NCBI GenBank assembly: GCA_021811085.1
Contig: JAJZPQ010000021.1
Coordinates: 1 to 56,631, forward strand
Origin: Pseudomonadota bacterium
GTDB lineage: Bacteria; Pseudomonadota; Gammaproteobacteria; Burkholderiales; SG8-39
Length of the DNA stretch: 56,631 nucleotides
Direction of reading: 5' to 3'
In this document: piece after piece, positions 1-56,631 of the stretch
How positions within the stretch are numbered: position 1 is the stretch's first letter
Layout: each line of letters opens with the position of its first letter
Translations under genes and position numbers: made by a program
The notes under the pieces: generated by a model
Told to the model about the DNA's origin: nothing
Databases searched by the model: none
The model's input: the letters and a program-made list of their open reading frames with translations, nothing else

Positions 1-509
1 GTCGCGTCGAACAGCCGGTTCTCGAGTATGTCCATGTAGTCGAAACGGTTCTCCACATGTTTGGACAAGGCGTCGAGCTGGCCGGTAAGCTCGTTCATCG
101 ACAGGTCCTGCACCGGAATACCGCTGGGCAGTGCGCCGCCGCGCCCGGGCGGCTCGCTCATGCGGAATTCCTGCGGCTTGATGCCGGCAAGCGCCGACAG
201 GCGCTCGCCCAGTGCATCCAGGCGCACCATTTGCGCCTGCATCTGCCCCACGCGTACCGCCATCGCATTCAGGTTTTCGCGCACGAACTCCTTGGCGTTC
301 TTGGATTGCTGCTCCTGCGCCGACAGCAATAGCTCCTGCACCAGCGGCAGCTTGATTTCGACCGCGTGGCGGAATACCAGGTAGAACATGGAACTGGACA
401 AGGCCAGGACGGTCGCCAACAGCAGCGCCACCCCCAGCAGCAGGTGGCGCGTATCCAGCGAAATCGACTTAGCCGTTGCCAGCCGGTTCGATACCAGAAT
501 AATATGCAT
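1..509 (-). CDS. M23 family metallopeptidase, N-terminal part (runs off the window)
   Basis: Reading the minus strand from the ATG at 509 gives an uninterrupted frame that leaves the window at base 1. The first ~170 residues contain a short cytoplasmic stretch, one hydrophobic segment (about residues 25-45, HLLLGVALLLATVLALSSSM), then an Ala/Gln-rich, probably coiled-coil region that includes MNELTGQLDALSKHVENRFD. This is the usual N-terminus of the betaproteobacterial membrane-anchored M23 (LytM/NlpD-like) peptidases that lie next to lpxC and dciA. The catalytic HxxxD and HxH motifs would be beyond the edge, so activity cannot be judged. It is divergent from the DciA-like gene, with only 22 bp between the two start codons. 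The family call rests on N-terminal pattern and gene order. Confidence 0.75.
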   Translation of the reverse strand, partial: MHIILVSNRLATAKSISLDTRHLLLGVALLLATVLALSSSMFYLVFRHAVEIKLPLVQELLLSAQEQQSKNAKEFVRENLNAMAVRVGQMQAQMVRLDALGERLSALAGIKPQEFRMSEPPGRGGALPSGIPVQDLSMNELTGQLDALSKHVENRFDYMDILENRLFDA

Positions 510-531
510 GACCCCTCCGAGAGACAGCTCC

Positions 532-1026
532 ATGCATTCCAAGAATCTTCGCGCCTATCTGGACTCTGCCGTAGGCATAGCGGGCTTGTTACCCCAGGCG
601 GAACGACTCATCGAATTGCGGCGCATCTACAGCAAACTGGTGCCGCAGCAGCTGTTGCGATCTTCGTCGATCGGAAATTATAAGCAGCAAAAAGTCGTCA
701 TCTTCGCCGAAAATAACGCTATTGCCGCCAAGCTTAGATTGCTAAGTCCACGATTAGTCAACGATTTTTCCAAAAGCGGAGCCGAGGTTACCGGAATTCG
801 GATCGAAGTGCAACCCCGGCAGGCCACCCAACAGGAAGCGAAGCCGAAACTGGCGAAGCTCAGTCAGGCGGGGGCCGAATGCCTGGAAGCCTTGGCCGCC
901 AGACTGCCGGATTCACAGCTTAAACAAGCAGTTAGGCTAATGGCAACGGAACGCGGACCGGCGGCCGAGTTGCCCCAGCCAGACTCAGAAGAGCGCGCGG
1001 ACGTACATTCGCGCACACCGAAGTAA
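532..1026 (+). CDS. DciA-like DUF721 protein
   Basis: The product is 164 residues. The core (MHSKNLRAYLD at the start, then LIELRRIYSKLVPQQLL and KVVIFAENNAIAAKLRLLSP) matches the DUF721/DciA pattern of a small basic domain that contacts the replicative helicase DnaB and helps load it in bacteria lacking DnaC. The C-terminal ~60 residues are Ala/Glu/Gln-rich and probably disordered. The ATG at 532 was chosen because the conserved domain begins there; an in-frame ATG at 508 would overlap the start codon of the divergent peptidase. The gene is convergent with lpxC, with 55 bp between stops and no obvious terminator. Position between the M23 peptidase and lpxC is typical of betaproteobacteria. 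The family call is fairly sure; the helicase-loading role comes from knowledge of the family. Confidence 0.75.
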   Translation: MHSKNLRAYLDSAVGIAGLLPQAERLIELRRIYSKLVPQQLLRSSSIGNYKQQKVVIFAENNAIAAKLRLLSPRLVNDFSKSGAEVTGIRIEVQPRQATQQEAKPKLAKLSQAGAECLEALAARLPDSQLKQAVRLMATERGPAAELPQPDSEERADVHSRTPK

Positions 1027-1081
1027 GCACTAACCGCCGATTCCGGATAGGTTCAATCCACAGCGGAGACTAGACGCCGGT

Positions 1082-1996
1082 TCAGGCGGCTTGCGCGAGG
1101 AAGCGGGTGAGGCCCGCCGGGGCGTCTTCGCTGCGATCGAAACTCACATATTCCCAGGCGTCGGCCTCTGCCAGCGTGGCGCGCAACAGGGCGTTGTTCA
1201 GGCCGTGGCCGGACTTGTGCGCGACAAAAGACCCGATTACCGCATGGCCGAGCAGGTACAGATCGCCGATCGCATCCAGAATCTTGTGTTTTACGAACTC
1301 GTCGGCATAACGCAGGCCATCGGCATTGAGCACCCGGTATTCATCCATCACGACCGCGTTGTCCAGGCTGCCGCCCATGGCCAGACCGCTGGCGCGCAGG
1401 CTTTCGACGTCCTGCATGAAACCGAAGGTGCGCGCCCGCGCCACTTCCTTGACGTAGGAAGTTTCGGCGAAGTCGACCACGACGTTCTGGCTGGATTTGT
1501 CGAAAACGGGATGGTTGAAGACAATGGAAAACGACAATCTGAATCCGGCGTAAGGCTCGAACCGCGCCCATTTGTCGCCTTCCTTCACTTCCACCGGTTT
1601 CTTGATGCGGATAAAGCGTTTGGCTACAGGCTGCTCGACGATGCCCGCCGACTGCAGCAGAAACACAAAGGGCGAGGCGCTGCCGTCCATGATCGGCACT
1701 TCCGCCCCGGTGAGGTCGACATAGGCATTGTCCACGCCGAGCCCGGCAAATGCCGACATCAGGTGTTCCACGGTGGCGACCTTGACGCTGCCCTGCTCCA
1801 GCGTGCTGCACAGGCGCGTGTCGCCCACGTTATAGGCGCCGGCGCGCACGTCGGCAGGCTGCGGCAGATCCAGTCGCCGGAACACGATGCCCGTGTTCGG
1901 CTGCGCCGGACGCAGCGTCAGTTCCACCTTTTCGCCCGAATGCAGCCCTACGCCGGTCGCGCGTATCACGGACTTGAGGGTGCGCTGCTTCAACAT
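1082..1996 (-). CDS. lpxC: UDP-3-O-acyl-N-acetylglucosamine deacetylase LpxC
   Basis: LpxC is the cytoplasmic zinc enzyme that removes the N-acetyl group from UDP-3-O-acyl-GlcNAc, the committed step of lipid A synthesis. At 304 residues it has the family's normal length. Visible motifs are the N-terminal [19 protein letters not shown], the first zinc ligand in [16 protein letters not shown] (His79), the second metal motif [15 protein letters not shown], and the later catalytic His in [13 protein letters not shown]. It is the last gene of the dcw cluster, 97 bp downstream of ftsZ. That spacer holds a GC-rich hairpin and an extended -10 element, so lpxC may have its own promoter as well as read-through from ftsZ. 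Identification is secure. Confidence 0.98.
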
Positions 1997-2027
1997 GAAT
2001 GCGTTCTTGACTGCTGCTAAACGATCA

Positions 2028-2036
2028 ATTTTAACA
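2028..2036 (-). promoter_or_regulatory. Candidate extended -10 promoter of lpxC
   Basis: On the minus strand the spacer between ftsZ and lpxC reads TGTTAAAAT, a TGn-TAAAAT extended -10 element 32 bp before the lpxC ATG. No good -35 hexamer lies 17 bp upstream, which is tolerated for extended -10 promoters. The local AT-richness contrasts with the surrounding coding DNA. This is a pattern match only. Confidence 0.45.
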
Positions 2037-2042
2037 TAACGA

Positions 2043-2080
2043 TCACCCTGCCCACGCGACCCGGAGCGCGAGCAGGGTGA
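2043..2080 (-). terminator. Hairpin between ftsZ and lpxC (partial terminator or processing site)
   Basis: A perfect 9-bp inverted repeat, TCACCCTGC ... GCAGGGTGA, encloses a 20-nt loop just after the ftsZ stop codon. In the transcribed direction the second arm is followed by TCGTTATGTT rather than a clean T-run, so a strong intrinsic terminator is unlikely. Attenuation of read-through into lpxC or an RNA-processing site is a reasonable guess. Confidence 0.4.
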
Positions 2081-2093
2081 CGGCGGCGCAGGC

Positions 2094-3245
2094 TCAGTCA
2101 GCCTGTTTGCGCAGGAACGCCGGGATGTCGTATTTGTCCATCCCGTTTTGCTGCAGCGCCTCTATGGTCGAGGCGCGGTTCTTGCGAATCACCGCGGGCA
2201 TCGCGTCCAGCGTCGCATAGTCGACTCCGGCCACGGGCATGTTGTCGGTGCCGTTCTTCACCACCAATTGCGGTTTGGTCTGGCGTATCGCCGCGGGCTG
2301 CCCCAGCCCGGTCGCGACCACGGTCACGCGCAGCTCGTCGCCCATTTCCTCGTCGTAGACGGCGCCCAGGATCACGGTCGCGTCCTCGGCCGCGAAGCTG
2401 CGTATGGTCTCCATCACTTCCTTGGTCTCGCGCAGTTTCAGGCCCGATTTCGCCGCAGTGATATTGACCAGGACACCGCGTGCACCGGAGAGATTCACGC
2501 CTTCGAGCAGCGGGCAGGCCACGGCCTGCTCGGCCGCGATGTGTGCGCGGTCCATGCCCGAGGCGGAGGCCGAACCCATCATCGCCATGCCCTGCTCGTG
2601 CATGACCGTCTTGACGTCCTGGAAGTCGACGTTGATCAGGCCGCGGATATTGATGATCTCGGAGATGCCGGCGACCGCGTTTTTCAGCACGTTGTCGGCC
2701 GCGCCGAACGCCTCTTCCATCGACACCTCCTCGCCCAGCACTTCTTCCAGTTTCTCGTTGAGGATCACGATCACCGAATCGACGTTCTGCGCCAGCTCAT
2801 CGATGCCGCCTTCGGCCGCCTGCATGCGCTTGACCCCCTCGAACGAGAACGGCTTGGTGACCACGGCCACGGTGAGGATGCCCATCTGCTTCGCCACTTC
2901 GGCCACCAGAGGTGCGGCGCCGGTGCCGGTGCCGCCGCCCATGCCTGCGGTGATGAACACCATGTGCGCCCCGGCGAGCGACTCCTCGATTTGCTCGCGC
3001 GCTTCCATTGCGGCAGCACGCCCGGCTTCGGGCTTGGCCCCCGCGCCCAAACCGGAAGCGCCAAGCTGAATCTGGTTCTTCGCCTGTCCGTGCGCGAGCG
3101 CCTGCGCGTCGGTATTCATGGCGATGAACTCCACGCCCTGCACGGTGTTGCGGATCATGTGGTCGACGGCGTTACCGCCGGCGCCGCCGATGCCGACCAC
3201 CTTGATCACGGTACCGTTGTTCTGTGCATCCACGATTTCAAACAT
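2094..3245 (-). CDS. ftsZ: Cell division protein FtsZ
   Basis: FtsZ is the tubulin-like GTPase that forms the cytokinetic Z-ring. The 383-residue product shows the GTP-binding features in order: [15 protein letters not shown] near residue 16, the tubulin signature [12 protein letters not shown] around residues 101-112, and the T7 synergy-loop region [11 protein letters not shown]. It ends with the conserved C-terminal peptide [13 protein letters not shown], which binds FtsA, ZipA and other partners, after a variable linker. A run of GGAGG in the sequence just upstream of the ATG provides a good ribosome-binding site. It follows ftsA after an 81-bp spacer, one of the few real gaps in this operon. 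No anomalies are seen. Confidence 0.99.
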
Positions 3246-3304
3246 AGTGCCTCCTTCCGGGTCTTAGTTAAGAAACAAATTGCGAACTCGCTGCCATCTC
3301 CGGC

Positions 3305-3322
3305 CGGACACTGCGGTGTCCG
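3305..3322 (-). other. Perfect hairpin in the ftsA-ftsZ spacer
   Basis: The 7-bp arms CGGACAC and GTGTCCG enclose a 4-nt TGCG loop, immediately after the ftsA stop. There is no following T-run, so it is not a standard terminator. It lies at the junction where expression steps up from the low-abundance FtsA to the abundant FtsZ, so an RNA-processing or stability role is plausible but inferred. Confidence 0.5.
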
Positions 3323-3326
3323 ACGC

Positions 3327-4552
3327 CTAGAAATTCCTCTGAAACCACTCCTTCATCCTCGACAAAATCTGCCTGAACGATGCGCCCTGCAGCGCCTGGA
3401 TGCCGCGCTGCGTCTGCGACTGCCCCTCGAGCAGCAGGCCGATGGCCGTGGCGAAGCGCGGATGCTTGACCACTTCCGCCAGCCCGCCGGCGTAGCGCGG
3501 CGTGCCCAGGCGCACCGGCATATGAAAAATCTCCTCGCCCAGTTCGACCATGCCGCGCATCACGCTCGAGCCGCCCGTGAGCACCAGGCCGGAAGACAGC
3601 AGCTCCTCGTAGCCCGATTCGCGCAGCACTTTCTGGATCAGCGAATACAGTTCTTCCACGCGCGGCTCAATCACTTCGGCCAGGGTCTGACGCGACAGCT
3701 GACGCGAGCCGCGATCGCCGATGCCGGGCACCTCCACCGGTTCGTCGGGGTCCGCCAGCTGGCGCAGCGCGCAGCCGCTCCTGATCTTGATTTCCTCGGC
3801 CTCTGCCGTAGGGGTGCGCAGCGCCATCGCAATGTCGTTGGTGATCTGGTCGCCGGCGATCGGGATCACCGCGGTATGGCGAATCGCGCCTTCGCGGAAT
3901 ATCGCGATGTCGGTGGTGCCGCCGCCTATGTCCACGAGGCACACGCCGAGCTCCTTTTCGTCCTCGGTGAGCACGGCGATCGAGGATGCCAGCGGCTGCA
4001 GGATCAGGTCGTTCACTTCCAGGCCGCAGCGGCGCACGCACTTGACGATGTTCTGCGCCGCCGACACCGCACCGGTGACGATATGCACCTCCACCTCCAG
4101 GCGCACGCCGCTCATGCCTAAGGGCTCGCGCACGCCGTCCTGGCCGTCGACGACGAACTGCTGCGTGAGGATGTGCAGGATCTGCTGGTCGGTCGGGATC
4201 GGCAGCGCGCGCGCAGTCTCGATGACGCGCTGCACATCGAGCGCCGATACCTCCTTGTCCTTGATCGCGACCATGCCGCGCGAGTTGAAGCTCTTGATGT
4301 GACTGCCGGCGATGCCGGTGAACACGCGCGTGATCTTGCAATCGGCCATCAGCTCGGCTTCCTCCAGCGCGCGCTGAATCGCGCTCACCGTGGCCTCGAT
4401 GTTGACCACCACGCCTTTCTTCAGTCCTTTGGACTCATGCCCGCCCATGCCGATAATGTTCAGCCGCTTGTCCGGCAGCAGCTCGGCGACGATCGCCACC
4501 ACCTTGGAGGTGCCGATGTCGAGACCGACGACGAGGTTCTTGTTTTCCTTGC

Positions 4553-4556
<4 letters not shown>
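3327..4556 (-). CDS. ftsA: Cell division protein FtsA
   Basis: FtsA is the actin-like membrane tether of the Z-ring, acting at the inner face of the cytoplasmic membrane. The 409-residue frame begins with the actin-fold phosphate-1 motif NLVVGLDIGTSKVVAIVAE, continues with LGVCLVDIGGGTTDIAIF (phosphate-2) and GLVLTGGSSVMRGM (adenosine motif), and ends in the amphipathic membrane-targeting helix SRMKEWFQRNF. Length and motif order are normal. The start codon overlaps the ftsQ stop by 4 bp (ATGA), which suggests translational coupling. Identification is secure. Confidence 0.99.
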
Positions 4557-7171
<2,615 letters not shown>

Positions 7172-7174
7172 CTC

Positions 7175-8562
<1,388 letters not shown>

Positions 8563-8566
<4 letters not shown>

Positions 8567-8649
8567 GCACGTTCCGATCGGCAGCGGCGGTTCGTAAAAG
8601 CCGGTGCACCTATACCTACGAAGTGAATATGTTTGACTTTGTGCTTCAT
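8563..8649 (-). pseudogene. 28-codon partial duplicate of the murC start, between murG and murC
   Basis: The frame starts with an ATG overlapping the murG stop (ATGA) and ends with a TGA overlapping the true murC ATG (again ATGA). Its first 14 residues, [14 protein letters not shown], repeat those of MurC ([14 protein letters not shown]), then it diverges into a short basic tail ([14 protein letters not shown]). The two DNA copies differ at several third codon positions (for example cac/cat, gta/gtc, ggt/ggc), so the duplication is not very recent or the peptide has been kept. It could be a relic of a tandem duplication or a translated leader that passes ribosomes from murG to murC. Confidence 0.75.
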
Positions 8650-9707
8650 TGCGCCAGTTCCATGCACGCCCGCGCTACGGCCTCGGTGGCATCCGGTTTG
8701 CCCAGCGCCCGCGCCTTTTCGGCCATGTCGAGCAGGCGTTCGCGCGTGAGCCCGCGCAGCAGCTGCGCCAGCCTTTGCGCCGAAAGCTCGGGCTGCGGCA
8801 ACAGGATGGCAGCGTCCTTCGCGGACAGGAATTTCGCGTTGCCGGTCTGGTGATCGTCCACGGCAAACGGAAACGGCACGAGTATGCTGGCCACGCCGGC
8901 GCAGGCGAGCTCGGCGACGGTGAGCGCGCCCGCGCGGCAAATGACGAGGTCGGCTGCGCCATAGTGCGCCGCCATGTCGTCGATGAAGGCGAGCGTCTGC
9001 GCGCGCACGCCGGCCGCGGCGTAAGCCTGGCGCAACGCCTCCAGATGCTGCGCCCCGGACTGATGCGTGACCTCGGGGCACATCTCCTGCGGCAGGAGCG
9101 CCAGCGCCTGCGGCACGATTTCGTTCAGCGCGCGCGCCCCCAGGCTGCCGCCGAGCACCAAAACCTTGAGCCGACCGGAGCGCGCGCCGTAGCGCGCGCG
9201 CGGCGGCGCCAGCGCGGCGATTTCCCTGCGTACCGGGTTGCCGCATACCGCGGCGCCGGGCAGAGCGCCCGGAAATGCCTGCAGCGTCCGGTCGGCCAGG
9301 CGCGCGAGCACTTTGTTGGCCAGCCCGGCCACCGAATTCTGTTCGTGCACCGCGAGCGGACGGCCGAACAAGGACGCCATCATACCGCCGGGGAAGCTGA
9401 TATAGCCGCCCATGCCCAGCACCACGTCGGGCCGCCGTGCGAGCAGCGCGCGCGCGCTTTGCCAGAACGCGACGAGCAGATTCAGCGGCAGCGCGAGCGC
9501 GCGCGCGAGGCCCTTGCCGCGCAGCCCGGAGAAACGCACCCAGGCCATGTCGTAGCCGTGCTTGGGCACCAGTGTCGCTTCCATGCCGTTCTTCGCGCCC
9601 AACCAAACCACGCGCCACCCCTGTCCGCTCAAATATTCGGCCACCGCCAGCGCCGGAAACACGTGCCCGCCGGTGCCGCCCGCCATGATCATGATTGTGC
9701 GTGCCAT
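8646..9707 (-). CDS. murG: UDP-N-acetylglucosamine-N-acetylmuramyl-pyrophosphoryl-undecaprenol transferase MurG
   Basis: MurG is the GT28 glycosyltransferase that converts lipid I to lipid II on the cytoplasmic face of the membrane. The 353-residue protein begins [20 protein letters not shown], the diphosphate-binding G-loop. It continues with [14 protein letters not shown], the [13 protein letters not shown] motif, [17 protein letters not shown], and the donor-site [16 protein letters not shown]. Length is normal. Upstream it is separated from ftsW by 106 bp that hold a cluster of GC-rich repeats; downstream it overlaps the duplicated murC start by 4 bp. Confidence 0.98.
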
Positions 9708-9719
9708 GCTTTCGCCGTC

Positions 9720-9840
9720 GCCCTCATGCGGGCTGCCCCCGCTGCAAGAGGCGATTTTAGTTTCGGCGTAACGCGGGCTGCGCCCGCATTAGCCTTCACT
9801 GAAATCTTCGCCCTCATGCGGGCTGCCCCCGCATGAGGGC
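9720..9840. repeat. Cluster of GCGGGCTGC-type repeats and a 13-bp perfect hairpin
   Basis: The 23-base sequence from 9720 to 9742 is repeated exactly at 9810-9832. A shorter related unit, GCGGGCTGCGCCCGC, lies between them at about 9773-9787. The downstream copy is part of a perfect inverted repeat, GCCCTCATGCGGG-CTGCC-CCCGCATGAGGGC (9810-9840), with a 5-nt loop. This hairpin includes the last codons and stop of ftsW. The arrangement resembles REP-like palindromic units. No T-run follows in either direction, so RNA stabilisation or processing is more likely than termination. Confidence 0.75.
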
Positions 9841-10974
9841 TCGATTTTCATAGTCAATACGCAGCAGCACCGCCAGCGCCACGCAATTGGCGAGGATGCC
9901 GCTGCCGCCGAAGCTCATCAGCGGCAGCGTCAATCCCTTGGTCGGCAGCAAGCCCATGTTCACGCCCATGTTGATCAGTGTCTGCACGCCGAGCCAGACC
10001 GCGATGCCCTGCGCCACCAGCGCCGCGTAGTAGCGCTCCGCTGCCGCCGCCTGGCGGCCGATCGCGAACGCGCGCAGCACCAGCCACGCAAACAGAGCGA
10101 CCACGGTCACGACGCCGACCAGGCCGAGTTCCTCGGCGATCACGGCCAGCAGAAAATCGGTGTGCGCCTCGGGCAGGTAGAACAGCTTTTCCACGCTGGC
10201 GCCCAGGCCCACACCGAGCCATTCGCCGCGGCCAAAGGCGATCAGCGCATGCGACAGCTGGTAGCCCCTGCCGTAGGGATCGGACCAGGGGTCCATGAAG
10301 CCGAAGATGCGCTGCATGCGATAGGGCGAGCTCAGGATGAGCGCGAGAAAGCCCACGAGCGAAAGCGCGACCAGCCCGGCGAACCACTTGCCGTTCATGC
10401 CGCCGAGAAACAGGATCGCCATCGCGATCGACGCGATCACCACGAACGCGCCGAAATCGGGCTCGCGCAGCAGCAGCCAGCCGACCAACAGCATCACCGT
10501 CAGCATCGGCAGCAGCCCTTTCTTGAAGCTGTGCATGAGCGCGAATTTGCGCGCCGTATAGTCGGCGGCGTAGAACACCGCGGCGAGCTTCATGAATTCG
10601 GAAGGCTGCAGATTGGCCACGCCCAGCGACAACCAGCGCCGCGCGCCGTTCACCTCGCGCCCCACATGCGGGATCAGCACCAGCACCAGCGCCAGGATGC
10701 CGCATCCGAACAGCCACGGCGACAGGCTCTGCCAGGTGCGCATCGGCACCTGGAACGCCATCAGCGCCGCGATCAGGCCCGTCGCGAGGAACAGCGCCTG
10801 GCGCACCAGGAAATAAGTCGGCTGCTTGCCGGTAAAGCGGCTTGCCTCGGCGGTCGCGATCGAAGCCGAGTACACCATGACCATACCCAGCACCATCAGG
10901 ATCAGCGCAATCCATGCCAGCACCTCGTCGAATTCCGCCGACGAGTTGCGTTCGGCTTTAATGAAGTTCAGCAT
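9814..10974 (-). CDS. ftsW: Septal peptidoglycan polymerase FtsW
   Basis: FtsW is the SEDS-family lipid II polymerase of the divisome, a polytopic inner-membrane protein that works with FtsI. The 386-residue sequence has about ten hydrophobic segments and conserved SEDS features such as YSASIATAE near the N-terminus, [57 protein letters not shown] and the C-terminal [19 protein letters not shown]. Its last codons (ALMRGQPA, stop) are written by a repeat unit that recurs downstream, so the C-terminus may have been altered by repeat insertion. The start overlaps the murD end by 17 bp. Confidence 0.97.
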
Positions 10975-12370
10975 GAGCGAGGCTTCTTACGCAGGCGGCG
11001 AACACTTCGCCGCGATGCGGATAGTTGCGGAACATGTCGAAACTGGCGCAGGCCGGCGACAGCAGCACGGCATCGCCCGCCTGCGCCTGTGCGCGCGCCT
11101 GCGCCACCGCCTGCTCCATGCTCGCGGCGCGCACCAGCGGCACGCCGCTTGCGCCGAGAGCCGCGGCGATGAGCTGCGCATCGCGCCCGATCAGCACCAC
11201 CGTGCGCGCGTAGCGCGAAACCGGCTCGGCGAGCGGCGCAAAGTTTTGACCTTTGCCCTCGCCGCCGGCGATCAGGATCACGCGCGCGCCGCGCGCGGCG
11301 AGTTCGGCGAAGCCTGTGAGCGCCGCGACCGTGGCGCCGACGTTGGTGCCCTTGGAGTCGTTGTAATAGGCGACGCCGCCGATTTCGGCGACCCGCTCCA
11401 CCCGGTGCGGCAGGCCCTTGAATTCGCGCAGCGCCGCCAGCAGCGGCGCATAGGGCAGATCGAGCGCTCGTGTCAGCGCCAGCGCGGCGAGCGCATTCGC
11501 GGCGTTGTGCAGCCCGGCGAGCGACAGCTCCTTCAGCGCCAGCAGCGGCGTCGTGCCTTGCGCCAGCCACAGGTCGCCGTCGATGCGCAGCAGGCCGAAA
11601 TCCTCGGCGCGTTCAGGCGGATTCAGGCCGAAACTGACCTGCATGCGCCCGGGGACGGCCATGCGCAAGCTCCAGGCGTCATCGCGATTGAGCACCTGTA
11701 TGCCCTCGCCGCGGAAAATGCGCGCCTTGGCCTGCGCGTAGGCGTCCATGCCGTCGTAGCGATCCAGATGATCCTCGCTCAGATTGAGCACCGTGGCCGC
11801 AGCAGGATTGAGCGTGCGCGTGGCCTCGAGCTGGAAGCTGGACAGTTCGAGCACCCACACCTCGGGCTCCCGCCGCGCGTCTTCGCAATGCATCAGCGCA
11901 TCGAGCGCCGCCGGACCGATGTTGCCCGCGACCTCGGTGGCGAGGCTGTCGCGCCTGCACATCGCGCCGACGAGCGCGGTCACCGTGGTCTTGCCGTTGG
12001 TGCCGGTGACGGCCAGCAGCTGCGGCTGCGCCTGTGCGGCGCTCGCGCGCGCGCGCAGTTCCTGCGCGAACAGTTCGATATCGCCCACCACCGGCACGCC
12101 GCGCGCCGCGGCCGCGCGCACCTGCGGCGTCGCCAGCGGCACGCCCGGGCTGATCGCGATGAGTTCGGCATCGGCGAAGGACGCGTCGCGATAAGCGCCG
12201 AGCACCACTTCGGCCTGCGGCACCGCGCCTGCGAGCGCCGCGAGGCCGGGCGGATTGTCGCGCGTGTCGGCGACGCGCACGCGCGCGCCGCGGCGCGCGA
12301 GGTAGCGCGCCAGCGACAAGCCGGTTTCGCCCAGGCCGAGAACCAGCGCATTTTTTCCGGCAAGCTTCAT
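10958..12370 (-). CDS. murD: UDP-N-acetylmuramoylalanine-D-glutamate ligase MurD
   Basis: MurD adds D-glutamate to UDP-MurNAc-L-Ala in the cytoplasm. The start was placed at the ATG at 12370 ([19 protein letters not shown]), which forms an ATGA overlap with the mraY stop; the same frame is open further upstream through mraY but that part is non-coding. The 470-residue product has the Rossmann-like N-terminus, the ATP loop [18 protein letters not shown], the [10 protein letters not shown] motif, [17 protein letters not shown], and the C-terminal [19 protein letters not shown] and [15 protein letters not shown] motifs. All are standard for MurD. Confidence 0.98.
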
Positions 12371-13521
12371 CTGAGCTTCAATGTCGACAAGCCGAACAAC
12401 ACCAGCATCATCGTGATGATCCAGAAGCGCACGACGACCTGTGACTCTTTCCATCCGGACAGCTCGTAGTGGTGATGCAGCGGCGCCATGCGGAAAATGC
12501 GCTTGCCGCCGCTCCACTTGAAGTACAGCACCTGCAGCATCACCGACAGCGTCTCGGCGACGAACACGCCGCCCATGATCAGCAGCACGATTTCCTGGCG
12601 CACGATCACGGCCACGGTGCCCAGGGCCGCGCCGATGGCGAGCGCGCCCACGTCGCCCATGAACACCTCGGCCGGATAGGCGTTGAACCAGAGAAAGCCC
12701 AGGCCGGCCCCGGCGAGCGCACCGCAGAACACCGTCAGTTCGCCCGCCCCCGGGATATAGGGCAGCAGCAGGTATTTCGAGTACACCGTATTGCCGGCGA
12801 CGTAGGCGAAAATTCCGAGCGCGCCGGCAATCATTACCGCCGGCATGATCGCGAGTCCGTCCAGGCCGTCGGTGAGGTTGACCGCATTGCTGGTGCCGAC
12901 GATGACGAAGTAGGTGAGCACGATGAAACCCCACACCCCCAGCGGATAAGCGATGTTCTTGAAGAAAGGCAGGATCAGGTCGGCCTTGGGCGGCAGGGTC
13001 ATGGACAGGCCGCTGCCGACCCAGGCGGTGAACAGTTCGAAGATCTTGGCGTTGCTCGGCGACGATACGGCGAACGCCAGGTACACCGCGGCCACGAGGC
13101 CGATCACCGACTGCCACGCGAGCTTGGTCTTGGCCGACAGCCCTTTCGGATTGCGCTCCACCACCTTGCGGTAATCGTCGACCCAGCCGATCGCCCCGAA
13201 ACCCAGCGTCACCACCAGCACCGCCCAAAGGAAGCGGTTGGACAGATCGCCCCACAGCAGCGTGGTAATGCCGACCGAAACCAGGATCAGCGCGCCGCCC
13301 ATCGTGGGCGTACCGGCCTTGGTCAGATGCGATTGCGGACCGTCGTCGCGCACCGATTGGCCGATCTTGTACGCGGTCAGTTTGCGTATCACCAACGGCC
13401 CGGCGATGAAGGAAATCGCCAGCGCGGTGAGGCAGGCCAGCACCGCGCGCAGCGTGATATAGCCGAACACGTTGAACGCGCGCACGTCCTTGGCGAAGTA
13501 CTGAGCTAATTCGAGCAGCAT
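12367..13521 (-). CDS. mraY: Phospho-N-acetylmuramoyl-pentapeptide transferase MraY
   Basis: MraY transfers phospho-MurNAc-pentapeptide to undecaprenyl phosphate, giving lipid I. It is a polytopic inner-membrane enzyme. The 384 residues contain about ten transmembrane segments and the catalytic motifs [20 protein letters not shown] (Asp-Asp pair), [32 protein letters not shown], and the histidine cluster [19 protein letters not shown]. An N-terminal motif [20 protein letters not shown] is also typical. Both ends overlap neighbours by 1-4 bp (murF stop and murD start), which fits strong operon coupling. Confidence 0.99.
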
Positions 13522-14900
13522 CAGTGGCCTCCTGCCGGCGCAGCGCAGAGCGCCTGTACCACGCGCTCCATGCGCATGAAGCGCGAGCCCTTGACGAGCA
13601 CGCTTACGTCCGCAGCGAGCGCGGGTTCGAGTTCAGCCAGCAGCGCGCCGATATCGGCGTAGTGCCGCGCGCCTTCGCCGAATGCCGCCGCCGCATGCCG
13701 GCAGGACTCCCCCAGAACGAACAGCCGGTCGATACCCGCGGCGCGCGCATGGCGGCCGATTTCGGTATGGAACGCCGCGCCGTGCGCGCCGACTTCGCCC
13801 ATGTCGCCCAGCACCAGGAATTTTCGCCCGGGCCTGCGCGCCAGCACTTCGATCGCCGCGATGACCGAGTCCGGATTCGCGTTGTAGGTATCGTCGAGAA
13901 CGACCGCTGCCTGCTTGCCGTCTTTTTTCTGCAGCCGCCCCTGCACCGGGCGAAATTGCGCCAGCCCGCGCGCAATCGCGGCAAGGCCCACGCCGGCAGC
14001 CGCAGCCGCGGCCGAAGCGGCCAGGGCATTGCGCACGTTGTGCACCCCGGCGGCCTGCAAACTCACCGGTGCCTCGCCTTCGGGCACGCGCAACACGATG
14101 TCGCTGCCGAAATCGCGCAGCGCGTAGCGCCCGCCCACCGCTGCGGGCTGCTCGATGCCGAAGTCGAGCACGCGCCGCGGTGCGGCCGCGCCGCGCCAAT
14201 AGCCGGCATAATCGTCGTCGGCATTGATCACCGCCACCCCGTCGGCGGGCAGCGCCGCGAACACCGCGCCGTGCTCGCGCGCCACATCCTCCACGCTATG
14301 CATGAATTCCTGGTGTTCGCGCTGCGCGTTGTTGACCAGCGCCACGGTCGGCCCTGCGAGCCCGGCGAGGTAGGCGGTCTCGCCCGCATGATTCATTCCG
14401 AGCTCGACCACCGCGCAAGCATGCTGCGCGCGCAGGCCGAGCAGCGTCAGCGGCAGGCCGACGTCGTTGTTGAGGTTGCCCGGCGTCGCATAGGCGCGAC
14501 CCGCTCCCGCGTGTTCGGTCAGGATCGCGGCGATCATTTCCTTCACCGTGGTCTTGCCGTTGGAACCAGTCACGGCAATCAGCGGCAGCGTGAATTTTCT
14601 GCGCCAATAGGCGGCGAGCCGCCCCAGGCCGAGGCGCGTATCGTCGACCACCAGCAGCGGCAGCGGTGCCTCGCCGGCGCCCATGGTCGCCGGCCCGCGC
14701 CGGTCGACCATTGCCGCCACCGCGCCCTTCGCGCGTGCGGCGGCGAGATAGTCGTGGCCGTCGTAGCGCTCCCCGCGCAGCGCCACGAACAGCGCACCCT
14801 GCGCAATCGTGCGCGTGTCGCTCGATACGGCGGCGAAGCGCGCGTTGGCTCCGCGCGCTTCGCCCTGTACGCCCTGTGCCGCTTCGTGCAGATCCATCAT
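13521..14900 (-). CDS. murF: UDP-N-acetylmuramoyl-tripeptide-D-alanyl-D-alanine ligase MurF
   Basis: MurF adds D-Ala-D-Ala to the tripeptide precursor. The start at 14900 overlaps the murE stop as ATGA and gives 459 residues ([10 protein letters not shown]); an ATG three codons earlier is also possible. The frame remains open to 16244, but that upstream part only shadows murE. Motifs are the N-terminal [20 protein letters not shown], the ATP loop [38 protein letters not shown], and the C-terminal [18 protein letters not shown] and [12 protein letters not shown]. Length and motif order are normal. Confidence 0.97.
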
Positions 14901-16426
14901 CGTTTCCATGCCGCAAGCGCCTCTGCCGCCACTGCAGCGTCCAAAAAAGGAATGCGCTGCCCGGCGCTCTCCTGGTAATCCTCGTGACCCTTGCCTGCGA
15001 TCAGCACCACGTCGCCCGCGCCGGCTGCGGCGATGGCTGCAGCTATCGCTTCGCGCCGGCCCGCGACCACCAGCGGCGGCTGCGCCATCTGCGCCTCGGC
15101 CAGCACGCCTTCGAGTATGTCGGTGATGATGGCTATCGGATCTTCGCTGCGCGGGTTGTCGCTGGTGAGCAGGACCTGGTCGGCGTTGCGCGCCGCGATC
15201 GCCCCCATGAGCGAGCGCTTGCCGCGGTCGCGGTCGCCGCCGCAGCCGAAAACGCAGACCAGGCGCCCTCCGGCGGCCTGCGCCAGCGGACGCAGGCTCG
15301 CGAGCACCGCCTCGAGCGCGTCCGGGCTGTGGGCGTAATCGATCACCGCAAGCGGCTTGCCCGCGCCGCCCAGACATTGCATGCGGCCGGCGGGCGAGTT
15401 CAGCGCCGCAACGGCCGCCACCGCCCGCTCCAGCGCCACCCCGGCCCCGAGCAGCACGCCCAGAACGCCGAGCAGATTGGCTACGTTGAAACGCCCGAGC
15501 AGCCTGCTCTTGAGTTCGGCCCGACCCCAGGAGCTCGACAGCGTGAAGGCGAGACCTTCGCGCGCGAAGCTGATGTCTTCCGCCTCGAGGAAAAACTGCA
15601 GTCCGGCGGCGCTGGCGACGCCCGCGTGCGCGCTGTAGCCGGCGCACGCAACCTGACTGCCGGCGAGCTTTTGCGCGATGCGCACGCCGAGCACGTCGTC
15701 CAGGTTGAGCACGGCGCCGGTGAGCCCGGGCGCATCGAACAGCAGCGACTTCGCTGCGGCGTAGCGCTCCATGTCGCCGTGATAATCCAGATGGTCGCGC
15801 GAGAAATTCGTGAACAGCGCCACGTCGAACAGCACGCCGTTGACCCGCGCTTGATCCAGGCCGACCGAGGACACTTCCATCACGGCGCCCTGCGCACCCG
15901 CCTGGAGAAATTCGGCCAGCAGCCGGTGCAGTTCGATCGCATCCGGCGTCGTGTTGATGCTGGGCACGAGCGCGGCGGCGGCCTCCTGCCCCGGCGGCGC
16001 GGGGAATCCGCTGCCCAGTGTGCCGATCACGGCAGTCTTGCGACCCAGTGCGTTCAAGGCCTGCGCTATCCACTGGCTGCAGGAGGTCTTGCCGTTGGTG
16101 CCGGTGACCGCGGCGAGCCACAGTTTTTCCGAGGGTCGGCCGTAGACTTCGTGGGCGAGATGGCCGGCCAGAGCACGCAGGCCGTCCAGCGCCAGGTTCG
16201 GTACGCGCCACTCCGGATTCCAGGAAAAACCGTCGCGCTCCCACAGCACCGCCGCCGCACCGCGCGCGATCGCGTCGCCGATGTAGCGACGGCCGTCGGT
16301 GCTCGCTCCGGGGTAGGCGACGAAAGCGTCGCCCGCGCGCAAGCGGCGGCTGTCGGCGCCGAGTCCGCTTATCCTCGCCCCCTGCTGGCGCAGCTGGCTC
16401 AATATGTCGATTGCCGTCCTATTCAC
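14897..16426 (-). CDS. murE: UDP-N-acetylmuramoyl-L-alanyl-D-glutamate-2,6-diaminopimelate ligase MurE
   Basis: MurE adds the third stem-peptide residue. The 509-residue product carries the ATP loop [19 protein letters not shown], the N-terminal GLGADSRRLRAGDAFVAYPG, and NFSRDHLDYHGDMERYAAAK. The motif LTSDNPRSEDP contains DNPR, the signature of meso-diaminopimelate specificity, so the organism should have Gram-negative-type meso-DAP peptidoglycan. The start codon is GTG at 16426; no ATG lies upstream in frame before the preceding gene. A 72-bp spacer separates it from ftsI, one of the longer gaps in this part of the operon. Confidence 0.97.
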   Translation of the reverse strand: MNRTAIDILSQLRQQGARISGLGADSRRLRAGDAFVAYPGASTDGRRYIGDAIARGAAAVLWERDGFSWNPEWRVPNLALDGLRALAGHLAHEVYGRPSEKLWLAAVTGTNGKTSCSQWIAQALNALGRKTAVIGTLGSGFPAPPGQEAAAALVPSINTTPDAIELHRLLAEFLQAGAQGAVMEVSSVGLDQARVNGVLFDVALFTNFSRDHLDYHGDMERYAAAKSLLFDAPGLTGAVLNLDDVLGVRIAQKLAGSQVACAGYSAHAGVASAAGLQFFLEAEDISFAREGLAFTLSSSWGRAELKSRLLGRFNVANLLGVLGVLLGAGVALERAVAAVAALNSPAGRMQCLGGAGKPLAVIDYAHSPDALEAVLASLRPLAQAAGGRLVCVFGCGGDRDRGKRSLMGAIAARNADQVLLTSDNPRSEDPIAIITDILEGVLAEAQMAQPPLVVAGRREAIAAAIAAAGAGDVVLIAGKGHEDYQESAGQRIPFLDAAVAAEALAAWKR

Positions 16427-16498
16427 GCTCGCTCTGTCCCAGCGGCTCAGGCGCTTCGTCCATGCAAATGTGCTGCACGCATCGGCCGCCGTCCACGT

Positions 16499-18226
16499 TC
16501 AAACGCCTTCCTTGATTTGCGCGCCAGCGGGCGGCAGTTCCAGCGGTTCGAGCGGCGCATCCGGCGGCACGCCGAGCATGCGCAAGGCCCCGCCCATCAC
16601 CGCCGAAAACACCGGCGCCGCGACCGTGCCGCCGTAGTACTGGCCCGCGCTCGGTTCATCGATCATCACCGCGATCACCAGCCGCGGATTCGAGGCCGGC
16701 GCCAGGCCCACGAAAGACGCCACATATTTGTTCTTGGCGTAGCCGCCGTTTTCCTCCTTGTGTGCGGTGCCGGTCTTGCCCGCCACGCGATAGCCCACCA
16801 CGCGCGCCTGGGGTGCGGTGCCGCCGGGCTGCACCGCGAGCTCGAGCATGTCGCGCATCTTGTGTGCGGTAGCCGCGGAAATGACCTGCCTGCCTACGAG
16901 CGGGGCATCGACCCGCAGCAGCGACAGCGGCATGAGTTCGCCGTCGTCAGCAAAAATCGTATAGGCGCGCGCAAGCTGCAGCAGCGACACCGAGATGCCG
17001 TGGCCATAGGCCATCGTGGCCTGCTCGATCGGGCGCCAGCTCTTGTACGGACGCAAGCGGCCGCTGGCCGCGCCGGGAAAGCCCAGGCGCGGCGTGGTGC
17101 CGAAGCCGACCTTGTCGAACATGGTCCACATGTCCTCAGGCTTCAGGCCGAGCGCGATCTTGGCCGCGCCGACGTTGCTCGAGCGCTGGATCACCTGCGC
17201 CACGGTCATGTCACCGAAGCGATGCGCGTCGTGTATGGTCGCATGGCCGATGCTGAAGGTACCGCCCGCGGTCGCTATCATCGAGTCCGGCCTGACTTTT
17301 CCCTCCTCGATCGCCACCGAGATCGTGAACGGTTTGAGCGTCGAGCCCGGCTCGAACGTGTCGGTGATGACGCGGTTGCGCAATTGCGCGCCGGACAGGC
17401 GGCTGCGGTTGTTGGGGTTGTAGCTAGGCAGGTTGGCCAGCGCCAGCACCTCGCCCGACTTGGCGTCGAGCACGACGACGGCGCCCGCTTTGGCCTTGTT
17501 GCTGTCCACGACGAGTTTCAGCTGCGAGAACGCGAGATTCTGCAGTTTCGCGTCCAGCGCCAGGGTGAGATTGCTGCCGTTCTGCGCCTCGCGTATCGAT
17601 TCCGTATCCTCGACGATGTGCCCCATGCGATCCTTGATCACGCGCCGGCTGCCGGATTTGCCGGCAAGCGTGGACTGGAACGCAAGTTCGATGCCGTCCT
17701 GGCCTATGTCGTCGGCACCGGTGAAGCCGAGCATTTGCGCCATCACCTCGCCGCCGGGGTAGTAGCGGCGGTATTCCTGGTTCTGGAACAGGCCCGGGAT
17801 GTGCAGCGCGCTCACGCGCTCGGCGACTTCGGGCGCAATCTGGCGCTTGAGGTAGACGAACGCAGTTGCATCGTTCAAGCGCTTGTCGATTTCACGCGGC
17901 GGCATCTCCAGCAGGGCTGCGAGCTTGGCGCGCTGTTGTCCGGAGAATTGCACCTCCTCCGGGATCGCCCACACCGACTTCACCGGCGTGCTGATCGCGA
18001 GCGCCTCGCCATGGCGGTCGGTGATTTTGCCGCGGGTGGCGCTGATCTCGAGCACGCGGCTGTAGCGCGATTCGCCTTTTTGCTGCAGGAAATCGTTGTT
18101 CAGCCCCTGCAGGTAGACGGCGCGGCCGGCGAGCACGAGAAAGCCGCCCGCGACCAGCACGAGCAGCAGGCGCGAACGCCACAGCGGCAGGCGCAGCGCG
18201 AGCACCGGACTGGCGGCGTAGTTCAC
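16499..18226 (-). CDS. ftsI: Septal transpeptidase FtsI (PBP3)
   Basis: FtsI is the class B penicillin-binding protein that cross-links septal peptidoglycan with FtsW. The start is a GTG overlapping the ftsL stop (GTGA) and gives 575 residues. One N-terminal membrane anchor (LLLVLVAGGFLVLAGRAVYL) precedes the PBP dimerisation domain and the transpeptidase domain. The catalytic motifs are GSTLKPFTISVAIEEG (SxxK), QRSSNVGAAKIAL (SxN) and VAGKTGTAHKEENGG (KTG). The C-terminus ends LELPPAGAQIKEGV. Features and length are standard. Confidence 0.97.
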   Translation of the reverse strand: MNYAASPVLALRLPLWRSRLLLVLVAGGFLVLAGRAVYLQGLNNDFLQQKGESRYSRVLEISATRGKITDRHGEALAISTPVKSVWAIPEEVQFSGQQRAKLAALLEMPPREIDKRLNDATAFVYLKRQIAPEVAERVSALHIPGLFQNQEYRRYYPGGEVMAQMLGFTGADDIGQDGIELAFQSTLAGKSGSRRVIKDRMGHIVEDTESIREAQNGSNLTLALDAKLQNLAFSQLKLVVDSNKAKAGAVVVLDAKSGEVLALANLPSYNPNNRSRLSGAQLRNRVITDTFEPGSTLKPFTISVAIEEGKVRPDSMIATAGGTFSIGHATIHDAHRFGDMTVAQVIQRSSNVGAAKIALGLKPEDMWTMFDKVGFGTTPRLGFPGAASGRLRPYKSWRPIEQATMAYGHGISVSLLQLARAYTIFADDGELMPLSLLRVDAPLVGRQVISAATAHKMRDMLELAVQPGGTAPQARVVGYRVAGKTGTAHKEENGGYAKNKYVASFVGLAPASNPRLVIAVMIDEPSAGQYYGGTVAAPVFSAVMGGALRMLGVPPDAPLEPLELPPAGAQIKEGV

Positions 18227-18504
18227 CGCTGCGCTCCCGCAGCCGCAGGCATCACCACTTGCGTGCGCTTCGCATCGGGCAGGCTCATGTGCAGGCGCTC
18301 GCGCGCAATCTTTTCCACCCGCGCATGCATCGCCCAGGTGCTCTGCTCGAGCTGCAGCTGCCCCCATTCGACGTCGAGCTGCTTCGCCTGCTCCTGCTCG
18401 CGCTCGAGCTCGGCGAACAGCTTTCTCGTCTTGTCCTGCGCGGTCACCAGGCCGAGCGCGCAGGCGGTGAGCAGCGCGAGCAGGATGAGGTTGAGGCGCG
18501 CCAA
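18223..18504 (-). CDS. ftsL: Cell division protein FtsL
   Basis: FtsL is a small bitopic divisome protein that pairs with FtsB through a coiled coil. The proposed start is TTG at 18504, one base after the rsmH stop, giving 93 residues beginning (M)ARLNLILLALLTACALGLV, a single transmembrane helix. A charged heptad-rich coiled coil follows (RKLFAELEREQEQAKQLDVE). The frame also has a GTG at 18543 inside rsmH that would add 13 residues, but the shorter form matches the usual FtsL N-terminus. It overlaps ftsI by 4 bp. Confidence 0.88.
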   Translation of the reverse strand: MARLNLILLALLTACALGLVTAQDKTRKLFAELEREQEQAKQLDVEWGQLQLEQSTWAMHARVEKIARERLHMSLPDAKRTQVVMPAAAGAQR

Positions 18505-18505
18505 C

Positions 18506-19483
18506 TCAGGCTCCGCTGCGTTCGGCGACGCGCAGAGTCGCACTGCGCGCGCGCGGGTTGGCGGCGATCTCCTCGGCCGAGGGGCGCAGCGGCTTGCCGA
18601 TCAGGCGCAGCTTGGGCTGCGGCAGTTCGCGCTCGCGCAAGGGCAGGCGGATCGGCGCAGCGGAGTGGGCCGAGTCGTGCATGAAGCGTTTGACGATGCG
18701 GTCCTCGAGCGAGTGGAAGCTGATCACCGCCAGGCGTGCGCCCGGGTGCAGCAGCTCGAGCATTTGCGGCAGGGCTAACGACAACTGCGCAAGCTCCTGA
18801 TTGACGTAAATCCGTACAGCCTGGAAGGTGCGCGTCGCCGGGTCCTTGTTTTTTTCCCGCGTGCGGACGGCCGTACCCACGATATCGGCAAGTTGCCCTG
18901 TGGTGAGGACTGGCCCTCTTTGCCGAGCAGCAACAATCGCCTTTGCAATCTGTTTAGCAAACCGTTCTTCACCATAATCGCGGATCACCTCCCTGATCTC
19001 GGCTTCACTGGCTGTTTCCAGCCACTGTGCGGCGGTTTGCCCCTGGCTCGTGTCCATGCGCATATCGAGCGGGCCGTCGCGGCGAAAACTGAAGCCGCGT
19101 GCAGCGTCGTCGAGCTGCGGCGAAGACACGCCTAGGTCGAGCAGCACCCCATCCACACCCTCCAGGCCGAGGCGCTCGAGCACCCCTGCCAGTTCGACGA
19201 AGCTCGCGTGCACCATGCAAAATCGAGCATCGTCTATTCTTGCTGCAGCCGCGACCGCTTGCGGATCCTTGTCGAGCGCGATCAAGCGCCCGCGCGCACC
19301 CAGTTGGTCGAGGATCCGGCGGCTGTGTCCGCCGCGTCCAAACGTTGCATCGACGTAGCAACCGTTTGCACGCTTCGAATCCGCGCATATCGCCAACGCA
19401 TCGACCGCCTCCTGCAGCAATACCGTCTTGTGCGCATCCTGCGCCGCCACAGCCGGCACCCCTTCAGCCGCAACAGCGGTCAC
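18506..19483 (-). CDS. rsmH: 16S rRNA (cytosine(1402)-N(4))-methyltransferase RsmH (MraW)
   Basis: RsmH methylates N4 of C1402 in 16S rRNA using SAM. The start is a GTG overlapping the mraZ stop (GTGA) and gives 325 residues; the frame is open upstream through mraZ but that is not coding. Motifs are [13 protein letters not shown] near the start, the SAM-binding [40 protein letters not shown] with [12 protein letters not shown], and the C-terminal [20 protein letters not shown]. All are signature features. The gene order mraZ-rsmH-ftsL is conserved. Confidence 0.97.
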
Positions 19484-19923
19484 AGAGCAAAATCTTCCAT
19501 CCCCGGCGGCAGCTGGGTCTGCGCCGTCAACTGCTGCAATTGTTTTTCCCAGGTATCCTGATTCCAGATCTCGAAATGGCTGCCCTGCCCGACCAACATC
19601 ACCTGTTTTTCCAGCGCGGCGAACTTGCGCAACTCGGGGGAAATCAGCACGCGCCAGGCGGCGTCGATTTCGACTTCCTCGGCGAAACCCACCAGCAGCC
19701 GCTTCCATACGGAAAAGCGCGCATCCAGCGCAGGAAAGGCCATGACACGCGCGCGTATCGGCCCCCAGGCGCTCGCGGGATAGAGCAGCAGGCAACCGTC
19801 GGGGTGCGCGGTGAGGACGAGATTGGGAGGGGAGGATTTTTCCAGCAGCGCATCGCGATGCCGCGTGGGAACGGTCAGCCGCCCTTTGGCATCGAGGCTT
19901 AAGGCTGCCGCACCCTGAAACAT
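19480..19923 (-). CDS. mraZ: Transcriptional regulator MraZ
   Basis: MraZ is the DNA-binding regulator of its own dcw operon. The 147-residue product has two AbrB-like SpoVT halves: [20 protein letters not shown] with the conserved DxKGR motif, and a second, less conserved half around [20 protein letters not shown]. The second DxxGR motif appears to be eroded: the expected position reads around [16 protein letters not shown], whereas the usual form is DxxGRILL. Length is normal. It is the first gene of the operon, and its promoter region contains TGGG boxes typical of MraZ operators. Confidence 0.94.
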
Positions 19924-19961
19924 CGTTCCCCCTTATTGATTTAAGCGGTTTGAGCAGGAAA

Positions 19962-19996
19962 TCCCATAATTTCCCACTAAAAGCTACTATTCCCCA
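19962..19996 (-). promoter_or_regulatory. MraZ-type operator: three TGGG boxes at helical spacing
   Basis: On the minus strand the leader has TGGGG at 19996-19992, TGGGA at 19976-19972 and TGGGA at 19966-19962. The spacings are 20 and 10 bp, so the boxes fall on one face of the helix with one degenerate box skipped. MraZ is known to bind tandem TGGGN boxes with 10-bp periodicity upstream of its own gene. The first box abuts the -10 element. Confidence 0.8.
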
Positions 19997-20024
19997 CTTT
20001 AGATGAGATAAATGGCCAGGTCAA
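19996..20024 (-). promoter_or_regulatory. Sigma70-like promoter of the dcw operon
   Basis: On the minus strand TTGACC (20024-20019), a 17-bp spacer and TAAAGT (20001-19996) form a good sigma70 promoter about 73 bp before the mraZ ATG. The last base pair of the -10 belongs to the first MraZ box, so a bound regulator would block the promoter. The surrounding ~150 bp are clearly AT-richer than the genes. Confidence 0.75.
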
Positions 20025-20282
20025 GGGGTAAATTAAAGATTTCTCCAATTGAGACAAAGGCTTAAAAGCGATTGTAGCGTACGTTTGGAATTGCTAACCC
20101 ATTAAAAAACAATTAGATAAAATATATATCGAAAGTAAATTATGAATATACCGAATTTCACCCGCAGGCCCGGCGTTTTCGCCTCCGTCGAAGCAAACCA
20201 CCCGGCAGCGCGTGGCGCGACGGCCATACAGGCAATCGACCGCATTCGCCTATAATCGCGCTTTCACTCGAACGAGACACCG
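20025..20282. other. AT-rich intergenic region between the mraZ promoter and the nitroreductase gene
   Basis: This stretch belongs to the ~360-bp gap between divergent genes. A perfect TATAAT at 20251-20256 lies 26 bp before the ATG of the nitroreductase gene and is its likely -10, but no convincing -35 is seen. A second possible promoter, TTGCTA-17-TAGATA, lies at about 20091-20119. A 37-codon frame (20142-20255) starts in the AT-rich part but lacks a good ribosome-binding site and is not called. No RNA gene or riboswitch was recognised. Confidence 0.5.
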
Positions 20283-20879
20283 ATGATGACGCTCAGCCCT
20301 GCAGATATGGACCTGATTTTCCGCAACGCGCGCTCGCAAAACGGTTGGCAGTCGAAGCCGGTCGACGACGCACAATTGCGCGAACTCTACGAGCTGATGA
20401 AATGGGCGCCCACCACCATGAACACCAATCCGGCACGCATCCTGTTCCTGCGCAGCCGCGAGGCGAAAGAAAGGCTGAAGCCGGCGCTCAATCCGGGCAA
20501 CGTCGACAAGACGATGGCGGCGCCGGTGACTGCCATCATCGCCTACGACACCGAGTTCTACGAACTGCTGCCGCAATTGTTTCCGCACAACCAGAACGCG
20601 CGCGGCATATTTGCAGGCGAGGAGAAGAAGGCGCATGCAGAGAAGACGGCGTTTCGCAACGGCTCGATGCAGGGCGGCTATTTCATCCTGGCTGCGCGCT
20701 CGGTCGGCCTGGACTGCGGCCCCATGTCGGGATTCGACAATGCCAAGGTGGATGCCGAATTCTTCGCCGGCACCGGCGTAAAATCGAATTTCCTGTGCAA
20801 CCTCGGCTACGGCGATCCGTCGAAAGTGATGCCGCGCAGCCCGCGGCCGGCATTCGACGAAGTGTGCCAACTGCTCTAA
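20283..20879 (+). CDS. RutE-like nitroreductase (malonic semialdehyde reductase family)
   Basis: The 198-residue protein fits the small FMN-dependent nitroreductase family whose E. coli member RutE reduces malonic semialdehyde in uracil breakdown. Indicative sequences are LYELMKWAPTTMNTNPARIL near residues 36-55, LKPALNPGNVDKTMAAPVTA, HAEKTAFRNGSMQGGYFILA, VGLDCGPMSGFDNAKVDAEF and the C-terminal LGYGDPSKVMPRSPRPAFDE. No other rut genes are in the window, so the physiological substrate is unknown and a general aldehyde or quinone reductase role is possible. The start ATG follows a TATAAT element by 26 bp; two consecutive ATGs occur and either may be used. Confidence 0.85.
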   Translation: MMTLSPADMDLIFRNARSQNGWQSKPVDDAQLRELYELMKWAPTTMNTNPARILFLRSREAKERLKPALNPGNVDKTMAAPVTAIIAYDTEFYELLPQLFPHNQNARGIFAGEEKKAHAEKTAFRNGSMQGGYFILAARSVGLDCGPMSGFDNAKVDAEFFAGTGVKSNFLCNLGYGDPSKVMPRSPRPAFDEVCQLL

Positions 20880-20920
20880 CGCGGCACACGCAAGCTGCGG
20901 CCAACCGGTATACGCGAGCG

Positions 20921-21637
20921 ATGCCCAGATCCGCAGCGCCGCCGAAGAAGGCAAGCGCGCAGCGGTCGCGCAGGCCGTCCGCGCCGCGCCCCGCCGCGGG
21001 TATCCGCGTCATGCTGGTGGATGCACAGAGGATGCTGCGCGAGGCCCTGCGCGTCATCGTCGGAAATGCAGCGGACATCATACTGGTTGCCGAGGCCGAC
21101 AACGGCACTGCCGCGCTCGCGCGCGCGCGTGAAATCGCGCCGGACGTGGTGGTAATGGACCTAGGCCTGCCGGGAATGAGCGGCATAGAAACCACCCGGC
21201 GCATGCTGGCCGAGAATCCCGGCATCAAAGTGCTCGGCCTGTCCAGCTTCGCCGACCGGCGCATGGTGCTGCAGATGCTCGAGGCGGGCGCCCGCGGCTA
21301 CGTCGACAAGTCCACTGGCAGCGAGGAGCTGCTGCGTGGCATCCGCGCCGTGGCCAAAGGCGAAACGTTTCTGTATGCGGAAGCCGCTGCCGCGCTGGTG
21401 GACAGCCTGCGCAAGCGCTCGATGCGGCGCAAGCGCAGCGAAACGCTGGGGCGGCGCGAGCGCGAAGTGCTGCAACTGCTGGCGGGCGGCAAGTCTTCCG
21501 CCCAGATTGCCGATGCCTTGTCCATCGCGACCGGCACGGTCGAAGTGCACAGGCGCAACATCATGCGCAAGCTCGACCTGCATAATGTAGCCGACCTGAC
21601 CCGGTACGCGATACGCGAAGGACTCACCTCCGCCTGA
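20921..21637 (+). CDS. LuxR/NarL-type response regulator with altered acidic pocket
   Basis: The 238-residue protein has a basic, Ala/Pro-rich leader (~27 residues), a REC domain (about 28-145) and a LuxR-type HTH (about 170-236, ending NIMRKLDLHNVADLTRYAIR). The phosphoacceptor Asp80 (VVVMDLGLPGMSG), the Ser switch residue in LGLSSF and Lys130 (GYVDKST) are present. The acidic pair that normally binds Mg2+ reads VDAQRM, so the second acid is Ala35. Phosphorylation may therefore be weakened or Mg2+-independent. No partner kinase is adjacent. The start codon lies 42 bp after the nitroreductase stop, so the two may be co-transcribed. Confidence 0.9.
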   Translation: MPRSAAPPKKASAQRSRRPSAPRPAAGIRVMLVDAQRMLREALRVIVGNAADIILVAEADNGTAALARAREIAPDVVVMDLGLPGMSGIETTRRMLAENPGIKVLGLSSFADRRMVLQMLEAGARGYVDKSTGSEELLRGIRAVAKGETFLYAEAAAALVDSLRKRSMRRKRSETLGRREREVLQLLAGGKSSAQIADALSIATGTVEVHRRNIMRKLDLHNVADLTRYAIREGLTSA

Positions 21638-21647
21638 GACCGAAGCA

Positions 21648-21671
21648 GGACTACCGTAAATCAGGTAGTCC
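21648..21671. promoter_or_regulatory. 8-bp inverted repeat between the LuxR and Crp/FNR genes
   Basis: GGACTACC and GGTAGTCC form perfect arms around an 8-nt GTAAATCA spacer, 10 bp after the LuxR-type gene and 86 bp before the Crp/FNR-type start. No T-run follows, so termination is doubtful. The TAC...GTA half-sites resemble the symmetric sites of NarL/FixJ-type regulators, so an operator bound by the upstream gene product is possible. Confidence 0.5.
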
Positions 21672-21756
21672 AAGTTCAGGCCTGCCCGATATCTCCGCTG
21701 CTGCGCTGCCCCTACACTTGGCTCAAGCCGTCGAGTCCGATCGCAGGAATATCGCC

Positions 21757-22509
21757 ATGCAGCAACGAGCCGTAATGCACGATACACAGGTTGGAACGCA
21801 GGCACCGAGCGGGGCCGCTTCGCTGAGCCTGCAGGAACTCGCAGCGCTGCTGAAAATCGGGCTCGACGGCATCGAAGTCGAGCATGGCGTGAGCTTTACG
21901 CTGCGCCGCGTGCAGCAGGGCATGGCGCTGTACCGCGCCGGCGACCAGTTCGGGCCGATCTATGCGATCCGCTCCGGCACTTTCAAAACCGTGTTGCTCG
22001 ACGTGAACGGCAGCTATCAGGTACTGGGCTTTCCGATGGCGAGCGACATCCTCGGTCTGGACGGCATCGAGGCGCAGCGCTACCGTACCGAGGCGGTGGC
22101 GCTCGAGGACAGCGAAGTAGCGATCATCCCGTTCCCGCGGCTTGCCCACCTGGGCGGCAAGGCCGGGGCACTGCAGCAATTCGTCTACCGCCTGCTAAGC
22201 CGCCAACTGACGCGCGAGCACATGCAAATGTGGCTGCTGGGATCGCTGGGCGCGGAGTCCAGGGTGGCCGCGTTCCTGCTGATCCTGGGCGAGCGCTACG
22301 CGCGCCTCGGTTACTCCGACACCCGCTTCAACCTGCGCATGACCCGGCTCGACCTGGGCAGTTTCCTCGGACTGACACAGGAAACCGTCAGCCGCGCCCT
22401 GTCCAGGTTTGACGAAGCCGGCGTCATCCGCGTGCACAACAAAGAACTGAAAGTACTCGACGTCGAGAAGCTGCACCAGATCGTCGCCAACGCGCGGCAC
22501 TCGGGCTGA
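21757..22509 (+). CDS. Crp/FNR-family transcription regulator without Fe-S cysteines
   Basis: The 250-residue protein has an N-terminal cyclic-nucleotide-binding-like beta-roll (about residues 40-150, with LYRAGDQFGPIYAIRSGTFK) and a C-terminal winged helix (RLDLGSFLGLTQETVSRALS) whose ETVSR recognition helix is of the FNR type, predicting a TTGAT-like half-site. No cysteines are present, so it cannot hold the FNR 4Fe-4S cluster. The ATG at 21757 was chosen because AGGA lies 9 bp upstream; a longer frame from 21718 lacks a site. It lies downstream of the orphan LuxR-type regulator on the same strand. Confidence 0.9.
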   Translation: MQQRAVMHDTQVGTQAPSGAASLSLQELAALLKIGLDGIEVEHGVSFTLRRVQQGMALYRAGDQFGPIYAIRSGTFKTVLLDVNGSYQVLGFPMASDILGLDGIEAQRYRTEAVALEDSEVAIIPFPRLAHLGGKAGALQQFVYRLLSRQLTREHMQMWLLGSLGAESRVAAFLLILGERYARLGYSDTRFNLRMTRLDLGSFLGLTQETVSRALSRFDEAGVIRVHNKELKVLDVEKLHQIVANARHSG

Positions 22510-22743
22510 GCGCCGCAAAGATCTCTGCTGCGCCGGCAGCAGTCGCGCGCACGAACTGCGCCCGATTTGACCAAACGCATAACCGCCCGCGCGGGCTGCG
22601 GTAGATTTGCATTCGGCCTGGGTCAAGGAGCGGGGCAGTGTTCGTGGACCGGTTCAAGTCGGCAAGTAGTGCCATCGCCGCTGCATTTCCACTACGCTTG
22701 CACCTGCGGCCGCCGCAAGCGCGCGCAAGCAAGAGCTCCGGGC

Positions 22744-23427
22744 GTGATTAACTTCAATTACGCCAGCGAACCGGTGCTCATCGCTTCGGGCAAGACCCGC
22801 CTGACCGGCATACTGGACATTCCGCCCCGCCCCTGCGGCATCGTGCTGTGTCCGCATGACCGCGGATTTCATCGACTATCGCCGCGCAGCGACTACCTCG
22901 CCGACGCATTGAGGCGCGCGGGACTGGCGACGCTGCTGCTCGACCTGCTCGGACTGGATGAAAACAAGGGTGACAAGCATAGATCCGATATCGCACTGCT
23001 GAGTGCAAGACTGGCCGCGGCGATGGACTGGCTCGCCGCCGAGCCGGAAACGCGGACGCTCGCGCTGGGGCTGCTCGGCACGGGCAACGACGCCGCTGCC
23101 GCCCTGCAGCTCGCGGCCTCGCGGCCCGAGCGCATCGCTGCGGTGGTAGTGCGCAGCGGCCGCCCCGATCTCGCCGGTGCTGAAACACTGGCGCGGGTGC
23201 GCGCGCCGACCCTGCTCATCGTCGGCGAGGAAGACCGCTCCGGCATCGAATTCAACCGCAGCGCCCTCGCTCGGCTCAGCTGTGAGAAAGATCTGGCAGT
23301 CATTCGCGGCGGCACCCATTTGGGCGAGCAGCAGCACACGCTGCACGAAGTCGCCCGGCTGGCTGCGCGCTGGTTCAAGGGATATTTCGGCGGCGACGCG
23401 CACCCGGCGTCTGCGCCTCTGATCTAG
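22744..23427 (+). CDS. Dienelactone-hydrolase-like alpha/beta hydrolase lacking the nucleophile
   Basis: With the GTG start at 22744 the protein has 227 residues and aligns by eye with the small alpha/beta hydrolases often fused to phosphoribosyltransferases. The acid (Asp164 in LLIVGEEDRSG) and His192 (VIRGGTHLGEQQHT) of the triad are recognisable. The nucleophile elbow, usually G-A-S-T-G, reads GTGNDAAAAL: the serine is Gly114 and the following Gly is Asp116. Hydrolysis by the normal mechanism is therefore unlikely. The frame is open upstream to 22567, but that sequence looks non-coding. It is convergent with the GH57 gene, with only 6 bp between stops. Confidence 0.75.
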   Translation: MINFNYASEPVLIASGKTRLTGILDIPPRPCGIVLCPHDRGFHRLSPRSDYLADALRRAGLATLLLDLLGLDENKGDKHRSDIALLSARLAAAMDWLAAEPETRTLALGLLGTGNDAAAALQLAASRPERIAAVVVRSGRPDLAGAETLARVRAPTLLIVGEEDRSGIEFNRSALARLSCEKDLAVIRGGTHLGEQQHTLHEVARLAARWFKGYFGGDAHPASAPLI

Positions 23428-23433
23428 CGCATC

Positions 23434-25176
23434 TCAGCTTGCGTCGCCCGCGGCATCCGCGCGGCGCATGCTGCCGCCGCCCTCGGGCGCACCATGGCCA
23501 TGGGAAATCGGTTCGGTCAGCGCCACCGGTGCCGGCAAATCGATCAGGCGATACAGATGCGCGAGCTTGGCGCGGAACAGCTGGTCGAAGCTCGCCACCG
23601 CTGCGCTTGGGTTGTAGTCGCCAAACCACCAGAACCAGTCCGAGCCTTCGCAGTCGGCCAGCTGCCGTTCGGCCGCGGCGCTGCGTGCGGCGTCCAGGCG
23701 CCCGCTCGCGACAACCAGGTCGTAGCTCTGTTTGGCCGCACACAACAGGTCCCAGGCGCGGTTCTTGTCGCTGGATCCGATCCACGTTGCAAAGTTGCCG
23801 AAAACCCAGCTCCCGGCGACCAGGCGCTCGAGCCGGTGCGTAGCCGCCGGCGGCGTGCCGCCAGCTGCCGTACCTGCAGTCTCGCGCAGAAATGCGGCGT
23901 AAGTGGTCGGTCGTATGTACGCATGCGCTTCCAGCGTCTGATACAGCGCATGCAGAAAATAATAGCCGTTGTACGGATAATGTTCCCAGGCGTTTTCGCC
24001 GTCGAGGATCACGCTCACCAGCGGCCGCTCGTCCTGCGGCGCTTGCGCCGCGATGTGTTCCAGCTCGCCCACGAAATTGGCCGCGGCATCGCTGCCGTGC
24101 CATTTCTGGTACTCGAAGCCGATCCGGTCCGATAAATTGTCGTCGCGAAAAAACAGCAGCAGATCCGGCGCGGCATCGAGGCGGTAAGGGCGGTAGAGCA
24201 GATGCGCGCGGGGTTCGGCGCCCCGTCCGGCCGCGCGCAGGCTGTTGAGGAGTACCCGCTCGCCGCTCGCAACCCAGTCCAGGCCGTTGCCGCCGAGCAC
24301 GCGCAGCAAGACCTCGGATACCGAACCTTCGGCCGGCCACAGGCCGCGCGGCGGAGCGCCGAAACGGCGCGCATGGCTTGCCAGCGCCGAGTGCAGCTGC
24401 GCCGTCACGCGCGCGCGGCCGCCGGGATAGTCGGCGGCCTCGGGCAGCTGCGCCTTCGGCTCGGCCTCGCGCGCCGACTGAAAATCCAGCAGCAGCGGCG
24501 CCAGCGGATGGCAATGCGGCGTGGTCGAAAGCTCGATCTGACCACGGCTTGCCAGACGCGCATAGCGGCCGACCACGCCGCGCACCAGCTCGCCGATCAG
24601 CTGAAACAGCTCGGCGCGATGCTGCTGCCCGAAATGCTCGCCGATGGCCATCATGCGGGTCACCAGCTCGCGCTCGCGCCGCACCGTCTCCCCGGTCCAG
24701 GCGAGATGGAACCAGGTCAGCGCGTCATAGAAGAACTGGTCCGACAGATAGGCCAGCGCGGCCTGCCCCTGTGTCTCGAAAACGCGCAACAGCTCGTACA
24801 AACGCTTGTAGGGCGGATAGTGCCGAATCATCACGAGATTGCCGGGATGCAGGCAGCGCTGCGCGACCAGCGTACGCTCCGCGCCGCTTAAAGGCTCGGC
24901 CGCGTCGCGCGCGAGCAGCCGCAGCAGCGGGTCGCGCAGCTTGCCGCTCTCGAACTGGGCCGCGTAATCTTCGATCTGATCGAGCAGCACCGGCACCCAG
25001 TTGATCACCGCGCGCATGCCCGGGTGGCGCTCCAGATGCCAGGCCATGTCGGTGTAATCCTTGATCGCGTGCAGGTACACCCAGGGCAGCGCGAACTCGC
25101 CGCTGGCATGGTCGCGGTAATCCGGCTGGTGCAAATGCCATACCAGCACGAGATCGAGGGAGCGGTTGGGGTTCAT
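23434..25176 (-). CDS. Glycoside hydrolase family 57 protein (alpha-glucan active)
   Basis: The 580-residue protein shows the five GH57 regions: VWHLHQPDY (residues 12-20), RGQIELSTTPHCHPLAPLL (211-229), GLWPAEGSVSE with the expected nucleophile Glu283, VILDGENAWEHYPYNG with the acid/base Asp392, and a C-terminal helical part. GH57 enzymes are retaining alpha-amylases, amylopullulanases, 4-alpha-glucanotransferases or branching enzymes. The exact reaction cannot be read from sequence. It lies 12 bp after glgC in the same direction, and glgA, glgP and glk are nearby, so a role in glycogen or maltodextrin turnover or branching is likely. No glgB or glgX is in the window. Confidence 0.9.
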   Translation of the reverse strand: MNPNRSLDLVLVWHLHQPDYRDHASGEFALPWVYLHAIKDYTDMAWHLERHPGMRAVINWVPVLLDQIEDYAAQFESGKLRDPLLRLLARDAAEPLSGAERTLVAQRCLHPGNLVMIRHYPPYKRLYELLRVFETQGQAALAYLSDQFFYDALTWFHLAWTGETVRRERELVTRMMAIGEHFGQQHRAELFQLIGELVRGVVGRYARLASRGQIELSTTPHCHPLAPLLLDFQSAREAEPKAQLPEAADYPGGRARVTAQLHSALASHARRFGAPPRGLWPAEGSVSEVLLRVLGGNGLDWVASGERVLLNSLRAAGRGAEPRAHLLYRPYRLDAAPDLLLFFRDDNLSDRIGFEYQKWHGSDAAANFVGELEHIAAQAPQDERPLVSVILDGENAWEHYPYNGYYFLHALYQTLEAHAYIRPTTYAAFLRETAGTAAGGTPPAATHRLERLVAGSWVFGNFATWIGSSDKNRAWDLLCAAKQSYDLVVASGRLDAARSAAAERQLADCEGSDWFWWFGDYNPSAAVASFDQLFRAKLAHLYRLIDLPAPVALTEPISHGHGAPEGGGSMRRADAAGDAS

Positions 25177-25188
25177 CGCCTGCGCATC

Positions 25189-26544
25189 TTAGCGCAGGTG
25201 GTGCACGCGCTGGCCCAGGCTTTCCGGGACGATCACGGTCACCCCGCGCTCGGTGACATGGAAGCGCTTGCGGTCCGCCTCAGCGTCCACACCCGCCGTG
25301 AGGCCGTCGGGCAGGCGGCAGTGCTTGTCCACCACCACCCGGCGCAGCGTCACGTTATTGCCGATTTCGACGTTCGGCAGGATCACGCTATCCTGGATGT
25401 CGCAGTAATCCTGCACGTGCACGTTGGTAAACAGCACCGAGCGCCGCACCACCGAGCCGCTGATGATGCAGCCGCCGGATATGAGCGAATCCACCGCCAT
25501 GCCGCGCCGGCCGTCGTCGTCGAACACGAATTTCGCCGGCGGCATCTGCGCCTGATAGCTCCAGATCGGCCAGTCGACGTCGTACAGATTGAGATCCGGC
25601 ACGACGCGCGTGAGCTCCATGTTCGCTTCCCAGTACGCATCGAGCGTGCCCACGTCGCGCCAGTAGGGTCCGCCCTTGCTCATGTTGACGCAGCTGTCGC
25701 GGAAGCGGTGCGCATGCACGTGGAATCCCGACTTGATCAGCCAAGGTATGAGATTCTTGCCGAAGTCGTGGCTGGAATCGCAGTCTTCGGCATCGCGGAT
25801 CAATTGCTCGTACAGGAACGCCTCGTCGAATACATAGATGCCCATGCTCGCGAGCGCGCGGTCCGCATGGCCCGGCATCGCTGCAGGATGTTGCGGCTTT
25901 TCGTCGAAGGCGCTGATGCGCCCGTTCGCATCCACGGTCATGACGCCGAACTGGTGCGCGTCGGCGAGCGGCGTTTCGACGCAGGCTACAGTCATCACCG
26001 CGCCGCTGGCCACATGGTCGGCGAGCATGCGCGCGTAATTCATTTTATAGACATGATCCCCGGCCAGGATCAGCACGTATTTCCTTCGGTGCCGCCGCAG
26101 AATGTCTATGTTCTGGTACACCGCGTCGGCCGTGCCGCGGTACCAATCGGCCGTGATGCGCTGCTGCGCCGGCAGCAGTTCGACGAACTCGTCGAGGCGG
26201 CCATCGAGGAAGCTCCAACCGCGCTGCACGTGCCGGATCAGGCTTTGTGCCTTGTATTGCGTGCAGATGCCGATGCGCCGTATGCCGGAATTGACGCAGT
26301 TGGACAGCGCGAAATCGATAATGCGGAATTTACCGCCGAAAGGCACCGCCGGCTTGGCGCGCCAGTCGGTCAGCTCGGCCAGGCGCGAGCCGCGGCCGCC
26401 GGCGAGGATGATCGCGAGCGTGTCATGCGCCAAGTCCCTGAGCTCGATCAGCTGCGGCTGTTCCTTGCGCGGGCGCGCAGCAGCCTCGCCGCCCTGGTCG
26501 AAGCCGTTCATATGCGCCCTGATGCCGACTTCGACCGCCACCAT
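25189..26544 (-). CDS. glgC: Glucose-1-phosphate adenylyltransferase GlgC
   Basis: GlgC makes ADP-glucose from glucose-1-phosphate and ATP, the first committed step of bacterial glycogen synthesis. The 451-residue frame has [20 protein letters not shown] (nucleotide-binding loop), [19 protein letters not shown], the [13 protein letters not shown] motif, [14 protein letters not shown] (catalytic Asp), [13 protein letters not shown], and a C-terminal left-handed beta-helix from about residue 340. An internal ATG at 26511 (MNGFDQGG) would give 440 residues, closer to the usual length, so the exact start is uncertain. It is followed after 12 bp by the GH57 gene. Confidence 0.96.
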
Positions 26545-26616
26545 CGGGCTCAGGCTCCCGCAGCGCGTGCTGAATTGCTGAACTGCGCGAGCATCAGTGC
26601 CCCGCTCTGTCCACCG

Positions 26617-26883
26617 CTAAGCGTTGCCGATCAGGCGCAGCACTTCGGCCTCGGCCTCGACCCAGTCCTGCAGTTCGTTACCCGGGGCAAAACCGCGCTT
26701 TTCCGCACGGAAATACGCAACCCGCGCAATCAGCCTTTCGCGCTCTTCCGCGCTGATGCTCGGAGCGCCGGCCTTGCGCAGCTCAGGCGCACTCTTGGCC
26801 GGGCTTTTCGCAGAGACCGCGACAGGGCTGCCAGGCTTGGACGCCGCCTTGCCTTTGTGCACACGTGTTGATGTAACTGACAT
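26617..26883 (-). CDS. DUF2934 small protein
   Basis: The 88-residue product has a basic Lys/Pro/Ser/Ala-rich N-terminal half and a C-terminal DUF2934 domain (ERERLIARVAYFRAEKRGFA, then DWVEAEAEVLRLIG). The function of this domain is unknown; such proteins often occur beside glycogen and trehalose genes. The ATG at 26883 was chosen for its strong AAGGAGG ribosome-binding site; the frame is open upstream without a better start. It lies 72 bp before glgC in the same direction. An inverted repeat CATGGA...TCCATG sits in its leader. Confidence 0.8.
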   Translation of the reverse strand: MSVTSTRVHKGKAASKPGSPVAVSAKSPAKSAPELRKAGAPSISAEERERLIARVAYFRAEKRGFAPGNELQDWVEAEAEVLRLIGNA

Positions 26884-26975
26884 GGCCCGCCTCCTTTCAT
26901 GGACCCATATCCATGAGCACAGAATAGCGGCCGCCGCTGCGCCGACGTTGACAATTATCAAACCAAGAGGCGTGC

Positions 26976-27959
26976 TCAGCGTCGCGTCGCGAGCAGCGCC
27001 GCACCGAGCAGTCCCAGGCGCTCGGTTGTAACGACATGGACCGGGACTTTGAGATTCCGCTGCGCGTGCGCACCCTTGGCGTTGAACGCCGCAATGAATC
27101 CGCCGGCCGCGAGCCGGCTGAGAATTTTTCGCGCAATGCCGCCGGCGATATAGACGCCGCCGCGCGCGTTCAGCGCGAGCGCGTGATCGCCCGCCACCGC
27201 GCCGTAGCAGGCGATGAACAGATCCAGCGCCCGGCCGGCAAGCGCGTCACCCCGTTCCAGCGCGAGCCTGCTGACGGCGGCGGCGCCTTCCTCGCGTACG
27301 CGTTCGCGCAGGCCTGGTGCTTGGGCGAGGTCCGCGCACAGGAATTCATAAATGCGCACGAGGCCCGGCCCGGAAACGACCAGCTCCGCGCTGACGCGGC
27401 CGAACTGCGCCTGCAGCGCCTGTGCCAGACGCAGCTGCGCCGCATCCGCCGGGGCGAAACCCGCGTGGCCGCCCTCTCCGGCAATGACGCGGTAGCGCCT
27501 GCCCTGCGGCAGTGCATAAGCCACGCCCAGACCGGTGCCGGCGCCGATCACGACGCGCGGCGCCTGAGGCAAGGGCTCGCCGTGCTGCAGGCTTACGACG
27601 TCGCCGGGCGCGAGCGCTTCGACGCCCGCGGCCGCGGCTTCGAAATCGTTGACCAGCTGCACCCGCGCGATGCCGAACTGCGCAGCCAGCGCTGCGGCGT
27701 CCAGGCGCCAGGGCAGATTGGTCATCTGGATGCGATTGTCCGCCGCCGGCCCGGCTGCGCCGAAACAGGCGCTGGCGAGACGCGGCGCGCGCGCGCAATG
27801 CTGGCGGCATTCGTCGAGAAAGCGCGCGAGCATTGCGGAAAAATCGGCAAAGTCCGCGGCGGCGTAGCGCCGCTCCAGCAGCGGTTCCGGCCGCCCCTGG
27901 CGCAAGCGCGCCAACAGCAGCAGCGTTTTGGTTCCGCCGATGTCGCCGGCAAGGATCAC
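26976..27959 (-). CDS. glk: Glucokinase
   Basis: This 327-residue protein matches the bacterial Glk family, which phosphorylates glucose to glucose-6-phosphate with ATP in the cytoplasm. Visible motifs are the phosphate loop MILAGDIGGTKTLLLL, FGAAGPAADNRIQMTNLPW, QLVNDFEAAAAGV (catalytic Asp), VVIGAGTGLGVAYAL, RVIAGEGGHAGFAP and the C-terminal GGVYIAGGIARKILSRL. Lack of the ROK zinc motif supports the Glk rather than the ROK type. It is upstream of the DUF2934 gene, glgC and the GH57 gene on the same strand, and divergent from glgA with 98 bp between starts. Glucose released from alpha-glucans could feed into it. Confidence 0.94.
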   Translation of the reverse strand: MILAGDIGGTKTLLLLARLRQGRPEPLLERRYAAADFADFSAMLARFLDECRQHCARAPRLASACFGAAGPAADNRIQMTNLPWRLDAAALAAQFGIARVQLVNDFEAAAAGVEALAPGDVVSLQHGEPLPQAPRVVIGAGTGLGVAYALPQGRRYRVIAGEGGHAGFAPADAAQLRLAQALQAQFGRVSAELVVSGPGLVRIYEFLCADLAQAPGLRERVREEGAAAVSRLALERGDALAGRALDLFIACYGAVAGDHALALNARGGVYIAGGIARKILSRLAAGGFIAAFNAKGAHAQRNLKVPVHVVTTERLGLLGAALLATRR

Positions 27960-28057
27960 CTTGGCCCCTGTGCGGCGAGAGCTTGGCCGGAATTGCGCAG
28001 CCCTGCTAACATTGAGCGCATCAGCAGTGCCTGCCTCAGGCGCGGCGATCTCAATTC

Positions 28058-29548
28058 ATGCCTCCCGCTACCTCCACCTCCACCCAATCCGAGCCGTTGC
28101 GCGTTCTGTTCGCCACGTCGGAATGCGCCCCGCTGGTAAAGACCGGCGGCCTCGGCGATGTCAGCGCCGCCTTGCCGGTCGCGCTCGCGCGGCTCGGAGT
28201 CGATGCGCGCATGCTGCTGCCGGCATACCCCAGCGTACTCGCGCAATTGCCTGCCTGCCGCAAGCTTGCGCAGCTCGCGCCGAGCGCGGGGCTGCCGGCG
28301 TCGAGTCTGCTCCAGGGAAGAACGGCCTCGGGCATCCCGCTGTACCTGCTCGACTGCCCCGAATTCTTTGACCGCCCCGGCGGGCCCTATCAGGATGAAA
28401 GCGGCAGCGACTGGAGCGACAACGCGCTGCGCTTCGGCCTGTTGTCGCACGTCGCAGCCCTGCTCGCCAGCGCCGACAGTCCGCTCGACTGGCACCCGCA
28501 AGTGCTCCACTGCAACGAATGGCAGACCGGCCTCGCCCCCGCCTATCTGCACCATGCCTCGGGTGCGCGCGCGGCGACGCTGCTGACCGTACACAATCTC
28601 GCGTTTCAGGGCATATTCGGAGCGGAATTGGTCGCCGCGCTCGGCCTTCCGCCCGACAGCTTCCACCCGGACGGCGTCGAATATTACGGCAAGCTTTCGT
28701 TTCTGAAGGCCGGCCTGCAGTTCGCTGATGCGATCAGCACGGTCAGCCCGGGCTATGCGCTGGAGATTCAGAGCGAGCCGTTCGGCTTCGGCCTGCAAGG
28801 GCTGCTCGCGGCGCGCAAGGATTGCCTCCACGGCATACTCAATGGCATCGATACCAGCCTGTGGAATCCGGCTACCGATCCGCTGATTGCCAGCCGCTAC
28901 AGCGCCGATACGCTCGCAGCGAAAGCGGTCAACAAGAGCGCGCTGCGCGCCCGTCTCGGTCTGGCGAGCGCCGCCGATGTGCCGCTGTTCGCCGTGATCA
29001 GCCGGCTCACCGAGCAGAAAGGCCTCGACTGGCTGCTCGAAATCGCGCCGCAGCTGCTCGCGCTGCCGGCGCAGCTGGTGCTGCTCGGCAGCGGCGAACC
29101 CGAGCTCGAGCGCGGCTTTGCCGCGCTGGCACAGAGCCATCCGCAGGCAGTGAGCGCGACCATAGGCTTTGACGAAACGCTGGCGCATCTGATCGAGGCC
29201 GGCGCCGATGCCTTTCTCATGCCCTCGCGCTTCGAGCCCTGCGGCATGAACCAGATGTACAGCCAGCGCTACGGCACGCCGCCGATCGTGCGCGCCACCG
29301 GAGGCCTCGCCGACACGGTGGTCGATTGCACGCCGGCTGCGCTCGCCGCAGGCAGCGCCAGCGGCTTCGTGTTTCACGAGCAGAGCGCGGCAGCGCTGCT
29401 GGTCACGCTCGAGCGCGCGGCGAGCGTCTGGCGCGAGCGCGCGACCTGGCGCGCGCTGCAGCACAACGGCATGGCCAGGGATTTCAGCTGGGACGCGAGT
29501 GCACGCCGCTACGTCGAAATTTACGCGCGGCTGACAAACAATCGATAA
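28058..29548 (+). CDS. glgA: Glycogen synthase GlgA (GT5)
   Basis: GlgA extends alpha-1,4-glucan chains from ADP-glucose. The 496-residue product has the GT5 N-terminal LFATSECAPLVKTGGLGDVS with the conserved KTGGL donor-binding motif, VLHCNEWQTGLAPAYLH, TVHNLAFQGIFGAEL, FGFGLQGLLAARKDCLHGIL, and the C-terminal MPSRFEPCGMNQMYSQRYG with PIVRATGGLADTV. It lies alone on the plus strand between divergent glk and convergent glgP (52 bp between stops). The ribosome-binding site is weak. Confidence 0.97.
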   Translation: MPPATSTSTQSEPLRVLFATSECAPLVKTGGLGDVSAALPVALARLGVDARMLLPAYPSVLAQLPACRKLAQLAPSAGLPASSLLQGRTASGIPLYLLDCPEFFDRPGGPYQDESGSDWSDNALRFGLLSHVAALLASADSPLDWHPQVLHCNEWQTGLAPAYLHHASGARAATLLTVHNLAFQGIFGAELVAALGLPPDSFHPDGVEYYGKLSFLKAGLQFADAISTVSPGYALEIQSEPFGFGLQGLLAARKDCLHGILNGIDTSLWNPATDPLIASRYSADTLAAKAVNKSALRARLGLASAADVPLFAVISRLTEQKGLDWLLEIAPQLLALPAQLVLLGSGEPELERGFAALAQSHPQAVSATIGFDETLAHLIEAGADAFLMPSRFEPCGMNQMYSQRYGTPPIVRATGGLADTVVDCTPAALAAGSASGFVFHEQSAAALLVTLERAASVWRERATWRALQHNGMARDFSWDASARRYVEIYARLTNNR

Positions 29549-29600
29549 GGTGCGGTTCAAGTCCGGACCGGATGCGCGCATCGCTCCATCCTGCGTTGGT

Positions 29601-32159
29601 TCAAGCCCAGATCATCAGCCCCAGTTCGAACGGATGGGTGAGGAACTCATGCCAGGGATAGGCGCGGATGCGCATATCCAACCTGCCGCAGAACTCCGGC
29701 GCAAGTTCCAGCACATAGTGGTGTTCGCCATCGGCGCCGGCACCTTGCGCGCTAAAGCGGTAGCTCGTCGTTTGTTCCTTGCCCTGCATTCCGGTGCGTG
29801 TGATCAGCAACTCCACCGCCACGTCTTCGGGCTTCAACTGGTTCAGCTTTAGCGCCGCTTCGAGGTGCAAGGCGTCGCCGAACTGAATGCGCCGCTTCGG
29901 CTCATCCAGCCGCCGCAACGCCACCCCGGGCCAGGCTTCGCGCACACGCGCTTTCCATGCCGCAATCGAACGCGCGAGCTCGAACTGGTTCTCGGCGTAG
30001 CGGCGGCCCTGCTGCGCGGCGGGCTGATAGCAATTGCTGACGTATTCGCCCAGCATGCGCGCGGAATTGAAGCGCGGCAGCAGGCTGGAGATGGAGCGCT
30101 TCGCGAGCTTGACCCATTCGGGCGAATAGCCGCAGGCCTCGCGCTTGTAGTAAAGCGGAATGACATGATCCTGCAGTATTTCGTAAAGCGTGCGCGCTTC
30201 CTCGCGATTGCGGTTCGCATCGTCCAGCCCGGCGGCCGCCGGCTTGATCGCCCAGCCGTTGGTGCCGTCGTAGCCTTCGCCCCACCAGCCGTCGAGCACG
30301 GACAGATTGACCACGCCGTTGAGCGCCGCCTTCATGCCCGAGGTGCCCGAGGCCTCGAGCGGATAGACCGGATTGTTGAGCCAGACGTCGACGCCGGAAA
30401 CCATGCGCCGGCCCAGGCGCAGATCGTAGCCTTCGACCAGCAGGATCTTGCCTTCGAATTCCGGCATCTGCGCCACCTGCATCACGCGCCGGATCAGATC
30501 CTGCCCGGGCACGTCGGCCGGATGCGCCTTGCCTGCGAACAGGAACAGCACCGGGCGCAGCGGGTCGCCCAGCAGCTGGCGCAGCCAGTCCAGATTCTCG
30601 AACAGCAGCGTCGCGCGCTTGTAGGTGGCGAAGCGGCGGCCGAAGCCGATGATGAGCACGGTCGGATTGTCCGGGTTGCACAGGCTGAGCAGCCGGTCCA
30701 GGTGCGCTTCGCTGCCCTGATTGCGCGCGTTCTGTTCGCGCAGGCGGTAGCGCACCAAGTGCAGCAGCTGCGACTTCAGGTGCTGGCGCGTACTCCAGAA
30801 AACATGGTCGGGCACTTCGCTGATCTGGTCCCAGCAGTCCTGGTCGCCCAGGCGCTGGCTCCAGCCGTAGCCGAGGAAGTGGTCGAACGCATCGGCCCAT
30901 TCCGGCGACAGGAACGTCGGCACATGCACGCCGTTGGTGATCGAGGTGATCGGATTTTCTTCCGGCGGAATTTGCGGCCACAGGTTTCCGAGGATGTGCG
31001 AGGACACGCCGCCGTGAATCTTGGAGACGCCGTTGTGGAAGCGCGAGCCGCGCACGGCGAGCGTGGTCATGTTGAATTCGGCCGCACCCGGGCTCAGTCC
31101 CAGCGACAGCAGCCGCTCGCTCGGGACGCGCAGTTCGTCGCAGCAGCCCTGAAAGTAATGCAGCAGCATCTGCGTGGTGAAATGATCGTGGCCCGCGGGC
31201 ACCGGGGTATGCGTGGTGAACACCGTGTTCACCGCGACCGCCTCGAGCGCGGTGGCGAAATCCAGCCCCTGCTGCACCAGCGTGCGCAAGCGTTCCAGGA
31301 TCAGGAATGCCGCGTGCCCTTCATTGATATGCCAGACCGTGGGCTTCAAGCCGAGCGCGGCCAGCGCGCGCACCCCGCCGACGCCGAGCACGATTTCCTG
31401 TTCGATGCGCGTGGTGCGGTCGCCGCCGTAGAGCTGGTGCGCGATGTTGCGGTCGTGCGCGGTGTTCTCGTCGATGTCCGTGTCGAGCAGGTACAGGTTC
31501 ACGCAGCCGACGCGCACATGCCAGACTTTCGCCATCACCACGCGGCCGGGGAAATCGACGCCGATTTTCAACTCCGAGCCGTCGACGCGATGCACCGGCG
31601 CAATCGGCAGATCCTCGAAATCCGAATCCACGTAGGTGGCGCGCTGATTGCCGGAGCTGTCTATGGTCTGGAAGAAATAGCCCTGGCGGTAGAGCAGGCC
31701 GACGCCGACGAAAGGCAGGCGCATGTCGCTCGCGGCCTTGCAGTGATCCCCCGCCAGTATGCCGAGGCCGCCCGAGTAGATCGGCAGGCTTTCGTGGAAG
31801 CCGAATTCGGCGCAGAAGTAGGCAATCAGCTCGGATTCCGCCAGCGGCGCTTCCGCCGCGTCGCGCCGCGTCTGCTCGCCGTGATAGCTGTCGTAGGCCG
31901 AGAGCACGCGGTTGTAGTTGTCGATGAATACCTTGTCCTCGGCCGCGTCGATCAGACGCTGCTGGTCGATGCGCTTGAGCAAAGCCTTGGGACTGTGCCC
32001 GACGATGTTCCACAAGGTCGGATCCAGGCGCGAAAACAGCGCGCGCGTAGGCATGATGTCCCAGCTGTACCACAGGTTGTTGGCGAGTTCCTCCAGCCGC
32101 TGCAGCCGCTGCGGGATTTTCGGATTGACCTCGAGGTTGAATACGGTGCCGGGTTGCAT
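29601..32159 (-). CDS. glgP: Alpha-glucan phosphorylase GlgP (GT35)
   Basis: GlgP releases glucose-1-phosphate from alpha-1,4-glucan chains with PLP as cofactor. The start at 32159 (MQPGTVFNLEVNP) has an AGAGGCAG site and gives 852 residues. The N-terminal ~110 residues resemble the DUF3417 region of the compact GlgP type (RLEELANNLWYSWDIMPTRA). The catalytic part includes PIYSGGLGILAGDH, WHINEGHAAFLILERL, and the PLP-lysine motif LEASGTSGMKAALNGVVNL. The C-terminus contains a modest all-beta extension. It is convergent with glgA, completing a synthesis and breakdown set with glgC and the GH57 enzyme. Confidence 0.95.
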   Translation of the reverse strand: MQPGTVFNLEVNPKIPQRLQRLEELANNLWYSWDIMPTRALFSRLDPTLWNIVGHSPKALLKRIDQQRLIDAAEDKVFIDNYNRVLSAYDSYHGEQTRRDAAEAPLAESELIAYFCAEFGFHESLPIYSGGLGILAGDHCKAASDMRLPFVGVGLLYRQGYFFQTIDSSGNQRATYVDSDFEDLPIAPVHRVDGSELKIGVDFPGRVVMAKVWHVRVGCVNLYLLDTDIDENTAHDRNIAHQLYGGDRTTRIEQEIVLGVGGVRALAALGLKPTVWHINEGHAAFLILERLRTLVQQGLDFATALEAVAVNTVFTTHTPVPAGHDHFTTQMLLHYFQGCCDELRVPSERLLSLGLSPGAAEFNMTTLAVRGSRFHNGVSKIHGGVSSHILGNLWPQIPPEENPITSITNGVHVPTFLSPEWADAFDHFLGYGWSQRLGDQDCWDQISEVPDHVFWSTRQHLKSQLLHLVRYRLREQNARNQGSEAHLDRLLSLCNPDNPTVLIIGFGRRFATYKRATLLFENLDWLRQLLGDPLRPVLFLFAGKAHPADVPGQDLIRRVMQVAQMPEFEGKILLVEGYDLRLGRRMVSGVDVWLNNPVYPLEASGTSGMKAALNGVVNLSVLDGWWGEGYDGTNGWAIKPAAAGLDDANRNREEARTLYEILQDHVIPLYYKREACGYSPEWVKLAKRSISSLLPRFNSARMLGEYVSNCYQPAAQQGRRYAENQFELARSIAAWKARVREAWPGVALRRLDEPKRRIQFGDALHLEAALKLNQLKPEDVAVELLITRTGMQGKEQTTSYRFSAQGAGADGEHHYVLELAPEFCGRLDMRIRAYPWHEFLTHPFELGLMIWA

Positions 32160-32308
32160 GATCTGCCTCTGTTCTGGGCAAGGCGCCAAGCGGCGCCCCG
32201 AAGACATTTGAGTTTGGACTTGCCGGAATTATAGCGCCACGACAAAAATCAAGACCCGTCGCAAAAGTCGCTTTGCCACGGCCCGATTTGAGGAAAGCCA
32301 GAGAGGCC

Positions 32309-32330
32309 ACGCTTGCGTTCGCGCAAGCGT
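32309..32330. terminator. 9-bp perfect hairpin with a TTCG loop, downstream of egtD
   Basis: ACGCTTGCG-TTCG-CGCAAGCGT forms a perfect stem 17 bp beyond the egtD stop. No T-run follows on the minus strand, so it may stabilise the egtD 3' end rather than terminate fully. It separates egtD from glgP. Confidence 0.45.
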
Positions 32331-32346
32331 CGGCGCGCGAAGGCGC

Positions 32347-33333
32347 CTAGGTCGCGATCATCCCGTGCACGCTGAACAGGTTGGCGGCATCGGTCCAGGT
32401 CTCGCCCGGCGCGAAGCCGCCGCGCTGCGCCACGGCGCGGAATTCGTCGACGCTGTACTTGCAGGAAATCTCGGTGAGTATGGTTTCGCCCTGGCGGAAG
32501 TGGAAACGCTCGCCGCCGACGTGCACGAACTGGGACGCCAGGCTTTCGAGGTGCATCTCGATCCAGCCCTTGTTCTCGTCGTAGAACGCATGGTGGCGGA
32601 AGCGCCGCAGCTGGAAATCGCCGCCAAGCTCGCGGTTGATGCGCGCGAGCAGATTGAGGTTGAATGCGGCGGTCACGCCCGCGGCGTCGTCGTAGGCGGC
32701 GTCGAGCAGCGACTTGTCCTTCTTCAGGTCGACGCCGATCAGCAGCGCGCCGCCCGCGCCGACCATGCGCCGGGCGAGTTGCAAGAACTCGATCGCCTCC
32801 TGCGGGGTGAAATTGCCGATGGTCGATCCGGGGAAATACACCGCTTTCTTGCGGATCGGCACACCCACGAATACCGGCAGCGTCAGCGGCTTGGTGTAGT
32901 CGGCGCACACGCCGTTGATGTTGAGCCAGGGGAACAGCTGCGCCAATCCGGCTGCGGCTGCGTGCAGGGCCTCGCCGGCGATATCGATGGGCACATACAG
33001 CGGCGGCTGCAATTGCTCGAGCAGCAGGCGCGTTTTCCGGCTCGAGCCGCTGCCGAACTCGATCAACTGGCAGTCCGGGCCGAGAAAGCTCGCCATCGCG
33101 GCGGCATGCTCGCTCATGATCGCGAGTTCGGTGCGGGTGGGATAGTACTCGGGCGATTCGCAGATCTGCTCGAACAAGTCGCAGCCGCGCGCGTCGTAGA
33201 AGTACTTCGGCGGCAGCGCCTTGTGCGGCCGGGCCAGGCCCGTCAGCACCTCGTCCAGAAAGGACCTGCCTTCGGGCAGGAAATTGTAGAAGCGCACCAC
33301 CCCTTGCGCGGGGCGCTGCTGCGGCTGTGCCAT
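32347..33333 (-). CDS. egtD: L-histidine N(alpha)-methyltransferase EgtD
   Basis: EgtD trimethylates histidine to hercynine with three SAM, the first step of ergothioneine synthesis. The ATG at 33333 follows GGAGGGTGGA closely and gives 328 residues. Family motifs are PPKYFYDARGCDLFEQICES, EYYPTRTELAIMSEH, the SAM loop LIEFGSGSSRKTRLLLEQL, AVYFPGSTIGNFTPQEAIEF and LLIGVDLKKDKSLLDAAY. No egtB, egtC or egtE is visible, so either egtB is elsewhere or hercynine is used otherwise. It starts 39 bp after the pbpG-like gene in the same direction. Confidence 0.93.
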   Translation of the reverse strand: MAQPQQRPAQGVVRFYNFLPEGRSFLDEVLTGLARPHKALPPKYFYDARGCDLFEQICESPEYYPTRTELAIMSEHAAAMASFLGPDCQLIEFGSGSSRKTRLLLEQLQPPLYVPIDIAGEALHAAAAGLAQLFPWLNINGVCADYTKPLTLPVFVGVPIRKKAVYFPGSTIGNFTPQEAIEFLQLARRMVGAGGALLIGVDLKKDKSLLDAAYDDAAGVTAAFNLNLLARINRELGGDFQLRRFRHHAFYDENKGWIEMHLESLASQFVHVGGERFHFRQGETILTEISCKYSVDEFRAVAQRGGFAPGETWTDAANLFSVHGMIAT

Positions 33334-33372
33334 TCCACCCTCCAACACCGGTTGGACCGGCGCGCCCGCGCT

Positions 33373-34299
33373 TCAGCCAGGCGCTTGTCTGTTGCCTTCC
33401 TGCGCCGCCCGGCGCACACCGGTGTTCGGCCTCGCATTCGCTTCGAGCCAGGCCTTGACGCGGTTGGCGTCACCGATACGCGAGAGTTTGCCCCAGGAAT
33501 CCAGTAGCACGATGATCACCTGGCGCTCGGCCAGCTTCGCCTGCAGCACCAGGCAGTGGCCGGCGTCGTTGGTGAAGCCGGTCTTGGACAGGCCGATATG
33601 CCATCTTTCGTTCGACACCAGCCGGTCGGTGTTGCGGTAGGCCAGCGGCCTGCCGGCAACCTGCACCTCGTGACCGGCGGTCGTGGTGTATTCGCGGATG
33701 AGTTCGTAGCGGTGCGCGGCGCGCACCATTTTGACCAGATCCTCGGCGCTCGCCACGTTGGCGCTGGAGAGGCCGGTCGCATCATCGAAGTGCGTGCCGC
33801 TCATGCCCAGCATCTGCGCCTTGTGATTCATGGCGCGCCTGAACTCATCCATGCCGCCGGGAAAGGTGGTGCGCGCCAGGGCCGCTGCCGCGCGGTTCTC
33901 CGAGGACATCAGCGCGAGGCGCAGCAATTCATCGCGGGAGAGGCTTGCGCCCGGTTTCAGGCGCGAGCGCGTGCCGCGCAGGTAATCCATGTCCGCAGTC
34001 GAGATGGTGACCGCTTGATTGAGATCCACGCCTGCGTCCAGCACCACCATCGCGGTCATGAGTTTGGTGATCGAAGCGATCGGGGTTACCGCGCTTGCAT
34101 TCTTGCCGTACAGAACCTCCCCGGTTTCCGCGTCCTGCACGATTGCGGAGGCGGAGCGCAGCGCCAGGCGCTGCGGCTGTGCCGGCGCGTGTGCGTACTT
34201 GAGCGCGTGTCTATGCGCTTGCGCCTGGCCCGGGTAGGCGATGCAGGCCAGGCTCAAACTCAAGCCGAGACAAGACAATATTTGGCGTACGGACAGCAA
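33373..34299 (-). CDS. pbpG: D-alanyl-D-alanine endopeptidase, PbpG/PBP7 type (S11)
   Basis: The 308-residue protein has a signal peptide (LSCLGLSLSLACIAYPGQAQA) and a class C low-molecular-weight PBP domain. Catalytic motifs are SITKLMTAMVVLD (SxxK), LMSSENRAAAALART (SxN) and IGLSKTGFTNDAGHC (KTG). It lacks the long C-terminal domain and amphipathic helix of PBP5, which points to the PBP7 endopeptidase type that cuts cross-links in periplasmic peptidoglycan. Downstream it is followed by egtD after 39 bp. A candidate promoter lies 36 bp upstream. Confidence 0.9.
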   Translation of the reverse strand: MLSVRQILSCLGLSLSLACIAYPGQAQAHRHALKYAHAPAQPQRLALRSASAIVQDAETGEVLYGKNASAVTPIASITKLMTAMVVLDAGVDLNQAVTISTADMDYLRGTRSRLKPGASLSRDELLRLALMSSENRAAAALARTTFPGGMDEFRRAMNHKAQMLGMSGTHFDDATGLSSANVASAEDLVKMVRAAHRYELIREYTTTAGHEVQVAGRPLAYRNTDRLVSNERWHIGLSKTGFTNDAGHCLVLQAKLAERQVIIVLLDSWGKLSRIGDANRVKAWLEANARPNTGVRRAAQEGNRQAPG

Positions 34300-34334
34300 G
34301 ATTCTCCTCCCGCAGCGAGCTAGGCGTTTGCCGC

Positions 34335-34363
34335 AGTCTAGCGACCAAACCGAAGTTTGGCAA
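34335..34363 (-). promoter_or_regulatory. Candidate promoter of pbpG with an internal hairpin
   Basis: On the minus strand TTGCCA (34363-34358), a 17-bp spacer and TAGACT (34340-34335) lie 36 bp before the pbpG ATG. The spacer includes most of CCAAAC-TTCG-GTTTGG (34360-34345), a perfect 6-bp stem with a C(UUCG)G tetraloop, which could instead end transcription from the upstream ABC transporter gene. No T-run follows it. Confidence 0.45.
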
Positions 34364-34390
34364 GCAAAAATAATAGGATACGGGTTTTAC

Positions 34391-36262
34391 CTAATGCGAA
34401 ATTTGAAGAGCTTCCGGCGCCTTCAGCGAACCCAAGCTCTGCGATCGCATGAGTTGCGACTCCTCCTGCTGCTGCAGCGCCCACATTTGCGCGTAGGCGC
34501 CGTTGCGCTCCAGCAATTCGCGGTGAGCGCCGCGCTCGATAATGCGCCCCGCATCCATGACCAGGATCTGGTCCGCATCCATCACCGTGGACAGGCGGTG
34601 CGCGATCACGAGCGTAGTATGGCCCTGCGCGATGCGTGCGAGTTCCCCCTGGATCGATTTCTCGGTTTCCGAATCCAGCGCCGAGGTGGCTTCGTCGAAA
34701 ATCAGGATGGCGGGATTCTTGAGGATTGCGCGCGCGATCGCGACGCGCTGCTTTTCGCCGCCGGAGAGCTTCAGCCCGCGCTCGCCCACCTGCGCCTCGT
34801 ATTTGTCGGGCAGGCTTTCGATGAACTCGTGGATATGCGCCGCACGCGCTGCTTCGATCACTTCCGCACGCGTCGCCTCCGGGCGGCCGTACTGGATGTT
34901 GTAGTAAATGCTGTCGTTGAACAGCACCGTGTCCTGCGGCACGATGCCGATCGCAGCGCGCAGGCTCCCCTGCTGCAGCGCGCGGATGTCACTGCCGTTG
35001 ATGCGGATCGCGCCTCCGCCGACGTCGTAGAAGCGGTACAGCAGGCGCGCCAGCGTGGACTTGCCGGCTCCGGAGTGCCCGACCACCGCGACCTTGCTGC
35101 CCGCGGGCACGTCGAAACTCAGGTCGAACAGGATCTGGCGCTTCGGGTCGTAGGAAAAATCCACGTGCTCGAAGCGGATCGAGGCGCTGCCCGGCGCGAG
35201 CGGCAGCGCGCCGGGGCTGTCCTGGATTTCGCGGTTCTGCTCCAGCAGACGGAACATCCGGTCGGTGTCGATCAGCGCCTGCTTGATCTCGCGGTACACC
35301 ATGCCGAGGAAGTTGAGCGGGATATAGAGCTGGATCAGCAGGCCGTTGATCAGCACCAGGTCGCCCAGCGTCAGCGTCTTCGCCACCACGCCTTCGGCGG
35401 CGAGGATCATGAGCAGGGTCACGGCGATCGCGATGACGAAGCTCTGGCCGACGTTGAGCAGCCCGAGCGACATTTCGTTTCTGACCGCCGCCGTTTCGTA
35501 CTTGCGCAGGTTGTCGTCGTAGCGCCGCGCCTCGTACTCCTCGTTGTTGAAGTACTTCACCGTCTCGTAATTGAGCAGGCTGTCGATGGCGCGGGTGTTG
35601 GCCTTCGAATCGAGCTCGTTCGCCTGGCGGCGGATGTCCATGCGCCACTCGGTGACGCTGACGGTGAAGAAGATGTACACCGCGACCGCGGCGAAGGTGA
35701 CGGCGGCGAAGCGCCAGTCGAACTTGGTCAGCAGCACCACCGCCACCAGGCTGAATTCCAGGATCACCGGAATGACGGAAAACAGCATGAACGAGAGCAG
35801 CGTGGAAATGCCGCGCGTGCCGCGCTCGATGTCGCGCGTCACGCCGCCGGTCTGGCGATCGAGGTGAAAGCGCAGGCTCAGACTGTGCAGATGGCGGAAC
35901 ACGGTGAGCGCGACGCGGCGGATGGCGCGCTGCGTCACGCGCACGAACACCACGTCGCGCAGTTCGGCGAACAGCACCGTGGACAGTCGCAGCACGCCGT
36001 AGGCGAGGAGCAGCGCCAGCGGCAGCGCAAGCACCTGCTGCTGCGGCGAGAGCGCATCCACGATGCGCTTGAGCAGCAGCGGCACGCCGACATTGGCGAA
36101 CTTGGCCGTCGCGAGGAACGTCAGCGCGACCAGCACCCGCCACTTGTATTCCGCGAGGTAGGGCAACAGCATGCCGACCGCGCGCCATTCGTTGCGCCGC
36201 GCGGCGGAAGCGGGCGCTGCGGCGTCTACGGATGAAGTAAAGGATCGGCGTCCATGTGCCAT
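34391..36262 (-). CDS. ABC exporter, Atm1/HMT-type (fused permease and ATPase)
   Basis: The 623-residue half-transporter has a six-helix ABC permease domain (about 25-330) and an ATPase domain (about 360-600). The latter has Walker A VVGHSGAGKSTLARLLYRF, signature KLSGGEKQRVAIARA, Walker B ILIFDEATSALDSETEKS and the His switch LVIAHRLSTVMDAD. Sequence such as LEQNREIQDSP, ADTGGVTRDIERG-like loop (QTGGVTRDIERGTRGIS) and FFNEEYEARRYD-like loop (YFNNEEYEARRYDDN) match the Atm1/ABCB7 group, exporters of glutathione-related or Fe-S-related compounds. The real substrate is unknown. It is separate from neighbours, with hairpins on both sides. Confidence 0.9.
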   Translation of the reverse strand: MAHGRRSFTSSVDAAAPASAARRNEWRAVGMLLPYLAEYKWRVLVALTFLATAKFANVGVPLLLKRIVDALSPQQQVLALPLALLLAYGVLRLSTVLFAELRDVVFVRVTQRAIRRVALTVFRHLHSLSLRFHLDRQTGGVTRDIERGTRGISTLLSFMLFSVIPVILEFSLVAVVLLTKFDWRFAAVTFAAVAVYIFFTVSVTEWRMDIRRQANELDSKANTRAIDSLLNYETVKYFNNEEYEARRYDDNLRKYETAAVRNEMSLGLLNVGQSFVIAIAVTLLMILAAEGVVAKTLTLGDLVLINGLLIQLYIPLNFLGMVYREIKQALIDTDRMFRLLEQNREIQDSPGALPLAPGSASIRFEHVDFSYDPKRQILFDLSFDVPAGSKVAVVGHSGAGKSTLARLLYRFYDVGGGAIRINGSDIRALQQGSLRAAIGIVPQDTVLFNDSIYYNIQYGRPEATRAEVIEAARAAHIHEFIESLPDKYEAQVGERGLKLSGGEKQRVAIARAILKNPAILIFDEATSALDSETEKSIQGELARIAQGHTTLVIAHRLSTVMDADQILVMDAGRIIERGAHRELLERNGAYAQMWALQQQEESQLMRSQSLGSLKAPEALQISH

Positions 36263-36291
36263 ATTGGACCGGGATAAGAGTCGGTAACGAA

Positions 36292-36313
36292 ACGAGGGGA
36301 TATCTCCCCTCGT
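36292..36313. terminator. 9-bp perfect inverted repeat upstream of the ABC exporter
   Basis: ACGAGGGGA-TATC-TCCCCTCGT lies 30 bp before the exporter ATG and 179 bp beyond the stop of the next gene up. In the transcribed direction it is followed by TTCGTTACC, a poor T-run. It may act as a partial terminator for the upstream gene or as an operator of the exporter. The rest of the 229-bp gap (36263-36491) shows nothing else recognisable. Confidence 0.4.
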
Positions 36314-36491
36314 GCTCCCCTATATCAGGCCGCAACAAAATGACTGCTGTTACGGCTTCTAAGAATTGCGGCTCGATTCGGCTACAGGCTCAGCCGGCGC
36401 CGAACGGCGCGCGGCCACTGCAGGGATGCCATTTTCGCACAGCGAGGCGAAACTTGCCCTCCCGGCGCCGGCCGCAACAGCGCAGTTCAGT

Positions 36492-37064
36492 TCATTGCGG
36501 CATTGCAGACGAACGCTGCGGCAGCCATATTTTGATTACATGGGGACGTGCAGGAACGTGCGGCACCGCGCTCACCGCAGAATTCGACACCACCAACACC
36601 GGCTCGGGCGCAGCGTTCACCGGCGCTTCGTCCATGGCGTAGGAACCATACGGGAGCGCGTCCGCGCGCGCCTGCGCAGCGACGCCGCTGCCGGATCGGC
36701 CGTGATTGGCGGTGAGTTTAATTCCTGCCTCTATCGGATTGATGTTGGCTGCGGACCACAGGCCCCAGGCCAACCCACCCAGCAGCAACACCGGATTGCT
36801 CAATCCGGCCAATAGCGCGAGCGACCGGCCAAATAAGGTGCTGCTGACTACCGCATTGGTGCGCTGCAGGCCCAGGCGCTCCACCGGATCCATCGGCACG
36901 GCATCGAGGACATTGCCGACCAATCCTTTGTAGACCATCTGGTCAAACCCGCTGGAAACAGCGCCGGGATCCGGCCGCGCAGCCGGATCATCCTGCGCCC
37001 AAGCGGGCCCGGCGAGCGCGAGCAGCAGCGCGATGGTGAGCAGAGCCAGACGCGACGCGGGCAT
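36492..37064 (-). CDS. Secreted or membrane hypothetical protein
   Basis: The 190-residue product starts at the ATG at 37064, giving a clean signal peptide (SRLALLTIALLLALAGPAWA, cut before QDD). A second hydrophobic segment (ALLAGLSNPVLLLGGLAWGL) lies about residues 95-114. Between them is a polar region that includes DQMVYKGLVGNVLDAVPMDP, with VERLGLQRTNAVVSS after it. No domain was recognised. It may be a periplasmic protein with one membrane anchor. It is followed by no gene in the same direction for 230 bp and is preceded by the short membrane peptide gene. Confidence 0.6.
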   Translation of the reverse strand: MPASRLALLTIALLLALAGPAWAQDDPAARPDPGAVSSGFDQMVYKGLVGNVLDAVPMDPVERLGLQRTNAVVSSTLFGRSLALLAGLSNPVLLLGGLAWGLWSAANINPIEAGIKLTANHGRSGSGVAAQARADALPYGSYAMDEAPVNAAPEPVLVVSNSAVSAVPHVPARPHVIKIWLPQRSSAMPQ

Positions 37065-37133
37065 GGATGGTCTTATCCGGGTAGGGCAGAGCGTACGTGC
37101 CGGGAGCAAACGCCGCAGCCGATTGCACCGCGC

Positions 37134-37283
37134 TCAGAGCGGACTGCGCCCGCTGATAACCCTGAGCAGGATGACCACGATGGCGATAACCAGCAGCACG
37201 TGGATGAAGCCGCCCATGGTGTAGGAAGTCACCAATCCGAGAAGCCATAAAATGATCAGAACGACGGCGATGGTATAGAGCAT
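37134..37283 (-). CDS. 49-residue two-helix membrane protein (lmo0937 family)
   Basis: The start at 37283 has an AAGGAT ribosome-binding site 8 bp upstream and gives MLYTIAVVLIILWLLGLVTS, a short TMGGFIHV turn and VLLVIAIVVILLRVISG. This two-segment pattern with TSYTMGG is that of the lmo0937 family, small membrane proteins often induced by stress and of unknown mechanism. It lies 69 bp before the secreted hypothetical gene in the same direction. Confidence 0.8.
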   Translation of the reverse strand: MLYTIAVVLIILWLLGLVTSYTMGGFIHVLLVIAIVVILLRVISGRSPL

Positions 37284-37448
37284 GAGAACTATCCTTTTGT
37301 GAACCGGTTGAGACATCCCGGCCTAAGGCTGCAGCCGCAGCGGCAGTGCGCCGCATGTCGGCCTGCAAGCGTGTTTCCGCCGCAGCTCAAAATCGGGGCG
37401 AGTCATGCGGAGGCTGCGCCAATTCTCTGCGTTGCGGCCGGCGTTCTC

Positions 37449-37464
37449 TGTGCGTTGGCGTACA
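37449..37464. promoter_or_regulatory. Inverted repeat, motif copy 1 (Crp-like geometry)
   Basis: TGTGCG-TTGG-CGTACA is a near-perfect 16-bp palindrome, 114 bp before the Crp-like gene start at 37579 and 165 bp before the divergent lmo0937-type start. It is the best-formed of five similar sites in the window. The ~295-bp divergent gap otherwise contains a short direct repeat (GTAGCCTTCG twice near 37486 and 37504). Confidence 0.6.
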
Positions 37465-37578
37465 TACAACCAGGATTTCATAGCGTAGCCTTCGCAGCTA
37501 ACGTAGCCTTCGTATCATGCTGCCGCGCGCGACCGGGTTGCGTGCATGGATGCTTGGTGCTGATTTTTGACATCGGAC

Positions 37579-38373
37579 ATGGACGTTTACACCCCAGCTT
37601 GCCCGCCGCTGCTCGCGCAGCCGAACGTCTCTGCAGCTGCCCGCTGGAACACCGCACCAGCGAAGAAGCGGGCGGCTGTTTCCAGGCAATCGACGCCCGC
37701 GAACAGCCTGCTCGCGGACTTGCCGCGCCATGAGTATCTGCGACTGCTCGGCAATCTGGAGCAGATCGCGCTGACTTACGGCGAGGTGCTGTATGCGCCC
37801 GGCGAACCGATAAGGCACGTCTACTTCCCCAACGACTCCATCGTTTCCCTGCTGACGCTGGTGGACCAGCACCAAGCGCTGGAAGTCGGCCTGGTCGGCC
37901 GCGAAGGCATGGTCGGCATTCCTCTCGCGCTCGAGATCGGAACTTCTCCAGTGCGCGCGCTGGTCCAGGGAAGCGGCACAGCGATGCGCATGAAGGCCGC
38001 GCCCTTCGTCAAAGAACTCCGGCAAAGCCCGGCCTTGCAGCGAGCACTGCACCGCTACACCTACAGTCTGATGACACAGATCACCCAGACGGCTGCCTGC
38101 AACCGCTTTCACGTGGTGGAAGCGCGCCTCGCGCGCTGGCTGCTGATGACCCAGGATCGCATGCAGACGGATTCGTTCCGGCTCACCCAGGATTTCCTGT
38201 CGCAAATGCTGGGCGTGCGCCGCGTCGGCGTGACCAAGGCGGCGCGTATGCTGCAGCAGAACGAGCTGATCCGCTACAGCCGCGGCAACATCAGGATTCT
38301 CGACCGCAACAGCCTGGAAGCGGCCTGTTGCTCGTGCTACGCCATCGTCAAGCACCTGCACGACGCCGCTTAA
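37579..38373 (+). CDS. Crp-family transcription regulator (Crp_2 HTH type)
   Basis: The 264-residue protein has a poorly conserved leader (~50 residues), a cyclic-nucleotide-binding-like domain (about 55-170, with LTYGEVLYAPGEPIRHVYFP and EVGLVGREGMVGIPLAL), and a winged helix of the Crp_2 type (FRLTQDFLSQMLGVRRVGVT). The recognition helix lacks the Crp Glu that reads TGTGA, so a different half-site is expected. The ATG at 37579 is used; a TTG at 37567 is an alternative. A 16-bp Crp-like palindrome lies upstream, and a hairpin terminator with a T-rich tail follows the gene. Confidence 0.88.
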   Translation: MDVYTPACPPLLAQPNVSAAARWNTAPAKKRAAVSRQSTPANSLLADLPRHEYLRLLGNLEQIALTYGEVLYAPGEPIRHVYFPNDSIVSLLTLVDQHQALEVGLVGREGMVGIPLALEIGTSPVRALVQGSGTAMRMKAAPFVKELRQSPALQRALHRYTYSLMTQITQTAACNRFHVVEARLARWLLMTQDRMQTDSFRLTQDFLSQMLGVRRVGVTKAARMLQQNELIRYSRGNIRILDRNSLEAACCSCYAIVKHLHDAA

Positions 38374-38468
38374 GCGCGGCCGGCCCTCTTGTGCGCGCCC
38401 GTGACGCCGCGGGCGATGTCGGTCGCGCGATTTGCCTGCGCCTGGTTGTCGACATGGCCGTTGATCAG

Positions 38469-38497
38469 TGCCTGTCAAGCGACAGGCATTTACTTTT
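38469..38497 (+). terminator. Intrinsic terminator of the Crp-like gene
   Basis: TGCCTGTC-AAGC-GACAGGCA is a perfect 8-bp stem with a 4-nt loop, followed by TTTACTTTT. It lies 95 bp after the stop codon. This is a standard stem plus T-rich tail. Confidence 0.75.
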
Positions 38498-38635
38498 GCG
38501 ACGTCATCGGCGCCGCGTGCGATATTCACCAGCAGGGGTCAACCGATTGGGAACTGCGGCGTTAATCGCAGCACAGACCACAAAAACGTCTGCGTCAGCA
38601 GTACTCCGCAATTCCTCCCTTCTGAAAGAGACCCC

Positions 38636-39091
38636 ATGAACAAGTTGATCGCTGCACTCGTTGCAGGCCTGTTTGCCACCTCCGTATTCGCCCAAGCTGC
38701 CGCGCCTGCAACGCCCGCTGCGGTGAAAGCCGAAGCCAAAGCCGAGAAGGCCGATGTAAAAGCCGGCAAATCCGAAGCCAAAGTGGATGCCAAGGCCGAC
38801 GCCAAGGTTGCCGCGGCTGACGCCAAAGCCGCCAAGACCGAAGCCGCTGCTGAAGCCAAAGCCGCCAAGGCCAAGGCCTATGCCGACAGGAAAGCCGCCA
38901 AGGCCGAAGCCAAAGCGGCCAAGACCAAAGCCGCAGCTGACGCCAAGGCCGCCAAGACGACGGCCGCCGCCGAAGTCAAGCACGACAAAGTGAAAGCGAA
39001 GGCCAAGAACGACAAAGCCGCTGCCAAAGCGGAAACCGCTGCCGTCAAAGCCGAAGGCAAGGCCGACGAGAAAGCCGCCGCCACCAAGTAA
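38636..39091 (+). CDS. Secreted Lys/Ala-rich repetitive protein
   Basis: The 151-residue product has a signal peptide (NKLIAALVAGLFATSVFAQA) and then a body made almost only of Ala, Lys, Glu and Asp in imperfect AKA/AEAKAAK repeats, predicted to be one long charged helix. The composition resembles histone H1-like or AlgP-like tails, but the signal peptide argues for an envelope or secreted location. No family was recognised. AAAGAG before the ATG can act as a ribosome-binding site. It ends at a strong bidirectional terminator. Repeats make it prone to length variation. Confidence 0.8.
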   Translation: MNKLIAALVAGLFATSVFAQAAAPATPAAVKAEAKAEKADVKAGKSEAKVDAKADAKVAAADAKAAKTEAAAEAKAAKAKAYADRKAAKAEAKAAKTKAAADAKAAKTTAAAEVKHDKVKAKAKNDKAAAKAETAAVKAEGKADEKAAATK

Positions 39092-39107
39092 TCTGCGGTT
39101 CAGCTGC

Positions 39108-39138
39108 AAAAAAAAGACAGGCTAGCCTGTCTTTTTTT
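39108..39138. terminator. Bidirectional intrinsic terminator
   Basis: Eight A, the perfect palindrome GACAGG-CTAG-CCTGTC and seven T lie between the convergent Lys/Ala-rich gene and the mlaC-like gene. The A-run and T-run let it work on both strands. This is the cleanest terminator in the window. Confidence 0.92.
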
Positions 39139-39168
39139 CGCCGCCGTTTCGCGGCGGCGCGTGAGCAC

Positions 39169-39804
39169 TCAGCCCTTGGGCGCCGCAGAGCGCGATTCGT
39201 CCTGGCGGTTCTTCTCCTCGAGCGCCTTGATCAGGCCGTCCACCCCGCCGTCACGGACCATCTCGGAAAATGAGTCGCGGTAGCTCGTGACCAGGCTGAT
39301 TCCTGCAACCGTGATGTCGTACACCTTCCATCCTGCCGGCGTCTTCTCCATGTCGTAGTCCATGGCGATGGGCTCGGTCCCGGATTGCTTCACCACGGAT
39401 TTGACCGTGACCTCGGTAGCGCCCGGAGCCGAACGCAGGCTCCTGAATTCGATCACCTGGTCGCGATAGCTCGACAAGGCCGATGAATAGGTGCGCACCA
39501 GCAGCGCCTTGAACGCGGCAGTGAGAGCCGCCTGCTGCGCGGGCGTGGCCGTGCGCCAGTTGCGCGCGACTGCAAGCCGGGTCATGCGCGAAAAATCGAA
39601 CAGCGGCACAACTTTCGTTTCAATCAGGCTGGCGATCTGCTTCTGCTCGCCACCGTGCTGACCGCGCTCCTGCTTCATCGCCGTGATCACCTCCAGCGTC
39701 GTCGCCTGCAGCATCGCGTTTGGCTCGAGCTCCAGCGCGGGCAACAGCGGCGCCGCGAGCCCCAGGGCCAGCGACAGCACCAAATTCATTTTCGTTTTAT
39801 GCAT
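39169..39804 (-). CDS. MlaC-like periplasmic phospholipid-binding protein, copy 1
   Basis: The 211-residue protein has a signal peptide (NLVLSLALGLAAPLLPALE) and the MlaC/Ttg2D fold signature: VVPLFDFSRMTRLAVARNWR, FKALLVRTYSSALSSYRDQV, TEVTVKSVV, GWKVYDITVAGISLVTSYRD and a C-terminal GGVDGLIKALEEKN. MlaC shuttles phospholipids between MlaA and the MlaFEDB transporter. Neither mlaA nor mlaFEDB is in the window, so this is an unlinked copy. Together with copy 2 (82 bp away) it forms a tandem pair. Confidence 0.9.
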   Translation of the reverse strand: MHKTKMNLVLSLALGLAAPLLPALELEPNAMLQATTLEVITAMKQERGQHGGEQKQIASLIETKVVPLFDFSRMTRLAVARNWRTATPAQQAALTAAFKALLVRTYSSALSSYRDQVIEFRSLRSAPGATEVTVKSVVKQSGTEPIAMDYDMEKTPAGWKVYDITVAGISLVTSYRDSFSEMVRDGGVDGLIKALEEKNRQDESRSAAPKG

Positions 39805-39886
39805 GGCGTTTCCTCATTCGATTACCCAACGCGCAGGACTATGGCCAGGTTGACCGCCTTCGGCCGGAGGCAACCCATCCCTGCCT

Positions 39887-40588
39887 CTATGGCCGGCCGC
39901 CGCCAAACATATTCAGAAAGATCGCGTACATGAGCCGGGATTTTTCCCAGAAAGCGCGTTTGACGGAATTGAATCTCGCGCCGCCTTCATGGTTTCCGTC
40001 CGCAAGGAATTTAATCAGGCCGCTCACGCCGCCGTCGCGCACCTTCTCGGCAAAGATATCGCGATAAGTGGTGACCAGGCGCACGCCTGCAACCTTGACA
40101 TCGTAGATCTTCCATCCGGCCGGCGTCTGCTCCATCTCGTAGTCCAGCGCCACCCGTTCCTTCCCCGGCTGCTCCACTTCGGATCTAACCGTCACCTCGG
40201 TGGCCAGAGGCGGCCCGCGCAGCCGTTTGAATTCGAACACTTCGCCGCGATAATTCCCGAGCGCAGTGGAATAGGTGCGCAGCAACAGCGCCCTGAACTC
40301 CCGCGTTAGCACCGTTTGCTGTTCCGGCGTAGCCAGGCGCCAGTTGCGCGCCATCGCGAGCTGGGTCATGCGGCCGAAATCGAACAGCGGCGCGATGTCG
40401 CTCTCGACCAGAGCCGCCACTTTCATCGAGCCGGCCGTCCGGGTTTCCTGGTCCTGCTTGAGTATGTCGATTACCTTGACCGTTACCGCCCGCAACAGCG
40501 CGTCCGGCGCAAGCTCCTGCGCAGGCAGCGCCGGCGCAGCAAGCGCCAGCGCCAGCAGCAGCGGGTAACGCGCGACCAGCTTCTGCAT
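39887..40588 (-). CDS. MlaC-like periplasmic phospholipid-binding protein, copy 2
   Basis: The 233-residue paralogue of the neighbouring gene has a signal peptide (PLLLALALAAPALPAQE) and matching motifs IAPLFDFGRMTQLAMARNWR, FRALLLRTYSTALGNYRGEV, TEVTVRSEV, GWKIYDVKVAGVRLVTTYRD and GGVSGLIKFLADGN. It has a longer C-terminal tail (about 25 residues, including RAFWEKSRLMYAIFLNMF, partly hydrophobic) not found in copy 1. The pair probably arose by an old tandem duplication; divergence is considerable. Downstream in transcription order is copy 1; upstream is the glycine-zipper lipoprotein gene. Confidence 0.9.
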   Translation of the reverse strand: MQKLVARYPLLLALALAAPALPAQELAPDALLRAVTVKVIDILKQDQETRTAGSMKVAALVESDIAPLFDFGRMTQLAMARNWRLATPEQQTVLTREFRALLLRTYSTALGNYRGEVFEFKRLRGPPLATEVTVRSEVEQPGKERVALDYEMEQTPAGWKIYDVKVAGVRLVTTYRDIFAEKVRDGGVSGLIKFLADGNHEGGARFNSVKRAFWEKSRLMYAIFLNMFGGGRP

Positions 40589-40761
40589 TTCGCTTCCTCA
40601 GCTGAGAAAAAGCAGGGACCGGGGCGCGCGACCGCGCCCCGGCGCAAGCAATTCGAGACGCTTTATTGACTTGCCGCGGCCGGTCCCGACCTCGACCGGC
40701 ATGGGTCCGGAGCCGCAACGGCATCCATCCCCTATGACCGACCGCATCCGGCAACAGGCTG

Positions 40762-40980
40762 CTACCTCGGCTTGGTGACCTCGTGACCGATAACACCGCC
40801 GACCGCCGCTCCGGCCGCCGTTCCCAGCACGCCGCCGCCAAGCACATTGCCGGCGACGCCGCCTACGACTGCACCCGTGGCCGTACCCTGGTCTTGCCGC
40901 GACATCCCGGCACAACCGCCCAGGCCGATCAAAAGTGCTGCCGCAATTGCGCTGACTGAATATTTCCGTATCGTTTTCAT
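40762..40980 (-). CDS. Glycine-zipper lipoprotein
   Basis: The 72-residue protein has a lipoprotein signal ending in the lipobox LGGC (Cys23) and a mature part of repeated GxxxG-type segments (GAVVGGVAGNVLGGG, AAGAAVGGVIGHE), typical of small OsmB/YMGG-like glycine-zipper lipoproteins linked to envelope stress. The residue after Cys is Ala, which predicts outer-membrane sorting. It is upstream of the mlaC pair on the same strand, 173 bp away. A Crp-like palindrome lies 76 bp upstream. Confidence 0.85.
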   Translation of the reverse strand: MKTIRKYSVSAIAAALLIGLGGCAGMSRQDQGTATGAVVGGVAGNVLGGGVLGTAAGAAVGGVIGHEVTKPR

Positions 40981-41055
40981 TTTGCCGCCTCTATATCGAA
41001 CTTCTGGTTAACTAGGAGGAACCTGCTAAGCTTAGGCGGTATGCTTGGCGCGGTC

Positions 41056-41071
41056 TGTCTGCCAACGCACA
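41056..41071. promoter_or_regulatory. Inverted repeat, motif copy 2
   Basis: Read on the minus strand the site is TGTGCG-TTGG-CAGACA, 76 bp before the glycine-zipper lipoprotein start. It matches the left arm and centre of copy 1 exactly. Confidence 0.55.
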
Positions 41072-41082
41072 CAGTCAAGGAA

Positions 41083-42252
41083 CTAGCGCCCAAGCAGTTC
41101 GCCCACCGGCTTCAGCGCGTCGATGCGGTCGCACACCACCTTGACGATCGCGACCAGCGGCGCACCGAGCAGCAGACCCCAGACGCCCCAGAGCCAGGCA
41201 AAAAACAGCAAGGCGATGAACAGCACCGCCGCGTTCAGGCGCGCGGCCCGGCTCTGCAGCCAGGTCATGAACACGAGTCCGACCGCGCCTGCGACCAGCA
41301 AGCCCGCGCCGGCGACGGCCAGGGCTTGAAGCATCGATCCAAACTGAATGAAAGCGGCCACTCCGCTTCCGAGCACGATCAGCGCCGGGCCGAGGTAGGG
41401 AATGAAGTGCAGCACGCCTGCAGCGACACCCCAGACGCCCGCATGCTCCATGCCGAGCATCTCGAATGCAAGCCAGGTGCCGATTCCGACCAGCGTGTTG
41501 GAAACCAGCATCACCAGCAGGTAGCGCTGTATCTGCGCGTCGATCTCTTCCAGAATCCGCACGGCGTCCTTCTTGCGCGACAGCGAAGGGCCGACGAGCT
41601 GCACCAGCTTGCGCCGGAAATGCACCCCCGAGGCCAGCAGGAAGTAAGCAAGCAGCAGCACGATCGGTGCCTGCGCAGCGACCGTAATCAACAGGCCGGA
41701 CTGCACGATGGCGTAGTCGCGCAACCAGACGGCAGGCTCGGGCGCACGCGCCGCGGTCGCCCGCGCCCCCGGCTTCAGCGCGGCTTCGGCCGCCGCTCCC
41801 TGGATCTCGTTGGCGGCCTCCTGCACGTTTTGCAGCGGCGTCTTGCCGCCGGCACGCGCGGCGGTCATGGTCTGTCGCAATTTTCGAGCGGCCTCCGGCA
41901 GCTTTTCGATCATCGCTGCGGCGTCGTTGCTCAAGGCATAGCCCACCCAGGACAAGCCGCCGACCAACAGGACCAGCGCCAGCGCGGCGCCTGCGGGACG
42001 CGGGATGTAGTGCCCCTCCAGCCAATCCACAATCGGGCGCAGCGCATAGCTTGCCAGTATGCCGATCAGCAAGGGTACGAAGAACGCGCGCGCCAGGTAC
42101 AGCGCGGCGACCAGCGCGATTACCGCCAGAACGGCCAGCGCCAGGTTCATGCTGCTGCTGCGCCGGCGGTCTCCCAGCGCGACGGATTCCGTGTCGGGGA
42201 CAGCCGGATCGGGTGCGACCGCCTGACCTGCTGCGCCGGATGTCGGACTCAT
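41083..42252 (-). CDS. AI-2E family (PerM/YdiK-like) membrane protein
   Basis: The start at 42252 gives 389 residues, with a ~45-residue polar leader, then an N-terminal pair of transmembrane segments (ALAVLAVIALVAALYLARAF and a following one), a large extramembrane loop rich in Ala, and a C-terminal five- to six-helix bundle with HFIPYLGPALIVLGSGVAA and LFFAWLWGVWGLLLGAPL, motifs of the AI-2E transporter superfamily. Members export autoinducer-2, Na+/H+ or unknown solutes; the substrate here is unknown. It overlaps the upstream CxxC-protein gene by 1 bp (TGATG), so the two are co-expressed. Confidence 0.9.
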   Translation of the reverse strand: MSPTSGAAGQAVAPDPAVPDTESVALGDRRRSSSMNLALAVLAVIALVAALYLARAFFVPLLIGILASYALRPIVDWLEGHYIPRPAGAALALVLLVGGLSWVGYALSNDAAAMIEKLPEAARKLRQTMTAARAGGKTPLQNVQEAANEIQGAAAEAALKPGARATAARAPEPAVWLRDYAIVQSGLLITVAAQAPIVLLLAYFLLASGVHFRRKLVQLVGPSLSRKKDAVRILEEIDAQIQRYLLVMLVSNTLVGIGTWLAFEMLGMEHAGVWGVAAGVLHFIPYLGPALIVLGSGVAAFIQFGSMLQALAVAGAGLLVAGAVGLVFMTWLQSRAARLNAAVLFIALLFFAWLWGVWGLLLGAPLVAIVKVVCDRIDALKPVGELLGR

Positions 42253-42659
42253 CAGCCGGCGCCGGCGATAACGGTTACCGACTCGCCGTGCCTCCATCTT
42301 GCCGGTTTGGGATCCCTGATCACGCGCATCGATCCATCCTGCAGGCGGATCGTGATCTCATAGTTTCGCAGCGGCCTGGCCTCGATCCCGCCGCGGCTTT
42401 CGGTGTCGATCCGGCCCGGCGCGTCGATTTCCCGCATCGACTCGATGATCCCGCAGTCGGCGCAACGGTAGTTGCGAATGCTTGGTTCCGCAGTGGCCGG
42501 CGCCACCAGCGCTGCGGGCGCCTCCTCCGGCGCGGGCGCATCGTTGGCTCCCTGCGCCAGGATCGCCAGAGAGGCAATGGCAATGCCGCCGACGACGGTC
42601 GCCGCGATGCTGCCGAGCAGCAGCGGCACTTGCAGTAGCTTGTTCACTCGCGAATTCAT
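42252..42659 (-). CDS. Small membrane-anchored protein with a CxxC motif
   Basis: The ATG at 42659 follows a GGGGAGAG site and gives 135 residues. One transmembrane helix (VPLLLGSIAATVVGGIAIAS) is followed by an Ala/Pro-rich linker and a C-terminal domain containing RNYRCADCGIIESMREID, YEITIRLQDGSMRVI and HGESVTVIAGAG. This C-terminal pattern is found in outer-membrane SlyB-like and glycine-zipper proteins of betaproteobacteria, where a CxxC pair precedes a small beta domain. The function is unknown. It is coupled to the AI-2E permease gene. Confidence 0.7.
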   Translation of the reverse strand: MNSRVNKLLQVPLLLGSIAATVVGGIAIASLAILAQGANDAPAPEEAPAALVAPATAEPSIRNYRCADCGIIESMREIDAPGRIDTESRGGIEARPLRNYEITIRLQDGSMRVIRDPKPARWRHGESVTVIAGAG

Positions 42660-43089
42660 TTTCACTCTCCCCAAAGTTTCGAGATCCGACCAGGCAAGGC
42701 CTGGCGCCGCGATTTCGATGCTTGATTGTGCCGCTCACGTTCGCTGGATTCCGTGCGCTGGCACACTTAGAGGTCAATTTGGATCTGGTGCAATCGCGCC
42801 CGGCTCAGGGGACTCAGCGGGGGAATTTTCCGGCGCGGCGCTGTGTGTGCTAGCGAACATACCGCCGCGGCAAATGCGCGGATACTGGCGGTAAGCGGCA
42901 GACCATGCCCATAGCATTGAACCAACGGGGTAGTTCACGTTTCCGCGCGGCTTGCTGCCGCGCGCAGTGCCGTCAAGACGACTTCGTGTATCGCCAGAAG
43001 AGATTGCATCCATCCCCCAAACGGCCCTGCGTGAAGGTCCCAAGCAGCGAACGCGCCCCGGTCAAACCTCGTCAAATAAAGGTATTCCG
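42660..43089. promoter_or_regulatory. Divergent control region with motif copies 3 and 4
   Basis: This 430-bp gap separates the CxxC-protein gene (minus) from the hybrid kinase gene (plus). It contains CGTGCG-CTGG-CACACT at 42752-42767 and TGTGTG-CTAG-CGAACA at 42844-42859, both variants of the Crp-like palindrome. Their positions are 93 and 185 bp before the CxxC-protein start and 323 and 231 bp before the kinase start. No sigma70 promoter is obvious and no small gene is convincing. Confidence 0.55.
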
Positions 43090-46056
43090 ATGACGGTCCT
43101 CACCAAAGATGCTGTGATGAACGCCGGTTCCGGCGGCGGCGCGGGCGAAAAGCAGGGCGTACTGGACAGTGGCACCGAATTCCAGCGCCAGGAAACCCTG
43201 CTCAAGACGGGCGCGTTGCAGGATGCGATATTCAACAGCGCCAACTTTTCCAGCATCGCCACCGACGCGAACGGCGTGATTCAAATATTCAACGTCGGCG
43301 CCGAGCGCATGCTGGGCTATACGGCTGCCGACGTCCTGAACAAAATCACACCGGCCGACATTTCCGATCCGCAGGAAGTCATCGCGCGCGCCAAGGCGTT
43401 GAGCGTCGAGCTCGATACGCCGATTACGCCGGGTTTCGAGGCCCTGGTGTTCAAGGCCTCGCGCGGCATCGAGGACATCTACGAATTGACCTACATCCGC
43501 AAGGACGGCAGCCGCTTTCCGGCGATCGTATCGGTCACGGCGCTGCGCGACGCGCAGGACGCCATCATCGGCTACCTCTTGATCGGCACCGACAACACCG
43601 CGCGCAAACACGCGGAAGAGGCGCTCGTCAAGGCCGGCGCCCTGCAGAGCGCGATTTTCAACAGCGCCAATTTCTCGAGTATCGCCACCGACGCGAACGG
43701 CGTGATTCAAATATTCAACGTCGGCGCCGAGCGCATGCTGGGCTATACGGCTGCCGACGTCCTGAACAAAATCACACCGGCCGACATTTCCGATCCGCAG
43801 GAAGTCATCGCGCGCGCCAAGGCGTTGAGCGTCGAGCTCGATACGCCGATTACGCCGGGTTTCGAGGCCCTGGTGTTCAAGGCCTCGCGCGGCATCGAGG
43901 ACATCTACGAATTGACCTACATCCGCAAGGACGGCAGCCGCTTTCCGGCGATCGTATCGGTCACGGCGCTGCGCGACGCGCAGGACGCCATCATCGGCTA
44001 CCTCTTGATCGGCACCGACAACACCGCGCGCAAGCAGGCGGAAGAGGCGCTCGTCAAGGCCGGCGCCCTGCAGAGCGCGATTTTCAACAGCGCCAATTTC
44101 TCGAGTATCGCGACCGACGCGAAGGGCGTGATCCAGATCTTCAACGTCGGCGCGGAGCGCATGCTCGGCTACGCGGCCGCCGATGTGATGAACAAGATCA
44201 CGCCGGCGGATATTTCCGATCCGCAGGAGGTGATCGCGCGCGCGAAAGCGTTGAGCGCCGAGCTCGGCACCCCGATTGCGCCGGGGTTCGAAGCGCTGGT
44301 GTTCAAGGCCTCGCGCGGCATCGAGGACATCTACGAGCTGACCTACATCCGCAAGGACGGCAGCCGCTTTCCGGCGGTGGTGTCGGTCACGGCGCTGCGC
44401 GATGCGCAGGACGCCATCATCGGTTACCTGCTGATCGGCACCGACAACACCGCGCGCAAACAGATCGAGGAAGAGCGCAAGCAGCTCGACCAGCGTTTGC
44501 GCGACTATCAGTTCTACACCCGCTCCTTGTTCGAAGCCAACATCGACGCCCTGATGACTACCGATCCGTCCGGCATCATTAGCGACGTCAACAAGCAGAT
44601 GGAGGCGCTCACCGGCTGCACGCGCGACGAGCTGATCGGCGCGCCGTTCAAGAATTACTTCACCGATCCGGAGCGGGCCGAGGCGAGTATCAAGCAGGTG
44701 CTCGCCGAAAAGAAGGTCACCAACTACGAGCTCACCGCGCGCGCCCGGGATGGCAAGGAAACGGTGGTGTCCTACAACGCGACCACCTTCTACGATCGGG
44801 ACAGGAAACTGCAGGGCGTGTTCGCCGCCGCGCGCGATGTTACCGAACGCAAACGCCTGGATGTCGAACTGGAGCGCGCCAGGTCGGTGGCGGAAAAGGC
44901 CAACCTCGCCAAATCGGAATTTCTCTCCAGCATGAGCCATGAGCTGCGCAGCCCGCTCAATGCCATCCTCGGCTTCGGCCAGTTGATGGAGTCCGATTCT
45001 CCGCCGCCAACGCCCGCCCAAAAGGAGAGCATCGCCCAGATTCTTCAGGCGGGATGGCATCTGCTGAAGTTGATCAACGAGATCCTCGATCTGGCGAAGG
45101 TCGAGTCCGGGCAGGTGCCGCTGTCGCAGGAACCGGTGTCGCTGGCCGAAGTCATGCTCGAATGCCAAGGCATGATCGAACCGCAAGCGCAGCAGCGTGG
45201 CATCAAACTGAACTTCCCCCGGTTCGACATCCCCTATTTTGTCCAGGCGGATCGGACGCGGTTGAAGCAGATTCTGATCAATCTGCTTTCCAATGCGATC
45301 AAATACAACCGCGAGCAGGGAACGGTCGTCGTGGACTGCGCCAAGAGCGCCCCGGAACGCATTCGCATCAGCGTCAGGGACAGCGGCGCGGGCCTGTCTC
45401 CGGAACAGTTGGCTCAGCTATTCCAGGCGTTCAATCGTCTCGGACAGGAGGCCGGCGGCGAGGAAGGCACCGGCATTGGCCTGGTGGTGGCCAAGCGGCT
45501 GGTCGAACTGATGGGGGGCAGCATCGGCGCGGAAAGCAGCGTCGGAGTGGGCAGCTTGTTCTGGTTCGAACTCATCTCGGCTGCTGATCCGCTCCTTGTC
45601 ATGGATGAAAGCGAAGCAGCGACCATGGCCCAGGCGCCTGTGCCTCGCGCATCGCGGCCACACAGCTCCTTGCTCTATGTAGAGGACAACCCGGCGAACA
45701 TGAAACTGGTCGAGCAAATCATCGCGCGCCAGCCCGATATCAGCCTGCTGACCGCGGTGAACGGGCATAGCGGCATCCAGATTGCGCGCGACCAGCAGCC
45801 GGACGTGATCCTGATGGATATCAATCTGCCCGACATCACCGGCTTCGACGCACTGAAGATCCTGCGCGCAGAACCGGCCACGGCGCACATCCCCGTCATC
45901 GCCGTCAGTGCCAATGCCATGCAGCTTGACATCGAAAGGGGCGTGAAGGCGGGATTCTTCCGCTACATCACCAAGCCGATCAAGGTCGATGAGTTCATGC
46001 AGGCGCTGAATGTGGCGCTGGATTTTGCGCGACAAAAGGCCGGGGAGCGTAAATGA
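43090..46056 (+). CDS. Hybrid histidine kinase with three repeated PAS domains
   Basis: The 988-residue cytoplasmic protein has no signal or membrane segment. It contains three nearly identical PAS units of 142 residues (about 36-461), a fourth different PAS (about 475-600, starting FYTRSLFEANIDALMTTDPS), HisKA with His617 (SSMSHELRSPLNAILGFGQL), HATPase with QILINLLSNAIKYN and GTGIGLVVAKRLVELMGG, and a C-terminal REC domain with Asp910 (DVILMDINLPDITGF). It may sense a soluble or redox signal and pass phosphate to the following response regulators. The ATG was placed at MTVLTKDAVM; the upstream open frame is non-coding. The stop overlaps the next gene by 4 bp. Confidence 0.95.
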   Translation: MTVLTKDAVMNAGSGGGAGEKQGVLDSGTEFQRQETLLKTGALQDAIFNSANFSSIATDANGVIQIFNVGAERMLGYTAADVLNKITPADISDPQEVIARAKALSVELDTPITPGFEALVFKASRGIEDIYELTYIRKDGSRFPAIVSVTALRDAQDAIIGYLLIGTDNTARKHAEEALVKAGALQSAIFNSANFSSIATDANGVIQIFNVGAERMLGYTAADVLNKITPADISDPQEVIARAKALSVELDTPITPGFEALVFKASRGIEDIYELTYIRKDGSRFPAIVSVTALRDAQDAIIGYLLIGTDNTARKQAEEALVKAGALQSAIFNSANFSSIATDAKGVIQIFNVGAERMLGYAAADVMNKITPADISDPQEVIARAKALSAELGTPIAPGFEALVFKASRGIEDIYELTYIRKDGSRFPAVVSVTALRDAQDAIIGYLLIGTDNTARKQIEEERKQLDQRLRDYQFYTRSLFEANIDALMTTDPSGIISDVNKQMEALTGCTRDELIGAPFKNYFTDPERAEASIKQVLAEKKVTNYELTARARDGKETVVSYNATTFYDRDRKLQGVFAAARDVTERKRLDVELERARSVAEKANLAKSEFLSSMSHELRSPLNAILGFGQLMESDSPPPTPAQKESIAQILQAGWHLLKLINEILDLAKVESGQVPLSQEPVSLAEVMLECQGMIEPQAQQRGIKLNFPRFDIPYFVQADRTRLKQILINLLSNAIKYNREQGTVVVDCAKSAPERIRISVRDSGAGLSPEQLAQLFQAFNRLGQEAGGEEGTGIGLVVAKRLVELMGGSIGAESSVGVGSLFWFELISAADPLLVMDESEAATMAQAPVPRASRPHSSLLYVEDNPANMKLVEQIIARQPDISLLTAVNGHSGIQIARDQQPDVILMDINLPDITGFDALKILRAEPATAHIPVIAVSANAMQLDIERGVKAGFFRYITKPIKVDEFMQALNVALDFARQKAGERK
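43195..44472 (+). repeat. Three tandem 426-bp PAS-coding repeats
   Basis: The repeat starts at 43195, 43621 and 44047, an exact period of 426 bp (142 codons). From about 43255 to 43608, copy 1 is identical to copy 2 over ~350 bp. Copy 3 differs from them mainly at third positions and a few residues, yet its first ~65 bp are identical to the start of copy 2. Such mosaic identity suggests recent unequal crossing-over or gene conversion within the gene. Confidence 0.95.
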
Positions 46057-46487
46057 ACAAGGACCAGGCGCAAGTGCCTCGCGCAGCGTCGCCACGCACC
46101 CTGCTCTATGTAGACGACAACCCGGCGGACCGGAAACTGGTCGAGACCATCGTTGCGCGCCGCCCCGAGTTGCGCCTGCTGACCGCAGTGAACGGGAATA
46201 GCGGCATCGAACTTGCGCGCGCATCCCGGCCGGACGTGCTCCTGATGGACATCAATCTGCCCGACATCAGCGGCTTCAAGGCCCTGGAGATCCTGCGCTC
46301 GGAACCGGCCACAGCGCATATCCCGGCCATTGCCCTCAGCGTCAATGCCATGCCACTTAATGTCGAAAGCGGCCTGGAGGCAGGATTCTTCCGCTATATG
46401 ACCAAGCCGATCAGGGTCGATGAATTCATGCAGACGCTGGATGCGGCGCTGGAGTTTGCGGCAAGCCAATCCGCCAGGAGCAAATAG
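46053..46487 (+). CDS. REC-only response regulator
   Basis: The 144-residue protein is a single receiver domain with the acidic pair Asp21-Asp22 (LLYVDDNPADRKLVE), phosphoacceptor Asp66 (VLLMDINLPDISGF), a Ser switch residue (IALSVNAM) and Lys in YMTKPIRVDEFMQ. It is clearly related to the receiver at the end of the preceding hybrid kinase (shared LLTAVNG, SEPATAHIP and KPI-VDEFMQ features), so it probably arose by duplication of that domain. It starts with a 4-bp overlap to the kinase stop. A CheY/Spo0F-like role in the local phosphorelay is likely. Confidence 0.93.
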   Translation: MNKDQAQVPRAASPRTLLYVDDNPADRKLVETIVARRPELRLLTAVNGNSGIELARASRPDVLLMDINLPDISGFKALEILRSEPATAHIPAIALSVNAMPLNVESGLEAGFFRYMTKPIRVDEFMQTLDAALEFAASQSARSK

Positions 46488-46502
46488 GGCACTGGAACTC
46501 TC

Positions 46503-47567
46503 ATGATAAGCGCATCTGACATTCTTCAAGGCAAAATCCTGATCGTCGACGATATGGAAGCCAATGTCCTGCTGCTCGAACGGATGCTGCGCGGCGCCGG
46601 CTATGCGTCCATCGAATCGACGGCAAATCCCGTACAAGTCTGTGCGCTTCACCGCAACAACCGCTACGACCTGATCCTGCTCGATCTGCAAATGCCCGGC
46701 ATGGACGGATTTCAAGTGATGGAGGGGCTCAAGGAAATCGAAACCGACGGCTATCTTCCTGTGCTCGTGATTACCGCCCAGCCGGATCACAAGCTGCGCG
46801 CGTTCCGAGCCGGGGCGAAGGATTTCATCAGCAAGCCGTTCGATCTGACCGAGGTGCTGGCGCGCGTTCACAACATGCTGGAAGTGCGCCTGTTGCACAA
46901 GGAACTGCACCATTACAACGACGTGCTGGAACAACGCGTGCGCGAAAGGACCGCCGATCTTCAGGAAAATTATCTGGAAACCATTTTCACCATGACGCGC
47001 GCGGCCGAACACAAGGATGAAGACACCGGCGCGCACGTGCAACGCATCAGCTATTACAGCCGCGCGCTGGCCCGGATGCTCGGCCTGGATGAAGCGTTCG
47101 TCGACCAGATCTTTTTCGCGAGCCCGATGCACGACATCGGCAAGATAGGCATCCCCGACCATGTCCTGCTGAAGCCGGGCGGCTTGACGCCGGATGAGTG
47201 GGAGGTCATGAAGGGGCACGCCTCGATGGGCGCGGAGATCCTCGGCAACAGCAAGTCCCCCTATCTCAGGATGGGCGCCGAGATCGCGCTCAATCATCAC
47301 GAGCGCTGGGACGGCGGGGGTTATCCGAATGGCAAACGCGGAGACGCGATTCCACTGCCGGCGCGCATCATGAATATCTGCGACATCTACGACGCCCTTC
47401 GCAGCAAGCGGCCCTACAAGCCCGCATTCGACCATCCGAAGACCGTGGACATCATTATGCGCGGCGATGGCCGCACCCTGCCGGAGCATTTCGACCCGGT
47501 GATTCTCGCGGCTTTCCAGAAACACCACCAATCGTTCTGCGATATTTTCGACACATACACGGCATAG
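46503..47567 (+). CDS. Response regulator with HD-GYP c-di-GMP phosphodiesterase domain
   Basis: The 354-residue protein has an N-terminal REC domain (Asp16-Asp17, Asp61 in LILLDLQMPGMDGF, Thr91, Lys111), a helical linker and an HD-GYP domain (about 155-345). The catalytic features are EHKDEDTGAHVQRISYY, the HD pair His210-Asp211 in MHDIGKIGIPDH, KGHASMGAEIL, and HHERWDGGGYPNG with an intact GYP at 273-275. HD-GYP domains degrade c-di-GMP, so phosphorylation could control c-di-GMP level. It starts 15 bp after the REC-only gene. Its receiver is closely similar to that of the later REC-cyclase. Confidence 0.96.
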   Translation: MISASDILQGKILIVDDMEANVLLLERMLRGAGYASIESTANPVQVCALHRNNRYDLILLDLQMPGMDGFQVMEGLKEIETDGYLPVLVITAQPDHKLRAFRAGAKDFISKPFDLTEVLARVHNMLEVRLLHKELHHYNDVLEQRVRERTADLQENYLETIFTMTRAAEHKDEDTGAHVQRISYYSRALARMLGLDEAFVDQIFFASPMHDIGKIGIPDHVLLKPGGLTPDEWEVMKGHASMGAEILGNSKSPYLRMGAEIALNHHERWDGGGYPNGKRGDAIPLPARIMNICDIYDALRSKRPYKPAFDHPKTVDIIMRGDGRTLPEHFDPVILAAFQKHHQSFCDIFDTYTA

Positions 47568-47599
47568 ACTTTGATGGTTCGTTCTTGTTTCAAGCGGGT

Positions 47600-47674
47600 A
47601 CACTCCATGAGTTCATGCAGGCGCCGGGTGTGGCGCTGGAATTTGGGGGAAGCACATCTGCCGAGAGCAAATAG
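47600..47674 (+). pseudogene. Remnant of a second REC gene (3' end only)
   Basis: The sequence before the next gene encodes HEFMQAPGVALEFGGSTSAESK then a stop, matching the last ~22 codons of the REC-only gene (DEFMQTLDAALEFAASQSARSK, stop). The similarity runs on through the 15-bp spacer into the next start codon. The bulk of the gene is missing. This shows that the REC plus output-regulator pair was duplicated in tandem and that one REC copy was then deleted. Confidence 0.8.
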
Positions 47675-47689
47675 GGCGCTGCGATTCTC

Positions 47690-48811
47690 ATGATCAGTTC
47701 ATCTGACATTCTTCACGGCAAGATCCTTATCGTCGACGATCTGGAAGCCAATGTCCTGCTGCTCGAACGAATGCTGCTCGGTGCCGGCTATGTGTCCATC
47801 GAGACTACGACCGATCCGCTTGAGGTCTGCGAGCTTCATCGCAAGAACCGCTACGACCTGATCCTGCTCGACCTGCAAATGCCCGGAATGGACGGATTTC
47901 AGGTGATGCAAGGCCTGAAGGAAATAGAAACCGGCGGCTACCTTCCGGTCCTCGTGATCACCGCCCAACCGGATCACAAGCTGCGCGCCCTCAAAGCCGG
48001 GGCCAAGGATTTCGTCAGCAAACCGTTCGATCTCGCGGAAGTATTGATCCGGGTGTACAACATGCTCGAAGTCCGCCTGCTGCATCTGGAAACGAAAAAA
48101 CTCTACGATCGGGTCGTAGCAGAGCAGAAGCTGTCGGAGCGGCTGCTGCTCAACGTGCTGCCGCAGTCCATCGCCGAGCGCCTGAAGGGGCGTCCCGAAG
48201 TCACGGCCGAAGGTTTTTCCGAAGTCATTGCCGACAGCTTCGCCGAGGCCACGGTGCTGTTTGCAGACATCGTCCAATTCACCAAGTTTTCAGAGAGCGT
48301 CAGCGCCGAAGTCGTGGTGGACGTACTCAACGATATCTTCACCCGCTTTGACAGAATCGCCGACGAATATGGCCTGGAGAAGATCAAGACCATCGGCGAT
48401 GCCTACATGGTAGCCGCCGGACTTCCCGTACCCGTGTCCGATCATGCCGACCGGGTGGCGAACATGGCCTTGGACATGATGGAGGCGATCGACCGCTACA
48501 ACGCGCATAGCGGCCACACGCTGAGAGTGCGCATCGGCATCGACACCGGCGCGGTCGTGGCCGGCGTCATCGGCAAGCGCAAATTTCTCTACGACTTGTG
48601 GGGAGACGTCGTCAATACGGCCAGCCGCATGGAATCCCACGGCGTGCCCGGACGCATCCAGGTCACAGACGCGGCGCGGCAGCGCCTGAGCGAACGGTTC
48701 CTGTTTGAAGAGCGCGGCACCATCGACGTCAAGGGCAAAGGCGAGATGCGCACCTGGTTCCTCAATGGCAGGAACCGCAGCGCGGAATCGGGTACCGCGC
48801 CCTTGAATTGA
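47690..48811 (+). CDS. Response regulator with class III adenylate cyclase domain
   Basis: The 373-residue protein has a REC domain (Asp16-Asp17, Asp61, Thr91, Lys111) almost matching that of the HD-GYP gene, a coiled-coil linker (LETKKLYDRVVAEQKLSERL) and a class III cyclase domain (about 180-360). Metal ligands Asp193 (VLFADIVQF) and Asp237 (TIGDAYM), the adenine-selecting pair Lys233 and Asp302 (KTIGD; YDLWGD), and transition-state Asn309 and Arg313 (VVNTASR) are all visible. The Lys/Asp pair predicts ATP, giving cAMP, rather than GTP. A Crp-like gene lies 10 kb away in the same window. Confidence 0.95.
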   Translation: MISSSDILHGKILIVDDLEANVLLLERMLLGAGYVSIETTTDPLEVCELHRKNRYDLILLDLQMPGMDGFQVMQGLKEIETGGYLPVLVITAQPDHKLRALKAGAKDFVSKPFDLAEVLIRVYNMLEVRLLHLETKKLYDRVVAEQKLSERLLLNVLPQSIAERLKGRPEVTAEGFSEVIADSFAEATVLFADIVQFTKFSESVSAEVVVDVLNDIFTRFDRIADEYGLEKIKTIGDAYMVAAGLPVPVSDHADRVANMALDMMEAIDRYNAHSGHTLRVRIGIDTGAVVAGVIGKRKFLYDLWGDVVNTASRMESHGVPGRIQVTDAARQRLSERFLFEERGTIDVKGKGEMRTWFLNGRNRSAESGTAPLN

Positions 48812-48855
48812 CAAGGGTTCATGCGGTCACTGTGAGATCGCCGATTCGAGCGTTA

Positions 48856-48871
48856 GGTACGCTGCCGCACA
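48856..48871. promoter_or_regulatory. Inverted repeat, motif copy 5 (before kaiC)
   Basis: GGTACG-CTGC-CGCACA lies 146 bp before the kaiC-like start in the 205-bp gap after the cyclase gene. Its right arm CGCACATACAA continues as in copy 1 (CGTACATACAA). No clear -35/-10 pair was seen in the rest of the gap. Confidence 0.5.
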
Positions 48872-49016
48872 TACAATCGCGCTAAGACAGCGGACACTGC
48901 CAGAAGCAGGCGAACCATAGCCAGTTCCCTGACCAAGGCAGTCTTTCTCGCTCCTCCCGCGAATGATGCCGCGTGATCGGCCTCCAAGACCGTTCCATGT
49001 TTCGCCAGGAGGTAAC

Positions 49017-50762
49017 ATGCAATCGTTCCGATCTCCACACGTGAATTCGCCAGGCAAAGCCCCGACCGGCATCACCGGCTTCGACGACATCACCGGCGGC
49101 GGTTTGCCGCGCGGCCGCACGACGCTGCTGGTGGGCGGACCGGGCTCGGGCAAGACCGTGCTCGCGCTGCAGTTCCTGGCGCATGGCGCGCGCGCGTGCA
49201 AGGAACCGGGCATCTTCGTCGCTTTCGAGGAAACATCGAAGCGCATCGTCGCCAATGCCGAGAGCTTCGGCTGGAAACTGCCGGAGTTGCGGCGGAAAAA
49301 ACTGTTTTTCATGGACGCCCAGCCAGCGCCGGACCTGGTCCAGTCCGGGGATTTCGATCTCAGCGGGATGCTGGCGGCGCTGGGGGTCAAGGCCCGGGAA
49401 ATAGGGGCGCGGCGCATCGTGTTCGATGCCCTGGATGTCGTATTGGCGCTGTTGCCCGACCTGGCGGCGGAAAGGCGCGAGATCTACCGGCTGCATGAAT
49501 GGCTCTTGGCGCGAGAACTGACCGGCATCATCACTCTGAAGTCCGGGGCCGATGAGACCAGTTCGATCAGCCAGCAGCCGTTCGGCTTCATGCAATTCAT
49601 GGTGGACTGCGCGGTGATTTTGAACCACAGCGTGGTGCTGGGCGTGTCGCAACGCAGTCTGCGCGTGCAGAAGTATCGCGGCTCCAGCTTCGATGAAAAT
49701 GAATCGCCGTTCCTGATCGGCGAGAGCGGATTCGAGGTCGCCGTCGCGCGCACGCCGGGCCGCGTGGATGCGAAGGTGAGCAACGAACGCGTTTCCAGCG
49801 GCGTGGAGCGGCTCGATACCATGCTCGGCGGCGGCTATTACCGCGGCGCCAGCGTGCTCATTACCGGCTTCTCGGGCACGGCCAAGACGACCCTGAGCGG
49901 CGCCTTCGCCGAGGCGGCCTGCCGGCGCGGCGAGCGCACCCTGTTCGTCAGCTTCGATTCGGATGGCGCCGAGGTGATCCGCAACCTGGCCTCGGTAGGC
50001 ATCCGGCTGGATCGTTACGTGAAAAACGGCTGTCTGCGCATGATCTCGGCTCGCACCATCGCCGGCAGCGCGGAGACCTTCCTGGTGCGCATCAAGACGC
50101 TGGCGCGCGAGCATGGCGCCCGATGCGTGGCGATCGATCCGGTGTCCGCATGGTCCAAATCCGGTAATGAGTTGACCGCGCGCAGCGTGGCGGAACGATT
50201 GATCGACTGGTCCAAGGCCAACGACACCACCCTGGTCTGTACCAGCCTGCTGGACGAAATGTCCAGCCAGTCGGAGGGCGGCTCGTCGCTGCAGATCTCG
50301 AAGATCGCGGACACCTGGATCCACCTCAACTACCTGGTGCAGGCGGGGGAGCGCAACCGGGGCTTGTCCATCGTCAAGTCGCGCGGCACGGCGCATTCGA
50401 ACCAGGTGCGCGAGCTGATCCTGAGCGATGCGGGAGTGACGCTGGCTGACGCCTACACCGCGGGCGGCGAGGTGTTGATGGGCGCGCTGCGCTGGGAAAA
50501 GGAACGCGCCGACCGTGTCGCAACCGAGGTCAGCGAAGTGGCCGGAAAGCTCAAGCGCGTCAGGCTCGATGCCGAGGAGGCCGAGCTCGAGGTGCGCTTG
50601 AAGTCGCTGCAAACGGAGCTCGTGGCTAAGCAGGTGGAGAAGGCCTTGTTGGTCCGTACCACGCAGAGCGACGCGGGCGAGTTGTCGCGAGGCCGCACCC
50701 GGATGGAGGAGTTGCGCGGGGCCGATGCGGCGATCCCCGGGGCGGACGTGAAATCGCCATGA
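49017..50762 (+). CDS. kaiC: KaiC-like double ATPase with degenerate second domain
   Basis: The 581-residue protein has two KaiC ATPase domains and a C-terminal coiled coil (about 493-545). CI is intact: Walker A VGGPGSGKT (Lys46), the catalytic Glu pair in VAFEET (71-72) and Walker B RIVFDALD. In CII the P-loop GFSGTAKTT keeps Lys290, but the Glu pair is replaced by Asp-Ser (SFDSDG, 314-315). At the phosphosite region ISKIADTW the Ser (428) is kept while the neighbouring Thr is Lys429. Autophosphorylation is therefore probably lost or changed. A strong AGGAGG site precedes the ATG. It overlaps kaiB by 4 bp; no kaiA is present. Confidence 0.93.
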   Translation: MQSFRSPHVNSPGKAPTGITGFDDITGGGLPRGRTTLLVGGPGSGKTVLALQFLAHGARACKEPGIFVAFEETSKRIVANAESFGWKLPELRRKKLFFMDAQPAPDLVQSGDFDLSGMLAALGVKAREIGARRIVFDALDVVLALLPDLAAERREIYRLHEWLLARELTGIITLKSGADETSSISQQPFGFMQFMVDCAVILNHSVVLGVSQRSLRVQKYRGSSFDENESPFLIGESGFEVAVARTPGRVDAKVSNERVSSGVERLDTMLGGGYYRGASVLITGFSGTAKTTLSGAFAEAACRRGERTLFVSFDSDGAEVIRNLASVGIRLDRYVKNGCLRMISARTIAGSAETFLVRIKTLAREHGARCVAIDPVSAWSKSGNELTARSVAERLIDWSKANDTTLVCTSLLDEMSSQSEGGSSLQISKIADTWIHLNYLVQAGERNRGLSIVKSRGTAHSNQVRELILSDAGVTLADAYTAGGEVLMGALRWEKERADRVATEVSEVAGKLKRVRLDAEEAELEVRLKSLQTELVAKQVEKALLVRTTQSDAGELSRGRTRMEELRGADAAIPGADVKSP

Positions 50763-51049
50763 GCCGACGCGCCCTGTTCAAGTTCCGGCTTTATGTCGCG
50801 GGCGACGCGCTAAACTCGGCGCAGGCGCTTGCCAATCTCACCGCACTTTGCCGGACCCACCTGCAGGATCGGCACGAAATCGAAGTGGTGGATGTGTTTC
50901 GGGAACCGCAGCGTGCGCTGGAAAACGGCATTTTCATGACGCCGACTCTGGACAAGCTCGCGCCGTCCCCGGTCCGAAGAATCGTCGGCACACTGAGCCA
51001 GACGCAGCCCGTGTTGCAGGCTTTGGGCCTGGAAAGCTTCGCTCCATGA
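50759..51049 (+). CDS. kaiB: KaiB-like protein
   Basis: The 96-residue protein matches KaiB along its length: FKFRLYVAGDALNSAQALAN (beta-1 and the start of helix 1), EIEVVDVFREPQRALENGIF, MTPTLDKLAPSPVRRIVGTL and a C-terminal VLQALGLE. KaiB is the fold-switching partner that docks on the KaiC ring in the clock cycle. In KaiA-less proteobacteria KaiBC pairs act in stress tolerance or hourglass timing. Both its ends form ATGA overlaps (with kaiC and the PAS-EAL gene), so the three are tightly coupled. Confidence 0.94.
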   Translation: MSRRALFKFRLYVAGDALNSAQALANLTALCRTHLQDRHEIEVVDVFREPQRALENGIFMTPTLDKLAPSPVRRIVGTLSQTQPVLQALGLESFAP

Positions 51050-54000
51050 ACCCGGAAAAACCACGCCCTCCGGGGGACGCGGACGAGGAAATTTCCGCGT
51101 TGATCGAAGCGCTGGTCGAGACCGATCAACGCCTGGAGGATCTGACCGCGGGCAAGGTGGATGCGGTGGCGGACCGCCGCGGCCGGACGCTATTGTTGCG
51201 GCGCGCCCAGGACCAGTTGCGTCACAGCGAGGCCGCCAAGCAAACCGCCATCCTCAACGCGCTGCCCGCGCATATCGCTTTGCTCGATGCCCAAGGGCGC
51301 ATCATCTCGGTGAACGAGGCGTGGCGGCGATTTGCCGGCGCGACTGCAATCCAGCGACCCGGGTATGGGATCGGTATCAATTACATCGAGATTTGCGACG
51401 GCGCATGCGGAGATGATGCCACTGAGGCACACCAAGCGGCCGCAGGCATTCGTTCGGTTCTGGATGGTTCGGCAACGAGCTTTTCGATGGAATATCCCTG
51501 CCATTCGCCGGCGGAACAGCGCTGGTTCCTGTTGACTGTGACTCCGCTGGCTGATGACCGTTTAGCTGGCGCCATTGTCATGCACTTGGACATCACGCAG
51601 CGCAAGCGTGGCGAGGAAGCCCTGCGCGAGAGCGAGACGCGCTTTCGCATCCTGACCGCGATGTCTTCCGACTTCTACTGGGAGAGCGACGCCGAGCACC
51701 GGCTCACGGCGCGCGACTCGGCGAACAGGAAAGTCAGCTCGGTTTCGGTATTCCAGCGCGGCGCGCAGATCGGCGAGCGCCGCTGGGAGATTCCGCATCT
51801 TTCGCCCGACGAAGCTGGCTGGCAGGCGCATCGGGCCGTGCTCGACGCGCATCTTCCGTTCCGCGATTTCGAGCTCTCGCGGCTCGGAACCGACGGCGCA
51901 GAACGGCATATTTCGATCAGCGGCGATCCGGTGTTCGATGCCTCAGGCGTATTCCAGGGCTACCGCGGGGTCGGCACGGACGTCACCGAGCGCAAACAGG
52001 CCGCGCAGCAATTGCGCGAAAGCGAGCGGCGCTTCAGCGACATGCTGCGAAATGCGGAGCTGGCTACAGTGATGCTTGACCGCGAAGGGCGGATTACGTA
52101 TTGCAACGAGTACCTGCTCCGCCTGACCGGCTGGCGTCTCGAGGAAGTTATCGGACGGAACTGGGTCGACGTTTTCACACCACCCGAAATTGCCGATGCG
52201 AGGAAAGATGCTTTCGCGGCGATGCTTGCCAACCTGCCCGACGCACGGCATCGCGAGAACAAGATCCTCACGCGTTCGGGCGAGCGTCGGCTCATTCGCT
52301 GGAACAATTCGTTGCTGCGCTCGGGCGCCGGCGAGGTGATCGGAACGGCGAGCATCGGCGAAGACATAACTGAGCGAAAACGCACGGAACAAGCACTGGC
52401 GCGCCTGGTGGCGATCATCGAGGCGACCCCCGATTTGGTAGGCATGTGTGACCTGAAGGGCGATTTGCTCTACCTCAATCGGGCGGGACTGCGGATGCTT
52501 GGGCTTGAGCCGGGGCTGGATCTGTCTACGGTACGCTATCTTGAAACCCTTTCGGATTGGGCGGCGAAGCTGGTGGCGGAGACGGGGATTCCCCACGCCA
52601 TCGAGCATGGAACCTGGAGCGGGGAAACGGCACTTCTCCGGCCTGACGGGCGCGAAATTCCCATTTCTCAGGTGCTCATTGCACACAAGGGGTCCGACGG
52701 ATCGGTCGAGTACCTGTCCACCATTGCGCGCGACATCACGCTGCAAAAGGAGCACGAAAGACGTATCACGCGACTCAACCGCGTATACGCAATGCTGAGC
52801 GGCATCAACACGCTCATCGTGCGCACCCGGGATCGGCAGGAACTGTTCGAGGAGGCGTGCCGAATCACGGTGGAACAGGGCGAGTTCCGGCTGGCCTGGA
52901 TCGGACTGCTCGACGCCAATGGGATGGACATCACGCCCGTGGCCAGGGCGGGCGTCGACGAAGGCTACCTTGGCAATATCCAGCTGACGGCCAGAGAGGA
53001 CGCGCCCGACCGCTGCGAGGTGTTGGCGCGCGCGTTGCGGGAAAAGACGGCCGTGGTCTGCAACGATATCGATACCGATCCGCAGATAGCGCGCTGGCGC
53101 GAGGAGGCGCTGCGGCGCGGTTATCGGTCGGTGGTCGTGTTCCCGCTGCAATTCGCCGATAAGGTGTTGGGCGTCGTCGCGCTCTACGCATCGGAGAAGG
53201 ATTTCTTCGATACGGAGGAGATGAAGGTGCTCACCGAGCTCGCCCGCAACATTTCGTTCGCGATCGATCACATCGACAAGCAGGCGCGGCTCGATTACCT
53301 CGCCTACTACGACGAGCTCACCGGCCTCGCGAACCGCAGCCTGTTTCTCGATCGGGTGGCGCAGTACATGCGCAGCGCCGCCGGCGGCGGGCATGAACTG
53401 GCCGTGTTCCTGATCGATCTGGAGCGGTTCAAGAACATCAACGACAGCCTCGGCCAGCCGGCCGGCGATGCGCTGCTGCGCCAGGTAGCAGAGTGGCTGA
53501 CGCGCAACGCGGGGGACGCCAATCTGCTCGCGCGGACGGGGGCGGACCATTTTGCCCTGGTGCTGCCGCAAGTAAGGCAGGCCGGCGACGTCACGCGGCT
53601 GCTCGAGAAAACGACGGCCGCGTTTCTGGACCATCCGTTCCGCCTGAACGACGCCGTGTTCCGGATCTCTGCCAAGGTCGGCGTGGCGGTGTTCCCTGAC
53701 GACGGCGCCGATGCCGAGACGCTATTTAGGAACGCCGAGGCGGCACTCAAGAAGGCCAAGGCGAGCGGCGCACGCTACCTGTTTTACACGCAGAGCATGA
53801 CCGCATCGGTGGCCGCCAAGCTCACCCTGGAAAATCAGCTTCGCCAGGCGCTGGACAACGAGGAATTCGTGCTGCATTACCAACCCAAGGTGAACCTCGC
53901 GAGCGGCAAGCTCACCGGCGCCGAGGCGCTGATCCGCTGGAACGATCCGCGCACAGGCCTGGTGCCGCCGGGCCGCTTCATCCCCATACTGGAAGAAACC

Positions 54001-54594
54001 GGAATGATTTACGACGTCGGCCGCTGGGCGCTGAAGAAAGCCATCGCAGACTACCTGCGCTGGTGCGCTGCGGGCCTGCCTGCGGTGCGCATTGCGGTAA
54101 ACGTGTCGCCGCTGCAACTGCGCAATCGCGGCTTCATCGATGAGATCAGGCAGGCCATCGGCACCGACGCGCAGGCGACCGCCGGGCTGGAACTGGAGAT
54201 CACCGAAAGCCTGATCATGGAGGACGTCAAACACAGTATTGCCAGCCTGCGGGCGATCCGTGACCTGGGCGTGAGCATCGCCATCGACGATTTCGGCACC
54301 GGCTTCTCCTCGCTCAGCTACCTCGCCAAGCTACCGGTGGACACGCTCAAGATCGACCGCTCGTTCGTGATCGAGATGACGGTCGCTCAAGAGGGATTGG
54401 CACTGGTGTCCACCATCATCAGTCTGGCGCATTCGCTGAAACTCAAGGTGGTAGCGGAGGGCGTTGAAACCGAGGAACAATCGCGCCTGCTGCGGCTGCT
54501 CGCCTGCGACGAAATGCAGGGCTTTTTATTCAGCAAACCGGTGCCGAGCGAGATCTTCGAAGCAAAATTCCTGGCCCCGCCTGCGACCGGGTGA
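51046..54594 (+). CDS. PAS-GAF-GGDEF-EAL protein, GGDEF degenerate, EAL intact
   Basis: The 1182-residue cytoplasmic protein starts with an acidic coiled segment (residues 13-62) like those of Kai-associated kinases, then four PAS domains (about 65-185, 197-316, 328-445, 452-566), a GAF domain (about 585-742), GGDEF (about 750-915) and EAL (about 925-1175). The GGDEF motif reads GADHF (832-836), so cyclase activity is unlikely; such domains may bind GTP. EAL catalytic residues are present: Glu960 (AEALIRW), Asn1019, Glu1051, Asp1081-Asp1082 (IAIDDFGTGFSS), Lys1102 and Glu1138, predicting c-di-GMP phosphodiesterase. The ATG overlaps the kaiB stop. Confidence 0.95.
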   Translation: MNPEKPRPPGDADEEISALIEALVETDQRLEDLTAGKVDAVADRRGRTLLLRRAQDQLRHSEAAKQTAILNALPAHIALLDAQGRIISVNEAWRRFAGATAIQRPGYGIGINYIEICDGACGDDATEAHQAAAGIRSVLDGSATSFSMEYPCHSPAEQRWFLLTVTPLADDRLAGAIVMHLDITQRKRGEEALRESETRFRILTAMSSDFYWESDAEHRLTARDSANRKVSSVSVFQRGAQIGERRWEIPHLSPDEAGWQAHRAVLDAHLPFRDFELSRLGTDGAERHISISGDPVFDASGVFQGYRGVGTDVTERKQAAQQLRESERRFSDMLRNAELATVMLDREGRITYCNEYLLRLTGWRLEEVIGRNWVDVFTPPEIADARKDAFAAMLANLPDARHRENKILTRSGERRLIRWNNSLLRSGAGEVIGTASIGEDITERKRTEQALARLVAIIEATPDLVGMCDLKGDLLYLNRAGLRMLGLEPGLDLSTVRYLETLSDWAAKLVAETGIPHAIEHGTWSGETALLRPDGREIPISQVLIAHKGSDGSVEYLSTIARDITLQKEHERRITRLNRVYAMLSGINTLIVRTRDRQELFEEACRITVEQGEFRLAWIGLLDANGMDITPVARAGVDEGYLGNIQLTAREDAPDRCEVLARALREKTAVVCNDIDTDPQIARWREEALRRGYRSVVVFPLQFADKVLGVVALYASEKDFFDTEEMKVLTELARNISFAIDHIDKQARLDYLAYYDELTGLANRSLFLDRVAQYMRSAAGGGHELAVFLIDLERFKNINDSLGQPAGDALLRQVAEWLTRNAGDANLLARTGADHFALVLPQVRQAGDVTRLLEKTTAAFLDHPFRLNDAVFRISAKVGVAVFPDDGADAETLFRNAEAALKKAKASGARYLFYTQSMTASVAAKLTLENQLRQALDNEEFVLHYQPKVNLASGKLTGAEALIRWNDPRTGLVPPGRFIPILEETGMIYDVGRWALKKAIADYLRWCAAGLPAVRIAVNVSPLQLRNRGFIDEIRQAIGTDAQATAGLELEITESLIMEDVKHSIASLRAIRDLGVSIAIDDFGTGFSSLSYLAKLPVDTLKIDRSFVIEMTVAQEGLALVSTIISLAHSLKLKVVAEGVETEEQSRLLRLLACDEMQGFLFSKPVPSEIFEAKFLAPPATG

Positions 54595-54641
54595 CGAATG
54601 ACGACCGCTTACGAGAATAAGTCGCCACCCCAGTCACCGAG

Positions 54642-56135
54642 ATGACGGCCAACGCAGCCATGCCGGAACAATATTCGCCGGCCCGACTCTTCCTCACGCT
54701 GCTCGTGCTGATCTTTTGCATCGAGGGGGCGTTGATGTTTGCGCTGGACGCTCTTTTGCCGAAAGGCACCCCGCTCTGGGTGAGCACCAGCATCGATGCG
54801 GGTCTGCTCACCGCAATTACTTCCGTATTCATGTGGCGGCTGTTCGTTCGGCCGCTCGAATTCGCCTTGCGAAGCGAGGCCGCCCAGGCCAAAGCGATAA
54901 CCGACACCGCCGCCGAAGGCATCATTACTATCGATGAGCACGGTATCATCGAGTCGCTAAACCGCGCCGCGGAGCGCATGTTCGCTTACGAAGCCAGGGA
55001 GGTCATCGGAAAGAACCTAAGAATGCTGATGCCTGAACCGCATGCCGCCGAGCACGATGATTATCTGGCGCGCTACATCTGTACCGGGCAAGCCCGGGCC
55101 ATCGGGCGAACCCGGGAACTCTCGGCGCTGCGCCGGGACGGGACCGAGTTCCCGATTGAACTCAGCATCGCCGAGATCCGAGTCGGGGGGACGAGACGCT
55201 TTACCGGAATCATCCGCGATGCCACCGAGCGCAGGCGCGCGGAACAAGCCTTGCGCGATAGCGCAGAGAAGCTGCGCCTGTTCGCCGACAACGTTCCTGC
55301 CATGACCGTCTCCTATGACGAGAACCTGCGTTGCCGCTTCGCCAACAAGGCGTTCGCCGAGTTTTTCGGTTTTAACGTGGAGAACATTCTCGGCAAGCAC
55401 CTGCGAGAGGTGGTCGGGGAGGAGGCATACCGGGAGGTCGAAGGCCATTTTGCGCAAGTGCTGCGGGGACATCCGGTCACTTACCAGCGGGCACACAAGC
55501 TTACAAACGGCGAGCGTCGCTACCTCGAGGTCAAGCTGCTGCCACATATCTCCGACCACGGAAAGGTCTTGGGCTGTTATGCGGTGACCACCGACATTAC
55601 CGAACACAAGCTGGCGGAGGAGCGCATCCAGCGTGTCGCGCATCACGACAGCCTCACCGGCCTGCCGAACCGCTTGCTGTTCAACGACCGGCTGAATCAG
55701 GCGATTAGCCTGGCCAAACGCGGCTCGCGCCAGTTCGCGCTGCTGTACCTCGACCTGGACCGCTTCAAGCCGGTGAACGACAGCCTGGGGCACACCGCCG
55801 GCGACGAGCTGTTGCAGGCGGTTGCCGCGAGAATCCGCCGCCAGGTACGCGAATCCGACACTGTCGCCCGCGTCGGCGGCGATGAATTCACCGTGATCCT
55901 GCCCGACATCGCGCGGCGCGAGGAGGCTGAAGCCGTGGCCAGAAAAATCATTGCCGCACTTGCCGTCCCGTTCCAACTCGGCAGCCCGAAGCAGAGCGTC
56001 GACATCGGGACCAGCATCGGCATCGCGCTCTATCCGGCCGACGCGCGGGATGCGGACGCGCTGGTCAAGGCGGCCGATGCCGCCATGTACGGCACCAAGC
56101 AAGTGGGGAGCAGCTTTAGATTTTGCGAAGGGTAA
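54642..56135 (+). CDS. Membrane diguanylate cyclase with a FixL-like haem PAS domain
   Basis: The 497-residue protein has two transmembrane helices (about 15-38 and 48-68) with a very short loop, PAS1 (about 80-195), PAS2 (about 205-320) and GGDEF (about 330-490). PAS1 closely follows the FixL haem domain: AAERMFAYEAREVIGKNLRM, AEHDDYLARYICTG with the haem-ligand-position His138, and IGRTREL with Arg158 at the oxygen-contact position; their spacing of 20 equals that of His200 and Arg220 in Bradyrhizobium FixL. GGDEF is intact (RVGGDEF) with an RxxD inhibitory site (RESD). An oxygen-sensing c-di-GMP synthase is predicted. It begins 47 bp after the PAS-EAL gene. Confidence 0.93.
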   Translation: MTANAAMPEQYSPARLFLTLLVLIFCIEGALMFALDALLPKGTPLWVSTSIDAGLLTAITSVFMWRLFVRPLEFALRSEAAQAKAITDTAAEGIITIDEHGIIESLNRAAERMFAYEAREVIGKNLRMLMPEPHAAEHDDYLARYICTGQARAIGRTRELSALRRDGTEFPIELSIAEIRVGGTRRFTGIIRDATERRRAEQALRDSAEKLRLFADNVPAMTVSYDENLRCRFANKAFAEFFGFNVENILGKHLREVVGEEAYREVEGHFAQVLRGHPVTYQRAHKLTNGERRYLEVKLLPHISDHGKVLGCYAVTTDITEHKLAEERIQRVAHHDSLTGLPNRLLFNDRLNQAISLAKRGSRQFALLYLDLDRFKPVNDSLGHTAGDELLQAVAARIRRQVRESDTVARVGGDEFTVILPDIARREEAEAVARKIIAALAVPFQLGSPKQSVDIGTSIGIALYPADARDADALVKAADAAMYGTKQVGSSFRFCEG

Positions 56136-56208
56136 TGACGCCGAACCTGGCTTAGAGCGGCCAGCGGCACCGCAACCGGGTCCGGATTGCGCGGAAATTT
56201 CCAATACC

Positions 56209-56238
56209 TTGAATATCCCCTATTAGGAGCGGGATAAT
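56209..56238 (+). promoter_or_regulatory. Candidate promoter with overlapping inverted repeat before the AAA ATPase gene
   Basis: TTGAAT (56209-56214), an 18-bp spacer and GATAAT (56233-56238) form a promoter whose start point would lie about 10 bp before the GTG start, nearly leaderless. The arms TATCCC (56214-56219) and GGGATA (56231-56236) lie inside it and could bind a repressor. Bases 56136-56208 hold nothing recognisable. Confidence 0.55.
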
Positions 56239-56255
56239 CAAGGTACAATCGACGC

Positions 56256-56631
56256 GTGAAGATCGCTCGCTCCCACCTCCGGCAAGTTGTCGCCTCTGCC
56301 CTAAGGCGCAGCCGGGGAGTGGTGCTCGTCGGCCCGCGGCAGGTCGGCAAGACCACGCTCGCCCGCGACCTGGTGCCGGCCGGCTCGCCCAACTACTTCG
56401 ACCTGGAGGATGCACGCGTAGAAGCCCAGTTCGCCGCGCCGCTGACGGCCCTCGAGAACCGGCGCGGCCTGGTCGTGATCGACGAAGTGCAGCGGGCGCC
56501 GGAGTTGTTCAAGACCCTGCGCGTTTTGCTCGATCGCGAGCGCTCTCCGGCCAAATTCCTGCTGCTGGGCAGTGCTTCGCCCGCGCTGTTGCGCCAATCG
56601 AGCGAATCGCTCGCGGGCAGAGTCGAGGTAC
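56256..56631 (+). CDS. AAA ATPase, DUF4143-type, N-terminal part (runs off the window)
   Basis: The frame from the GTG at 56256 is open for 125 codons to the edge. It begins VKIARSHLRQVVASALRRSR, then the Walker A VVLVGPRQVGKTTLARDLV, NYFDLEDARVEAQF and Walker B GLVVIDEVQRAPELFKTLRV, with sensor-like LLLGSASPALLRQ. These are the features of the AAA_14/DUF4143 ATPases, which are widespread, poorly understood, and often carried on mobile or accessory regions. The DUF4143 domain would be beyond the edge. The operator-like palindrome upstream suggests its own control. Confidence 0.85.
   Translation, partial: MKIARSHLRQVVASALRRSRGVVLVGPRQVGKTTLARDLVPAGSPNYFDLEDARVEAQFAAPLTALENRRGLVVIDEVQRAPELFKTLRVLLDRERSPAKFLLLGSASPALLRQSSESLAGRVEV

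Follow-up and report, generated by a model that had tools for sequence, protein, structure and literature searches.

The kaiC, kaiB and third genes of the window (the whole 56,631-nt stretch of DNA that was analyzed) are a conserved operon spanning positions 49017 to 54594 of the + strand, in which a KaiC-KaiB ATP-driven switch probably controls a dedicated c-di-GMP phosphodiesterase. Coupling between KaiBC and its output is indicated most strongly by a constant element at the N terminus of the third protein, which the first-pass annotation missed. What is new here, judged from sequence comparison, is a constant N-terminus of about 180 residues that opens with a segment of about 50 residues, the GEVDA element. 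Gene order, overlaps, conservation, a constant N-terminus with exchanged outputs, linkage to kaiB, conserved EAL residues and an altered KaiC CII domain support this reading, and from them we infer co-transcription, physical docking, the direction of control and timer behavior.

Open reading frames and domain assignments placed eight intact genes and one remnant on the + strand between 43090 and 56135 of the window; the first-pass annotation had recognized the remnant and counted seven intact genes, although it named eight proteins. Its gene identities were borne out, with the amendment that the third protein, described as PAS-GAF-EAL, also has a GGDEF domain (Pfam E = 1.5e-36). The 4-bp ATGA overlaps it reported between the kinase and REC genes, kaiC and kaiB, and kaiB and the EAL gene are real. 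For kaiC (49017 to 50762), a start at 49017 was preferred over 48963 because an AGGAGG-like site precedes the former.

KaiC of the window has two KaiC/RecA-like domains, CI (49062 to 49742) and CII (49791 to 50444), and scored 476.6 bits against NCBIfam NF006799 (cut-off 408). The CI motifs are intact (P-loop GGPGSGKT, the EE pair in FVAFEE and the arginine region KYRG) and were conserved in nearly all of the 67 aligned KaiC rows. CII has the P-loop motif GFSGTAKT and lacks the catalytic glutamate pair, reading FDSD in the window and FDSD, FDTN and similar in relatives. At the phosphosites S431/T432 (S413/S414) the window has S-K, so that one phosphosite is missing; S-T was the commonest pair among relatives, S-A and S-K also occurred, and the second position, lysine in the window, was T, A, K, S or another residue. 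The window protein thus has neither the CII EE pair nor the two phosphorylatable residues of a Rhodobacter sphaeroides- or Synechococcus elongatus-type phospho-timer. The nearest solved KaiC by PDB sequence search was that of R. sphaeroides (8dba/8fwi), which carries a C-terminal extension; the window KaiC is extended too, its alignment to 8dba reaching 8dba residue 537. In phospho-timers of the R. sphaeroides type the extension makes a coiled coil. KaiB (50759 to 51049, 96 aa), which overlaps both kaiC and the third gene by 4 bp, matched its Pfam domain above cut-off (E = 5.7e-22) and scored below the NCBIfam equivalog cut-offs.

The third gene (51046 to 54594) encodes, in order, the GEVDA element, PAS1, further PAS, GAF, a degenerate GGDEF and an EAL domain. 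Its EAL domain (53833 to 54540) retains EALIRW, NVSP, EITES, DDFGTG, LKID, AEGVET and QG, which we take to be the catalytic residues of an EAL phosphodiesterase, and these motifs were conserved in nearly all of 38 third-protein rows. The GGDEF domain (53302 to 53772, Pfam) reads GADHF in place of the active-site motif of a diguanylate cyclase; across third proteins, this motif was degenerate in 31 of 36 rows and intact in five. The third protein is a predicted c-di-GMP phosphodiesterase.

Gene order in relatives was conserved for kaiC-kaiB-third gene, and the KaiBC/c-di-GMP link proposed in the first-pass annotation was supported as a conserved operon. Among 66 kaiC loci, the third gene encoded a GGDEF-EAL protein in 35, a kinase in 13 (with a REC-EAL gene immediately next in five) and a kinase fused to EAL in two; it was GGDEF-bearing but cut by the contig end in three, cut, broken or with no domain found in eight, and outside the locus in five. 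The operon also occurs in cultivated environmental bacteria, among them Pelomonas sp. Root1237 (L047) and Methylomonas methanica R-45363 (L052). No EAL gene directly followed the third gene in 6 of the 11 uncut kinase-type loci. Mapped on the KaiC tree, the EAL/kinase label needed seven changes, at least three of them forced by starred branches (of 65 rows, 13 lacked a label for the output; the tree excludes two short KaiC rows). Whichever output followed, GGDEF-EAL or kinase, the N-terminus of about 180 residues stayed constant: outside the eight loci whose third gene was cut, broken or had no domain found, mean identity per 20-residue block was 0.36 to 0.70 over residues 13 to 192 and 0.16 to 0.24 thereafter. 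This constant region (51082 to 51621), common to EAL-type and kinase-type third proteins, consists of the GEVDA element (residues 13 to 63; 51082 to 51234), a putative adaptor linked to KaiB, and PAS1.

The exchange of catalytic ends bears on the direction of control. The third protein could instead be an input that tunes KaiBC, through PAS/GAF sensing and c-di-GMP or GTP bound at EAL/GGDEF. Such a role is compatible with the operon and the element, neither of which fixes direction, and has a parallel in S. elongatus, where altered c-di-GMP was reported to shift the clock without acting directly on Kai proteins in vitro (PMC13001216). However, catalytic ends exchanged behind a constant front (EAL, kinase, or kinase plus EAL) resemble output swapping and the EAL motifs are conserved, making the input role unlikely.

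The GEVDA element was found in 61 of the 62 loci that had kaiB and at least 150 nt beyond it, the exception being L062, which had kaiB followed by 732 nt. Fifteen further matches had been neither seen before nor used to build the profile, and 14 of them, from G104, eight genomes, four genomes and one plasmid, lay directly downstream of kaiB. The fifteenth, on a Methylosinus plasmid (two records), had no kaiB annotated or detected nearby and was weak and degenerate in sequence (E = 1e-7 by tblastn and 4e-4 by profile). Among the loci examined, kaiB was just upstream of 100 of 102 GEVDA matches, or 101 if a stop-bearing kaiB is counted. In one comparison, six contigs met twice were excluded (L130 to L133, L135 and L136). 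The window row of alignment A2, offset by 10 residues, was not used for the local profile but entered the profile of two genome searches. Within the class sample, 11 of 26 kaiB genomes carried the element by genome-wide search, and 12 with G121, found by local search; therefore, many kaiBC systems are without it. That sample held 34 kaiB places, of which 25 (20 regions) plus G288 and G189 were retrieved; most of the weak places (G145, G194, G248, G371 and G397) were omitted.

The element gave no significant match in Pfam, NCBIfam or PDB sequences; within the GEVDA region only the PAS matched Pfam significantly, and a PDB sequence search with the constant-region alignment A3 (47 rows) returned nothing at E = 0.01. 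Being helix-like and placed ahead of a PAS domain, it might simply be a dimerizing signaling helix leading into PAS1, tied to kaiB by the co-inheritance of operon neighbors and making no Kai contact. On that view, PAS kinases without Kai might often carry GEVDA-like N-termini. The genome searches, which scored all first-look candidates in one search and at most 17 to 20 per genome in the others, did not bear out this expectation and found no element away from kaiB at E = 1e-4 or better. The helix explanation is rather improbable on this ground, and also given that divergent kaiBC clades keep the element despite differing downstream domains and that it stays behind kaiB where kaiC is not immediately upstream (L107 and L115). 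Distance matrices did not favor KaiB over KaiC as the partner (partial r = 0.34 for KaiB and 0.43 for KaiC, with overlapping intervals; L081, L082 and L087 excluded).

Around the operon lie neighboring signaling genes. Upstream, a separate kinase/REC-effector block comprises a hybrid kinase (PAS x4-HisKA-HATPase-REC by domain search; 43090 to 46056), a stand-alone REC protein that shares 66% identity with the REC domain of that kinase (46053 to 46487), a REC-HD-GYP protein with HD and HHE..DG.GYP motifs read by eye (46503 to 47567), and a REC-class III nucleotide cyclase whose first 151 residues are 79% identical to the start of the REC-HD-GYP protein (47690 to 48811). Positions 46417 to 46716 and 47604 to 47903 are 84% identical, a tandem duplication of the REC end plus the REC-effector start. 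The remnant (about 47604 to 47674) consists of the final codons of the second REC copy, left by duplication and deletion. Downstream, adjoining the operon, is a PAS-PAS-GGDEF diguanylate cyclase (54642 to 56135) with a membrane-helix-like N-terminus, a GGDEF motif and an RxxD site, all read by eye. The "haem" label that the first-pass annotation gave to its PAS is plausible, the first PAS being FixL-like (NCBIfam E = 7e-40, residues 71 to 203) with a score far under the cut-off of the model.

The first-pass annotation had joined these phosphorelay, cAMP, c-di-GMP and KaiBC genes into one island and taken cAMP for an output in parallel; the comparisons supported neither that wider island nor that output. 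All of the genes do run in sequence on one strand, two congeners also have the kinase block before kaiC (L022/L132 and L049/L133), L046 has a REC-HD-GYP gene abutting kaiC, L058 has a REC-GGDEF gene ahead of it, and in several loci other GGDEF, EAL or REC genes come before kaiC. Against this, a search of 40 genomes for the kinase and the cyclase, with the second protein matched by its REC half alone, found the kinase and same-family REC protein in six genomes without kaiB (G005, G014, G019, G021, G030 and G033), and among 51 other loci with more than 2 kb upstream the kinase preceded kaiC in two (L022 and L049), with shortened effector frames. A single integrated system is thus very unlikely, and the upstream block was rejected as part of it.

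In the preferred reading, KaiC, ATPase-competent in CI and altered in CII, would shift state with nucleotide status and bind or release KaiB; the GEVDA element plus PAS1 would read the KaiB/KaiC complex; and c-di-GMP hydrolysis by EAL would be set by this reading together with the PAS/GAF sensing of the third protein itself, the degenerate GGDEF serving as a regulatory GTP site at most. More broadly, the element may well be an undescribed adaptor that serves non-cyanobacterial KaiBC timers in general for docking to Kai proteins. Through this N-terminal segment, outputs as different as histidine kinases, c-di-GMP phosphodiesterases and related proteins would be connected interchangeably to KaiB or a KaiB-KaiC complex, with c-di-GMP hydrolysis the output in the clade of the window. 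As a plug that may join bacterial timers to differing outputs, it would show, across many Pseudomonadota, which protein is the Kai output and thus the one to assay in each species. KaiBC of the clade would be tied to c-di-GMP and therefore to the decision between sessile and motile life. A 60-residue fragment makes a direct binding test feasible.

That kaiC-kaiB precedes a gene for a kinase or GGDEF/EAL protein had already been published in 2011, and the remark in the first-pass annotation that it knew of no described system with exactly this set was too strong: the relevant passage of De Luca et al. (PMC3164672) gives this arrangement for nearly all non-cyanobacterial kaiC-kaiB clusters. It is a passing remark in a genome paper, and that passage offers no constant N-terminus, swap analysis or function. 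The kaiC-kaiB-PAS/histidine kinase operons of purple bacteria (the KaiBC hourglass of R. sphaeroides; Rhodopseudomonas palustris) likewise place a two-domain KaiC, KaiB and a PAS signaling protein in one operon (PMC10076222; PMC4794148). The window differs from them in that its output is a predicted c-di-GMP phosphodiesterase and its CII has D-S for the EE pair and lysine at the second phosphosite. SasA docks through a KaiB-like domain and CikA through a pseudo-receiver, whereas the GEVDA region has no significant Pfam match beyond its PAS and none among PDB sequences. The likeness to the cyanobacterial clock lies in the arrangement, in which signaling proteins (SasA, also noted in a passage of PMC3164672, and CikA) read Kai state via a docking domain, the role proposed here for the GEVDA element.

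In the window, which is contig C142 of a 4.48-Mb genome in 148 contigs, kaiC (49017-50762), kaiB (50759-51049) and a PAS-GAF-GGDEF-EAL gene (51046-54594), termed the third gene herein, follow one another on the plus strand. On the same strand they are preceded by genes for a hybrid kinase with four PAS domains (43090-46056), a REC protein (46053-46487) and a REC-HD-GYP protein (46503-47567), a REC-tail remnant (about 47604-47674), and a REC-class III cyclase gene (47690-48811), and are followed by a PAS-PAS-GGDEF gene (54642-56135). The overlaps that the first-pass annotation claimed among kaiC, kaiB and the third gene, and between the kinase and REC genes, were confirmed in the window sequence. 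PAS domains 1-3 of the kinase are tandem copies (43202-44353, 426-bp spacing) with 96% and 86% DNA identity to the first, pointing to recent in-gene duplication. The REC-HD-GYP and REC-cyclase genes have a duplicated start in common, their first 151 aa being 79% identical. Two consecutive MlaC genes, each with Pfam PF05494, were observed on the minus strand (39169-40588).

A KaiC scan of genome contigs yielded 66 loci, mostly in records titled beta- or gammaproteobacterial. The third gene encoded a GGDEF-EAL protein with GAF in 35 loci (in L038, L051, and L053 the contig ends after the start of the EAL match), a kinase fused to EAL in two, and a kinase in 13, with REC-EAL directly next in five of these (L045, L065, L069, L070, and L086). 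Elsewhere it was contig-cut yet GGDEF-bearing (3/66), cut, broken or domainless (8/66), or outside the locus (5/66). Two kinase-type loci (L037, L064) are cut by the contig end, leaving 11; across the 35 + 2 + 11 loci an EAL domain is thus reached in the third or the next gene in 42 of 48. In a class sample of 369 genomes, with 34 kaiB places in 26 genomes, 25 places (20 regions) were examined, and 9 of the 20 regions had a GGDEF, EAL or HD-GYP frame ≤300 bp from kaiB on the same strand. The window genome has 27 GGDEF domains in total at E 1e-10, so that adjacency to kaiB by chance should be rare. EAL motifs, scored with a list that we take to cover the catalytic residues, were retained in nearly all of 38 rows, and the GGDEF motif was intact in 5 of 36; the third protein is therefore predicted to be a c-di-GMP phosphodiesterase rather than a bifunctional enzyme. 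The KaiC-KaiB-c-di-GMP phosphodiesterase operon is real and conserved, with the enzyme activity predicted from motifs, and a mechanism in which KaiBC acts on the third protein is one that we infer.

KaiC itself was mostly 68-87% identical (best segment) across L022-L087, in records titled beta- and gammaproteobacteria, Verrucomicrobia, and Planctomycetota, which suggests inter-phylum transfer or mis-binned contigs. In Methylotuvimicrobium buryatense 5G (L084, 9908-11251) a KaiC frame of about 450 aa has a match of just 1,224 nt for query residues 1-570, so KaiC seems partly lost, with kaiB and the GEVDA-EAL gene retained. In L077 two abutting frames (9713-11743) make up kaiC, and both kaiB and the GEVDA-EAL gene appear intact.

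The first-pass annotation had joined all of these genes in a single integrated island, which the upstream block did not bear out. Kinase and cyclase protein searches of 40 genomes, own included, found a kinase of the same family followed by a same-strand protein with the same REC half in six kaiB-free genomes (G005, G014, G019, G021, G030, and G033; the comparison covered the REC half of the second protein). Such a kinase stood upstream of kaiC, besides the window, in only 2 of 51 other loci having >2 kb before kaiC: L022 (L132 of G010) and L049 (L133 of G013), both congeners with short effector frames. Within 1 kb before kaiC we found a REC-HD-GYP gene in L046 (8801-9925), a REC-GGDEF gene in L058, a REC frame in L065, GGDEF or GGDEF-EAL genes in L023, L034, L083, and L066, and, in L050 and L053, a frame matching both kinase and GGDEF. 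Signalling genes, often for c-di-GMP, thus do gather upstream of kaiC in several loci, but the window's exact set was not seen there. The other genes of the signalling-rich stretch are neighbours of the operon, and their membership is not supported.

The most interesting part of the operon is the KaiB-linked N terminus of the third protein. Its start was alike between loci, roughly EEIxALIETLHxTxQRLEELTAGEVDxVxDxxGRTFLLRxAQExLRxSEA and then PAS, regardless of downstream domains. In 20-residue blocks, identity averaged 0.36-0.70 from aa 13 to aa 192 and then 0.16-0.24 for three blocks; this held whether EAL-type proteins (39 rows) and kinase-type proteins (15 rows) were compared among themselves or with each other. 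The EAL/kinase label requires 7 changes on the KaiC tree, at least 3 of them being forced by starred branches (a quick tree, SH-aLRT only; 52 of 65 rows labelled). This roughly 50-residue piece before PAS1, the GEVDA element, was found in 61 of 62 loci having kaiB and ≥150 nt downstream, the exception being L062; outside this count fall L046, where the sequence stops too early, and L055, L078, and L087, in which no kaiB was seen. In L033 (11736-19917) two output genes, kinase-REC-REC-EAL and GAF-GGDEF-EAL, stand one after the other, each with an element. Among 100 distinct element proteins, the outputs were GGDEF+EAL (44), kinase (23), GGDEF only (4), and kinase + EAL (2), and 27 had no domain found, some of them cut by contig ends; in L210 the gene of the element protein is followed by an overlapping GAF-HD-GYP frame. 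PAS1 (window 51235-51621) carries highly conserved Cys in NYLxxCD and EYPCHSP, possibly a metal, haem or redox site.

Genome-wide searches tied the element to kaiB. In 40 genomes (own + 39 relatives) a first profile matched in 7, each time right after kaiB and nowhere else; in the 369 class genomes, own included, strong matches occurred in 4, all adjoining kaiB. Six weak matches were also seen there (E 7.5e-4 to 7.7e-3), one adjoining kaiB (G067) and five not; a local profile found no element in three of the five (L138, L140, L142), and in the other two (L139, L141) the matched frames do not resemble the element. A second form, roughly RLxEAExxLxAIRxGEVDAxVV...LxGADxPYR, occurs in kaiB-adjoining genes from other kaiBC clades. 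Its profile hit 8 places, spread over 7 of the 369 genomes and each immediately downstream of kaiB; the training set had included 7 of the 8, but not G104. A joint profile added 8 genomes among 329 of the phylum, all untrained, the kaiB match ending 46-96 bp before the element in 8/8, and 4 new genomes among 376 of another class of the phylum (that of G533), all kaiC-kaiB-kaiB-element. Pararhizobium qamdonense plasmid p3 is annotated kaiC-kaiB-kaiB, then the element. A degenerate relative (profile E 4e-4, GEVD core absent) occurs in a Methylosinus plasmid kinase (one plasmid, two records), with kaiB neither annotated nor detected within the 9.3 kb read; it is the exception among untrained, previously unseen matches, 14 of 15 of which adjoin kaiB, as do three further untrained first-profile matches (G004, G189, and G241). 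Overall, 100 of 102 element matches start 24-242 bp after the kaiB match (median 45), in loci mostly chosen for kaiC/kaiB and with six contigs doubled; of the two others, L212 (the G104 case) follows kaiB with an in-frame TAG and L033's second copy lies one gene further. In L107 and L115 (genome G368) the direct neighbour is kaiB, not kaiC; a GGDEF gene precedes these kaiB-GEVDA pairs, and kaiC is 2.8 kb away or not on the contig. Not every kaiB has an element: in the class sample, genome-wide search detected one in 11 of the 26 genomes with kaiB, or 12 including G121.

The gene order itself is already known, since non-cyanobacterial kaiC-kaiB is, in the available text of PMC3164672, almost always followed by a kinase or GGDEF/EAL protein. 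Sections of PMC4794148 and PMC6627678 describe kaiC-kaiB-PAS/kinase operons, and PMC3899966 lists one in the part available. In S. elongatus, lower c-di-GMP changes clock period and phase, and the Kai proteins were not found to be affected directly, as excerpted from PMC13001216. A description of the element was not found in the available portions of these five papers or of PMC5520375 and PMC10278575. A search for the word GEVDA returned no paper, which is weak evidence because motifs are seldom printed that way. The 51-residue element had no NCBIfam match and only a sub-threshold Pfam match (E 0.19), and a profile of the 183-residue region matched no PDB sequence at E 0.01. As far as these literature and database searches reach, the element is undescribed.

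The closest solved structure to the window KaiC was 8dba (E 5e-101), the KaiC from the KaiBC hourglass of R. sphaeroides. Across 67 rows, window included, the first KaiC domain (CI) nearly always kept GGPGSGKT, the EE pair, and KYRG, and the P-loop of the second (CII) was GxxGTAKT. An ATP/ADP-dependent ring state and KaiB binding are possible in this clade. In contrast to R. sphaeroides KaiC, with phosphosites S413/S414 (PMC10076222, in the part available), the second CII phosphosite varied in the same rows (T commonest, then A, K, and S; K in the window) and the CII EE pair was mostly replaced by D-S or D-T, which suggests that the window's KaiC clade may lack a two-site phosphorylation timer.
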